DNA from: Rhytidiadelphus loreus
Taxonomy: Eukaryota; Streptophyta; Bryopsida; Hypnales; Hylocomiaceae
Length of the DNA: 64,000 bases
Assembly: GCA_947034895.1 (NCBI GenBank)
Contig: OX344765.1
Location: 2,237,001-2,301,000 of the forward strand
Direction of reading: 5' to 3'
Shown: positions 1 to 64,000 of the stretch, in pieces
Numbering within the stretch: position 1 is the first letter of the stretch
Layout: each line of letters begins with the position of its first letter
Notes under the pieces: generated by a model
What the model was told of the DNA's origin: nothing
What the model saw: only the letters and a program-made list of their open reading frames with translations
The model's database searches: none
Made by a program: the position numbers and the translations under genes

Positions 1-971
1 TTTCAGACACTGGCCATGATTATTATAGCTTTGTATTGCAAAAAACAAAACTCTGCACATGACTGATACTGTACTCCCAGCTCAAGCAGCGCACAAAAAT
101 CTTTGGGAGTGGTTCCAGAAAACTGATGCACATGATAACATCATGATGAAAATTGGGAAGCAAAAGTGCTGCTGCTGCTGCTGCTGAATGCATACAAAAA
201 TGTACAGCACTGTGCTGTCTCTTGTAACCTAACTCTCCCAAAAGGAGCCCCGAAGCCGCGTGTTGAAGGTGCTCCCCTCCGAGACTGGCAGTACTGTACT
301 GTAACTCTCGGTACCAAACTGGTGAACTGACATTTGGAAGAGAAATCCTGCCAATCTTTGCAGACTGACCTCCATTCATTGTTACGTTGTAGGTAAGCTT
401 TAACTTACATACACCTGGGCTTTCAGTTGCTTTCCTTCCAAACAAGTTTTTTTTTTTTAAATTTCCCAACAGTACAAAAAATGATCTGCAGTGGAGCAAT
501 GATGCTATTTACGTCCATAGACGAAGCAAAATGTAGATTACTAGAAATCGATTTCTTCATTGAATTATGCATATCATCCTGAAAAGAGTGATTATTATCC
601 CCTCAAAAACATGCAAACAAGTCTTGTTCTTGCAATTCCCCTTGTGAAAAAATATCTAGAGTTTGCTGATCTGGGTTTTAAAAAAAATTCACCCCCCCCT
701 CCAATACTGTTGATCTCCAAATTTTTTTTAAAGTAAGTAATCGTCATTGATCACTATCATGAGAGACGATTATGGTCGTTGGCACTCTAGAAATACAATA
801 TGGAATATGGAATATATGTGGGATATGGAATACATATGGGATACATGCATATCCATTCAAAATATGGATACATATTATATGTTGTGAAAAGATAGTGCCA
901 AGAAGAAACTCTGTTGCTATGAGGTGAGATTGATAGGAGGTTCCCAAATTCAAATTTGATGGAGGCCTTGG
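1..971. other. No supported gene; short (GCT)n microsatellite
   Basis: I see no reading frame here with recognisable protein character. A (GCT)6 run lies at about 168-186, and it alone gives the minus-strand frame its alanine run. The rest is AT-rich with homopolymer T and A tracts. Confidence 0.5.
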
Positions 972-1192
972 TACACTAATGATGATAAATAGTGTTAGCC
1001 ATACTAACTATTTTAGAAATGCTATAAGTTTTTACTTTTGATGAATATTTTTACTCAGTGTATAGATCCTAATATCATTTTAAGTGGGAGAACTTTACAC
1101 CTATAGTTGGTAAAAATATTCATCAACAGTAAAAACTTATAGCTCTTTTAAATCAATTAGTGTAGGTAACACTATTTATCATCATTAGTGTA
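972..1192. mobile_element. MITE-like inverted repeat with TA ends
   Basis: Two arms of about 80 bp are near-perfect reverse complements. The left arm begins TACACTAATGATGATAAATA and the right arm ends with its complement; an internal stretch of about 55 bp separates them. Reading the outermost TA as the target duplication leaves terminal repeats starting CACTAATGATG, which would fit a Tc1/mariner-type non-autonomous element. There is no coding capacity. The superfamily is an inference from the TA ends only. Confidence 0.75.
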
Positions 1193-4019
1193 GTGGTATT
1201 CCTACAATATTGGTTGCAAGGGAATGATGATGACCTCTTCCCGTTGCATATTAGGACATTGTGTGAGAACTACTATATTATACAATTTATAAACTTGGGC
1301 ACTCTAGAGGAGCTTCAAATCAAGCATATTGATCCATTGTTGGGTGCCTAGACTTTGGGCTTGCAATGATCGTTGTTTAGATTCACAATGAAAAACAATG
1401 CAAAGGCAACCATGGAAGAAACAAAAGACCAAAATCCATTGACTAAGATGTAGCAAAAACTTCTCGTATTGAACTATTTGAGTGAGTTTATTAAATTTGC
1501 AAAAATTGTTGTCTTTGTTGTACTTAGTAGTGTTGATGATTCTTGAATGCAAGTTTTCTTCATTAAGCTTGATGAAGTCTAAGCTCTATAATTTTTTTGG
1601 TGGACAGCTTGATACATACATATTCAAAGATTTTTGTACAACCATTTTATGACTACTAAAGCTTTCCATACCAACTAGTCATCACTAGCACGATGGTCTA
1701 CAAAGATGTGAAGCAAATCAGTAAACCTCCATTTCCATCATGATGGTAAACATTTGGTTTCAAGGTTTTTTAATTATTATTACTAACTTGGGAGGTTGTT
1801 GGTTGCAGTGGGCATGACCTTGGGTTATAGTTCAACTCCCCCTTCTAACATTTTTTTTGGTTAAGTTGCAAGTGTCATCCACGCAAATTCTTGTAATGGT
1901 TGTTTTCATTCAGTTTTATTGTGAAATTAAATTTCTTCTTTGTTCTACTTGGTAATTTCATTTACAAGTTAACTTTTGTATTGAAGCATCCCTTTGTTTT
2001 CAATACTTTATCATTGTTGTTGCTATTTGAACAGCTTGAGTTTTTGTTATAGGTAAAAACAGTTACAAGTTGTCACCTAATAAGGGAATGTTGGAGCATG
2101 GCTTTGCTACTTACCTAAAGCATGTGCTTCTCTATCACCTAGTCACATACAAGTTTGAGTTTTGTCAATACATATATTCTTAGAACAAAGCCACAAAATT
2201 TGCATCTATTGTACACAAATTTAGTGGATGTAGCCAAGTGCAAGTATGGTAAAGTGTTTGGTTTCTTGCCACTCGATTTGTCACTTTGGGAAGTCCTTTC
2301 AAGAAACCAAGAGGCACTCAATTATTTTAGAGTCTTTGCATTCTTTATTTGTTTTGGAATCTAAGAAGCATAGAATAGTTTTGTAGAGTTGCAATTTTAA
2401 TTTTTCAATCACATACTACAAACTTGGGCAACATTGGATGCTCATTGAAGTAGTATGCCTATGTAAATTATTGAAAAGTACTCATTTTTTCCACAATATC
2501 ACGAACCTTTTTTATTTCCTCTCCAATGCTTATTTTTCCATCCAATTTGAAGATGTAGAAGCCCTTCAAAAGTTGATTTAAAACACTTGAAGATTATGTT
2601 GTTCAAATATAAAATTTGTAATGAAAACAACACATTTAAAGAAACAATAACGACATAATATGTCGCTCTTACACACACACATTCATTGGATGCAATTGTT
2701 ATTACTAGTAATTGGAGTTGAAAAGAACAAGTATAGAAAGAAAAAAGTACAAACCATAAACAATGATAATCTTTTAGGTGAAAATGCCCCCAAAGATGAT
2801 GCAGACTACTTTTTCAATCATCCACTACAACCAAATTTTTGCTAGAACCTTATCTGATTTTGGCATTGATTCCTTTACTCCCCCAAGGACCAAGTGTTCA
2901 AATTTTGAACAATAGCTGAACGCATATACATTCCAAACACATAAAAAATACATTATTTCATCCATCATTTTTTGGTAGATTTTTGTGTTAGTTCTTCAAC
3001 ATTTGTACAATATAGATTATGAAGATTTTGTTTTGCAAATATTTTACAATTCAAAGGATACAAGTAGATTTGACCTCATAAAACAAATTTTTAAAATTTA
3101 AATAATGAACCTTCAAAAATGACTTGATTAAAAAATAAAAATAAAAATCTCTTAAAATCACTATCATTAGGACTTAACAGTTTCAGCTTTAGCAAAAATA
3201 ATCAATATTGTGAAAATCACAAGTATTCAACCTACAGTCATTTATTGAAAGAATTTTCAATATGTAGCTTCAAATTTAATTGAAAAAAATTTGGTTAGTG
3301 CAATAGTTTATTTGATTGTATGGATATGATCTATGGGCTTGTCTATGGGTCATATTTTGCAACTCTCTAATCTTTAATCCTAGAAGGATGTTGAGGATTT
3401 TTTCTTGTGACATTCAGATGGTCAACCAAGCTTTGTGCATATTGAAGAATGGATGATTTCATCCAATTTTTGGTGTGTAAATTTTTTGATGCTATATCCA
3501 CATCATTGAGTTTAATTCAAGACATTTTAGTTGTTTTTTGATTTTATATGGAATAATTTATCAAAAAGATGGTATACTATATAATGTATTGCAATTCATT
3601 GGGAACTTTTCCCTTAAAACTTGATTTGACATTCATTACACTTTCTTTTGCTTTTGAACAAAACTAACAAAATTATGAAGCCTCTGAAGTGTAGTTCTAC
3701 TCTACTTGGAAATTTTGGAAATTTTCTTAAAATAAGTGTTTTTGTGAAGTTTGAAGTTAAGGATCTATAACCACATTTCTAAATATGTAGTGATGCAGGA
3801 ATTTTCTTTATACCACTTTGTATCTTCCACTTCTTCTCTATTTATGAGTGGATTCTTTTGGTTTTATTTTTCAGAGATGAATTCACATGTCTAATATTTG
3901 TCATCAAAATTTCAAATTACAGTGAATTTTAGAAGAAGAAATGAAGAAAATTCATATCATATGCAAACCATGTTCAAAAAATCTAAAATTTTCAAAATAG
4001 AAGTATGTTATATTACGTC
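1193..4019. other. AT-rich non-coding stretch
   Basis: Nothing here resembles a gene. Frames are short and low in complexity. The sequence resembles degraded repeat DNA, but no boundary or target duplication could be found. Confidence 0.5.
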
Positions 4020-4338
4020 ATGAGAGGCACATAGGCGTTGATTTCGTATCAGGGCAGTCAGGGAGGTGTTCATGGAGGCTTGGAGTGCCCGAGACTCCAA
4101 TAGGAACTTGGCATCTCGTTTGGGGACCTCAAACCCTTTGACCTTGACGTGAAGTTGTTGGAGACCCATCTTTTTCAAGTTGAGTCTCCCATGTGATGGA
4201 GTGAGAGGTTTTGCCTCACGGGCTTCATCCAACCATGCGATTATTCTTCAGGAATGGCATTGGCTTGACTTTGTAATTCATTGTGAGGTTTTTTCAGTTT
4301 CTTTAGAAGCTTTTCCTCACACTTATTACTTGAAAAGA
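4020..4338. repeat. Dispersed repeat, left copy
   Basis: This segment matches 36700-37018 in the same orientation, roughly four-fifths identical by eye. Shared blocks include GGCATCTCGTTTGGGGACCT and TCTTTTTCAAGTTGAGTCTC. The two copies lie on either side of the retroelement remains, so this could be a fragment of its terminal or untranslated region. It lacks the sequence that precedes the right copy. Confidence 0.65.
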
Positions 4339-5118
4339 TCTCACTACGTTTATAGGTGTACACGTAGTGAAAATCGACACCCAAAGTAGTAGAAAAATGA
4401 GTTTTGAAGTGTTTTTGAGGTGCTTTGTGTGTGCTGGAATTGCAAGCAAAGTTGGAGCTTGGGCACCATAACCACGGCTTTAAGGATTTTTAGCCTTGGA
4501 AATGGGTTCTAAATCCATATTTGGAAGTTAGGAACATTATTAGCTTTGTTTTGGGGGATTAGGATAACAAAAGAGTGGGTTAGGTGTGAGCCACCTAAGG
4601 AAATCCTAAAACTTTAGGAGAAAAGTTTATCTCTCTTCTAAAAACTCTTTAAGTTAGGACTTGGAGTTTTTGGCCACACACGGGGAGGGGGACGAGACTT
4701 CATGGGCTTATGGTGGTAGTACGGAGGATGTCCCTTGTTGAACACACTCAAATTGGGAACATGCTTGCTAGTGAAGGGATAAGGTGCTGGACAAGACGGG
4801 GATGAAGGGGACCGGAAGGTGGATCATGTAGTAGGCGGTCAAGCTTTCCGTTGCTGCTCCTACCATTGCGACATCCTTGGATTTGCAATATTTTTCAGGT
4901 TTGAAGGACGAGTATGTGGCGGTAGCCAATATTTTCAAATCATTGGGAGCTCTGTCCGTGGAGGCATTCACAGGGGTTACTTAGCAAAACGCTGAAAATG
5001 TGGAGCTGGTGGATGGTGTTTAGTACTTCGGTCTACTCCTGCCATTCAAACGTCACGAGTCTGATTTACATCAAAATCCTTCTGGTGGGATTGATCAAAT
5101 TCTATAGGAACGGGTTGT
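4339..5118. other. No supported gene
   Basis: No recognisable coding sequence. It may include decayed upstream parts of the vWA-type gene fragment that follows, but I could not read a frame through it. Confidence 0.4.
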
Positions 5119-5463
5119 GCTCTATCTCACGAAGTACTCCATGATGCTATTGTGGAAGATGGCGAGACTCCCAATGTGGCAGGATTGCAATGGAAGCGCA
5201 TAGTGGAGGATCTTTTTGTGAACATGTAGTTGTCTGATTGTATTGCTATGTGTGATGTCTCTGGGAGCATGCATGGAGAGCCTATGGAAGTATGCATTGC
5301 ACTCGGAATGTTGGTATTTGAACTTTGCGAGGAACCTTGGAAAGGAGGCGTGATCACTTTTAGTCAAAGCTGTTGTGAAGAACCAATGGGCTGTGAAGAA
5401 TCAATGGGCTGTGAAGAATCAATGGGCCGAGTTGGAAATACAGGTTTTCTGATCTCCAACTAG
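5119..5463 (+). pseudogene. Fragment of a DUF2828-like vWA-domain protein
   Basis: One frame reads through a stretch ending in a QWKRIVEDL block, then a TAG stop at 5227-5229, then a vWA-like core with the MIDAS-type motif DVSGSM, followed by GEPMEVCIALGMLVFEL and EEPWKGGVITFS. That order is characteristic of the plant DUF2828 family, in which the vWA part follows a QWKRMV-type segment. After the ITFS block the frame runs into an 18-bp tandem repeat (TGTGAAGAATCAATGGGC) and loses similarity, so the rest of the domain is missing. The in-frame stop and the lack of both ends make this a gene fragment. It has no active relative in the window. The family call is from memory of the motif order. Confidence 0.6.
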
Positions 5464-7801
5464 TTCTCAATGAAATTGTGAGAGCCTTGGGTTCATGTTG
5501 TAGTGTCCGACTAAGCAATCTTTAATTGATGCGTCTGTTTCAATCTAAGATGTTTATGGAACAAGATTTAGGGTGAATTTTGTAGTTGAAGATTGCAAAG
5601 GCGAAGCTGTATTGTTTCTGATTAACGAGGAGTGTTGTACGTTCTGGGTATAGCTGTTCTTCTAGGTAAAGGACCTGGATTTAGAAAGGATCTAGTTGTT
5701 CTAAGTTTGTAGCTTGGAACCATGTATTGGTTGCAAAGGAGTGATGGTGCAGAAGCTTCATACTACCTAAATAAATGACAATGTAGCAGTGATCGAAGAA
5801 GCTAAAGCATTTCAATAGAAGCTGTTGAAGACTTTGAAACGTTTATTGGAGTGTTGGTGACTGAGGCGACCGGTACAACCGGGCAAGTGACCGGTGATCA
5901 CCGGTCATTTAGGGCTTGGTGACTAGTTCAACCGGTCACCCAGATATGGCTTACTTAAGACCTAGAATTTCCTAAAAAAAAAGACTTTTATCTTAAACTT
6001 ACATTGTCTTAGAAAGCAAGTGTGTATTGATTAGGGGCTAAGTGGCAAGGGATACTTGCCATATGGGAGAAATTAGCTTGTATTTGGAAATTTTAGCACC
6101 TTAATTAGGGTTGAAAAATCCACTTAGCAACCTTAAAACAGAAATTTGAACTCCATAGATCAATAGTATCTATGGAGTGATTGTGGAGGTGTTTGGATGA
6201 TCTTAGGGAGTGTTTAGGAGTTTTAGGGTTTTGTTTAAGTGGCCAAGGCATTGCGTACTTATGGTGACTACTAGGGCATACGCGGCTGTCCAATCCAGAG
6301 ATGTGAGACCACTAGAGTAGCGTGCGTTGTCAGGACATGAAGAGTGGTTGCAAAAGGTAGATTTTATTGCAGCGTTGCTTAGATTCATTTTAGAGCGATT
6401 GCCAACACGAGGACTACAACACTCTGAGTCTGAGTTCTGGGAGATATGGTAGGCAGACTTGGCACAAATACAGTGCGCGGATGTAGGCCAACTTGGCATG
6501 ATGTCACATCGACTATGTCTAGAGTTGACACCATTGGTCATGTTGGAGTGTTGGGATGACGACCGTGACGTGGTATTGCAACGCTTTGTGTATGCACGGT
6601 TTTTGTATGAGGTTGAGGCTACTATTGCTATGGTTGGTTGCAAATATCTCAACCACAATCGGATGACAAATTTTTAGATTTCCTCCTAGTTTGATAGTAG
6701 TTGAGTGGAGTTAGCCTAACAATTATTAGCTAGAGCTTATGTAGGGTGTACTTGGCAATTTGTCCTAGTCACCGTTTTATATATGAGAATTTAGGGTTCA
6801 TTCCCTAAATTTAATTAGTTGCTTGATCATGAGATATTGTTGGTATTTTTGTAGGTTTTGCTTGGCGGGATTTGCAATGGTGGTTTGGACCATATGGTAT
6901 CAATATGGACAAAAGCAAAGGTGCTCCTAAGCCTTTTAGACTGATACTAGTTGGAAGCATGAAAGAAGAAGAAGTGCAAATTCACTTGACTATAGACAAT
7001 CTCTAGGTTTTTTTTGAATCTTTCCAAACTCTTCACGTACGGTCATTCAGTGGATCTCCTCTAAGACATCAGCCTCAAGATGTAATTCTACCATTTGTAC
7101 TCTCACTGTTGACTCGTGATCGACTTGGAGTCCAATCATTTAGACAACCGGGTACTAAAGTTTTAGATCTAAAGGCAATCAAATTTTGGACTCAACAACG
7201 TAGGGTGTACATCATTCGGGACTTATGAGTGGAGTCACCCGTGATTGGAGCCCCGTTGAGTCGGTCAAGGGGGCGTGTGGAGGTAGTCAATTTGGTCATC
7301 CCACGAGTGTAAGTGGTGTTGAAGAACGAGTGTCAGTGGTGTTGAAGAACAAGGGTCAATGTTGAGAAGTGGTGAGACACATCTTCGAGGGGGCAATTCA
7401 ATTGCCAACATTCTCATTGATCTTCACCGAGTTTCAAGCTAGGGACTACTTGTTCCACACTACATGGTAGTGGAAACAAGGTTGGTGTCTTGAGATAGCA
7501 TCTAGTGTTTGGGATTCTTTAACACTTGGTTTCCTTGACATAGAGGTGTCACCTACGATTTATTGTAAGGTTATGGAAAGAATACACGAGGCTTGGCAAC
7601 TTTACATATAAAATTTGTTTTATATGTAAAAGTTGGATCCGCCTGGGAGGCTGGGTTATACCAGGAGCGGGACACCATTTTCTAGGGACACCGTTTCTAA
7701 GTCATCAAATACTAGCGTCGTTGTACCGGTGCGCCTTTGAAGTCAAAGGCCCTTCTTGGGTAGGAAGATCCCAAGTGATTTATTTCCAGATTTTATCGAC
7801 G
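5464..7801. other. Non-coding; leader of the retroelement probably begins here
   Basis: No gene supported. A 20-bp perfect palindrome lies at 5888-5907. A TATA-like string at about 6776-6784 and a TGGTATCAATAT string at about 6894, which loosely resembles an initiator-Met tRNA primer-binding site, could belong to a 5' LTR and leader, but no matching 3' LTR was recognised. A stem-loop with 13-bp arms and a TTTG loop (TTTACATATAAAA) is at 7611-7640, about 160 bp before gag. Confidence 0.4.
5888..5907. repeat. Perfect 20-bp palindrome in an ACCGGT cluster
   Basis: TGACCGGTGATCACCGGTCA is its own reverse complement. Within about 60 bp around it, ACCGG/CCGGT recurs several times (about 5870-5933), unusual for this AT-rich region. 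Confidence 0.8.
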
Positions 7802-8918
7802 AGTAAGTAGATTGGGTGGAAGATATTGAACGTGACGAGGGAAGAGAGCTACCCGTCATCGCAGTTGACCACGGGGTGAGACTTGCTCATAGCGAATCTA
7901 TATTTGTGTGGGACAAGATGACTACACCATATGGAGGTGTTGATCCGGGAGTCCGACGGTTTTTTGGTGCCAATGACACCATGGAGGTGGATGACTTTCG
8001 TAGGGAGTTCACCATATGGTGTGAACTTCAAAAGTCCCAAAATGCTAGTTTCAACCCATATATGGTGTGGAGGGCATTATTTGGGTGTCTTGAAGGGGGA
8101 CCTTTGGCGGACTATGGGAAATTTGAGCTTGTTCATTCCATTGAGATCTTAGTCTGGCGGGATTACTACACCCCAAACTATGCTGATGTTTGGGGAGGGG
8201 GATCCACTACTATAGTGCCTACTAGCAAAGGAAAGCAGGAGGAAGGGGGCACGAGCGTGGGGGGCCAAGAGGCCACCGTGACTACAGGCCTAGTGTTAGT
8301 GCCAAATCCACCCCCCTTCAATTCCACAGCTCAATTCTTTTTGTAGCTACAGTGGGATTACTATGGACAAAGGGCTGATAAAATAAAGTCACTTCGCACG
8401 TTTGCACGTGAAAGTGATGAATCGTTGTGAGAGGCGCATTCAAGACTCAGGCGGTTGATTGCCACTACTTACGGAGTAACTGAGCAACAAGTTGTTCAAC
8501 ATTGGTACAACATCTTGGATAAAGAGCTCAAAACTCTTGTTCAAGGTGAGGCTGTCCCACCTACTTTGAGGTATGTTTTTGAGACCTCTGAGAAAATTGA
8601 GATCAATCTCTTGGAGGAAAAAGTAGTCATGGGGTTCTTGCGAAAGGAGGAGAAACAACCCAAGAAGACTAAATCCGCTAAGGCTAGCATTCTAGCTAAT
8701 GTGGGGGATGCGGATATTACTTGTTTTAATTGTAGTGGGGTTGGTCATTGTTGATGAGATTGCAAGAAGACACCAACCAACCCCCCGCCAAAATTGGTAG
8801 ATTCTGCTCTGGTTGTGGTGTTAAGGGCCATGGAGAGGCTAGTTGCTAGAAGCTGCATCCAGAATTGAAGCCTAAGGGAGCCAAAGATGCCAAAGGAAGT
8901 GATTCTAAAAAGGCCAAG
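7802..8918 (+). pseudogene. gag: Ty3/gypsy-type gag with two broken CCHC zinc knuckles
   Basis: A single frame carries a capsid-like region (VDDFRREFTIW; FNPYMVWRALFGCLEG), a proline- and glycine-rich linker, then a second capsid block (GVTEQQVVQHWYNILDKEL; EINLLEEKVVMGFL). In-frame stops occur at 8344 (TAG) and 8428 (TGA). The first zinc knuckle, CX2CX4HX4C, lies at about 8716-8763 with two TGA stops inside it. A second complete CX2CX4HX4C knuckle lies at about 8805-8846 but in another frame, so a frameshift separates them. Gag would form the particle and bind element RNA. It joins in frame, across the inserted solo LTR, to the protease region. Non-functional in its present state. Confidence 0.8.
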
Positions 8919-11088
8919 TGTGAGACTTTTAACTTTATAATTTGTTCATTTTTGCAATTATTGTGTGAATGTGGTTAAATTTCAAAAGGATAATTTAAAA
9001 TGAATGGAAATGAATTAAATTTGATGATTTTATTTTGAATGGATGAAATTAGAATTAGTTAAGGTAGTTGGAGTTGGGAAGGTTGTCTCTCATGTCTTTT
9101 CAAATCTTGTATTTGGTATAAGTATTTTTCTATCCTTGTTTTCTCTCTCTTGCATTCTTTGTTTTTCATGTGTTATTGTGTGAATTTATTGTATCTTCTT
9201 GAGTGTTCATAGCTTGAGCTTAGACTAAGTAATTTTGTGTGATTATTTGTGCTTTGCCATGGAAGCAATTGTGTATGTGTTAATTTATTAAGCATATTGA
9301 TATTTTTATAATTGTAAGTGAAGTTTGGAGAGTAATTGAAATTTATTGATCATTGTGGAGGATAATTTTTGTGTTATCACTTGTCATTCTTTGAGTGTTA
9401 TTTGTGAAGGATAATGCAATTTAACATAATTAAAGCCTTATTGTTGAGTGTTAATTGAGAGCAATTAATTTATAAATTAATTTTTAATATTTTTGCCGAG
9501 GGAATTGGAGAGATAATTGTTGGTTATTGATTTGGAGTGTAAAGAGAAATTTTGTAATTGCTTAAAGAATTAATTGTTCATTTTTAGAGAGTTATATTGT
9601 GAGATCATTTATTGTAATCCTTGTAGTTTTGTTGATAGAATTGAGTGATATAAATAATTTCCTTAAGTGGAGAATTAAAATGTACTTTGTTGTGGAAGCA
9701 ATTTAAGAGCATGAATTTTTAATTAATTATCATAGTGTTTTGCGATTAAAAGAAAGAGCTGGTTGGCCAATTGATTGATAATAATTAATTCTTAATATTT
9801 ATTGCCGAGTGATTAATTGTGAGCAATTTAGAACACATATAGATTTGATTTTTCTTGGAAAGAATAACTGCGGAGCATTGTGTGATAATTTTGAGAGTTT
9901 AATTTTTTTTATATAATTATTAAAGAAGCAAACTCCGAGAGAATTTGTAAGGCAAATTAATTACATAATCAATTAAAAGTGTGAAGAGAATTAAATTAAT
10001 TTGAAGCATTATTGCCGAGAGGTTGTGAGAATAATAAATTAATTATTATACATAAAGTTGATACAAGTATTGAATTACAACATGTGAAGATGAAGTGAAG
10101 GAATTTTACTGGTCCTTTGGGACTAGTAAGCTTAGGTTGAATGATTAAATGAAGAATAATTTTAAACGAAAGTATTGAGTTGGTTACAAAAGACTATTGA
10201 TGAAACGACTATCGTTATGATAACTTGATTTTGCACATAAAAGATTATTGAATATTGATCATTGAATAGCCACGCTACTAAATTGTCTATTGAAAAGATC
10301 ACATTGAACATGCGACTATTGATTTTGTCAATTGCTAAAGTCTATTAGCGCTTAATATTTTCTTATGTGGTTGAAACTGCAGTTGAAGGCCAAGAGTTTT
10401 TGTTATGGATAGAATCCATATCTCAATCAGTAGTGGATTTTGACAATTTAGAAATTGTTAATGTTGTAGTGGTAGTATTCTACATGAGATTTCTTTAGCT
10501 TGAACTTTGGAATTTTAAGTTAGAAGATATTATTAAATAACTATTAAATAGTTCGTTATACCTTGTGTGTAGTTTTTGTATTCCCATCTAAGTCAAGTTA
10601 TTGCAAGTATATTTTCAACTTCTAATTCTCCATAGATCGTTGATGCATTCCTTTGTATGTACTTTACCTTGTGGTTGTACAATTTTAAATTTAAATGTAA
10701 TGTTATTTCCTGGGATATGTTAAGTTGACTATTGTTTTGTGACCATTGAAAAACAACTATTGAAAAGTGACAATTGAATTTGAATATTGATTTATCCATT
10801 TACTTTGACATTGTTTGAAAAGATAGATTCACAGACATAGTGGGATAAAACCTAGAAATTGCTAATTGATGGACTACTAGTGTGAGGAAAATAGAAATAA
10901 TCCACTTATCCCAACTCCTACCAACATAACTCATTGCAACAAATAATATCTTTGAAATTTGAAAGAAAGAGAGATTTACCTACAAAGTGACATTAGCTAA
11001 TTAAAACACTAAGCTAATTTGAGTTTTCCCCCTTAAATGAACCTTTTTGGAATTGCCTTGGTTTTGTCTTAGAAAAAACTATACTACA
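8919..11088. mobile_element. Solo LTR inserted in the retroelement
   Basis: The 2,170-bp segment starts with TG and ends with CA and is flanked on both sides by the same five bases, CCAAG (8914-8918 and 11089-11093). Removing it plus one CCAAG copy joins the retroelement frame without a shift (AAG GCC AAG to TTT GTA GGA). The interior is AT-rich with no retroelement coding sequence. TG..CA ends with a 5-bp target duplication are the hallmark of LTR insertion, and the absence of an internal region suggests a solo LTR left by recombination between two LTRs. The family is not identified. Confidence 0.8.
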
Positions 11089-12243
11089 CCAAGTTTGTAG
11101 GAGGAGAGAAGAAATCGTGGAAGGCCCGATTTACAGAGTTGGAGGCTAAGATAGTAGCAATGAGTGCTACCACAGAAGCCAAGGGATCTTCTTCACAAAG
11201 GACCACAACGTCCTTTTATACAAAAGAGGAGGACCACATGTTATGTGGTATGGCGGATGCCAATGGCCGCCAAGGGATGCCTTTGCTACAACACGGAGTA
11301 AGACCATGGTGCATGATGCACCACGAGGGACGAGTTCGGGGTTGGATCTACAACAAGGTGAAGCCAACCGACAAGTTAGGTTGTCAGAGTCATTCACATT
11401 GGAAGATGTGGTGCTCACTTCATCCATGGTTCCACTAATTTGAAACTCTAGCAATCGTCGGGCTACTCAAGTTACGAAGACTAGTGGCCTCGATACGGAC
11501 ACACTTTTTAAGGTAGCTACTACCATTTGTTATGCTCCATTGTTTTCAGCATCCATGATTGCACATGCTACAGTTCAGTGCTACTATAGTGTTTCAATTG
11601 GTAGCTACCATGTGTGAGGAAGGCACCTCAACATTAGTTAGTGCTATGGAAACTATGCTTGAGCCACAAGCAACGACTGATGGTGATTGGATTGAGTCGA
11701 AGGGGCTTTTATTAACAGCTACTCGGTTGAAGACCATGCCAACACGTCCGACAATAGAGCAGTCATCCATCACTCTAAAAATGGTGGTACTTGACAATTT
11801 TCAAGGCATTTTCTAATTAGTTGGGCCCAAAGAGAAAGTTTTTGTACCTCGACGGGTACTATTGGATTCCAGTGCACAACCCTTGATGCTGGGTGATTCA
11901 GCCATTGAAGGCTTAGGTTTGACCGAGGATACATTAAAAACATGTTTGTAGACGATTAGTGCTTCTATGGGAGGGACGGAGCAAGCAAATGGCATCATAC
12001 GGAGCGAGTTGGCATTACGACTATACTATGATGATGTTGAAGATGCTAGCTTCATGAAGGTGAAAGCTATAGTACGGAGGCCAAATCTTATGATGTTTTG
12101 GTAGGGGCTATGGTGTTATACCCTATGGGTTTCACCTTAGACTTTTGGGAGGAGACAACGGCATATAAACCGGGATGGTAAGTAGGAGATGGACGCAAGG
12201 CTCAACTGCTAGCTTGTTTTATACGAGTTCTCACCAAAAATTT
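11089..12243 (+). pseudogene. Retroelement linker and aspartic protease region
   Basis: After the solo LTR the polyprotein resumes (SWKARFTELEAKI) and changes frame at about 11250, continuing with a block ending SGLDLQQGEA. The protease active-site region is at about 11844-11945, where VLLDSSAQPLMLG corresponds to the DSGA-type motif of retroviral-like aspartic proteases, with Ser in place of Gly. A stop follows at 11948 (TAG). Another frameshift at about 12065-12075 leads to a block YDVLVGAMVLYPMGFTLDFW. The region would process the polyprotein. It is interrupted at 12244 by a MITE. Several stops and shifts make it non-functional. Confidence 0.7.
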
Positions 12244-12964
12244 GGGTGATTGTAAGAAAGACCAAACGATTTTGGTAGCGTTTGGTCAAAAACTGCATTT
12301 TTTCTATCCAATACTAGCAGTATTAGGAGTACTACAAAACAGAACAATCTCAGCTGTTGATCTGAAAAATCACGGCCAATAGTACTTTTGAGTACTTAAT
12401 AATACTGAAACAGTACCATTTAAAAAAATGACAGTTTATTATAGAAAGTAGATAAAATTAAATGAAAATTAATAAAAATTAAAAAATCATGAATAAAAAA
12501 AACTAAAAATTGGCCATTTATAAAGACTTGATAGTGATTACATTTCACCAAAAACTAAAAGTTGAAACCATCATGAAAGTTTGAAGTGCTATGCACAAGG
12601 GACCCCTATTTGCATGCACTTTGAGGATAAAGAATCGTGTTTTTTTTAATTCCTTTTGGTGGGCACATGCCCATCTAGTGTGGGAATAGGCCACAAAAGT
12701 CAAGTGAACATCATGTTTTTTGGATAATTCACAGTACTAAAAACCTCTAAACCGCAAAGTGTGACAAATTAGCTAAATTGACATTTAATTATAACATTAT
12801 TTTTTAATTTTTTTGAAAAATAACAAATCTCATGTTTTCCAAGTTAGAAATCTTCCATAAAAATTTCAAGTCCATTGGCTTCAATTTCCAAAAGTTACGA
12901 CCAAAACCAACTCTGTCACTTCAATTGTAATGCCTCATAGGACTGGTCTTTCTTGCAATCACCC
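12244..12964. mobile_element. 721-bp MITE with 20-bp terminal inverted repeats
   Basis: The left end is GGGTGATTGTAAGAAAGACC and the right end is its reverse complement with one mismatch. Both flanks carry ATTT (12240-12243 and 12965-12968), a 4-bp target duplication. Deleting the element and one ATTT restores the host reading frame (AAA AAT TTG GCT AGT). There are no coding frames. The superfamily is uncertain. Confidence 0.88.
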
Positions 12965-14230
12965 ATTTGGCTAGTCTCTATTGTTTTTTTAGACTTGTAG
13001 CAAAGGGCCCATTTTGGTTTGAAGAGGATTTTGAAAATCCTTCTATGATCGCTTCAATTCCAGAAGCGGATGATGTTCAAATTTTGGAAGTTGGGGGCGA
13101 AGAATTATATCAATCTGGGGTAGAATCGACGTGGAACAATACCGCTGAGCTACAATATGCCGCAAAAACTATGATTTAGGAGGCGTGATAACAATCTTTG
13201 TTTCCACAAAATGAGGAGGAAGGTGGAGGTGCAGATGTTGTCAGTCCACCTCTGGATACTTCTATGATCCATTAGAAGCCACTAGAAGAAGGTATTACAC
13301 TTTTGGAGTTATTTGGTAGTATTGGTAGTGGATTGGCTGCAGTATTGCAAGCAGGTGTAAAAGTGAGGCATTATATTTATGTGGACAACGACGATATGGC
13401 ACGACAAGTGGACAAGCGTCATGCTTGACGAATGCACCAAGCTTTTCTATCATTATTAAGCACCAACACTATCAAAACCACATTTGTTGTATTATTGAAC
13501 GATATTTCTTTGATTTCACATGAAGACATTATATGATTGGGGCATGTGGATTTAATTATTGCGGGTTGGCCATGCCAAGGCATGTCTATGGCGGGTAAGC
13601 AGAATGGCTTAAAGGACAACCGTTCTTCACAATTTTATGATATGGCATGGGTGATACATTCTATTTAGACTTCTCAACCGCGACCATCAGGGTATATTAT
13701 TGAAAATGTACCCGTAGTAAATACTTCACGTACACGCACACTTGAGAGTATCCATCGCATTCATGGAATTCCCATTCTATTGGATGCGGCTGTAGTGGAT
13801 TCACAAGCTTACAGACCGCGGCTTTGGTGGACCAATATGGCACCACTTGAGTTGTTACATGTAGCAGTGGGGCGTATTCAACGACCCGATGTATATGTGA
13901 AAAACATTTTGGATCTCCACCGATCATCCAGGTGTGTTTATCATGATGATCCAGCTCCATTAGCAGTTGTCAACCGCAAAGGTGAACCACAAAGGGCTTT
14001 GCCTACATTGGTGAGTTTTTCAAGGTCCTATACCTTTAAAGATAATGGACTGGGTTTAGTGTGGGATGCTCGCACTGAAGAAATAGTGGAGCCTAATGCC
14101 GATGAGTGGAAATGAACTATGGAGTTCCAAATGGGCATTACCAATGTCCCAGGTATCACAGAATTCTAGAGACAATATCTTATTAGCCAAGCCATGGATT
14201 TAAATTGTCTCTTTTGGATAGTATCACGTT
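12965..14230 (+). pseudogene. C5-cytosine DNA methyltransferase domain inside the retroelement polyprotein
   Basis: One frame (in phase with position 13261) carries the motifs of cytosine-5 DNA methyltransferases in the canonical order: motif I, LLELFGSIGSGLAAVLQAG (13303-13359), the cofactor-binding loop; a VDND acidic patch; motif IV, AGWPCQGMSMAG (13561-13596), with the catalytic PCQ cysteine; motif VI, IIENVP (13696-13713); motif VIII-like YRPRLWWTN (13810-13836); and a C-terminal block with QAMDLNCL near 14191, comparable to motifs IX-X. The enzyme would methylate cytosine C5 in DNA. The domain lies between protease and reverse transcriptase, in frame with the polyprotein for about 900 bp, so it is part of the retroelement and not a chance neighbour. 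In-frame stops occur at 13177, 13186, 13189, 13273, 13426, 13534, 13666, 14113 and 14167, and a frameshift near 14225, so this copy is dead. It is not in the rearranged motif order of plant DRM enzymes. Confidence 0.85.
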
Positions 14231-15480
14231 GTGGCAGAGCAAGAGCATAGAGCTTCAACACTATCAAGTCACTTGGGTTTTTATGAGCTACGAGCGGCCA
14301 TGAAACCATTAAGTTCTGGTAGTTCAGACATAATGCTTGGGGGCAAAGAGGCCTTCACAGCTCATCTATGGGATTTATGGAAGGATACTCCATTTTTCAC
14401 AACTCCAAGAATGAGTTGGCCTAATTGGGAAGAAATGGACAAACACAAAATCGAATTGGAAGAACATATGGAAAAAATATTCTTTGAAGGCCATATTGAA
14501 GGTCAGAGTGATGAGCTATGGCATTTGAGCCAAGTGGAAGAGCAATATGGCATGGCTAGAGTGGAGCAAAAGGACTCTACTCTAGGTTGTGTGCAAAAGT
14601 AGTCAAAGGTGGAAAAATCTGCTTCAAAGGAAGATCGGAAGGAGGCGATGACCAAGGAAACTTGGAAATCGTTGGTAGGCCTGAAAAGTCAAGCAGAGAA
14701 AATAGGGGAGCAAGAGTTCCTCATGATGTATGTTGATTGTTTTGCCTTTAGTCTCAAGGATTTGGGAGTATTGAAGGGACAAGAAGTACGTATTAACTTG
14801 ACGGATGATGCACCAATTTATCACAAGCCGTACAAGTATGATGAAGTAGAATGCAAGATGATTCAAGCCCGGACCAAGGAGTTGTTGGAGGCTGGATTGG
14901 TGGAAGTAGCACCATCGGATTGTAAGTATGTATTGGCAACGGTTATGTCATCCCAAAATGACATTTTTAATAATTGAATCGAGAAAAAGATGTGTGGGGA
15001 CTATCGTAGAATTAATAAATTTACGAAGTCAAATCATTATGCAATGCCAACACCGGAGGAGAATGTTGATGCCATCGGCCATACTAAGGTATTCAACACT
15101 TTGAATCTCCGGTCGGGATATCACCAACTTGGTATTCGAGAAGGTGATAAGGGAAAGACATTGTTCTAGAAAATTGATGAAGATGGAAAGAACCGACTCT
15201 ATCAATGGAGGTTCTTCCTATTTGGTTTGAAAAATACAGCTGCTGAGTTTCAAAAAGTTATCGATCGCATATTTTCTGCCTTGGATTTGTGAAATGCGAC
15301 ATTGATGACATTATTGTCTATAGCACAAATCAAAAACAACATAGAACTCACTTGAAGGAGCTTTTTGCTAGACTAAGACTTCATGGGTTAAAACTACATC
15401 CGAACAAATGTAAGTTTTATTATGACCATGTGGAGTATTTAGGATTTATTACCAGGCTGGCATTCTGCCACTTATTTGAA
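14231..15480 (+). pseudogene. pol: Reverse transcriptase region
   Basis: A linker (residues VAEQEHRAS to about 14602) is followed by the reverse transcriptase N-terminal region and palm. Recognisable blocks are GEQEFLMMYVDCFAFSLKDLG, IYHKPYKYDE, CGDYRRINKFT (14992-15024), FNTLNLRSGYHQLGI (the D is replaced by N in the FxxxDL motif), FLFGLKNTAAEFQKVIDRIF (the FGLxNAPATFQ block), then after a frameshift at about 15286 the catalytic box as CDIDDIIVYS (usual form YIDDILVYS), and HPNKCKFYYDHVEYLGF. Stops at 14600, 14975 and 15167 and the frameshift show decay. Similarity ends at about 15450; the RNase H domain that should follow is absent. Confidence 0.85.
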
Positions 15481-16450
15481 TATATTGGCGATGACTGGAA
15501 ACAAAACCAAGAAAGCCATTGTGGCCACGATGGATGCGGATGGTGGTGAAGAGTCTGGAGGCGCCAAGGATATTTTTGATGACGTGGAGGTGATGAAATA
15601 CTTGAAGCATGGTGAATTGGCGGTCAATACGTCAGCCAAGGAGAAAGATTGGATTCTACAATAAGCGGTTTGTATGGGAGGGAACTCATTTGCTTTGAGT
15701 TTGGCCAGATGGCGACAAGAAGGTAGTACTGGCACCTCATGAGAGAGTGAAGTTGATAATGCATGCACACGAGGATTTGGGGCACTTTGGATTGCGGAGA
15801 ATTCACAATTTGCTGCAGATTCACTATTGGTGGCGAGGTATGCAAATGCAAGTTTAACAATTGGTAGCTAGATGCACAATGTGCGATAGAGTACGGACAT
15901 CTTTTAATGCCCTGATGCCTCAGTTACAACTGTTGCCAATCATGGGATTGGACTGTCGATGGAGTTTGGACTTTACAAGACCATTGTTCACTTCACGACA
16001 TAACAAGTATGTGTTGGTGATGATCGCACATTTTTCTAAATGGATTGAGTTGGTGGCATTACTTGACAAGTTCAGTGAAGGGATTGCATATTCATTTTTG
16101 GATCGTGTTTTGAGTCGCTTTGGAGTTCTAACGGAGGTATTGACTGACCAAGGACGCGAGTTTCTCGGAGAATTTCAAGCCTTATGTGAACAAGCAATGA
16201 TTGATCACCGCACTACTTCAAGAGATCATCCTGAAGTAGATGGATTGGCGGAGTGCATGGTGCAAATCCTCAAGAGGGGGCTTTGAAAGTATAGCTTGAA
16301 GAAGGGACATCATGGAGATTGGAACTTATAACTTCCTTGGATAACAATGGGCTATTGATTTAGTAAATAAGCTTCTCTCGCTTCTTTTTCACCCTATTAT
16401 TTACCGTTTGGGCATCATCCGGTTTTACCAATGGCAATCAAACACAATGT
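15481..16450 (+). pseudogene. pol: Integrase region of the retroelement, cut off at its C-terminal end
   Basis: The HHCC zinc domain reads HEDLGHFG (H-X4-H, about 15768-15790) and later CTMC (CX2C, about 15876). The core follows with the DDE residues: WSLDFTRPL (first Asp, about 15970), LTDQGREF (second Asp, about 16145) and GLAECMVQILKRGL (Glu, about 16252). The 3' part LPWITMGY..SPYYLPFGHHPVLPMAIKH continues past stops to about 16440. The reading then ends abruptly at the GC-rich inverted end of the large inserted element. The equivalent continuation of the protein is found at 35665. It would join element cDNA to the host genome, but stops disable it. Confidence 0.85.
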
Positions 16451-17300
16451 TGCTAGCGCGTGAGCGTAGAGCGGGGAGCGGGAAGCGGGGAGCGGGGAAT
16501 GAAGAGCAGGGAGTGGGGATTTAAGAAAGAATAGGAAATAATTAATGAAAAAAATGGGAAATAGGGGGAATATGACATAGAATTTGAGTAAATTTTGTGA
16601 AATTTGGATGCAAGTTAGCGTAAATTAAAAATAAGTTCAATGATAAGATGGATGAAAATAAATAGAGGCAAAGAAAAAAATAATAGGAAAAATACCATGC
16701 CAAAAGTAGATGGAAGTAGAGTAGGCAGGGATGAAAGCATATGATAGAAATGGATGAAAGTTGTTCACTATTGAGATGAAAGTAGATGAAAATTTAGGAT
16801 GAAACTATTGGATGAGAAATCGTGAAAGAGGTAGATGGATGAAAATTTTGGATGAAAATATTGAAATATTGAATTTGGATGAAAAACTTGGATGAAAATA
16901 TTGAAATTATGGAGTTGGATGAAAAACTTGGATGACAAATACAAAACAGACAATTGGATGAAAAACTTGGATGAAAAACTTGGAAATAGGAATTCGGATG
17001 GAAAAAATGGACGAAAAATTAGGGTGAATATATTGGATGTACATTTTGGATGGAAGTAGTGCACAATGAAGATTAACGTAGATGATAAAAGTTAAAGGGT
17101 TTAGGAATCTAGGATCATGTTGAAAGTTGATTAATAAAATGGAAGACATTACCTCCTCGTTACGAAGATAGTACTTTGAAAAAGTTTAGGACTGAAGTAC
17201 TTGTTCACGATGGAACTAAATTACAGAATTGGATGAAAGTAGTTCCACAATAAATTTAGAATCCATCAAAGATTAGGGTGAATAATGGCCTACATTAAGT
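16451..17300. repeat. Left terminal and subterminal repeats of the large element
   Basis: About 60 bp of GC-rich GAGCGGG repeats are followed by some 700 bp with many copies of GGATGAAA and variants (dense at 16750-17050). The right end carries the inverse. Such subterminal repeats are commonly transposase-binding regions in large plant DNA transposons; that role is inferred here. Confidence 0.65.
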
Positions 17301-17823
17301 CAGTTTGCATAGCACGAAGGATTTAGAGTACCTTCACATCTCTACGACAATATATGAATATTTTGAACCCAATGGAGGAAGAAGGTACCGCTGCAAAAAG
17401 TCTACACTTGTAATGTATGATCTATAACTGCTTACAGTAAGTACCCTATAACTGTGGTGGCATGGCAGATTGCAGAGTGGCAGCTACAATTCAGGAAAAC
17501 TGCAAAAGACTTATTTTCAATGTAATTCACCGAACTACTTGAGACATTGCCAGTGTGCTTGCACACTAACAATGAAGATCCCGTTTGAAGGTACACAGTC
17601 ATTTCAGATATCACTGAATTTATTAGAGAAATGGATGGATGTCAGAACATGTAGAAAATCAGAAGATGACTATGAACATGTATACATTAACAACATGCAA
17701 AAAGCAAATAGAATGCAAGCTCAATGTATCGAAGTAGTGGCCCTTGTAGTCTCACTACATTTTCATTCATATATGTGAAACAAAATCAACATATTGACAG
17801 TAGTATCCATGCTTCAAATAATC
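17301..17823. other. Downstream region of the transposase gene
   Basis: No supported gene. It lies 3' of the minus-strand transposase stop and probably contains its 3' untranslated region. A plus-strand frame of 102 codons at 17470-17778 has no recognisable features. Confidence 0.4.
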
Positions 17824-20800
17824 CTAATTTGATCTCAAATGTTTCAGGATTCCGCTAAGAAGCACTCGTTTGACCTCATTGAAACTAAATGTTGAAGCAT
17901 GGATGAAGACATCTGAGGAAGATTGAAGGTTGCAGATGACATTGAGAACAAAGTACAGATGCTTGCAATTTGACCAAGCTCCACGCTTCCCCAAACACTT
18001 CAACTTCATTTCCTTGAAATAAGGGCAGGTGCAGTCCGGAAATGAGGAAATAGTAAGGATGTATTTCTCAATCCGGGGCTCTATTCCCGAGTCCATTGCT
18101 ACTATGCATCCAAAACTAGGGTGAAGGACCATAGTTACGCTTACAATGCGGGCATTCAGAGTTAAGGCCGATGCATAGTTGTTTTGGTGTTTTGTTGTGG
18201 GAGCCTTTGGATTTCGGCGAACGACCTTCCCAGTCCGAGTTGTAGGATGTTCATCAGCTGAATCTGGAATGTGATAATTATGTACAATTTCAATGCCCGC
18301 TTCTCCACCAAACAACCTCCTTGGGGAAATGAGGTGGCATTGTGGAAGTTGGAAACCGGCTGCTTTAAGAGCTAGAATTTCGGCCACCATCAATTGGGTG
18401 CCTAATTTCACCGGCCAAATAACAGGAACAGGTGGTACAGAGAGCACCCATTTCCGCCGTGATCCTTTGACACATCGTTCAATGTCGTCATTGCAAAAGA
18501 AAAATTGCATACGATCATTACGATTTTGCTTGTAATTGACCATCATACCTGTGTATGTCGGAGCCGCTGTTGCAGTGTTGTTTTGCACTATTAGAGCTGT
18601 GCATTTTTTCTTTGTCATTGCCTGAAGAGCAAAGCACGCCTTTGCTGATGTTTTTGGTAGTCGTGAAATGTGCCACTGCATCTCGTCACACATGCTTTCT
18701 TGAACTGCTGATACATGAGTCGAATTTGGAATTGCAGTCTGCCTCAAATTCACCTCCACTGAAAATGCATCTAGAACTTCAACATCTTCACTTGGAGTAA
18801 TGTCCTCCACTATTGTGTTCAAATTTTGAACACTTGAACTCGCTCTGAAGGATCTCGTTTGCCGACAAGGATGTGAGAAGTTCACTTTGTCCGGTCGGTG
18901 TGAGTCGTACTCGCATCCAAGTGGCATGTCTGCTTTCTTCTTTTGTGATCCAAAAACTTCTTGACCTTCGAGATGAGGCTCTCTGTTGATGAAAGCTTCA
19001 ACACTTGGAATAGACGACAGAGCTTCAGTTAGTGATTTCGGGTTACCAGTTCGCTCTGCGGAACGTTGGGCAACTCGTAACAATAACTCTTCCTTCCCTG
19101 GTCCTGTCCCTCCTTCATTTCCCTTTAGATATTGGTGATATTTGACCATTTGCATGAATGCTTTGACAAAGTCATTGACCGTAGCTACATATAAGTCGTT
19201 CCCACGCTTCCCAGATTGCTGAAGCCACTTATTGTGCACAGTTTCCGCAAGGTTGCAAGACGGCATTTCGGCTTTCTCGGATGCAGTTAGATCCTGAAAT
19301 CACAGGGGTATATATATGTGTCAGCTCTACATGCGAGTCTTCCCAGGATGCCAAGCAAAAGCATAAATATATTTGTCAGAGACCACAGAAGACTGAAGAC
19401 TATGACCATAGATGAAATGGAGAAACGCGAGTTTTAAATAGTCAACGTGCAGAGCGTTGAGGTTACTAACCATCGTCTCGGGACCGAGACGTTTGTTATG
19501 GGGAACCTACGTCTGCACCACAACTAACCGAAGTGGAACATTTGACAATGTAACAACAGAACTAATTTGACAAAAGGAATAACAAACATTGTTACAAATG
19601 AAGGAGAAAACAGTGAGGAAATTACAAGTTCCATGAAGCCTCCCCATTGGCGATAACGGAAATGCCAGAACGAAAGCCACAACTCTAGTTTGCGCAATCC
19701 TTCCACCGTGGTGGCACCTGATGACAACCACCACGCCCTGATGGCTAAGTACCGTTCCTCGGATTGTTGCGTTGAAGTGGCATTCTTGTACTGCTTACAT
19801 AGCACACGATGTTGATCCTGCAAGTCTCCTCGAATATCTGCCTTTGTATGCTTTTCCATGGATTGAGTCCAGTGAAAAAGACATGTCCTTTCACGGTTGA
19901 GCATTGGTACGGAAATATCCCCCGATCCATACACCGTCCTCACCGCATTCCAGTTTGCTTGCGCGCTGTCTGCCATGAAGCCCTTAAATTGCGTCCTAGC
20001 CACACCATGTCGTTCTACAACTGAATTGAGGTTTGTCCAAAAAAGAACCTGCGCTGCGCAATCCTCAGATTGCATGTCACAACAAGCGATTGTCATCACA
20101 CGACAGAATCCGGAGTCATACACGTGACACGCCATGGTCGTCCAATCTTTTACACGCTTAACGTGATCAAACATGATCCATGCTTCTTCAAGGTCTCCTC
20201 CAGATTGCATTCGCTTCACCAAATCGACTCCACTCCCTGGCCCCACTTCAGACATTTTGAAAAGGAATACCTTATCTATGTCGGTCCCTTGACCTGGGAA
20301 TTTGCTCTCCTGCACAAAAGCCCATGTGCTTGACCCCCTCAACCTAGTAATGCTATCTAGCACTCCGAATTTACGCAAGAACTTGAAGGAAGTTACCTCA
20401 TTCCTTATGCTCGGGGAGCTTAAGTATTTGCATTTCTCGAGTACAGGAACAAGGGAGGCAAGGTCCATACTCTTCGGTTGCATTCCGTCAGGACATAGAA
20501 GAAGACCTTCTAGGAGCTCCTTTGTTGCCTCTAGGACTATAGCGGAATTCGTGGCAGAAGGAGTCCGTTCCAATTGCTCCCCAATAAGAGTACGTGATAT
20601 GGATTTCATATCTCTGAGTTCACCATCCTTAACTGGATGCTCGTGATGACCAAGATGGACGTATGCCCTACTGAAAGTGCACTTGCCTGCAACGTAATAC
20701 ACGTGTACATTACAACGCGCCACACAAGCAGGAGGCTCCTTACAAATTTTGCATACAAGCGTGGAACCAGGCGGATGTGGTTGTCCAACATCTAGTGGTA

Positions 20801-21731
20801 GCGGAGATAGTCCTTCCCACTCTAATTCATTTACATCTCTCATTCTGTGAACTCGATGAAGGAAGTCGCATTCAGTATTCACACAACGAAGATGTCCCAC
20901 GCAAACGGATTTGCGGAACGACAAGCCCATTGGATTGACTATATTCGTGGTCACCGTCTTTGACCAGACGTGTCCATCGTAACGCTTGTCCATCCCCGAC
21001 ATTTGTTTCGCTGAAGAGACGGTACTACTGTTATCAAGAGCAGGCAATTCAAATATGACATCGCCATTAAACGATGGAGGCAATACAGTCACTTTATGAA
21101 TTTGAATATTACCGTAGTCTATTTTAGACAAAACGTTCCTACATCCTTTCAATGTACGCAGTCCCCTCAAGCAATTAACTACCGATGTTACTGAATCATC
21201 CGATTGACCTAGGCTAGGCGACTCGATTGAATTCAATACGCGAGAAGGTGGCAATGACCTCGGCAATGACTCTACCGAAGATGAAGTCTTCATAGTAAAT
21301 CGTGTTACTGGAGAAATCCCGTCGGAGTCAGAGTTGAGATTGGTGACCATGTCTGCAGAACTTTCTAGCTTGACATTGGTCAAAGGCGGAGTTTGAAATC
21401 TAGAAGCGAAGGACCCAAGAAAACTTCCCGTATCCGTAGGCTTGGACTCAATGGCAATAGGCACTCCGTAGGCTCGATAACTACCAGGTTTCAAGTTCCA
21501 CAGAATATCCGAGGCCCCAACTTCCGGCATCTGCCCAACACTGTGACGAAGGTTACCAGACTCATTTTCAAAGACCTCTTCATCTACATGAATGGAATCA
21601 AGCCTAAAGTGAAATCTGAGGGACAATCTTAAAGCCGAAACAACGGCAAGCCCATCTGTTCCTACTGGGAAAATTACAGGCACACCTTCATCGTTAGCTC
21701 GGATGACCACCATATGTATATACTCCTCCAT
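17824..21731 (-). CDS. MULE/KDZ-like DDE transposase with SWIM zinc finger, two exons
   Basis: Exon 1 is 21731-19626 (702 codons) and exon 2 is 19293-17824 (489 codons plus stop). The intron begins GTAAT and ends TTTCAG, both ends in phase 0, giving about 1,191 aa. The N-terminal half has a Cys/His cluster (C277, H280, C283, C288) and a CKIC..HLGHHEHP block like the zinc domains of Mutator-type transposases. The catalytic core shows FDHVKR (D522), GFMADSAQANWNAV (D588), CLFHW (C617, H620) and, across the splice, CNLAETVHNKW (E719), a good DDE candidate. A SWIM finger (CxC at 1123, CxH at 1145) is near the C-terminus. It would cut and paste the surrounding element. It is divergent from the ParB-methyltransferase gene and shows no inactivating change. 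The family is MULE or the related KDZ group; I cannot separate these by eye. Confidence 0.8.
19474..19491. repeat. Isolated CTCGG-NN-CCGAG palindrome in the transposase intron
   Basis: CGTCTCGG and CCGAGACG form 8-bp inverted arms around the dinucleotide GA. It lies in the 332-bp intron of the transposase gene. The core is identical in arms to those in the 118-bp satellite. Confidence 0.8.
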
Positions 21732-23397
21732 GATGGATAAACTGAATTGAATTAGTGAGCACCAGGAGTCTAAGGTACGTTTTGCAGTGAACTAAATCTG
21801 AAGTTTGAAGTCGAAGAAGAACTTCAATAGAAGAAAATAAACACCCCTCCAAATCAAGAGAAAGAAGAAGGAATTCGGCACCATTGATATATCTGGATCA
21901 ATTCAAACTTTCTAACGGATATATGCAACCTGTGGATCATAACACAGTTAGTCTCCATATTTGTTGATGAGTAGAGGTCCTCATCGAATGGCGGCGACTA
22001 GCATTAATACTCATAACCGTATATTTGCTGTCCTCAATGAAACAGTACTCCTCATGTGTAAATGCAGTAAAGAGGCTTGTTTTAAATAACTAAATTTTAC
22101 TGTCTGGGATCCATCCTACCTAGTTATATAATGTCGTTTATTTTATGCACGGAATCCCTGATTAATAATGTGACCGCCAATGACTTATCCCGCAAATGAT
22201 ATGATTTATACCAATGGATACTACATATTTTAACTGGAAAAGCTATGTACAATTGAAATCACAAAACTAAGCATTGCGGAGAAGTGGCAACATAAAGATT
22301 CCTTAGACAATAATCGTTATTAGATGCACATGGGAGATATGAAGGTAGAACTGTAGAAGGTCTATGGTGCTAAATGAATTAACTAAACGATGCCAACATG
22401 CATGGGATCCACATGAAGGAATGTCATAGGGAACATGCTTAACCTACTAAGAGTCTCCTCGAAAAGAATTACATGATTTGGAAACACTTCCAATTCCATC
22501 AATTTTTGGGAAGCCCTGACCACAGCATAAAATGATAGTGACTAGTATTGTTAAATACAGTAAGACACGCAGAGGGTTTCTAATAAAGAACATGTGACTA
22601 TTGATAGAATAATAGAGCTGAATCCAACATAGTTTACTTCATACAGATAATGGAATATAGTGAATTACCAAATATCATCCATTGTGGGGGGTTTAGGGTT
22701 TAGGGGGCATTGAAATGAAGCATGACTCAGAGTTACATTGTGCAGGATTCGATATACCACATATGCACATATTAGGAGGTTGTCCATTGGGTTGACAACA
22801 GATTACCACATTTTCTAAACATTCAAATATATGCGTCGAATTCCACAGAGTTCCTATAATAATGAAAAGACTAGGGCTAGGTTGTAATTCCACTCGTCAT
22901 CGACGGAAAATTTACTAAAAGAAATTTGACATGTTTTACCTCCCCAGAATTCATTTCCAGTGCCCAGATGCTCCTCATTTGGACCTCTTACCATATTTAT
23001 GATTTACAGTTAAATAGCGGAAATACTTCAAGGCGTTGAAAAATCCAAATTTCATGAAGGTACCATGAGACCTCGATCCCCAAATATATTAGAAATACCC
23101 TCCTAACTACCATCTTCAATGAAGTTCGGCTCCAACAAAGTCTTAAGCAGTCTTGTAACGAAGAAGGAAGGAAGTATCTCATCCACTTTGACTTGGGCTC
23201 CGTCCCCCATCGACATTGCCCCTTGCCGCCGTCTCTCAGGGTCGCCATGCACCTTCTGTACCCTAAGGGACAGAATTTGCGCCGCCTTCTCCCCTTTGAC
23301 TCACTTCGGTCACTCTCCACGGCGAATCTGGAAGCTCTCAAAGTGTATGCTCAACTGGGCAATCGCCGCTCTTGTATCAAGCTGTACAATCTGCGTT
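21732..23397. promoter_or_regulatory. Divergent intergenic region between transposase and ParB-methyltransferase genes
   Basis: The two genes start 1.67 kb apart and point away from each other, so both promoters and 5' leaders should lie here. A telomere-like GGTTTAGGGTTTAGGGG string sits at about 22687-22703; its complement contains the telo-box AAACCCTA known from plant promoters. No clear TATA box was assigned to either gene. The frame of the methyltransferase start codon is open upstream to an ATG at 23119, so an N-terminal extension of up to 93 residues cannot be excluded. Confidence 0.45.
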
Positions 23398-26300
23398 ATG
23401 GCGGACCGGAATTTGCGGTCGAAGAGGGGCCAACCTGGAATCACGGAAGCGGGACGTGATGCATCCAACCGGAATCGGGAGGTACGTTCTCGTTCTCTGT
23501 GGCTTGATTCAATTTTCTTCGGTTTCGGAATCATCATTGCCGTGTTTTGAGTGAAGCTAGTTGGCCAGCTCCTTCCCCGCGGGCAAGAAATCCACACTGT
23601 TGGCCTCAGACTAGGGCCACCGATGATTGTGATTTCGATTTGGTTTTCATTTGGTGGGGTACCGCCTGTAAGGCCAGCTCCCCAAGCTCACGGATCCCAG
23701 ACAGTTGGTCTCGGTTGACCACCGATTATGGTGTTTTCGGTTTGGTATTCATTTGGTGGGGTGCAGCACTCTAGGCCAGCTCCCCTTGGTCTCGGCCGCG
23801 AGATCACCTTGTTGGTCTTGCCCGTAGAAACCCTTGCTTGTGTATGCGGTTTGGTTTTCGTTTGGTGGGGTGCAGTACTGAAGGCCAGCTCCCCTACGTC
23901 CCGGCCCCGAGGGCTTGAGGTTTAGGCTGTTGGGCTTGCCTGTGGCGACCTTTGCTTGTGTCTGCGGTTTGGTTTTCATTTGGTGGGGTGCAGCTTGTAA
24001 GGCCAGCTCCCCAAGGTCTCGGCCCCGAGGGCATGAAGTTCAGGCTGAAGGGCTTGCCCGTGGCGGCCCTTGCTTGTGTATGCGTTTTGGTTTTCATTTG
24101 GTGGGGTGCAGCTTGTAAGGCCAGCTCCCCAAGGTCTCGGCCCCGAGGGCATGAAGTTCAGACTGTAGGGCTTGCCCGTGGCGGCCCTTGCTTGTGTATG
24201 CGTTTTGGTTTTCATTTGGTGGGGTGCAGCTTGTAAGGCCAGCTCCCCAAGGTCTCGGCCCCGAGGGCATGAAGTTCAGCCTGTTGGGCTTGCCCGTGGG
24301 GACCCTTTCTTGTGTATGCGTTTTGGTTTTCATTTGGTGGGGTGCAGCACTGAAGGCTAGCTCCCCAAGGTCTCGGCCCCGAGGGCATGAAGTTCGGGCT
24401 GTTGGGCTTGCCCGTGGCGACCCTTGCATGTGTATGCATTTTGGTTTTCTTTTGGTGGAGTGCAGCACTGAAGGCTAGCTCCCCTAGGTCTCGGCCCCGA
24501 GGGTATGAAGTTCGGGCTGTTGGGCTTGCCTGTGGCGACCCTTGCTTGTGTGTGCGGTTTGGTTTTCATTTGGTGGGGTGTAGCTTGTAAGGCCAGCTCC
24601 CCAAGGTCTCGGCCCCGAGGGCATGAAGTTCAGGCTGTAGGGCTTGCCCGTGGCGGCCCTTGCTTGTGTATGCGTTTTGGTTTTCATTTGGTGGGGTGCA
24701 GCTTGTAAGGCCAGCTCCCCAAGGTCTCGGCCCCGAGGGCATGAAGTTCAGCCTGTTGGGCTTGCCCGTGGGGACCCTTGCATGTGTATGCGTTTTGGTT
24801 TTCATTTGGTGGGGTGCAGCACTGAAGGCCATCTCCCCAAGGTCTCGGCCTTGAGGGCATGAAGTTCGGGCTGTTGGGCTTGCCCGTGGGGACCCTTGCA
24901 TGTGTATGCGTTTTGGTTTTCTTTTGGTGGGGTGCAGCACTGAAGGCTAGCTCCCCTAGGTCTCGGCCCCGAGGGCATGAAGTTCGGGCTGTTGGGCTTG
25001 CCCGTGGCCACACGGGTTTGTGTATGCATTTTGGTTTTCATTTGGTGGGGTGCAGCACTGAAGGCCAGCTCCCCAAGGTCTCGGCCCCGAGGGCTTGAAG
25101 TTCGGGCTGTTGGGCTTGCCCGTGGGGACCCATGCTTGTGTATGCGTTTTGGTTTTCATTTGGTGGGGTGCAGCTTGTAAGGCCAGCTCCCCTAGGTCTC
25201 GGCCCCGAAGGCATGAAGTTCAGCCTGTTGGGCTTGCCCGTGGGGACCCTTTCTTGTGTATGCGTTTTGGTTTTCATTTGGTGGGATGCAGCACTGAAGG
25301 CCAGCTCCCCTAGGTCTCGGCCCCGAGGGCATGAAGTTCGGGCTGTTGGGCTTGCCCGTGGGGACCCATGCTTGTGTATGCGTTTTGGTTTTCATTTGGT
25401 GGGGTGCAGCACTGAAGGCCAGCTCCCCTAGGTCTCGGCCCCGAGGGCATGAAGTTCAACCTGTTGGGCTTGCCCGTGGGGACCCATGCTTGTGTATGCG
25501 TTTTGGTTTTCATTTGGTGGGGTGCAGCTTGTAAGGCCAGCTCCCCTAGGTCTCGGCCCCGAAGGCATGAAGTTCAGCCTGTTGGGCTTGCCCGTGGCGA
25601 CCCTTTCTTGTGTATGCGTTTTGGTTTTCATTTGGTGGGATGCAGCACTGAAGGCCAGCTCCCCTAGGTCTCGGCCCCGAGGGCATGAAGTTCGGGCTGT
25701 TGGGCTTGCCCGTGGGGACCCATGCTTGTGTATGCGTTTTGGTTTTCATTTGGTGGGGTGCAGCACTGAAGGCCAGCTCCCCTAGGTCTCGGCCCCGAGG
25801 GCATGAAGTTCAACCTGTTGGGCTTGCCCGTGGGGACCCATGCTTGTGTATGCGTTTTGGTTTTCATTTGGTGGGGTGCAGCTTGTAAGGCCAGCTCCCC
25901 TAGGTCTCGGCCCCGAGGGCATGAAGTTCAGCCTGTTGGGCTTGCCCGTGGCGACCCTTTCTTGTGTATGCGTTTTGGTTTTCATTTGGTGGGGTGCAGC
26001 ACTGAAGGCTAGCTCCCCTAGGTCTCGGCGCCGAGGGCATGAAGTTCAGCCTGTTGGGCTTGCCCGTGGGGACCCTTGCATGTGTATGCGTTTTGGTTTT
26101 CATTTGGTGGGGTGCAGCACTGAAGGCCAGCTCCCCAAGGTCTCGGCCCCGAGGTCTTGAAGTTCAGGCTGTTGGGATTGCCCGTGGGCCAACGGGTTTG
26201 TGTATGCGGTTCGGTTTTCATTTGGTGGGGTGCAGCCTGTGTGGCCACCGTCCATGAGGCACAAAGTCCACGCTGTTGAGCTTTGCTTTGGCCACCGGAG

Positions 26301-29300
26301 TTTATGTATGCGGATTGGTATTCATTTGTTGGGGTGCGGAATTGTGATGCTGCCTCAAGGGCCTGCTCAACGTCGTTTTGGAGTCCGCACTGTTGGACTC
26401 GCTTGGTGGCTTGTTCTTATTCATTTGGCTTACGGTGAGGTTGATTTGGTGATGTGCAGGAACGGATTCTCTCGTCTGAGATGGGACCAACTGTGGAGGT
26501 CCCCAAGCCCCCCCTTGTGGAAGAAGACTCTGAGGTTCAACCACTGGAGGTGGTGGACCATGTCGAGACACTGGAGGTGGATGTCCAACTGCAGCCACTG
26601 GCGGTGGGGAACCAGCCACTAGAGGTGGAGGTCGAGCTCCTTCGGAACACGTCGACGGAGATGGGTGACCAAGTCCAGATTCCATCGCAACCACTAGTAA
26701 GTTCTGCGAGGCAACATGGAATACGAATTCAGGGTGTTAGTAGAGGCTTAGGGAGGTGTGTGAGTGGAGACAGGTCCAGGAGTTCTTCTATTGGATCAAC
26801 AAACGATAGTGATTCGAATTCTCTAACTCATGAGACTATTGAGTACTGCACTTGTGATCACGCAGAATTAGAGGTGACATCCGTAGTTGACACGGATGCC
26901 GACATTCTGATATGGTGTTGTGGGCATTATAGACCATTGAACGACAAATGCGAATGTGGCATTTGAATGGGATTCTCATTTCTATATTTATGTTTTATGA
27001 GACATATTTTAACAGCTTGATGTAGGAGTGTGGAATGACAACTATACATATAGCTACTCGTTACATTATAATAATCGCGCATGATATCCTACCTTGTCGC
27101 AGACCAGCTTAATGTCGAAGTCAATGTTGAAGCCCCCCACTATCACCGGTTCTGCGATGATGGAGGATAAGAGAAATCCCGAAATTATATCTGAATCAGA
27201 CGAGGAAGATATGGATATTCCAGGAGTGGGGAAGGATGCAATGGAGGATGACATCAGGAAGTCACAGAAATTGGACACTGTTTCAATTCTCCACGGTTTG
27301 AGGTTGACATCCACGGAGGCATCCCCCCGGGCATCCCGCATGAAGATCCCATTGTGCAGGCTTGTGCCTATGCCAATAGTGAGACCAACTTTGGCCTGCG
27401 ACTTGACATTGTTGGAGCATCAGTTCACGGGGGGGTACGAAGAAGGGGCTCGAGTGTTTTATGTTTCTATCTCAAATGAAGATGGGGACGGTGAGGTATT
27501 CTCTGATGCAGAGAAGATTGAATGGGGATTATTGTGGAATTCCGTCAATGATGAATTCAACAACTTCTTGAGGTCCGATCCTGTGCTCAAGCATTTGGTG
27601 GATCAAAAGTTTTTCATTTGTAATGGAAACCACAGGAGAATTGCGTGGATGAACCACATCAGTCGGCTACATGCCACGGACAGGAGTTGGCACATCAGTG
27701 TCGACTCTATCGTATTGGATACACGAGGACGTATTGGGGTTGCGATGCAAGCTATGCACGACATCAACAAGTGAGCTTCCCGTTGTCAATTCATATGATT
27801 GTTATATTTAGATTTCCAACTCTAATACTTTTTATTCTGGTTCGATGATCCTAATTGTAATGTCTTCTGAGATACAGGCATACAGAGAGCTATCATGTCA
27901 AAACCAATCTCGTACACACACTCTTTCGAGTGCAGAAATACGGGACAATGGAACTAGACAAGTTCACTGAGTTACTCTCTGCCGAAGAGTTCAAGATCTG
28001 TCAGAACAATACTCGATCTAAATGGTATACGGTGCCATTAGAGGTCTTCACTTCATTCATCTTCAAGGTGAGCAACTGTCACTATTGGACTCATGTACAA
28101 GGTCTGTGCATTTGATTCTCTTTCTCATTGTTCATGGGTGATATGCATTGTCTCAGCAAGAGATTTCGGCGGCGGCGGAGGTGGCTATTCGAAAATATAA
28201 AGAGGACATTTTGGCTGAGGATGTGACGTCGGATGGAGTTGCCACGGCCATGAGGGTCTCCATCAAAGAATCGAACGAGAAGTACCAGAAAAAATTGTCC
28301 AAGATAGTGGCAGTCGCCAATCCCGCCCTAGGACCTGATTGGCTCTTGGAGGTATGTTGTAATCCGTACTTCATAGTTCACTTGTTGATTCTCTGAGATA
28401 TAGATGGTGATTCATTACTTCTTCCCCAATTGATGCAGATCGAACGACACTAGAATCTATTTTCAGTTCCAGAGTTAACTCTAGAGAAGCTGCAAATGAT
28501 GGCCACAACAAATGCTACTGCGGAGTCAAAAGTGAAATGGCTGAAGTGGATGAATGCATCCGGCCCCACTAGAGAGGCGCGTCAATTTCCACCTCGTCCC
28601 GTGAACGAGGAAAAGTTGGCATTGTTTCTGGCTAGGGCGTGTTGGTACTCAGGGGTATGCATTCTATGAATCGTTTTTGATTCTGCCTCACTATTGTTTT
28701 ATTTCATTTCTCTCTGATATGGATTTCTGATTGTAAATCTAACATCCGTGATACTGTATGTGATAGTTGGAAGAGGCGGCTTCCGAGTTGTTAGACTCTA
28801 TAATGCGGGCAGATAATGTTCCTGTGAACATGTCCGTTCCAACTGAACCAAAAACACTGAAGGAATATATTGAGGGATGGAGAATGAAGGTGTGGGATAT
28901 TGCCTACACGGGTATGTTTAGGGGGGGAGACGCTTACAAGAAGTCAGACAACTTCAAAGACTACAAGGGCGCAATGCTGGCGGTTCACCGTGTCATCTAT
29001 AGGTATTTTTCACTCCTTCCTTCATGTACTTCTTTTACCGATTCTCCACGTTTGTACATGCTCAGGGTCCTTGGGATGGTAGTCTCGGTGCCGAGACTAC
29101 TGAAATCAGTGCGTCACTCTTGCAACATGGGATGCTTGCTAAAACTTCCTTTCATTCATTTTACTCTAATTTAAACCCTCTTTGGTGGTTCATTCAATTA
29201 TGCTTTAGAGTACGTGCTTTGTATGCTTCACTAAGTTCGGTGAGATGTCATCATATTGGTGTGCTTAATCCAAACAAGAATTTGTACGTTACATGTTCCA

Positions 29301-31517
29301 TCATTGTCATCTTCTTTTTTATTTGCACAGGTATTTTAAGTTCGAGTTGTATGCCAAGAAGGCCATAGCCAAGGCTGACTTGCCACCATTCCTGACGGCT
29401 TGGTTGGATAGATCGAGGGATGACTGCATGTTTTCAGCATGGCAGCTCCGAAACTGGACCACTCCACATCTTCAAGCCTGCCCTTGGTACATTGAGTGCA
29501 ACTTGGGATCCATTCCACCCAAGGAGGCACCTTTGTTCAAGACATTGAAGGAAACACCGGTTGTTGAGCCTGAATTCGATGAGTTTGCTGGACTTGATCC
29601 AGAAGCCCGATCGAAGGCCATTGCCAAACGGGATGCGTTTGACAAGAAGAAGGTGGAGAGGCTGGAGGAGGCAAAGAAGAAGACAGAGGATATAAAACTC
29701 AAGAGACTGGCAGCAAAGGCCGAGAAGGATCAAGAGAAGGCAAAAAAGAAGGGCAAGAAGAGGAAGGCCGAGACTCCCTTGCAGGAGCTAGCAACTAGCG
29801 CCGCAGACGTCAAGGACACGTCGTCCAACTTTTCGCTGACTCAGGATCGACTCGTTCATGGTCTTACGCCACCTATTCATCACTTGGATTCTGACCCAGC
29901 TATTGACGAATGCATTTTGAATATTTCGTTGCGGGGTCTAACCCGTGACAAGAAGGCCCTTGAAGCCGTCGAAGGCTTTTTATCCATGGTATTTCAGTTC
30001 TCTGGCTTATTTTCTATTGAATTCAATCCTTCATGGAACATGAATATGATATATGCCAATCTCATATTCTTTTTGTTCATCGCTTGTCTTATAATTTCAG
30101 TGTGTCTTCAAAACCGTTTTTGGAATTTTCCAAGTACTTAATCTCCTCTGAATGTTTTAATGCAGCATGCTGGCGATAAACAACGATACTTTGACGGAGT
30201 CCTGACTACAGAGTCCGCGGTCGACTTGATTCTTGTTGATGTTCCAGAAGGACTCCATGTGCCTACCATATTTGCTCCTCCTGCATCGATTCTGACGTGG
30301 AACCACTTCTCTGATGACTGGTTGATTCCAGTCTTTGACTTTGCAGCTGGTTATCTACACGACAATGGAGCACTTATTGTGATGTACCCATCCTCTTCAA
30401 AGTCGCACCGGAGCCAACTTCTTGGATGCTGCAAAGAATATGGATTCAAGATTCTCGTGGATTGGTGGGGTATGAACCACCTTCACTTGACATCAGCAAT
30501 TGATCCCAAGAAGACGGTAATAACCATTTCATATTCATTTTCGTCTTATTCCGAAATTCACCTAAACGATTGACTAATAAATGATTCTTTCTTGTTTCAG
30601 ACCCAACGGTTTTCAATCGCTCTTGTGGTCAAGAAATCTGGACCAAAAACGGAGGACGACTTCCCGTTCCAGCATGTTCCTTCACATGCGAAGGTCGGCG
30701 TCACCGTAGGCAAGGATGATTGCCTAAGGAACCTATGCTTCGCCGAGGAGGTCACCATGAATGGTGACAAACCATGGCGTGGTCCTAGAGAGAAGGCGTC
30801 AGGTTTCATGGCGATGCTTGTGGAAGGGTGTTGCGAACCTGGATCCGTTGTCGTCGACTGCACGGCAGCTACAGGTACATTTCAATGAGTATTAAATACA
30901 TTCTTCTGTCACCTTCATTTTCTATTATTTGGAAGACATCTCATAAATGTGACGGATGCGCAGGGACTAGCATTCTGGCTTGCCGAGCCACTGGACGTCA
31001 TGTTTTAGCCTTCGAGGAAGATGAGGCTATCTTTGAGGCCCTTATCAAACCAGTCATTCGTCAAGCTCCGTTTCTTCCTACCGCAGACACACGCGGCGTT
31101 GATGCTGCAGTTGATTTGGATGAGGAAGAAGTGCCAGCACAACAGATTGTGAAGACTTCATTCTTCAGTAAGTAAGTCACACCGGTTCAGCTTCCTCATT
31201 GATTAATTTATTTGGGTCTAATTTACCCTTCATCTAATATATGGTTTACTTGATTGTATAGGCAAGCGGCAAAAGTGAGACGCGGCTCACATATTCCATT
31301 CTTCGAAAACCCTTCATTTTTTCCAAGTCCACCAAAACCGTTTCTACTTCCCGAATACGCGGAATCTCTTTCAAGGGATTATGTTGCCCTAAACCCTAGG
31401 CCTAGTTATAGGGCTACTCTTGTTGATCCTCGTGTTCTTCAGTTTATTGATGACTCCGCTGTTGAGTCGGATATGGAAACATCTGACAGTGAGGGCAGTT
31501 CCTTATCCTCTGACTAA
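23398..31517 (+). CDS. ParB-like domain fused to a divergent beta-class DNA methyltransferase, 12 exons
   Basis: Exons by GT..AG and phase: 23398-23481, 26460-26696, 27103-27770, 27878-28067, 28157-28351, 28454-28654, 28767-29002, 29331-29988, 30166-30516, 30601-30874, 30964-31171, 31262-31517. Total 3,558 nt, about 1,185 aa, open throughout. A ParB-type box FICNGNHRRIAW is at residues 278-289. A Lys/Glu-rich helical stretch with a basic NLS-like KKKGKKRKAE is at about 690-750. The methyltransferase part has, in the order typical of beta-class N6-adenine/N4-cytosine enzymes, a DPPY-equivalent LILVDVPEGL (D848-V-P-E) and then an AdoMet-binding motif VVDCTAATGTSILACRATG (D1026). The usual aromatic residue of the catalytic box is Glu, so the activity is uncertain. 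The acidic tail ends ESDMETSDSEGSSLSSD. The neighbour is the transposase. The role is inferred: modifying or binding the element's own DNA. Exon 6 needs the second of two tandem acceptors to avoid a stop. Confidence 0.75.
23640..26340. repeat. 118-bp GC-rich satellite in intron 1 of the methyltransferase gene
   Basis: The anchor TTTGGTGGGG recurs from 23979 to 26221, a distance of exactly 19 x 118 bp, so no net indel has built up. Three irregular units (spacing about 101, 110 and 117) precede the array and one follows. Two monomer types differ before GGCCAGCTCC (GCTTGTAA or GCACTGAA). Higher-order copies of 4 units (472 bp, e.g. 24094 and 24566) and 3 units (354 bp, e.g. 25132 and 25486) are visible. 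Each monomer holds CTCGG-CC-CCGAG (e.g. 24018-24029). Because 118 is not a multiple of 3, frames rotate; the many 67-124-codon frames seen on both strands are by-products. Confidence 0.92.
29079..29100. repeat. Isolated CTCGG-NN-CCGAG palindrome in a methyltransferase-gene intron
   Basis: Arms of 10 bp (GTAGTCTCGG and its complement) surround TG. It lies in the 328-bp intron 29003-29330, close in size to the 332-bp transposase intron that holds a related palindrome. Confidence 0.8.
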
Positions 31518-32754
31518 TGTTGAAGTCATAACTTGACATTACCGTTTTCATTTTGGTGACGCATATTACTTTTTTCATGTATTAAATTCGGATTATCTAC
31601 AGGTTCACTTGAAGGGTACTCTGTAGTTGCATGATTGAATGGGCATTACATCTTTCTTGTTGAAGCTCTAATTATTATTAATCCGATTATCTGCCTCACC
31701 TTACAGTCTATGACCTCTGTCTTGGTTTTCACTTATTATCCGTAACTTGTTGTTCATTATGTTATGTAACAAAGCAATTCAAGGAGATACAACCCGAATT
31801 CAAAATTGAAACCGGGACTGTCACTTTTGCATTTTATTTTAATATCACTGGTGCATTCTTTTGTAATTTGACAAACTCTAGTTATCTCTCGCTTCTTTCA
31901 TTTGCGGAATAGGGGGAATAATAGAAGATTCTGTATTTCAGATTATACTTTAGTCCCTCTCGGGGTTCTGAATTTCTCTACCACAGTCTACGGACCTTTC
32001 CTTCAATTTCTAGTTTTCTAATTTCTGTCCCTACCAATGAATCGTTGATTGCACTGAGCAAGACGAATGCACCCTAAACACTGATCTCGGTCCCGAGAGC
32101 TGGTCCTTCCCTCAACACAGTCTGCCCCCCAGTATAAATTCCAGGCTTCTACTTGATTTTCTTCACTAATGTGAAGGCGTGGACTACACGATGGCACATA
32201 GTATTACTATCGTAAATGGTTATCTTCTTAAAGCATATTGTCCTTTATGAATATCATATTCAGAGATCGATGATATTCCAATTTCTTTTAAAAAGTGGAC
32301 TATGTCGTATCATGCACCCTAACCTACCGCTATAGTTATAGCAGTGTTCCATTATTGCAGTACTCCAACAAAATCCGACTATCATGCAATCCCTTCTCTC
32401 TTCGCTGTTGTGTGGGCTTGTCGACTTCTCGTTTCACAGGTCTATCTTATTTCCCTCCTAATATCAGAGGGGGCTGCCTTGCTCCAATGTACCTCCACAG
32501 TGTTCATGCAGATTATTCCTTGCGGTTTTCGCTCTAAAAAACCCCAAGTCAACCCCTTCTGGGGTCTCCACTCCCACTTCCCCCCCACTAATTCCAATCG
32601 GATTCAGGAATATATGCTACCCTAAAGGAGCATTGACAAAGGACTATCCCGATGCCCCGCAATCCTATTCGAGGCTCTAAGCAGCCACTAATAACCCCGC
32701 ATGGTAGGGAGTGTGCTGTGGCGCAGTATCCCCTCGCGGATATTGTACTGCCCT
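31518..32754. other. Region downstream of the methyltransferase gene
   Basis: Mostly non-coding, containing the 3' untranslated region of the preceding gene and the candidate promoter at 32085-32139. Short frames at 32295-32625 have no recognisable character. Confidence 0.4.
32085..32139 (+). promoter_or_regulatory. Candidate promoter: CTCGG-TC-CCGAG palindrome upstream of a TATA box
   Basis: TCTCGG-TC-CCGAGA occupies 32085-32098 and TATAAAT lies at 32133-32139. The spacing suggests the palindrome could be a regulatory site for a third transcript toward 34.2 kb. This is inference from position. Confidence 0.35.
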
Positions 32755-33965
32755 CTGGCAGCACAGCCCGAGGTTGGTGCTGCCGGCCGCAGCCCCTCCC
32801 AGGGAGGTTGCGCAGCCCCTGGGCACCTCTTCCCAGGGAGGTTTCCCTCCCTACCGCAGCCCCTCCCGGGGATATTGCTGCCCCCAGAGAACCCATCGTA
32901 GAGTTGGGCTACGGGATAGCGCAACCACGCGGGGCTATGCTGCCTGGGGCAGCGGGTCCCGGGGACGGAGATGCCCCAAGGTAGCCCCATCCAGGGTTGC
33001 GCTGGCCCGCAGCAGCCCTTCGCGAGGTTTGTGCTGCCTTAGGGCAGCCCCTCCTGGGGTTTCTGTTGCCTTGGGGCAGAGCCTCCCGGGGACTGTGTTG
33101 CCTTGGGGCAGCCCCTTCCGGGGACAATGTTGCCTTGGTGCAGCCCCTCGCGGGGACAGTGCTGCCTTGGGGCACCCCCTCGCGAGACGGTGCTGCCTTG
33201 GGGCAACGCCTCGCGAGGACAGTGCTGCCCTGGGGCAGCGTCTCGCGGGGACGGTGCTGCCCTGGGGCAGCGCCTCGCAGGGACGGTGCTGCCCTGGGGC
33301 AGCCCCTCGCAGGGACCGTGCTACCTTGGGGCACCCCCTCGCGAGACGGTGCTGCCTTTGGGCAGCCCTCCGCGGGGACGGTGCTGCCCTGGGGCAGCGC
33401 CTCGCGGGGACAATGCTGTCTTTGGGCAGCCCTCCGCGGGGACGGTGATGCCCTAGGGCAGCGCCTCGCGGGGACAATGCTGTCTTTGGGCAGCCCTCCG
33501 CGGGGACGGTGCTCCCCTGGGGCAGCGCCTCGCGGGGACAGTGCTACCTTGGGGCAGCACCTCACGGGGACCGTGCTACCTTGGGGCACCCCCTCGCGAG
33601 ACGATGCTGCCTTTGGGCAGCCCTCCGCGGGGACGGTGCTGCCCTGGGGCAGTCCCTCGCGGGGACGGTACTGCTTTGGCGCAGCCCCTTGCGGGACCTG
33701 TGCTACCATGGGGCAGTCCCTCGCGGGGACGATGCTTCCTTGAGGCAACGCCTTGTGAAGGCTGTGCTGTCCCCCCGCAGCGCTTCACGGGGGCTGTGCT
33801 ACCCCCGGCTGCGCCTCGCGAGGAAAGTACTGCCCCCGGCAGCCCCTCGTAGGGACAGTACGGCCCCGCGGCATTACCTCGCGGGTTTAGTGCTTCCGTG
33901 GGGCAGCCCCTTCCAAGAGGTTGGGTTGTCCTGCGACAGCCCCTCGCGGAAGCTTGCGCTACCCT
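32755..33965. repeat. GC-rich 31-32-bp minisatellite
   Basis: The unit is of the form CTCGCGGGGACAGTGCTGCC plus TTGGGGCAGCCC or close variants, with spacing 31, 32, 32, 32 in the part measured (33181-33308). The region before 32960 is GC-rich with looser copies. Unit length is not a multiple of 3 and stop codons are rare in it, so long frames of up to 279 codons stay open on both strands. These have no domain and are best read as repeat artefacts. Confidence 0.88.
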
Positions 33966-35189
33966 GTGGGTTTGTATCATCTTGGAAGGATAAGGTTATC
34001 TTCAAAGTTCATATCGCTCCACGGGGATTGACTGGCTGTACTTTGTTGATAGAATTTTTGTGTAGCGCTGTTCAAACTATATATCTAGACGACACCACAT
34101 ATCCATTGTATGTTTTCTGAAGTCCTCGTTAACCAGTATGTCACTTCTTTCTTGATTCTTGTCAAGCCGACTACGTTCACAGTGTATACATCTTATTATC
34201 TAAGATTTGGTTTTCATGTTTGTGTAGGCGGAGGCGCGGAACAGTATTCGAGCAATGTCTCAGTTGCACAGGGCCTGCCAAAGCATAGGTCTTTGTAGGC
34301 CGAACTACAATGATTTTGCTACTGCTATACGGGAAAGAGATACACCCGGATATTTCCCCCCTTGTGAGTTATACACCCCATTTGCTAAATACTTGTTTTG
34401 GTCTTCAATTACTTGATATTGCACAATACGATGTTGAAGTAGGATCCAAATACAGCAGTTCAATATAGAGTAGCTGAAGCTCAATTACATGTACATGAAC
34501 GTATTCCTAGCAATGCTTATTCACATTACTTGCTTGTCCAAGTTGTAAAACCGCTCCAACTTACAAACCGACTGTATAAGTTACATGTGCTGCTAGAGAA
34601 GAAAAATATCGTACAAGAACACCATCTTCTAACATTCATCGTGCATTTTTTTCAGCCAGATGACGCTATTGTCTATTACAACTTTTGAATTTTTTAATTA
34701 TAGTTCGCCACTGATCCCAACTCGCTTGATTTAGACTTTGTTTCCACAAATTTTGCACAAAATTCGTTTTGTGATCTACCTCTTCTTCAATTCATTAGTT
34801 CAAGAGTGATAATAGCCAATATCGATATATGGCGAAGAAAGTGTATGATGAATGTTATAACATGGTGAGCTTAAAGATTTGAAGACGTATTCAATTCTGT
34901 AGTGTACTTATATTCAAATCTTCTGAAATTTGTTGAATCTTGGAAGTTCCAAGACATGTGGTTTGGGTTTCAAAAACCACCTATTTAATAAATTCCAAGG
35001 GCATGTTTTGTATAGTCCTACGTAGTGTTTTCTTACAATGTAGCCTTCATTCTCTACACACTATTCTCTGTTGGACATGGAGTTCCTGTTGGATTTTCTA
35101 CAACGTGCTATTCATAATTATGGTGTATGCTTTTCTTCACGGAGGAATTCTCTGTGATTTTCTTTGTATTATTTAGCGTCACTTATGCA
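33966..35189 (+). other. Region with two candidate exons of a possible third gene
   Basis: A segment 34228-34363 follows TGTGTAG and precedes GTGAGT. It reads open for 45 codons beginning AEARNSIRAMSQLHRAC and ending PGYFPP, and is closed in the other two frames. A second segment 34799-34864 lies between ATTAG and GTGAGC and reads FKSDNSQYRYMAKKVYDECY. Their phases do not join directly, so an exon would be missing between them or one is spurious. No family is recognised. The rest of the stretch shows no gene. Confidence 0.3.
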
Positions 35190-35658
35190 TGCTTTTAATC
35201 TCATTAGAAGACCCTACATTGATTTCATGCATCCAATATCATCCATTATTTTCATCCACTTCCCCGAGTTACATCCATGTCTTCCATCCACTTTCATCAT
35301 CTACATTCATCCATTTTTTTCATCCATTTTTTTCATCCACTTTCATCATCTACATTCATTCATTTTTTTCATCCACTTTCATCCATTTTTTTAAACTTCG
35401 GGCACCCATTTTCTTAAGCACTTTCATTAGTTTACCGTCAATCCTAAATTCAAAACTTCGGCTGCAAAATCTCATCCATTTTACTAACCCTTCCATGTAT
35501 TCTTTTTTTAACTTTCATAGATATTTTCCTAAACTTTTGTTCCAATTATCGTCCATTTTTTCCAATCTATTTGATAAAAAATTTCAAAATTGTCTCTTCC
35601 CGCTCACCAATCCCCGCTCCCTGCTCGCCGCTCGCCGCTCCCCACTCACGTACCAGCA
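35190..35658. repeat. Right subterminal and terminal repeats of the large element
   Basis: TTTCATCC-rich sequence (dense at 35225-35395) is followed by the GC-rich end GCTCGCCGCTCGCCGCTCCC up to CACTCACG. Reverse-complemented, these match the character and order of the left end at 16451-17300. Confidence 0.65.
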
Positions 35659-35664
35659 TTCCCC

Positions 35665-36260
35665 CAATCCAACAAGATGCATACAAGATATTGGATCACA
35701 TGGATGATTCAGACACGTGGGCTTGCGTATGCAAACAACATGCGGAATTATACAAGAGAGTGATGCCAATGGCTTTGGAGAACCTTTCTATTGCGCAACA
35801 TAGAGACACTCTACGTTATGCCAAGATATGAGGAGGGGACTACATGCCTTAGGTGCGACGTTTTCTGCATGGTGATTATGTCTACTTGCAACAAACGGTG
35901 CCTACCACCCTCGACATGACAGCAGGGTGTATTATTCTACGAGTGCATAAGGTGCTTAAGTCGGGAGTGTTGCTCTTGGAGGGTCATAATGGCAAGATCT
36001 AGAAAGATCACATGCGCAATTGTGTGCTGTGTCATTTGCCACACATTGATGGACGTATTGATTCCAACAACTCACGAATTTCAGCTGGGCTGAAATGCGT
36101 GTTGTGTGAAAGCGCCAAGAGCACTGCTACTATGGTGTTGTGTGATGTTTGTTCCACAGGATGTCATATAGATTGTTTGAATCTTCCTTTGGAAGAAATC
36201 CCAATGGGCCGTTGGGTTTGTCCCAAATGTGTGTCTAAGCAAAATAAACCATCATCTTAG
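35665..36260 (+). pseudogene. C-terminal part of the retroelement polyprotein with a PHD finger
   Basis: One frame with stops at 35829 (TGA), 35850 (TAG) and 36000 (TAG) reads DDSDTWA, KRVMPMALENLSIAQHRDTL, FLHGDYVYLQQTVPTTLD, LKSGVLLLEGHNG, and then a complete C4HC3 PHD finger: CVLC, CDVC, H, C and CPKC (about 36096-36231). The frame ends at a TAG at 36258. HRDTLRYA..GDYVYL is the post-integrase segment of gypsy elements. A PHD finger would bind histone H3 tails and might guide integration to particular chromatin; that role is inferred. The fragment continues the protein broken off at 16450, on the other side of the large insertion. Confidence 0.8.
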
Positions 36261-36367
36261 TACAATTTTTTCACTAGGTTCTTGTTAGTACTTTGAATAA
36301 GAACACTGAGTTCGTCAGTGTAAAAGGGGCTTCAACACCGGCAAAGGGGGCGAGTAAAGGAGTAGTT

Positions 36368-36699
36368 GTGAAACCACTTTCTACACCTGTGTACTGAGTA
36401 TTATGGGGTTTTATTTCTTTACTATGCTATGGATGTCGCCAATGTTAGTGCTTATGGTGATAGGATGTTTTTTGCATTGCTATCATTGTTTGTAGGATTT
36501 TACCGTAGTTGTAACTCACATCACAAGTCACGAGGCATTTTTCCTATGACCACAGTGTCTACCGTTGGTTAGGAGCCTATTGGACCTTGGTATGGTTAGG
36601 TTGCTAGCCAATGACATGGTCCATTGTTAACTTATTGCATACTTTCTCTCATGTTGGCTCGATATGATCTTGGCACGATGTGTTTGTGCACGACAGCTG
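36368..36699. repeat. Duplicated retroelement-adjacent repeat, copy A
   Basis: From GTGAAACCACTTTCTACACC to TTGTGCACGACAG this segment is repeated at 37036-37659. It follows the polyprotein stop by about 110 bp, so it may be 3' untranslated or LTR sequence of the element. Confidence 0.7.
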
Positions 36700-37018
36700 T
36701 TATGAGAGGTGCGTGGACGTTGATTCCATATCATGGCAACATTTACAGAGTCAAGGAGGTATTCATGGAAGCTTGGAGCGCCCGAGACCAATGGGAACTT
36801 GGCATCTCGTTTGGGGACCTCAAACCTTTTGACCTCGACGTGGAGTTGTCGAAAATTCATCTTTTTCAAGTTGAGTCTCCCACATGATGGAATAAGAGGT
36901 TTTGCCTCGCGAGCTTCATCCAAATATGTGATCATTCTTCAAGAATGGCATTGGTTTGACTTTGTAATTCATTGTGAAGTTTTTTCAATTTCTTTAGAAG
37001 CTTTTCCTCACACTTATT
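36700..37018. repeat. Dispersed repeat, right copy
   Basis: Same-orientation match to 4020-4338 (GGCATCTCGTTTGGGGACCT and neighbouring blocks). A short open frame is shared by both copies, but with no recognised protein. Confidence 0.65.
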
Positions 37019-37035
37019 AATAAAGAAGCGATTGT

Positions 37036-37659
37036 AAAACCACTTTCTACACTTGTGTATTGAGTATTATGGGGTTTTATTTTTTTACTATGTTATGGAT
37101 GTCGCTAATGTTAGTGCTTATGGTGATAGGATGTCATTGCATGTTATTTCACACCTCCGAGAGACCGTTTGAGGGTTGTTCCCCTTCACTGTTCCCCCGT
37201 AGTGAAGGATGGCCAGCTATTCCAAAAAATAAATTTTAAAAAATAAAAATAAAAATAAAAATAAATTTAAATTCTTCAAATGTAAAAAGAAGTTGAAAAA
37301 AAATTCCAAAAATGTGTTGGCAACCTCTCGGCCACGTAGGACCACTGAGGTGTCAGGCTAGCACTCGCATTCCTTGTGTTCTCACAACAGTAGAACCTAT
37401 GGTCTCTTGAAGGCCCGAGAAACCATCTAATGTTTTCGCATTGCTATCATTGTTTGCAGGATTTTACCGTGGTTGTGACTAACATTACAAGTCACGAGGT
37501 GTTTTTACTATGACCGCGGTGTCCAACGTTGTTCAGGAGCTATTGGACCTTGATGTGGTTAGGTTGCTAGTCAATGACAGGGGTCCATTGTTAACTTTTT
37601 GCACACTTTCTCTCATGTTGACTTGATATGATCTTGGCACAATGTGTTTGTGCACAACA
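37036..37659. repeat. Duplicated repeat, copy A' with a 295-bp insertion
   Basis: Matches copy A on both sides of an insertion at about 37135-37428. The insertion is flanked by ATGT on both sides (37131-37134 and about 37429-37433), holds an AAAAATAAAAATAAA tract, and has no clear inverted ends. Confidence 0.65.
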
Positions 37660-38205
37660 TGTACTTACTTGCATACATTCTAAGGTACAATTCACTCTAA
37701 GGTAGTATGCTCTAAAAGCACCCATCTTCTTCAAACTGCCCCTATTTTTAGGTGGAGAATGGAAATGGGGTGATCCTTAAATGAATCACTTTAGCAATTG
37801 AATGCATTGAGGAGATATTATTTTTCTATTACAAGAGCCAATCATTGTCTTTGATTTCCGCACATCCCTTTGGAAGTTGCAAGTAGACGACTTTTGGGAG
37901 ACCTATGGTCACAAATAGGAGTGCCTATACCCCAAATCTTTGAAAATTTATAAGTAATTCAAAAATGCTTAGGAAAATACAAAACCACTTGTCTTAGGTT
38001 TGACATCTATTTTTCTTTCTCTAAAAAATGATCTAAAAATATTTCTATCCATAGAAGCCTATGAAAAAAACAGACCAGCCTTTAATCCATTAAGGACCAG
38101 GTCAATGACTGCCAATGAATATCTGCTTGAAAATGACAGGTTTTCATCAGCTGTCAAAGTAACTACTAATGAAACGTGTCATTTTTGGCCAGAATCATCA
38201 ACCAA
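37660..38205. other. No supported gene
   Basis: AT-rich, no recognisable coding or repeat boundary. Confidence 0.4.
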
Positions 38206-38399
38206 TCATCGACCTAGTCGTTAATGGATTAAATGGTTGCTTTTAAAGCATACTACCTTACCACCAAAAATAAAATAAAAATAAAAATTCTTTTATCTAC
38301 CAGTCATCGACCCAGTCGTTAATGGGTTAAATGGTCGCTTTTAGAGCATACTACCTTACCTCCAAAAATAAAATAAAAATAAAAATTCTTTTTTCTACA
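38206..38399. repeat. Tandem duplication, 2 x 98 bp
   Basis: TCATCGACCTAGTCGTTAAT begins the first unit and the near-identical TCATCGACCCAGTCGTTAAT starts 98 bp later at 38304. Both units end in an AAAATAAAAATAAAAATTC tract. Confidence 0.8.
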
Positions 38400-38667
38400 A
38401 GGTTGGCATGTCGCACCCCTGCCTCCATTGATTCCTAAGAATTTCACTAAGTGTGACAAGAAAAAGTCTCTTTTATACAGTTGATGAAGCATTCCTTCCA
38501 AGGTTATTGCTTGACTTACGAACCCGCTCGCAGTTCGCGGCAGCAAGAAATTCACTGCGCGATGTCGCAGCAAGCGCGTAAATTATAACTGAACATCGAC
38601 AGCAATTGCAATTCTCACGTGGTGTGCTCAGCCTGTCAATATAAACTTAGTTCATTCTGGTGATCGA

Positions 38668-39300
38668 GAGCGAAGTATTTTGTCTTCAATTCAAGGAAGA
38701 AATCAGTGTCTGGAAAACCTCCTTCACTTGAGCATCTTCTGCCTCTTTCATAGTCGGCTTGAATGCAGAGTTATCTTAGGGTTCCGACAATTGTGCCAAA
38801 CTTGTATGCCTGTTGTTCTAGCTAGTAGTATCTTCGCTGTAATGATTTTCAACACAATCTTGCAAGAGGCATTTCTATTTCTGCACCGAATCGTGCGTCA
38901 CTGAGCCTGAAGTATTCAGTTTGGAAGGAAAAAGGTGTCTGGAAAGCAGTCCAGCAGCAGCAGAGCATCTCCTGCCTCGTTGATGACCGGCTTGAATATA
39001 GAGCGTTCCTTCAGTTGTTCCAATCTTGTCTATAACCCTAATAGGTTCGTCGAAGTATTGCTTTTCAACTCAAACTTGCAAAATTCATTTCTATTTCTGT
39101 ACCGACTCTTGTCTCACTGAGGCTGAAGTATTTCGTCTTGAAGAAAGAAAGGAGTCTGGACAGCATCCGCCAGCAGAACATCGTCTGACTCTTTGATGAC
39201 CGACTTGAATGCAGAGTTTACTTACTCTAGAGTTCCGACAATTGCTCCAACCCTGTCTACTATCCTACTAGTTTCGTTGAAGCTTCCTGGTTTAGGTTTG
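38668..39300 (+). repeat. Triplicated 215-240-bp segment upstream of the TIR gene
   Basis: Three diverged copies start at about 38671, 38912 and 39126. Each holds GAAGTATT, a GTCTGGA..AGCA block, a TGACCGGCTTGAAT-type block, and TTCATTTCTATTTCTG-type sequence near the end of the first two. The last copy ends about 40-90 bp before the start codon at 39341, so the array spans the promoter and 5' leader. Confidence 0.75.
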
Positions 39301-39340
39301 ATCCAGAATTTCAGAGCTTGTGATCCCTCCTTCCTCTGCC

Positions 39341-40944
39341 ATGTCCACCACAGTAGACATTGAGCTGGTGCCGTCCGAGGAGGATCGTCTCCTCGAACCC
39401 GTCCAGGAGGCCACCACAGTAGACATCGAGCTGGTGCCGTCCGAAGAGGGTCGTCTCCTCGAAACCATCCTGGAGCTTCCCCTTCAATCCAGGCATCCGA
39501 TCTTCCTAAACCACAGTGGAGCCCAAAAGAACTTCGTGGAGCAACTGTGCTTGGACTTGGAGCAGCAACTCCACCAAACGCCCTTCTTTGACAAGCGTCC
39601 CGACAGTCTTCCCAAGGGCGAAGCTTTCGCGCAGTACATCTTCCAAGCTGCGCAGCAGTGTGAGCTCGCGATCGTGGTGGTGTCGGAGGAGTATTTCAGT
39701 CGGAGCAAGTGGCCTATGCTGGAGCTTTCGGTGCTTGTGCAGTCGAGTAACCGCAAGATTTTACCCTTGTTTTTTGGCTTGTCGTGCAAGGAGTTCGGGG
39801 ATGCGGAACGAAGAGAGAGATGGTTTCAGAAGTGGGACGCCTGGGCGCAAATTGATCCTCGCGTGAGTGTGGAGGATTGGAAGCTTGCGTTGCGGGAGCT
39901 GGATCGAAGAAATGGTCTGGAGTTTGTGGCGGCAGTCGGGGAGGTGGGGTTCCGGAAGGAGGTTTTGGCGACTGTTTCTGCCATCATGCCGCTCGACTGG
40001 GAGAAGGTGGAGAATGAGGAGGTGAGGAGCTAACCCTAAATAAATATTTTGGTCAAAATTGGAGGAAACAACTCTATTACTCAAAATTTGATAGAATTGA
40101 TAGCCTCAAGCTAATGTTTGGAGCCACCCTAGTGAGAAATGAAAAATGAAATGGGAAGTTAAGGTTGTGGCAAAATCAAGCGAAAGAATCTAGTAGCCAT
40201 TGTTGTATATTAATGGTGTCAAAAGATTTCATCACATATAGATAAATTGATGCTAAATTTAGGTGAAATCTAATAATGATATTTGAATATTGTTTTTAAA
40301 AGTTGTAAGAGTTTAAGAAAGGCATGTTATTTTCTTTAATATGCGGTTACATTAGTGTTATGGTGTCCTTTCCTTAATCCCTTGATTAAGCATGATTGAA
40401 CAAGATTCAACCATTGAGGTTATTGCATGAAAGTACAATCTTTCTATAGAAGTAACATTCCTAGCTTTGCTACTTTTGTGGTTTGATATATTATGTATTA
40501 TAACAAGGTTCTACTTTTTTAATTACCCAATCCTTCATTTGATTGATTGGATTGGCAACGAAGTAACATTGTCTTTTTGTTGTCTTTTCATCATATAAGA
40601 ATCTCAACATAATTAATATTGTTGTAAAGGTGGACAAGACCTAATTTTTATCAATTATTTATTATAAGTAGGCTTTAGTATATTTTATAAAGTAGATTAT
40701 TAACAAGGTGTTTGTTTGTGTTTTGAATCATGAATAGGTTCCTCTCCACGTGCCTATTTTCAACCAAAGAAGAATGAGTAGACTATTGTTCACTATTCTC
40801 AAAGTTATTGGTGCAATAATTGGTTATGTAGTTTTGTCTATTTCATTTTTTCTCTTGGCCTTTAAAGTCATTTTTCCTATCATTACTTATTTGATAGTAC
40901 CCAAAGCCTTTCGAGAGTCTATGCTCGAGACTATGGGATGGTAG
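39341..40944 (+). CDS. TIR-domain protein with C-terminal hydrophobic anchor, two exons
   Basis: Exon 1 is 39341-40021 and exon 2 is 40738-40944, joined by GAG|GTGAGG and AATAG|GTT in phase 0, giving 295 aa. Without splicing, exon 1 would end three codons later (VRS, stop at 40031-40033). Residues 5-42 hold a 22-residue duplication (TTVDIELVPSEE.RLLE). A TIR domain spans about 52-200: HPIFLNHSG, LPKGEAFAQYIFQAAQQCELAIVV, and SKWPMLELS. E128 sits where TIR NADases have their catalytic Glu. Residues about 243-281 are strongly hydrophobic (LLFTILKVIGAIIGYVVLSI and on), likely one or two membrane segments. There is no NB-ARC or LRR. TIR proteins act in immune signalling and cell death through NAD-derived signals; for this copy that is inference. 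The start was chosen at the first ATG before the duplicated peptide. Confidence 0.75.
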
Positions 40945-41975
40945 TTTTTGATTTATTTTAATATATTAATGATGGGATTTCAAATAATCAATGTACCTTT
41001 CTTGTTGAAAATTTGAAAGCTTCAAAATTGAAGCCATTCCAAGGTTGCTCTATTTTCTACCTTTAATACCAAGCTATATTTTGTTTAGCATAATTTCAAG
41101 GTTTTCATATGCATGATTCTTCAAATTTCCAAAAAACAATTACAACATTCTAAATCATTTGATTAGAGATGATCAATTATTTCAATAAATAAGTACTAGA
41201 ATTTACAAGCCTCTACAACATTACATATTCAAGATTAAACAAAGTTTTAGTTATTTCTTTGTGTGTTATTTCTAAATTGAAATGTTACATATATGTACAC
41301 AAGTCAATTGATTACTATGTGATATTTTACCAACCAAGTATTCTACACCTTCTAGTATCCAACACACTGCATAGTCACCATCCTATTATCTGCTTTTATT
41401 TTGCCTTAGCTAAACATTATCACAATAGTTGTTGTCAAAGATGCAAGCCAATGCCCCAAAGGTGGTAAGCAAAAGCTTGAATGTCTCTCCTATAAGATAA
41501 ATCTGCCTATGACAAGCAGAATGAGTGTTTTTCCTTGTTACAATTGGAAAAAAAATTCAGATTTTTTTCCATACAAAGACAAATGTGAGAAATAAAGAGA
41601 GCAATTGAATTATTATTTTTTTGACGAAGTATGAATTTTGGAAGCGTGCTATTTGATTGGCCCAAAAGAGACTCTAGATTACTCCAAAACTAGCAAAAAG
41701 TGTATGCATAATGGCCATCCTACCACCTAAAATAATCACAATATTTCCTAGCATGGCCACAACATGAAGGAATAAAAAAATCACTTGCTTTGATGAATTT
41801 GCACTAATAAGGTAGAAGTTTCTAAAGCAGTCACTAATAACTCCACCACCATCACTTAAAGCATTGATATTGGCCACTAACCAATCTAATGTAGTCCTAA
41901 TCTCATTTATTAAGAAAAGTTTGTCATGGGTTGATGTAAGACTCTAATAGGTCATTTCCTAGATGCTTGTCATGG
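40945..41975. other. No supported gene
   Basis: AT-rich sequence after the TIR gene, likely including its 3' untranslated region. No features recognised. Confidence 0.45.
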
Positions 41976-42209
41976 GCTAGGGTGAACTGACCCCCTCACT
42001 CGTCCCCGAAGGAAACCCCTGAAATTTTTTATTTGCCACGCATGATAAAATTTGCAATTTCTGAATTCATGTTTGCAATCAGAGGCCCCAAATTAGCTGG
42101 AAGAGATGTAGAGCATACATTTTCTGGGCACAAAATAGGGGGTCTTATTTTTACTTGCACCCCTTGGACTGACTTGGGGGGACGAGCAAAGGGGTCAGTT
42201 CACCCCTAC
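41976..42209. mobile_element. 234-bp MITE with a 10-bp target duplication
   Basis: The left end reads GCTAGGGTGAACTGACCCCC and the right end reverse-complements to GTAGGGGTGAACTGACCCC. Both flanks carry CTTGTCATGG (41966-41975 and 42210-42219). A 9-10-bp target duplication points to a Mutator-like non-autonomous element. Confidence 0.88.
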
Positions 42210-43095
42210 CTTGTCATGGATGGTTTGCCTATCATAGATATGATAGGTTTACCTTAACCTAACTTTTGAAATCTTCTTTTCATGAGCTCTAAAATAAATA
42301 ATAATAATAAGATCAATTTAAAAAATCAATAGCAAGATCAATCATTTCAAGTCAGTAAGTTGCGCCAAATTCAAAAGGCTTGACTGTAATTCAGAGAGCT
42401 TACCTACCGACTACAGAGTCTGCAGTGAATCAAATTGCCGCGAAGGGACACGGATGTTTCAGGATGCGAACGAAAAATACAGGTTATGGAAAGATCGAAA
42501 ATACGATATCGTGCACGTGGAAAGGCGTGCACTCCCTTTCCATAGGCTTACAATCTTGCTACAGATGCTTGCAAGACCTCCTGCCGACCGTGTTACCTTC
42601 GTGTTTTGGTTTCGCCAAGCGTAGCTCTCCAATGTCCGCAAGCCTTGCTTGCCAGCTTAAGTAGCTGAGATGGCTGTTGACTATGAGCTCTCCCAAACGA
42701 CAGCCTCGATCTTCAAACTCTTCGGATCAGCTCTAGCATCTCCGCCGCACGACTTTCACAGGTTTAATTAACACTTCTGCGATCTGCACTTTCTTTCTGT
42801 TTCCAAGCACTCCAATGGATCATTCATTCTTCTCTTTTTGTACGTTCTTTCCTGTTGTGAGATCGATCATCTACATATATGTGGATGAGCATGGAGGATT
42901 ATTTTATTTCATAACTTGATTTGCTCGTTGTAGCTGATGCAATCTAGAATTTCTTTTCACAGGGGTTTGCTCCCTCAAATTCTAGATTGAATCAAAGTCC
43001 CCTTTCATAAGGGTCTACCTCAAATTCTTGTTCTTGAAGTTGCTTCCACCGATTGAAGGGCGGGTTCATAGCCAGCACGTTTTATATTCTCTCTC
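42210..43095. other. Upstream region of the 561-aa membrane protein gene
   Basis: No gene recognised; it becomes less AT-rich from about 42350. A frame at 42380-42664 has no recognisable domain. A TTTATATT string at 43080-43087 lies just before the start codon. Confidence 0.4.
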
Positions 43096-44781
43096 ATGAT
43101 AATACGTACTCCTATCCGTCGATGCTGCAGGGTACTTGGAGTGCGAGGATGGTTGGTGAGCGTGATAGCATTAGGGTGTAGGGTGCCGCTAGTCCGAGCG
43201 CAGGAATCCAATCTTCTTCTCGCGGACACGGCGAATTTCTTGGACGCTGGTCTCACGGCTTTGGGCCTCGTCACGGCGCTCGTGACGACAATAATGCGGC
43301 GGAGGTTGGACGCAGAGACGAACACACGAGACTTATTGACGTTAATGGGAGGAGAATCGCAGGGGAGCGTGAAGACTCTAGCCGTCGGCGATGAACACTC
43401 GCTCAGTCAAGTGCTCATGCTGGTGGAAGAGAATTCGAAAGCCTGGGCACGTCAGATGTTTTCTTACTATGGAGCAACGACGGCCAAGAATGCGGAATTG
43501 CTACCCGTGGCGTGGTTATGCCCTCCCCCACGTGATCCCAACGCCGTGATCCCAAAATGTTCATGCTTTGTGGCGTGCAAATGCCTAAAATTTGAACGCA
43601 TCGACGGTGTGAGCAAGCACTTGACCACCGTGGCTCCTGGAACAGTCTTCCGCGTCGACGACACATACGATGCCCTCATCTGTAGCTCCTGTTTCGCCCG
43701 CAATTGCCATAACGCCAACGGTACATACTACCAGGACGCAGGCGCAAGCATTCAAGGCGCTCTGGGTTCCCACGATCACCGCCGACCCGGTTGCAAGAGA
43801 GCGCTCTTCCAGAGCGCGTCCACCCTTTTCGCTGCCAAAGGGCACACTGGGGTAATGCTCGTGGAGCCAGCAAACGAAGAGAGCGTGACATGGGCACCCA
43901 CGATCTCCGAGGTCAGCACTATCAAGGATGCCGAAGAGCGTGGAAACGAGAATCCCTTCACCGTCTTCTACCGCAAAGGCCTAGCCGGTGAGGCCAACTC
44001 AGCCGACGCGCACAGCGAAACCGAGTACGATCCAGCACTATGGTGGCTATCGCGCCTCTGCGCGTTTCTCTTGTCGAGCGCGCTTGTCATTTTATTCCGA
44101 ACGGATGCATTCTCCGGCGCTCTTCTCACAAGGCGAGCCATGCGTGGGTACATGGTCGATTCCACACAAACCAAGCTCCCGTTGTCGTCGTTCTGCAGCA
44201 AAGCCAGTTGTTCGATGTCGCTAGAAGATCGCTTCATCGTCGTGACCCTGGAGCCGATCCACGGTCGCCTGTCGCTACCAAAGCACAGGCTGATGATAGC
44301 CAGCGCATTGGAAGCGCTGCTCGTGTTGGTTTGGATCGTGATCATCGCCGTCACGCCGCGTTTCCACTTGATAGGAAGCAGCTACTTAAAGGGCGTGCCC
44401 ATCTGGGCCGCGGCAGTCTCGTGTCTGGTGGCGATCGTGGCGAGCTCTGTCAACGTTCACTACTGGCGAGTGGATAGTTCCATCTGGAGATTCCGATATG
44501 GAGTGTTCACTGCTCTGTGTGGCTTCGTCGACTTGTCGTTGCTGGTGTTGTCCGCTCTCTCGTGGGCCAAGGTTGTGGCGGCAGCAGCACATTGGGTTGC
44601 CACTCTGATGCGAGCTCTCGTTATGGTGGCTGCCATCCTGCAATGGGTTCTGGGCGTCACGCACTTGCCTCTTACCACAAACTCCTCTAGGAATCAGAAG
44701 GGCTGGTCTCCCGTTGTCCCGTACGCCCTCACCTTTTTGCGACTGTTGACGTTAGTTGCTGGCGGAGGGCGATGGGCGTAG
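43096..44781 (+). CDS. Intronless 561-aa multi-pass membrane protein, function unknown
   Basis: A single open frame with GC-rich codons, unlike the AT-rich surroundings. Residues about 15-35 look like a signal peptide or signal anchor (WLVSVIALGCRVPLVRAQ). A hydrophobic segment follows at about 47-66, then a roughly 250-residue hydrophilic region rich in Cys (CSCFVACKCLKF, CSSCFARNC) with one NGT N-glycosylation sequon. Five more hydrophobic segments occupy the C-terminal 240 residues (LCAFLLSSALVILF, ALEALLVLVWIVIIAV, AAAVSCLVAIVASS, CGFVDLSLLVLSAL, ALVMVAAILQWVLG). No known domain was recognised. The conserved-looking composition, length and lack of stops argue for a real gene. It could be a plant-specific family found in non-flowering lineages. 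Confidence 0.7.
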   Translation: MIIRTPIRRCCRVLGVRGWLVSVIALGCRVPLVRAQESNLLLADTANFLDAGLTALGLVTALVTTIMRRRLDAETNTRDLLTLMGGESQGSVKTLAVGDEHSLSQVLMLVEENSKAWARQMFSYYGATTAKNAELLPVAWLCPPPRDPNAVIPKCSCFVACKCLKFERIDGVSKHLTTVAPGTVFRVDDTYDALICSSCFARNCHNANGTYYQDAGASIQGALGSHDHRRPGCKRALFQSASTLFAAKGHTGVMLVEPANEESVTWAPTISEVSTIKDAEERGNENPFTVFYRKGLAGEANSADAHSETEYDPALWWLSRLCAFLLSSALVILFRTDAFSGALLTRRAMRGYMVDSTQTKLPLSSFCSKASCSMSLEDRFIVVTLEPIHGRLSLPKHRLMIASALEALLVLVWIVIIAVTPRFHLIGSSYLKGVPIWAAAVSCLVAIVASSVNVHYWRVDSSIWRFRYGVFTALCGFVDLSLLVLSALSWAKVVAAAAHWVATLMRALVMVAAILQWVLGVTHLPLTTNSSRNQKGWSPVVPYALTFLRLLTLVAGGGRWA

Positions 44782-45699
44782 CACTGGGAGCATGCACTGG
44801 GAGCTAAATTAGATTTTGAAGTGATTTTCCCCTCGTTCTCTTCGCCGAGAACTCGACAGCATGTTGCGGAGGAAATCTACGGCTTCAAGTGGCTCAAACA
44901 TCGTTTCCTTCGAATTTTTTCATTGCAGTTGGTATGATCTCGTTTCGCCTCCTTTCCTGGTCCAGATCATGCCGGGGATGTTGTCTAATAGCACTGTATT
45001 TGGATTATGAACTCCTGAGGGTTTAGGGTTTATAGAATTGTCAATTTTAAATATGGTGGTGGTTGCAGATTACCACTTGCTATCTTTCTTTGAAACTAAA
45101 TTTAGAAGTGATTTTCCCCTTTGGATTTTCGTCTAGGTTTTTAGGGTTTAGGATTTGAGGATGAGAGCTAATGAAATGTTGCAAGAGAATTCTTGATTTT
45201 AGAGATGGTGATGATTACATTATGGCTGCTTGTTATCTTTGTTTGAAACTAGCCAGATTCAAGAGAATTTTATCCTATTTCAACAGTGGATGGATCTGAC
45301 AATTTAGATGCATGTCCTGTTGTTGAAGATGACTGCATTCATGGTTTCTCTACTTTGTAATTGCAACTGCACTGAGTCCTGCATCATCATTCTGTAGAGC
45401 AGCTTATTAGGTTGTTGCCAAAATGTTTCATTTCCCCCGTGAATGAAGGAAAAGATCCCCGTTTTTATGAACATGGGTCCGAACTTGAATCCAAGGTCGT
45501 CAGTATTGGAATGTTTAGGGTTTAGGGTTTAGTGTACGCTTCTTGTTTATCTTTAATGCGCTTTTTTACTTCACTGTGCACGCAAGTTCACATTTCTTGA
45601 AGGATAATTCAATGTATGGTAAAGTGTAGGGGGGTAGGTAAAGCTTATGGTAAAGTTTAGTGCATATGACAGCACTTCCTGAAATTTCGTTGTTGGCAG
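44782..45699. other. No confident gene; possible first exon of the next gene
   Basis: An ATG at 44861 opens a short frame (MLRRKSTASSGSN) to a GTATGA donor-like site at 44932, but its phase does not match the exon at 45700. Telomere-like GTTTAGGGTTTAGGGTTTAG is at about 45511-45531. Confidence 0.3.
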
Positions 45700-46704
45700 G
45701 GTGGTGAAGATGTTGGTGTCTCTCATGATGCCCCCACTACCTCATCAAATAGTACTAAGCCTACATTTGTTCAAGGCAATGGCTGCTCGTCATCAAAGCC
45801 TCGCACCAGCCAGCAATCTCAGTTCTTCTCTGTTGAAAACGGTGAAGTGGATGGTTTTGAGGATGTAGCTAGTGTTTTGAAGGTGGGGGATATGGATCTT
45901 ATAATAAACCAACCAGCGTCGACTTTACCTCAAGTATTGACCAAGACTGACCCTTACGACCCATCGAAACGAGAAGGGTACGTCTATTCAGATTCTTCAT
46001 GTCATTGTGGAAAGATCCAATTTTATGGACTGTGAGTCTTTTGAGTCATTCAACCAGCGCACCATTGCGTGACGCCCACCACGTGAAACATACTTGTGGT
46101 TTGTGGATTTTCCATAATTCAAAAGAACATGCACTGCTGTTAGAAACCCAACTCATTCCTGAGTTCGGCAGCCACGAATCTGATTGTGGAGGTGGAGCAG
46201 GTACATGTCGTGGGATGATTACTTCATGGCTATTGCGTTTCTCTTGCAAGGCGTTCAAAGGATCCCAACTGCTAGTTCTTGATTTTTTCCACACTCTGAT
46301 TTTGTCAAGTAGAAGACAGATGAAGGCCTTTAATGAGACCTTGCTTTATTGACCACATAATATCCACTCTGATGATAGCGCTGTTCATGCAGGTTGGGGC
46401 ATGCATTGTAAGCCATTGGGATCATGTCATTCTCGGTATTGGAATTCACTACCAAATCCCCTTCCATTTTCATTCAATCTTTGCCTTCTTGCTTGAAGAT
46501 TTTTTTCTGATGCCACGGATTTGAAGGCTTTGCAAGTTAGTAGGAAGTAGCCATGGAGGTGTCCGATAAGGAGAGATTCACGTAGTATACTGAAAATTGA
46601 TTTTCTTACAAATTATAGCAACTAGGTGATGGATACCTTGAGCAGGAATCGGTTACGATGGCTTTCCAAGAGGCTGCTCAGATGACCGCCTTCCATGGGC
46701 CAAG
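45700..46704 (+). CDS. Candidate exons of an unidentified gene
   Basis: Segment 45700-45977 lies between TTGGCAG and GTACGT and reads open for 92 codons (GGEDVGVSHDAPTTSSN, later QPASTLPQVLTKTDPYDPSK). Segment 46619-46704 lies between ATTATAG and GTACTG and reads QLGDGYLEQESVTMAFQEAA with ending FHGPR. The first ends in phase 2 and the second starts in phase 0, so at least one exon between them is missing from my model. Composition is protein-like but no family is recognised. Start and end of the gene were not found. Confidence 0.4.
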
Positions 46705-46764
46705 GTACTGCTACTTCTATGCCGTAGCTCTATTGTTTCTCGCTATCACTAAAGATCCCTGTTG

Positions 46765-46881
46765 GTTTGGAAATTGTTAATGCTAAGTCAATAGGCATTA
46801 GGTTCATATAGTCCTCGTGTTGGGTTGGAAATTGTTAATGTTAAGTCGATAGGCATTAGGTTCATATAGTCCTCGTGTTGA
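46765..46881. repeat. Tandem duplication, 2 x 58 bp
   Basis: GGAAATTGTTAATGCTAAGT recurs 58 bp later with few changes; both units end TATAGTCCTCGTGTTG. Confidence 0.85.
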
Positions 46882-48822
46882 GTTATGTTAAGCTAATGCC
46901 AGTGTAATACAATTGATGCTGACTTACTGTTAGTGTTAGTTTGATGTTAGTGTTCGTGGCATTACCTTGATATCGTATTGGCAACTATTAAGTTAATATC
47001 AATTGCATAATAATCTTCGACTGAAGTACACATTTCAGCTCACTTTGATGCGTGAAACTTACAAACAGATGCAGTCAAAGTTCTGGGTGTGTTCAGCGGG
47101 GATGAAGCCCCCACAATTTCACAAAGAAGAATCCTGCTGCACCACTGTCAAAAATTTGGAAACACTTTCACAGGTCAAGTAGCAATTCTCCTTTCTCGTT
47201 GCCCATGGATGCCACAAATGATCTGGGAAAATTCTGGACTCCAAAGGGTCGTTGACACAGCTGAATGACTTGACGTTAAACATATTCACCTTCCAAGCTA
47301 TGCTGAAAGCAGAGGACAACTCTCTTACATCGTTGATAGAAAGTCTGCGTATCAAAAACCGGACAGTTGTGTAGGCACTATCTAGTAAACAACCCTTGAC
47401 AAGTCTACCTTCAAGTACTAATTCCACCTTCTAAGCTTTGTCACAGCAATTTGCTGGAATTAGGAGGCAGCTATCATTTGATGTCAACAAAAAACCTTCA
47501 TGTCGGTTAGCCATATAGTCTTATCCTGTCATGTCAATAGGAAGTCTTTATGCCAATAGCATTGTCATACGATGTCTAATATACAGAGACTTGTAGTTCT
47601 CTAATATTTGAAATTTCCATAAAAAGCTTGCTTGCACAAGAGCTCAGAACATTGGAGACAACACCTATTCAAGCTGTTGCTGCAATCAGCATCAATACAA
47701 GAAGATTAACTTACATTGTTACATTGTAAAGAAAAACAAGTCTTCTGCTGGCATGCTAGCCAATAAGTGTAAACAATACTCAATTGTTTAAATCTAAGAT
47801 CTGACTTCAAAACCCATAATTGCTCATAACACTATTTATATCAAAGATTTTGATAGTGCGTCCCAAGTATTATGCTTGCATCACAAAACCTGGAAAGAAG
47901 TACACCTAATTGTACCCCTTATCCAAAACCAAAGTCTATGATTTCTGCGTAAAATATACCTATTTGAACATGAGAGACTACAATTTTCGATACACAGGTC
48001 TGTAATGTACACTTTGAAAACTTCTTAGTTCATTCTATAAAGTCGACTAATACATTTGGATGATGTAGCTATGCTGACAGTCACTGATCTCCGAAATATA
48101 GAAAATTTAGTTCACTAAGACGTTTCAGGAAGAGTTCTTCAGCCTCCAGCTCCTACAAGGTCATGGAAAGCCTTTCTCATGTTTTGTTTACCTTTTGTAC
48201 TGCATTTAGAATAATATGCACTAAGAGATTTTGTCACGTCCATTATTTATTTCTATTTATTTTCGGAACTCATTTTTTAAACACTCTGTTATTCACATTT
48301 TTTTGAAGCAATCTGATCGATCCAAGTTTTGATCAAAGCTTTGTTACATTTAGCCACGCTGTGAACCCTGTATTGCATGTACACCACGCCACAAACGAAC
48401 TGAACATCAATCAATACAATCTGACTAGATCATACGTACGATCCACTGGAAACGAAATCGAAAAGTATCAAGGAACTTTCAGCATATAGTCAGTCACACA
48501 CACGAATATGCAACACTGCTAACGTAGAAACCGAAAGTCACATGCCGAGTCTTAATAGGAACCCACTCAGCCGGTGAGCACACAAATGCAACGACCACAA
48601 CACCACCACCAGCTCGCAGACAGGATTCGCCTTCCTTGACACCACAATACACGGAGGACCATGCCATATATAGAATACAAGAGCCATTGATATATCTGAA
48701 GCGATTGATCGATCTCACTCCATAGACTGGATAGAAGCGATTGATCTCACTCCATAAACCCTGCACTTGCTACTAGCTCACACGAACCATCAGATGAGAT
48801 GCCTAGCTCCATAAATATATTC
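46882..48822. other. No supported gene
   Basis: A minus-strand frame at 47119-47427 has protein-like composition (LIRRLSINDVRELSSAFSIA) and could be an exon, but I recognise no family and found no partner exons. Confidence 0.35.
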
Positions 48823-49095
48823 ACCACGTATGTTGCTTGAAGCTAGATGGGGTCGCAAATGTTGATAATTGTAGCAAAGCTTCTACCTAAACTTGGTTCT
48901 TATAAAATGAAAAATGTGAACAACATTTAACACCCTTAGCAGTGTTTTCAGCAACTTGAGTTAATAATGAAAATCTCATTTTGGGACCACTGCTCTTCTC
49001 CACGTATGTTGTTTGGAGCTAGCTTTGTCTACAAATGTGGCTAAATGTAGCAAAGATTCTACCAAAACTTGTTTCTTGTAGAAAAAAATGCAAAT
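48823..49095. repeat. Direct repeat, two copies about 176 bp apart
   Basis: CCACGTATGTTGCTTGAAGC at 48825 and CCACGTATGTTGTTTGGAGC at 49001 begin copies of about 100 bp, both continuing through TGTAGCAAAG.TTCTACC. Confidence 0.8.
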
Positions 49096-50095
49096 ATTTA
49101 ACAGTGTAAAAATTGAGATTTTAACACATTTAAGCAGCTAAATGCAATAATGGTGAATTTCGTTGAATTGGCAATATTACACATGGCAAAAATTGTGACA
49201 CATATCTTCACATAGGTCTAATTTCAGACCAAAAACTAGGACATGTATAGATTTTGGTTACAAGCCATGCAACCTGAACCACGTCAATTCATGAAATTTC
49301 ACCAATTTAATGAAATTGACATTGATATTATTGTACTCAGATTGAAGAAGCTTCTTCTCACACTTCTTCTTATCCTCGACCAGCAATTTTATTTTCAATT
49401 TTCTAAGGTAGTGTAATTTATGGTCTAGATTGGAGTAAGATCGTTTTTATGTCATGAAATTGTTTATATCCAAGAATTTGTAGATTATGGATGAAACATC
49501 ATTTATTCATCCAAGTGTGTGTAGATTCATTCAAATGAGGCAATGTTGTTTTATTTTGAGATATAACCTTTTGGGTGAACAATGTAAATTTCATCTATTA
49601 AAAAACAAAGAAGATTTTTAAAGATTTTTTAATTTCTGAATGGATGAAATTGCCACTAAGTGAAAAATAGGCACAAATAATGAAATCCTTGGCATAACAT
49701 TTAGTAGCCTTCAAAGAGGCTACCTTTTCCTCTGTAGAGACCTCATCCACAAAAAACATCCACATGGGAAATTCAAGTAAGCTTTAGGATCATGATCACG
49801 GTAGTACATTTATGGTGTAATTTGTTCTTTTTGCTAAATCTACAAACAACCAAACAAATAAGCAAAGAAATGTTAAGATAGTTTGCCAAAAATCTTAAGA
49901 ATCCTTTTAATCAAATACCAATGTCAGTTAACCATTTGCCATCAAATTTTTTTTTATGACCCAACGAAAGAATTGCTTCAATGACATTTGTGGGAATGAA
50001 GGTTGGAGATGTCATTTTTATATTGAAATCAATTGTCCACCATGAATCTTCAAAGGTTATGGAATAATTTGAAAATGAGAGCTTGACCGCTCATT
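49096..50095. other. AT-rich non-coding stretch
   Basis: Nothing recognisable as a gene. Confidence 0.5.
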
Positions 50096-50484
50096 GTCAA
50101 ATTAAATGTTAAAATTATGTTTGATTTAGAATTTCAGACTTCATTTAGTCATAGTAGAAGAAAAAAAATTCAAAAAACTTTGAACTAAAAAAATCAATCT
50201 AAATTTTATCTCCAAAAATCCTTTTGATATTTCAAGACTCAAATCAAAAGTTATAGACAAAATTCAAAGACGATGTTTGAAAATGTAAGAGAAAATGTCC
50301 CTTCCAACCCCTCTCTGAAATTTGTCCATAACTTTTGATTAGAGGATACAAATTTCAAATGGATTTTTGGATATGAAATTTAATTTGATTTCCCAAATTT
50401 TTGTAGTTTAAAGTTTAAAAAAAGAAGTTATTCTAATATATCTAAATCAGGTCTAAAATTTTACATCAAATACAATACCTACTT
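50096..50484. mobile_element. Fold-back (inverted-repeat) element with arms of about 190 bp
   Basis: The left arm (GTCAAATTAAATG.. to ..TCAAAAGTTATAGACAAA) is complementary to the right arm (..TTTGTCCATAACTTTTGA to CATCAAATACAATACCTACTTTAATTTGAC) with scattered mismatches, around a centre at about 50290. No coding frame. Confidence 0.75.
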
Positions 50485-50556
50485 TAATTTGACTTAACTA
50501 CAATACCTACTTTAATTTGACTTAACTACAATACCTACTTTAATTTGACTTAACTA
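50473..50556. repeat. Three exact 28-bp tandem units
   Basis: Unit CAATACCTACTTTAATTTGA plus CTTAACTA starts at 50473, 50501 and 50529. The first unit is the outer end of the right arm of the fold-back element. Confidence 0.95.
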
Positions 50557-51232
50557 TGAGTAGTTGAGCTCCTACTAATTCTAATTTATGGATCCCACAT
50601 TGTTTGTTCTACCTCTTACCACCCCATATGTATGTAAAGAGTTGTCTTCTTTATATAGTACACAAATCATGAATGGATTTCATGACAACATTTTATACAA
50701 TGACTACAAAAACCGAGTCTATGTTGTGTTCAATTTTAGTTTGTGTGCCATATGTTGAAAAGGAGTGGACAAAATCCAAATGAGCAAACACAAATATTGT
50801 AGTGTCTTTTGTGCACTACAATCCTTAAAAAACTTGAAGCAAAAATCAATTACAGTTTTAGAGTAAATGAATTCCAAAGTTGACCATCCCATAGACTCGG
50901 TTATTGAGGTGGGTTTCATAATCACTCTAAAACTTGCCTATGCTTCTTTTTTGAGCCTTGATGACTTGAAATTTTTTTTACATGTTGTACACCATTTAAG
51001 GCCCACCCCCATTGGTATTGTAAAAAATTGACATATGTATGCTTCAAAATAATTATATATATAGAAAAATGCTGATAATTTTAATGTGAATGGAATTTGA
51101 TGAACCAAAGACTTGAGGTGTCATTTACAATCATACATGATCTATAGGTTGCAATTTGAATTCTTGTTACATCTAGTTTGAGTAGATTTGAAGATATTTG
51201 TCATAATATACAATTAACACAAATAATTTGTA
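50557..51232. other. No supported gene
   Basis: AT-rich; a minus-strand frame at 50719-50925 has no recognisable features. Confidence 0.45.
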
Positions 51233-52165
51233 TTAACCCCTAAAGGACCGGACTGTATTTTTTGGTTGTATAGAAATTTTGGGCAAGTACCTACGAGCGG
51301 AGATTTTCATATTTGGGGCTGAAATTTTAATGGAATGTGGGGGCAAGGAAGATCTTTCATATGCACCAAATTTCATGACATTTGGAAATACGAGTCAAAA
51401 GTTATGGCCCAATATGCTACTTTTTTCACCAACAGGGCAGTTTGGGCAAATCAGAAAAAATCACTTTTTTCAGAAACAAAAATTTGGAATTGATTTTCTA
51501 GAGTTTTATATACACAAAAAGATTTGAATCATTCCATTTTGATCAATGAGTCAAAAGTTATGAGGATTTTTTGTTTGCGGGCAGTTTTGGATTTCCTACT
51601 CTAAAATAAACTTTGAAATCATTTATCTTTCCCAATTTTCAATATTTTGGGACAAAAATAAAATCGTAGGATGTAGATACATTATTACAACATTTCGACC
51701 ATTGGAATTGGAAATTTTCAATTCCATATTTAAATTGTAAATAATTTAGTATTTTTAATCATTCTCTACTACTACCTACTTACTATTTTTTTCCTATATG
51801 ATGTACTATTCCAAATGATCTGAAAATTTTCAAGCGTGTGTCCAACTTGTCTAGGAAAATAAATCCAAAGAAGCACGACCATTTAGGTCATTTTTTCATA
51901 GAAATGTGAGCTTGTGAAGTGCAGCTGCCCTGCTTTTTGCAGGGTCAAAAAAATGATTTTAGTTAATTTGAATGCTTATATCTTGCAATCCCCCTGGTGG
52001 AAATGTCTGAAATTTTTACCACATGTTTTTGATACTATATGATACAAGATCCTACGGTTAGATATGTCAAAAAGTTTTTTTTTTCAAAATTTTGGTATGT
52101 GTATTAGAAATGGCAGTTTTGGAGCATTTTTGGTGAAAATATAGTAATGGTCCTTTAAGGGATAA
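51233..52165. mobile_element. Possible 933-bp element with imperfect inverted ends
   Basis: The left end TTAACCCCTAAAGGACC and the right end, reverse-complemented TTATCCCTTAAAGGACC, agree at most positions and further inward in part. No target duplication was seen, so the boundaries are tentative. Confidence 0.5.
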
Positions 52166-55100
52166 GCAACCAAAACAATTACTTTCACCACAATCTTTTT
52201 GGTTCTAACATATAAGTTTAAAAGGGTTATTGGTTTAGATTGTAGGTAATTTAATATAGTATGACAAATTTTACCAATACCAAAATTTTGATAGTTCGTC
52301 TTAATTCTATTTCTATTAAATGTATTTGTCAATGTTTTATTATATATTTTATTATTATTCTATAATATACTATTTATACATATTTAATGCATCAATATTT
52401 CATTAAATTTTAATTAAACATACTTCTTCAAAATAACTTTAATTTTTTGATAGATGCTATGGCTATGACACATTTCATTGCAAGTGCACATAAGAGCTTG
52501 GTCAACAAATTTCCACATACAAGGTTGGGACCTATCCAAAGCTTCTTTCTACTACAATGGGCTCACAATCCAGTTAGAGTGACAATGGACAAGGAGATTC
52601 ACATTGGCATGGAGCATACATTGGAGTGGGAGCACAAAAACAAGGCCATTATATTAGGCAAGAAGTATTGATAGGGACCTCAATTCATTATTGGTGGAAC
52701 TATGTGAACATGAATTTTCAAGTTTTGCATTGAGATCGTGGTTTGGGTGTGAAATGGGTTGTATTTCAATTTTGTTTTCAAAAATTCATGTGATATGAAT
52801 GCAAATGCCATGAAATTTCAAAAAGTGGCTATTAACAGTTGAAATGTTCAAATTCTAGGAACAGCTAAGGATGGATGCGAATGAAGAGGCACAATGGAGG
52901 AGTTGGTGGTATAAATAGTTATAAGTTTTATTATGTAAGTGCAAATGAGTAGAGTCTAGCCTCTCTTTGTGTGCTCATTTTTCTATGATTATATTCTTTA
53001 CGCACATTTTCTATGATCTTTTCTACGAACTATTTTATGTATATGGTGATAAATTATTTTGTAATGCATTAATGTGCAATCATATTAAATTGTCTTTGAT
53101 GAGTTATGAATGTGTGTGATTCAAAGTTATTGAGTGATGAAATTAAGACAATTTAAATTGGTAAATTTATAATTGTATAAGTCTAAAATTATGAGAGGAA
53201 ATTAAAGAATGATCATTTATAATTTATGAGTGAATGGTGTAGGAGTGATAAATCATAGCATTGTTTCTATTCTATTGCAAGTGTGTAGTGTGATATTAAT
53301 ATTAAATCTAAATTGACTATTGTCATGGCCAATGTAAATAACTAAATGTTTGATAGCTAAGGCTATATAGTTGAGTGAAGTTTATAAATGAATGGAAAAT
53401 ATATTTTAAGAGAGAATATTTGTGAGTAATTCTAACATTCTAATATGAGAATGAGTATCATATGGTGGTGATTTGTAATATTTATTATCTTATGAATTAA
53501 GATAGTGTAAATAAGAATAAATGAGAAAGAATAGTCATTAGAGATTATTAAGTTTTGTGAATTAATGTTTAAACAAAATGATAATGAAATAAATTGAGAA
53601 GAGTGTATTGTGATAGGATTAATGGAAGAATTTATATAAAATAAAAAAGCTATAGATATTGATTATGAAATTAAGACTATGGCTTGATTATGAATTTAAA
53701 TACAATCATATGGAAATTGATTACGACTAGGAGTGATGTGCATTGAGAAAATTTAGATTTTATATCCGATGGGTTGTTATCTAATTTATCCATAGTAAAC
53801 TTGTTCATAGATTTATTCATAGATCTCTTTTATGATATATATATATATATATATATATATGAATGTTTCTTATGATTGATATTCTGTTATGAGCCAAATT
53901 AGCATATCATTTCCTATATAAAATGTCATATTACCTATGAGTGACCTTAGAATGAGTCCCATATTCATCATTTGGGACTTATAATTTATTTTTTGGATTT
54001 TTTGCAATTTTGGGTTTAGTTTATTATACAAAAAGCCCCCCCAAAAGTGTAAAATCAAAATAGGTATGTCACATATCAATATATCATTTGATCCCAAATA
54101 GAGTATTTTCCTAAAAGAATATACTAATCCTGCATGTAAATAGGATAGAAACTACAAATTGTACACAATTAGTATGTTTAAATAAAAACGCCCAATTGTC
54201 TAAACCCTCGTTTAAACCTATTATGCATGTGAACACAAATTGGCTAAAAATGGTCTGAGGAAATTATGTGAGAATCCTAAAATAGATTCTCAAAGAAAGG
54301 TTTCAATTTTTCCATTCTATCAACAAAATAGTAGAAACCCCAATTGTTAATCTACAAGTGAAAAAAACTCTAGACGGACCGGTGAAAGGCATCTACAACC
54401 TAAGTATGGTGATTTGAAGTGGAAATCATGCTAGGAGTTTGGCGGCACAATCGGGTTGCCAAGATTCCCTTCCGTTTGGAAGATTTCATGTTTACCAAAA
54501 GTTAAAGGAAGTAACAGGATTTGATTCTCCTTAAGGAAGGTGCAAGATAAAAAAATATAAACTTGCACATAAGTTTTGGAATTCCATGAGAGGTTCCACA
54601 AAAAGTTTCTAATAGTCAAAAGATGTTCTTCTGGATAGTCAACTGCTAAAATTCACAATGGGAAATTCATAGAAATTACCCGCGGTGTGGTAAAATCTCA
54701 CTAAAAATTAGTATAACTTTTTTTATGTTAATAATGATCTCCAACATGTTTTGTGGCGTTCCAATAGTAAAAAGTATAAAAAATAAACGAGATCCTTCAA
54801 AATCGACAAAATTGAAGATCAAACATGAAGTTGACTAGTGTATTGGGAGTACACGGAGTTGGATTGAAGTCAAAGTGGGGTCTTTTCTTACTCCCTTACA
54901 CCTACTTTAAAGCCTAGGCTAGTTACTTTCCATAGAAAAGTCAAACTCCAAATGTTGAATTTACCCCGTTTTGGTGTTAAGTTGGCACTAGGATTTTTTA
55001 CATTTTGAACATAGGTAAAAGGAGTAGAGGTCCCATTGACCAAAAAATAGACTTCTGAAGCTAATGGCGCAATTTGTTTGTGGTTTGGAATTAATCTCCA

Positions 55101-55737
55101 AAAGTTAGAGTTTTAAACCAGCGTAGAAGTCAAAATTTGGGAAATTAGAATGAAAATTCTAAGTGATAAGTTTAGCTTGTAGAAATGAAAGGAGGTGGGT
55201 GCTTTTGGAAGAGTATATAAAGGCATCCCTTCTCTCAAATCACTTCTTCTAATCATTTTTCGGCTTTGTAACACATTGGTCCATTAGTTTGAATTTTTTG
55301 GTTATTTTTGAGCCAAAGTTGTAAACAGGTTGTTTTGAGAGCATTTCAAGCTCCTTTTGTTTCTACTTTGTGAGCCTTGAAGGACATTGGAGTTCCTTCA
55401 AAGTTGCTCTTGTATGTTTGTAATTTAGAAGTTGTTGTGCGAATTTTTGAAGTTTTTGTTGAGTTTGAAGCTATTGTACTAATCCTAGAGAACCCTCCCC
55501 TCTGTACCTTGGCAATGCCGCTTTGGAGGGGATTCTAGTGTATATTGTGAATGCTAAATTTTTAAGTGGGAAATTCCTTCGTCGCAAAATCTTCTAAAGT
55601 TTGGAAGTGTTTGTACTAACTTATTCGTTATTGTTTTTGAACTAACAAGTGTTGGTACTAATCCTTGTTCTAACGTGGTTGAGGATTTTGACAATTTAAA
55701 CTTGTTGGGATTAGTGGTATATATATAGTTTCATATA
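52166..55737. other. AT-rich non-coding stretch with an (AT)n microsatellite
   Basis: A 26-bp AT dinucleotide run lies at about 53835-53860. A frame at 52447-52671 (MTHFIASAHKSLVNKFP) has some protein character but no recognised family. Nothing else is supported. Confidence 0.45.
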
Positions 55738-55955
55738 GTATGGTGAAGCTTTGGCTTCGGTTGTTTAGGAATTGGGAAAATTTTATAGTATTTTCAAACA
55801 TACGGTGAAGTTTTGCCTTTGGGTGTCCAAAATTGTCCTAGAATTTTTTGTACTTTTTAGAAACAATGGCAAAGCTTTGGTTTTGACTCTTTAGAGTTCT
55901 ATAGAAATTTTGTGAATTTCAAAAAACATGGTGAAGCTTTGACTTTGTGAAGCAG
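55738..55955. repeat. Imperfect tandem repeat, period about 60-65 bp
   Basis: Copies of ATGGTGAAGCTTTGGCTT and variants start at about 55739, 55800, 55866 and 55928. Confidence 0.7.
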
Positions 55956-58220
55956 AACTTTGGTTAGAGTTTTGTGTAGTTCCATCAAGTTTAGTGTCCA
56001 AAACACTAACTTGAAATATCAAGTTTAGCCTCCAAGAGATTAGAATTAAGTCCTAAATTTGAATTAGAAACAAATCCTTGAAAAGTCTTCTCTAAAACAT
56101 CCTTGGATATTTATGTTATAGGAAGAGTCTTGTTTTTTTTACATTTAAAAAATTCCAAAAGCGGACAACAAAATGACCGAATAGCAGAGGGGATGACAAG
56201 CAAGATAACCAACCCCCTCCCAAACGGGTTGGATCAACTAATGGCCGCCACATTATCTAGGCCAATTGCGCACTGTCAACAATTGCAAAGGGGGTCACGC
56301 CAATAGCAAGCTGATACGTGTCTAGAAGGAGGAAAAGGGGGAACCAACTTGCAACTAGCCGATCATGTGAACAATACCCGAACTAGGTGTTCGAATTGAT
56401 GCTTGAACTAGCTATTCTAACTGATGCCAAACTGGCTACTTGAATGGAGCCTTGCTTAGCTGCTTGAACTAGTGTCGACTTGGGCTACCATCTTATCCTC
56501 ATTTTCTCTCATAGAAATTAGGACTGCTACTAATGTTTGAAAATTAGGAAGTAAAAGAAAACAAAAACTGTAGTATATTTTCCGGAATCTAATCTTTATT
56601 CAACTAAATCCGAGTTTGAACACCAAGGAATGAACTATATAAAGTTAGCGTAGTGTATTCAAAAGTCACAATGTACTAGTTTATTAGATTAAAAGGTTTA
56701 TTTACTCTTATTCCCACTAAAACCCAGGATACGACTCATGCTGTCCATTAATAGATGCTATTGACTGATGTATGTAGTCACAGTCCTGTCTAGTGTGCTA
56801 CTGACTCGTGACAATAGTTCTGGGACAATAGTTCAATGTGGACTGACTTGTGATGAATGCATGTGCAATGCATGACTTATCGACTTTATAAGTAATAGTA
56901 TTAATATTCTTAGTATTCAGCAAAAGAATAAGAGTTAATGTTTTAGAATAACTCACAATAAGTCCGCCCACACACAACCAAGGACAATATGGCCAAACAC
57001 GTGCAAATTAGTATATTTTACCTACATTCCACACAAAACTTCCACTTACAACATGTATATGCAATTTTCAATACGACACTCTAATAACATTGATGCAAAA
57101 CAAATAATAAATCCCTAACCCTAATTCTAACTCCCGAATGGATTAATTCCAAACCAGGGGTACGGCCCAAATTCGAAAAATTTGACCCATTATTTTAGTT
57201 TTTTATTTTTGATCAAATAATTAGGTCAAATTAATCAAATTTAAATTATGACTATAGGACCTATGGTCATGGACTGCAGCACCTATGACCGCACTACAAA
57301 ACCCATGGCCGTGGTATCCGGTTGATACCCGGCTAGACCCACATCTGAAGCCCTTTACCCGTACACCAGTTGATACCCCGCCCGATACTACGGCCGCGTT
57401 ACCCATGGGTTACCTGACGGTTCTCAACCGTCAGTTCCGACGAATTCCAGCGCTCGTCCCTATCTGTTTCATCGCCGCTCATCTGGACTTCGGCGCCTGT
57501 CTGAGCCTGCTCAACGCTGCGGTTGCTTTGGCGCCAGGACTTCTTCGGTGACACAATTTTTTGATCAATTCTCAATGAATCGCAACTCTATTGCCTCAGT
57601 AATCTTGTGTAATCCCACAAATTTCCCGATTGCGTTCAATTCTCAAACATTGACCTCCCCAAGTATCCGAATCTCTAATCCATTCACAGCCAAATTTACC
57701 ATCACAATTTCACAATCAAGCAAATTTCAGGAGGATTCTTTTGTTTCTCATCACTTTCTGATCAATCAGTATTGACAATCACTTAGATGATTCCAATTCA
57801 ATCCCATAAGGCCAATTCGGTGACACCCCAATTCATCAATTTTACATCCGAGCTCACTCAAAAGTTGTCGCACTTCCACTATCGAGATTGCCTGCGTCTT
57901 CGACCTAGCGATCGTTGTCCTCGTCGTAATCAACCTGCTGCGCCTTTGATTGGCGCACTTGATCAGCCCTGCACACAAGCTTGCCAAAATCTCCCCGCTG
58001 CAATCCCACAATCAGACCACCAAATTCTCCTGCAGCACGTCTTCTGATCAGTCTCCCCAAGCTGATCAGTTTCAGCTGCACCAACTGGCTTCCTCAGCTC
58101 ACTCGGCCATCTCCAATGTTCTTCCAATCTCTCTTCCAGATCCGAATTTTACAAAATAATATTGTCAAGACAAAAATCCAGAAACAATTCCCGAACCAAA
58201 TTCGGTAAGCCCACAATCTC
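55956..58220. other. No supported gene; locally GC-richer segment with a stem-loop
   Basis: 57280-57545 is GC-richer than its flanks and holds a stem-loop at 57414-57434 (CTGACGGTT arms, CTC loop). A frame spans it but shows no domain. It could be the border of a degraded element. Confidence 0.4.
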
Positions 58221-60839
58221 AAATAACCACAGCGTGGAACAATCACAAATCACAATTCAAGACTGAAACACAATTGCATTTTCACGTAAATCCAATGTAT
58301 ATTGCAATTACAAAGTTTACAAAGACACACGCAAGAATTTCCGCACTGGTTTTCATTGTTTTGCACTATTCTGCACTATTTTACACTTTTTTGCACGGGG
58401 AGAGAGAATGAGAGAAAAAAAAACAATTAAAAGGCAAAAAGGAGGGGGGTGATCGGAAGCGGGAAGAGTTGCACAGGCACCGCTTCCAATCGCACCCATA
58501 ACCCTATTTTTCTCCTTGTTCTCTTTTCCTTATCTTTTTTTTTTCTTTATCTTTATCTTTTGCCTTTTTCTTTAATCTTTACTTTTCCCTTCTTTAACTA
58601 TTATACTAATTATAAACTAAAATGTCTTTGAACTTTTTCCAAACTTTTAATAAAAATAGAATACTTTTTATACTAAATACTAGATATAAAGTAAAATAAT
58701 GTATATAAACTATAAAGTCTTTAAAATTCGAAAAAGTACTACAAAAGTTTAAAGTACTAGACTACAAAAACATTAGGGGAAGTTGGCATAGGAGTAGGAG
58801 AGGAAGAGAAATACAATAGAAACCTTTAAAAATAATAGAATCTCACTCACAATTCTTCACTTCCACAAGCTCAATTAGAAAGGAAAATTTAATAGAATTT
58901 AAAACCTTATCACCATTCAAATCATTCTCATAGTCCTCAAGTTGCAACCACTCAAACTAGTCTACAAATTGCAAAGAAGTCATAGAAAGAAGAAAGAAGA
59001 GTTGTAGTTTAGAATGGAAGTTTCAAGTGACAATTGGAGTTGAAGTATGAAATGACACTTAGAAGATTGAGAATTTAGACAAGGAGAAAGGATTAGGAAG
59101 AAATCCTTGGGGATGACTTTAAACCATTAGAATATAGATAGAACACTAATTAACTTGAAGATTTGATAGAAGGTCAATTATTGTTTAGGTAATCAAAATC
59201 AACCTTTGGACTACAAATAATGGAGTTAGAATAAAGTGGAAAGGAAAGAAGTACAGAAAAAGAAAAGAATTGTTGATTTAGAATCTTTGTCAATTGCATT
59301 TTAGACCTACTTTAAGCCGTGGGCAAAATTGCCAGACTACCCAAAATTATGGCAAATGATAGAGAGTTTAAAGGTGTTTTTGACTATCTTCTAGGTAAAG
59401 CAAATTTCGAGGTAAATCACTAACTTTTGCTATTTTAGTTGGATTGTTGAAAATTGCTATTAAAATAAGTAACCCGAACTAGAAGTCTAAGTCAGAGTAT
59501 CTAAAGTCTATATTTACTAAAGTTTAGACTTTAGAGTTATAAACTTGTAAAATAGGTCTGTAGTTTTCTAGAAAGATCTCACACGTCCAATTTGGAGCTC
59601 AAATGAAGATGTTGTAGATGGATGAAGTTTAAGAGTCATATTGGATGAAAATTATTCAATTTCATCTAAGAGGAACAAGAATGGAAACTTTAAAAATATA
59701 CAAGTCAAAAGTGAAAATAAAAGTTAATTTCAAATTATAGGTTAGTAGAAAATTGCGGATGACTAGGGAGGTTTAAATCTAGAGTTCTTTAGCAATTCAG
59801 ATAGGTCAAACTAGAATCTACAAGGAACCGAATTCAAAAGTCTAAAATTATCAACTTGATAGAAGAAGCCCCGAACTTTAAAATCAAAATAAGACCTTTT
59901 GAAGACAACAAAGTAGATATTTAAAGTTGGATCAAATAGAGGGGACTTTAAGGAGTCTAGAACTACTTTAATCTCTTGAAAACACTTAAAACTCCAAGAG
60001 TTATAGAAAGATGAAGTTTGGGTCAAAGAATGGATGAATTCCATTGAAAAATTTCCGTCCAAGTCCAAACTTGAAGAATGACTAGGAGTTACTAACTTAA
60101 AGTCAGAGTTCAAAACTTATAACCAATTGAATTAGGAAAAAGTTTTGAAAAGGGTGGATGAAGTTTAGAATAGCCTCTTCAAGCTTAAACTTCATCCGTC
60201 CCTAACTTTGGCAAGGAAGGTCAGATAAGAATAAATTTTACCTTCTTGAAAATGATATAAGCTCATTTTTCACTCACACTAACTAAATTTAGATTGTCTC
60301 TTCTTCCTTCAAAATTCACAATGGCTTAGAAAATGAAGTTGATAATAACAAATTCATTTAGCAAATGACTAGATTTTAGTGGTTGATTCAAGTGAAAGAA
60401 TAACAAAGAGTTGAAAAAATACCCATTGCTTCAAAGGCACAATGGATTGACGACTAGGCACCCTAGGAACAAGATTAACCACTAAAAACTAAGAACCAGG
60501 TTGTATTCGCATATTTACCAAGGGTGGGTAAATAAGCACTCACACTTAGCTACACAAAACTCTAGCTAACTTGAGTCTTCCCTCAAAAAAAACTTATTTT
60601 TCCTATTTGTTTTCCGGTTGTTTAGTTATTAAAATTTGTATTATAGTAATTCACACTCAACTTAGAAAAATCAAACTCCAATATTAGTTTGTTCTTGATT
60701 CTGTCAATGACTAAGTAGACAAAATTTGAACTAAACTAACACTCTATCTATTTGTTAAGAAGTTTCATAGTTACAACTTGCACAACCAACTATATTGTGG
60801 TTCAATGAGACTAAAACAATTATAATCTTGAAAATGAAC
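58221..60839. other. AT-rich non-coding stretch with a pyrimidine tract
   Basis: A T/C-rich tract runs from about 58506 to 58600. The remainder resembles old LTR-type sequence; its end near 60555-60590 loosely resembles the end of the solo LTR at 11010-11045 (CTAA.TTGAGT.TTCCC). No gene seen. Confidence 0.35.
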
Positions 60840-61285
60840 CATTAGATGGATTTACAAGTACGCAAACAATTGTCTTATTGTTGGAATCACATCAAAAAAA
60901 TTTCAAATGCTATTAATCACTCAATTTAACCCTCAAACAATTACAAATGCACAATCAATTGTCTTATGCTTGCAATCACTCCAAAAAGGCTTGAAATGGT
61001 CTTTCAAAGGCCTCAAATCTTACCTAATGGCTACTAATCAGTCAAATGAACCATTCAATGGTCCTAACTTATACAACTAACTATTTTATGATTGTGATCA
61101 CTTTAATAAGACCTAAAATGGTCTTAGTCACTCAAATGAAACGTTCAATGCATTTTAAAATGCACAACCAATTGTCTTATGGTTGCAATCACTCTAATAA
61201 GACTCCAATAAGACCCCAAATGATCTTAATCACTTAAATGAACCATTCAATGAGTTTGAAAGTGTACAATCAATAATCTTGTAGT
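60840..61285. repeat. Degenerate tandem repeat, period about 95-115 bp
   Basis: Blocks of the type CAATTGTCTTATGGTTGCAA, CACTCAAATGAACCATTCAA recur four times with many changes. Confidence 0.7.
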
Positions 61286-64000
61286 TATTTTTTATTGTAT
61301 AAAGTGAATTGAGAATCTTTTGACTATTATGAAATTCAAACATTACCAATATTGCATTGCACAACAAACCAATTGCATTGTTGAGCTTCTAACTTGTTTT
61401 TCTATTATAAATACTTCTCTTTGATTTTCAATTGTATCATCATTTACATTACTTGAGTGTGTATTTACAATGTTAGCATTTAACTACGTTACTTTTAGAA
61501 TAATTAATAATTATGGCTCTGTTTATTACAAATATATTTAAATTTAGAGGTAATTTTTACATATTAAATACCAACTCCTATTTTAGTTAAAATTTGTCAC
61601 ATGCACTTGTAGATTTGAACTTTGCTTGTAGTCTGAAAAAGATTTTGTCACAAACTAAACCTAAATTTTTTTTAATATATATAATTCATTTAAATGTAAG
61701 AGATTAGAGTGTTTTAGACACTTAAGGCTTTTAAAGATAAAATATCATATTGATTAATATTTTATTAATTATAATATAATAATTTTTGGGAGATTCCTGT
61801 CAATAACTTATAATAATGGAATGAGAAAATAAAAAATAAAAAATAATTTCAATTCTAAAGTGAAAATTTAGGGGCTCACACTTCATTCTTCATTATAAAA
61901 ATTAAGAATTATTTTTCTTAAAACAAAAATATGCATGTTTTTTTCTTATTGCTTTTAATATAAATAAATGATCTCAATTGATTAAAAAAGTGGCTACATG
62001 TAATCTTTGACCTCATTGTAGTTAATGTGTATGCGGTGATGTAGAATTCCTAGTTGGATTCATTTTTGAATTTTTGTGTTTCTTTTTTATGGATTTTTTT
62101 GTTACCAATGGATAGGCTAATTGCTAGTTTTGTGTTCCAAATCAATGATTTTTTAGCGTTATTTTACCAATTTGGAGGTTGTTTTTGTTGTGAGTTTCCA
62201 AGTTAGAAATTGTTTTTGGAACAATGACTTGGAAATGGTGCCAATTATGCAGTTTGGTGTGTTTGTAGTCTAGGTTTTGCACTTCTATAAAATCCAAGAA
62301 ACAATAGTATAGGGGTTCTTTGTTTTAGGGAAAGGTTTAATCAGTCTAGCATTTTGTGACTAAAGTCACTTTCAAATAGATATTTATTTAAAAGTTTAGA
62401 ATAATATTATAACACTCTTATTCCCAAGTGTGAAATTTGTTTGAACATTCCGTTATCAATGTATGTGACATAATGCTTGAAGTCCCAATCCTATATAGTG
62501 TTCTAAAAGGAGGTCAAATCATTCTTTGTCAAATAAATTAGGTTTGGTCAAATGAAATAATAAGTAAATTTGAAATTATTGAGACTTTTTATATTAAAAT
62601 CAACAATTTTCAATTCTTTTTGGATTGCAAAAAATCTTTTATTGCACATTTGCCTTTTCCAATAATTCAAACTTTACTATGCTCTCAATCATACCATATC
62701 ATTTTCAAAATATAAAACATGTTACATTTGGATACACCATGCAAAAGTTAAGCACAAATGAAGTTGAAGGAAAAAAAAAGTATTTTTATTTATACTTTAA
62801 ATTTGTACAAAAATTTCACTTATTCAATAATTTCACTTATTTAACACATTTGAAGATTTCAAAACGTGCACATTATTATTTTTCCCATACACTTAAGTGT
62901 AATCTTGATGATTTTTATTATTTTGGCTCTTGAAAGTATACTGGAATCATGACTTTATCTTTATTCACATTTTTAATTAGTTAAACAACTGCATTAGTTT
63001 TGCATTATCATAATTTCTACAAATTTAAAACATTTAGAATTTATTGTTTTATTTCTTTTCATACATTGAAGTACAAATTTTGCAATTTTTATTAATTTGG
63101 ACTTTAAAATACAATGCAAATATGATTTTTTTTAATTGCACATAAAAAACGATTGAATTTGAAATGGATGGTACAATGGATTTTTTTTATGAAAATCTAT
63201 AACGACAGGTCACTTTTAAATTGAACATTGTATGATAAGTTATGAGTGAACAAATTTTGTTTTTCAAACTTCATTTATCAATTGTTGCTATTTTAAGAAT
63301 ATAATAATAAAGTTACAAACCTTTCTGAAAAGTATTTTTAAGGATCTATGAGGTGGTGAGTTTACTGTAAGCCAAAAATAAATATTTATAAGTATAAAAA
63401 TACAAGGGGATAAATTTATGCTTTTGTATACAATGAAAGGCGTTTGAATTTGGAATAAATGGTGTTTAAGATCTTATTCGTAGGATTCCATGATGATGCA
63501 TTACTTATGAATTAAATATTGTATAGCAGAATTATCAATGACTTGGCTTAGAGACAATAAATACAAATACTTTAGTTTTATTGAGAATGACTTTTTCAAT
63601 TTAATTCTTTAATTTTCAATTTTCTCACTTTATATTTAAAACAATTTTCTCTATATCAATAGAATTGTCTTTCTACCACATCTTTACCAAATGACAATTA
63701 TGTTTGCTCCTATGCAAGTTCAATATAACTTGTTTTGCCAAACGCTTGACCAAAGTGTTTTATCTTTTGAAAAACTAGCAACTAATATCCTTCCATTTAT
63801 TAACCTAAAAAATTAAGCAAATCTACTCTACAACATGTGGTTTAGAAAAGCAGGGTGAAGCATTTATGAAGGGGTGGTTTTGCTTTAAGCCAAAAATATA
63901 TATTTATTAGTGTCAAAATACAAGGTGTTATGTAAGAATTTTTGCATTAAAAAGGGAATTTGAATTTGTAGTAAATGATATTGTAGGTATTTTTTGTAGG
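61286..64000. other. AT-rich non-coding stretch with a repeated block
   Basis: TAAGCCAAAAATA..TATTTAT..GT.AAAATACAAGG occurs at about 63368 and again at about 63885, each followed by a related stretch ending GTAGG. No gene is supported. Confidence 0.45.

Follow-up and report, generated by a model that had tools for sequence, protein, structure and literature searches.

The 64,000-nucleotide stretch of Rhytidiadelphus loreus DNA analysed here (the window; contig OX344765.1, positions 2,237,001 to 2,301,000) contains a two-gene element of 19,220 bp (16445..35664), at whose limits the homology to copies at other places ends. Element copies at other genomic places share the ends 16445 and 35664, and copy L017L018 is 96.25% identical to the element over 19,229 alignment columns. 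The element is flanked by the target-site duplication CAATCAAACA on the left (16435..16444), which is identical in nine of ten positions to its right counterpart CAATCCAACA (35665..35674). By-eye reading revealed exact 10-bp duplications in three other copies; a 10-bp duplication is present in four of the five copies having both ends, one of these being matched in 9/10 positions. The inverted ends claimed in an earlier note on this DNA are real: a left terminal inverted repeat of 72 nt (16451..16522, plus strand) is 74% complementary to its partner at 35587..35658 (minus strand). That note was also right in recognising a mobile element, but the span which it gave, 23398..31517, is that of one gene only, the unit being 16445-35664. 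Repeat analysis located 12 subterminal copies of GGATGAAA on the left (16650..17238, plus strand), five inverted copies on the right (35250..35384, minus strand) and an internal 32-bp GC-rich tandem array (33012..33747). Rfam yielded no match.

The divergently oriented transposase that had been described is present on the minus strand (17824..21731; exons 21731-19626 and 19293-17824). It is 1,191 aa long and DDE/SWIM-like, with candidate residues for the D, D and E of the triad and for a SWIM finger. Both candidate aspartates of the DDE triad are kept in 9/9 transposase copies, the candidate glutamate in all eight copies covering that position, and the SWIM-like Cys/His signature (C-C-C-H) in seven of eight, L017L018 having one Cys changed. 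The SWIM profile matched weakly (E 0.29), and comparison with the PDB gave nothing useful. The target duplication of KDZ (Kyakuja-Dileera-Zisupton) elements is 8 bp long, in contrast to the 10 bp observed here. With MULEs the element shares a target duplication within 8-11 bp, terminal inverted repeats, and, as candidates, a DDE triad and a C-terminal SWIM-like C-C-C-H signature. Unlike in MULEs, however, no Pfam transposase, MULE or Transposase_mut profile matched the 1,191 aa or its pieces, and the ParB-MTase combination described below is absent from the accessory-domain table passages of PMC6446971.

The second gene extends on the plus strand from an ATG at 23398 to a stop at 31517. Its 12 predicted exons have GT..AG borders and form a single frame with zero internal stops (spliced-frame translation and exon-wise tblastn). 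In these respects the previously proposed exon chain stands; its length was given as about 1,185 codons and is 1,178 aa here, with the exon-6 acceptor at 28475. Exons 3 to 11 were compared by exon-wise tblastn with 22 distinct other copies, taken from 23 stretches of which L006 lies within L017L018. All of these exons were present in 17 copies, some of them partial, with identities down to about 60%. The stretches of L007 and L008 were taken only from exon 7 on, and in L021L022, L031 and L036 some of exons 3-7 are absent within the stretch examined. Because the exons recur in other element copies, a chance splice model was rejected. With 1,029 aa of the product as query, a protein search gave zero matches, and an NCBIfam search weak matches only.

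Exons 9-11 (30166..31171, plus strand) encode an MTase-fold domain. Pfam N6_N4_Mtase (PF01555) matched 12/12 members at E <= 1; the best match (1.2e-5, 25.8 bits) was slightly below the curated cut-off of 26.7, and the whole ParB-MTase protein gave 2.1e-4. Profile matches in the PDB were to 5hfj, which we take to be M1.HpyAVI (DpnA is its PDB name), at 4.8e-4, and to CcrM at just 0.33. The AdoMet motif VVVDCTAATG and the acidic AFEED are conserved, and the catalytic box precedes the AdoMet motif as in permuted beta-class MTases. Domain order and AdoMet motif are like those of the beta-class amino-MTases 5hfj and CcrM, in agreement with the layout claimed for the protein. The alleged DPPY-like box, in contrast, reads DVPE (30238..30249, plus strand; translation and alignment of the copies). 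Canonical amino-MTases as a rule need [DNS]PP[YFW]. This motif is replaced here, mostly by D-x-P-E, in a domain that sits in a 1,178-aa ParB fusion, and it was found in 0/39 other sequences covering the box, comprising 22 distinct copies from the genome and 17 proteins from outside it. Because the box lacks [DNS]PP[YFW], a canonical amino-MTase was rejected, and the idea of an N6-adenine or N4-cytosine modification system was not borne out.

The ParB-fold domain was assigned to the remaining part of exon 3 together with exon 4 (27337..28067, plus strand). It contains a TESYHVK stretch and the ParB-type GNHRR box noticed earlier, which was located in exon 3. The domain was recognised as a ParB N-terminal fold through the predicted fold of homologue P0118; a prediction made from 10 close sequences (pLDDT 39) was set aside. 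Pfam ParBc (PF02195) matched 0/114 family members at E <= 1, PHROG 1033 'ParB-like partition protein' matched 37 of the 114 (best 0.023), and 10 members had a weak DUF1015 match (best 0.002). ParB profiles run against PDB and Pfam gave nothing useful. Matches to both families had been anticipated; that to the MTase came by profile and that to ParB by the homologue's fold, but the Pfam ParB profile remained without match. The P-motif residues of the ParB CTPase that were looked for are Q/R, E-R-R and E-N-x-x-R. As judged by eye from the sequences only, GNHR[RL] is common among the 114, and TEN[SA]H occurs in some deep relatives. The earlier reading of one protein that joins ParB and beta-class amino-MTase folds, carried by a mobile element together with a DDE/SWIM-like transposase, is supported.

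The element belongs to a family of large, many-copied DNA transposons. Co-occurrence of transposase and ParB-MTase in other elements was confirmed, the head-to-head arrangement being kept at about 60% aa identity. Because this pairing was found in 52/59, the two genes being unrelated neighbours was rejected. The ParB-MTase gene co-diverges with the transposase across elements. dN/dS was determined for five pairs, then for nine further pairs, in three of which ParB dS was saturated. The values were 0 to 0.52 in pairs with dS under about 0.1, 0.11-0.36 in the L034-L030 pair (dS 0.12-0.30) and 0.03-0.10 in older pairs, with 0.13-0.48 in the C-terminal tail. Between older copies, purifying selection acts on the gene, MTase domain included. 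Outside the host genome, one protein of the moss Ceratodon purpureus is a relative, and the ParB exon matches 571 proteins in public sets, mostly from short contigs.

Intron 1 of the ParB-MTase gene is occupied by a 118-bp tandem array (23810..26236; repeat analysis), 16 units of which carry the exact CTCGGNNCCGAG. The motif count placed further palindromes in the transposase intron (TCTCGGGACCGAGA, 19476..19489; also by comparison with other elements), in intron 7 of the ParB-MTase gene (TCTCGGTGCCGAGA, 29083..29096; in L038, too, a palindrome lies between exon 7 and exon 8) and 3' of this gene (TCTCGGTCCCGAGA, 32085..32098). The palindromes number 1576 in all. The 14-bp palindrome of the element, TCTCGGNNCCGAGA, is invariant between elements with saturated synonymous sites, and arrays or sites of it recur in non-coding DNA of other family elements. 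Since the palindrome was first spotted by eye, the exhaustive class count coming later, and the nearness limit for its clusters (13 kb) was chosen after the distances were seen, L043 and the genome count are the sole independent tests. The palindrome is a candidate landing site of the ParB-MTase protein.

A less likely reading is that the palindrome serves the transposase or a host regulator (e.g. as promoter, insulator or silencing element), with the ParB-MTase acting elsewhere, for instance in excision, target choice or repair. The transposase intron holds one site in three elements, of which two are close relatives; nothing yet links the protein to the palindrome, and 10/13 of the palindrome clusters listed have no listed ParB-MTase gene nearby. 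Against this, the main array sits in intron 1 of the ParB-MTase gene, and the palindromes are internal. The termini bear the different repeat GGATGAAA, which is a better candidate for transposase binding.

An active amino-methyltransferase, writing N6-methyladenine or N4-methylcytosine on the element with the palindrome as guide or substrate, appears improbable. The permuted fold with its motif order, the AdoMet and AFEED motifs, the PF01555 and 5hfj matches and the selection on the MTase domain would all suit such an enzyme, but the box is canonical in none of the genome copies or outside proteins. Still less probable is that the ParB fold represents a nuclease- or kinase-like variant, within the ParB/Srx superfamily, that serves to cleave or repair DNA during transposition. 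(No row of the VIA list is a nuclease family; this is not counted as evidence.) Mutator-like elements acquire host gene fragments according to passages of PMC6446971, and the second gene could be a captured host or bacterial passenger with no role in the element. The deep co-occurrence in one arrangement, the co-divergence and the purifying selection described above disfavour this reading, which was rejected as very improbable.

The fusion of ParB and MTase folds and the palindrome in the element's own introns therefore perhaps point to a self-targeting system, which may be of a kind so far undescribed in eukaryotes. The reading that we prefer, with about even confidence, is a two-gene DNA transposon in which the first gene is the transposase and the second a self-targeting chromatin factor. 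The ParB-fold half and the following helices would recognise TCTCGGNNCCGAGA, like bacterial ParB or KorB on parS or OB. The protein would load at the intron-1 array and at the dispersed palindromes, possibly acting as a nucleotide-gated clamp, before spreading over the element. The MTase-fold half, AdoMet-binding in outline and with its non-canonical box, could be a reader, a scaffold or an altered enzyme that shifts the element's transcription or its methylation by the host, a job like that of VANC in VANDAL transposons. More tentatively, we propose a eukaryotic ParB-parS-type system. In it, a transposon-encoded ParB clamp, fused to an MTase-derived domain, would have its own 14-bp palindromic loading site, kept in the intron arrays of deeply diverged subfamilies, and would serve to coat the element and regulate its chromatin. 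Like ParB-parS, Noc-NBS and KorB-OB, it would combine a ParB N-terminal fold and following helices with specific, here putative, cis sites; unlike them, it lies in a eukaryotic transposon, is fused to an MTase fold, and has a nucleotide pocket partly kept (by eye) and a putative clamp action.

Arabidopsis VANDAL elements, with their anti-silencing VANC proteins, are likewise DNA transposons with a transposase and further genes, and the introns of these genes hold tandem arrays of a short motif, the arrays changing between relatives. The VANC21 motif, in passages of PMC5735166, has 9 bases, is arrayed in one orientation and changes within the family, whereas the putative site here is a fixed 14-bp palindrome. 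If our reading is true, a clamp mechanism of bacterial chromosomes and plasmids operates in eukaryotic chromatin, and a transposon addresses itself by it. This would be a second, independent answer to the VANC problem, that of countering silencing in trans yet only on itself. It is directly testable, because the site is defined and the protein single, and the protein-site pair could become a programmable spreading tool. Nothing describing such a transposon-borne ParB-MTase system was found in open-access literature text. A transposon-borne DNA methylation enzyme as such is not new: passages of PMC5890265 describe cytosine DNMTs carried by dinoflagellate and charophyte retrotransposons. These are likewise mobile elements with a DNA-methyltransferase domain, but their enzymes are C5-cytosine MTases, whereas here an amino-MTase fold is joined to ParB in a DNA transposon.

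The window is C5:2237001-2301000 of a 407-Mb assembly with five large contigs. When ten copies of the family in this assembly were compared by blastn over 20-kb stretches, homology broke off at 16444/16445 on the left in four copies and at 35664/35665 on the right in five, the remaining ones being cut by the end of the stretch, diverged or broken. Copy L017L018 (such handles denote genomic stretches holding other copies) matched the window element at 96.25% over 19,229 aligned columns. The ends carry terminal inverted repeats (72 nt, 74%) and subterminal GGATGAAA arrays, inverted, one at each end. Inspection by eye of the five copies with both ends (window, L011L012, L015L016, L017L018 and L023L024) revealed a 10-bp direct duplication at four of them, exact in three and 9 of 10 in the window; none was found at the two ends of L015L016. 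Also judged by eye, the element sits nested within a Gypsy pol, which it splits into a left half (15858-16434, integrase-like reading to about 16286) and a right half (35675-36260, with a PHD-finger-like tail at 35690-36260). Since borders, duplications and inverted ends enclose both the transposase and the ParB-MTase gene, the two travel as one unit, which bears out the single mobile element proposed in the earlier note. Within the element there is also a GC-rich 32-bp tandem array (33012-33747), its matches to other copies being offset and repeated.

The pairing of the two genes recurs in other elements. The genome search with the transposase gave 59 matches among those listed, of 1714 candidates, and that with the MTase exon gave 150 matches from the best 150 of 1099 candidates scored. 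A listed MTase exon lay within 12 kb of 36 of the 59 transposase copies, within 20 kb of 40 (random placement would give 0.9 pairs), within 40 kb of 50 and within 80 kb of 52, and all 52 pairs were divergent, head to head. For the other seven no MTase exon was found within 80 kb among the matches listed. An 8-kb stretch upstream of the diverged copy L029, fetched blind (L043), contained an opposite-strand transposase (residues 7-1186, 58-62% identity) with a stop in its second exon. Identities of transposase and ParB-MTase to the window copy were correlated (r = 0.976, n = 9 copies, which are not independent). The two parts also occur together in a still more distant clade, with the ParB place 2.6-2.9 kb upstream of the MTase place and in the same orientation (e.g. 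C1:88861043/88863663, C4:3628289/3625468 and C3:42104198/42107118); at least nine such pairs were recognized by inspection among the matches listed, other listed ParB places being left unpaired. The fusion of ParB and MTase is therefore deep.

The 12-exon open frame described previously proved to be real; it comprises 1,178 aa (23398-31517) with GT..AG borders and no internal stops. Exon-wise tblastn of 23 stretches, representing 22 distinct other copies (L006 is part of L017L018), matched exons 3 to 11, some partially, in 17 of the 22, with identities as low as about 60%. The stretches of L007 and L008 cover only exon 7 onward, and in L021L022, L031 and L036 some of exons 3-7 are missing inside the stretch. 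This recurrence is much stronger support for the gene model than splice-site consistency. The ParB exon of the window copy has four additional residues (PRAS, 27325-27336) relative to the other copies aligning there. The moss Ceratodon purpureus has a family member with 46% identity, named M758_UG251900 at NCBI; UG presumably refers to the U sex chromosome.

Pairwise Nei-Gojobori dN/dS values were 0.03-0.10 over ParB, middle and MTase in seven older pairs wherever dS was measurable (window-L019L020, window-L023L024, L019L020-L023L024, L025L026-L027L028 and L025L026-L038). In the other two of the seven, window-L025L026 and window-L038, dS was saturated in ParB, and middle and MTase gave 0.05-0.06; in window-L032 it was saturated in all three parts. 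The C-terminal tail is under looser constraint (0.13-0.48). Young pairs ranged from 0 to 0.52, and L034-L030 gave 0.11-0.36.

A palindrome, TCTCGGNNCCGAGA, was first noticed by eye in the introns. The element contains 19 occurrences of its core, CTCGGNNCCGAG, and the remaining 44,780 bp of the window none; no core is coding, though 37% of the element is. Sixteen lie in the 118-bp tandem array of intron 1, where G is the last base of the 14, and one each in the transposase intron, in intron 7 and 3' of the gene. L025L026 and L027L028, both diverged from the window copy and mutually related (array units 69% over 135), hold 19 and 7 cores in arrays, transposase intron and 3' part. When array units of the window, L025L026 and L043 are compared, they have in common the palindrome with a few flanking bases and otherwise match over at most 12 bases, the one exception being a gapped match of 32 columns that surrounds the palindrome. 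The three arrays are thus independent. In an enumeration of palindromes (5-nt half-sites, spacers 0-8, tandem copies collapsed), only this one (as CTCGG-N2 or TCTCG-N4) reached three or more occurrences in every one of three elements, and the runner-up had one in each; Markov-shuffled elements hold 0.005-0.015 of it. A spacer of 2 was seen in 180 of 183 cases; array copies make up the bulk of this count. In L043, the stretch fetched blind, the same palindrome was the most frequent, found five times in a repeat of ~340 bp between transposase start and ParB exon. L009 with L010 (C2:40704500-40724499) has 69 cores, compared with 19 in the window copy; almost all of the 69 lie in an intron-1 array that is longer there. 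Other copies speak against this pattern: L023L024 and L021L022 have a single core apiece, and no core was found in nine of the ten gene pieces of 4.1 kb.

Genome-wide, 1576 palindrome places were found, compared with 16 for the reversed pattern. The first 50 form 13 clusters in C1:1-10.2 Mb, three of which adjoin listed MTase exons; each of the three MTase exons listed there lies no more than 13 kb from a site (chance 3.6% each), the cut-off having been chosen post hoc. Ten clusters have no family member nearby among the matches listed; they may represent unlisted members, gene-less derivatives or something else. A distant ParB place at C1:1597538 has no palindrome site within 98 kb. An array at C1:1695840-1698740 (period about 171 bp, 17 perfect palindromes), with no ParB-MTase or transposase nearby among the matches listed, could be an unlisted member or an element-derived satellite.

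The MTase half of the protein resembles DNA methyltransferases in part. The N6_N4_Mtase profile matched all 12 of 12 members at E <= 1, the best at 1.2e-5 (25.8 bits, the cut-off being 26.7), and the whole protein at 2.1e-4; PDB 5hfj, named DpnA there, matched at 4.8e-4 and phage DNA methyltransferase families at 3.8e-6, and single exons gave no match in Pfam. The AdoMet motif region VVVDCTAATG..ACRATGRH..AFEED is kept among copies. Thus the amino-methyltransferase relationship claimed in the earlier note stands, whereas its DPPY-like box does not: a canonical catalytic box was found in none of the 39 sequences covering that position. DVPE is present in 17 of 22 distinct genome copies (others DVSE, NVPE, DIPE, DVPK and DLSE), and the 17 of 22 outside proteins covering the box have DVPE (11), DIPE (2), DMPE (1), DVLE (2) or DVLQ (1). 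The missing aromatic residue and first proline speak against the usual methylation of bases; we regard an active base methyltransferase as improbable. Taking into account that the box is kept in its own form, a changed or scaffold role is likelier than decay.

We favour, at about even odds, the reading of the gene product as a self-targeting spreading factor that would act through the palindrome, because the layout is the same in kind as that of VANDAL21/VANC21. VANC21 is described as binding a short motif arrayed in VANC21 and VANB21 introns and upstream of VANA21, and as clearing its own family of DNA methylation (PMC5735166); in the element described here, a palindrome and a protein of ParB type take these places. 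The ParB relative KorB is reported to bind a 16-bp operator and to reach targets as far as 1.5 kb away by sliding (PMC11790492). A role of the palindrome for the transposase or for a host factor is rather unlikely. DNA transposons with an accessory gene are known, as are retrotransposons carrying C5 methyltransferases (PMC5890265). The MULE accessory domains named in the available text of PMC6446971 include SET, OTU, PMD and FAR1, and ParB-MTase is not among them. Among the open-access papers listed, judged by title and opening abstract lines, none describes such an element, and the ParB-MTase module is not known to have been described.

Outside the element, the window contains an ORF with a TIR domain (39302-40033, + strand; PF13676, 5.1e-13) and a 569-aa open frame (43072-44781, + strand) resembling a multi-pass membrane protein by appearance.
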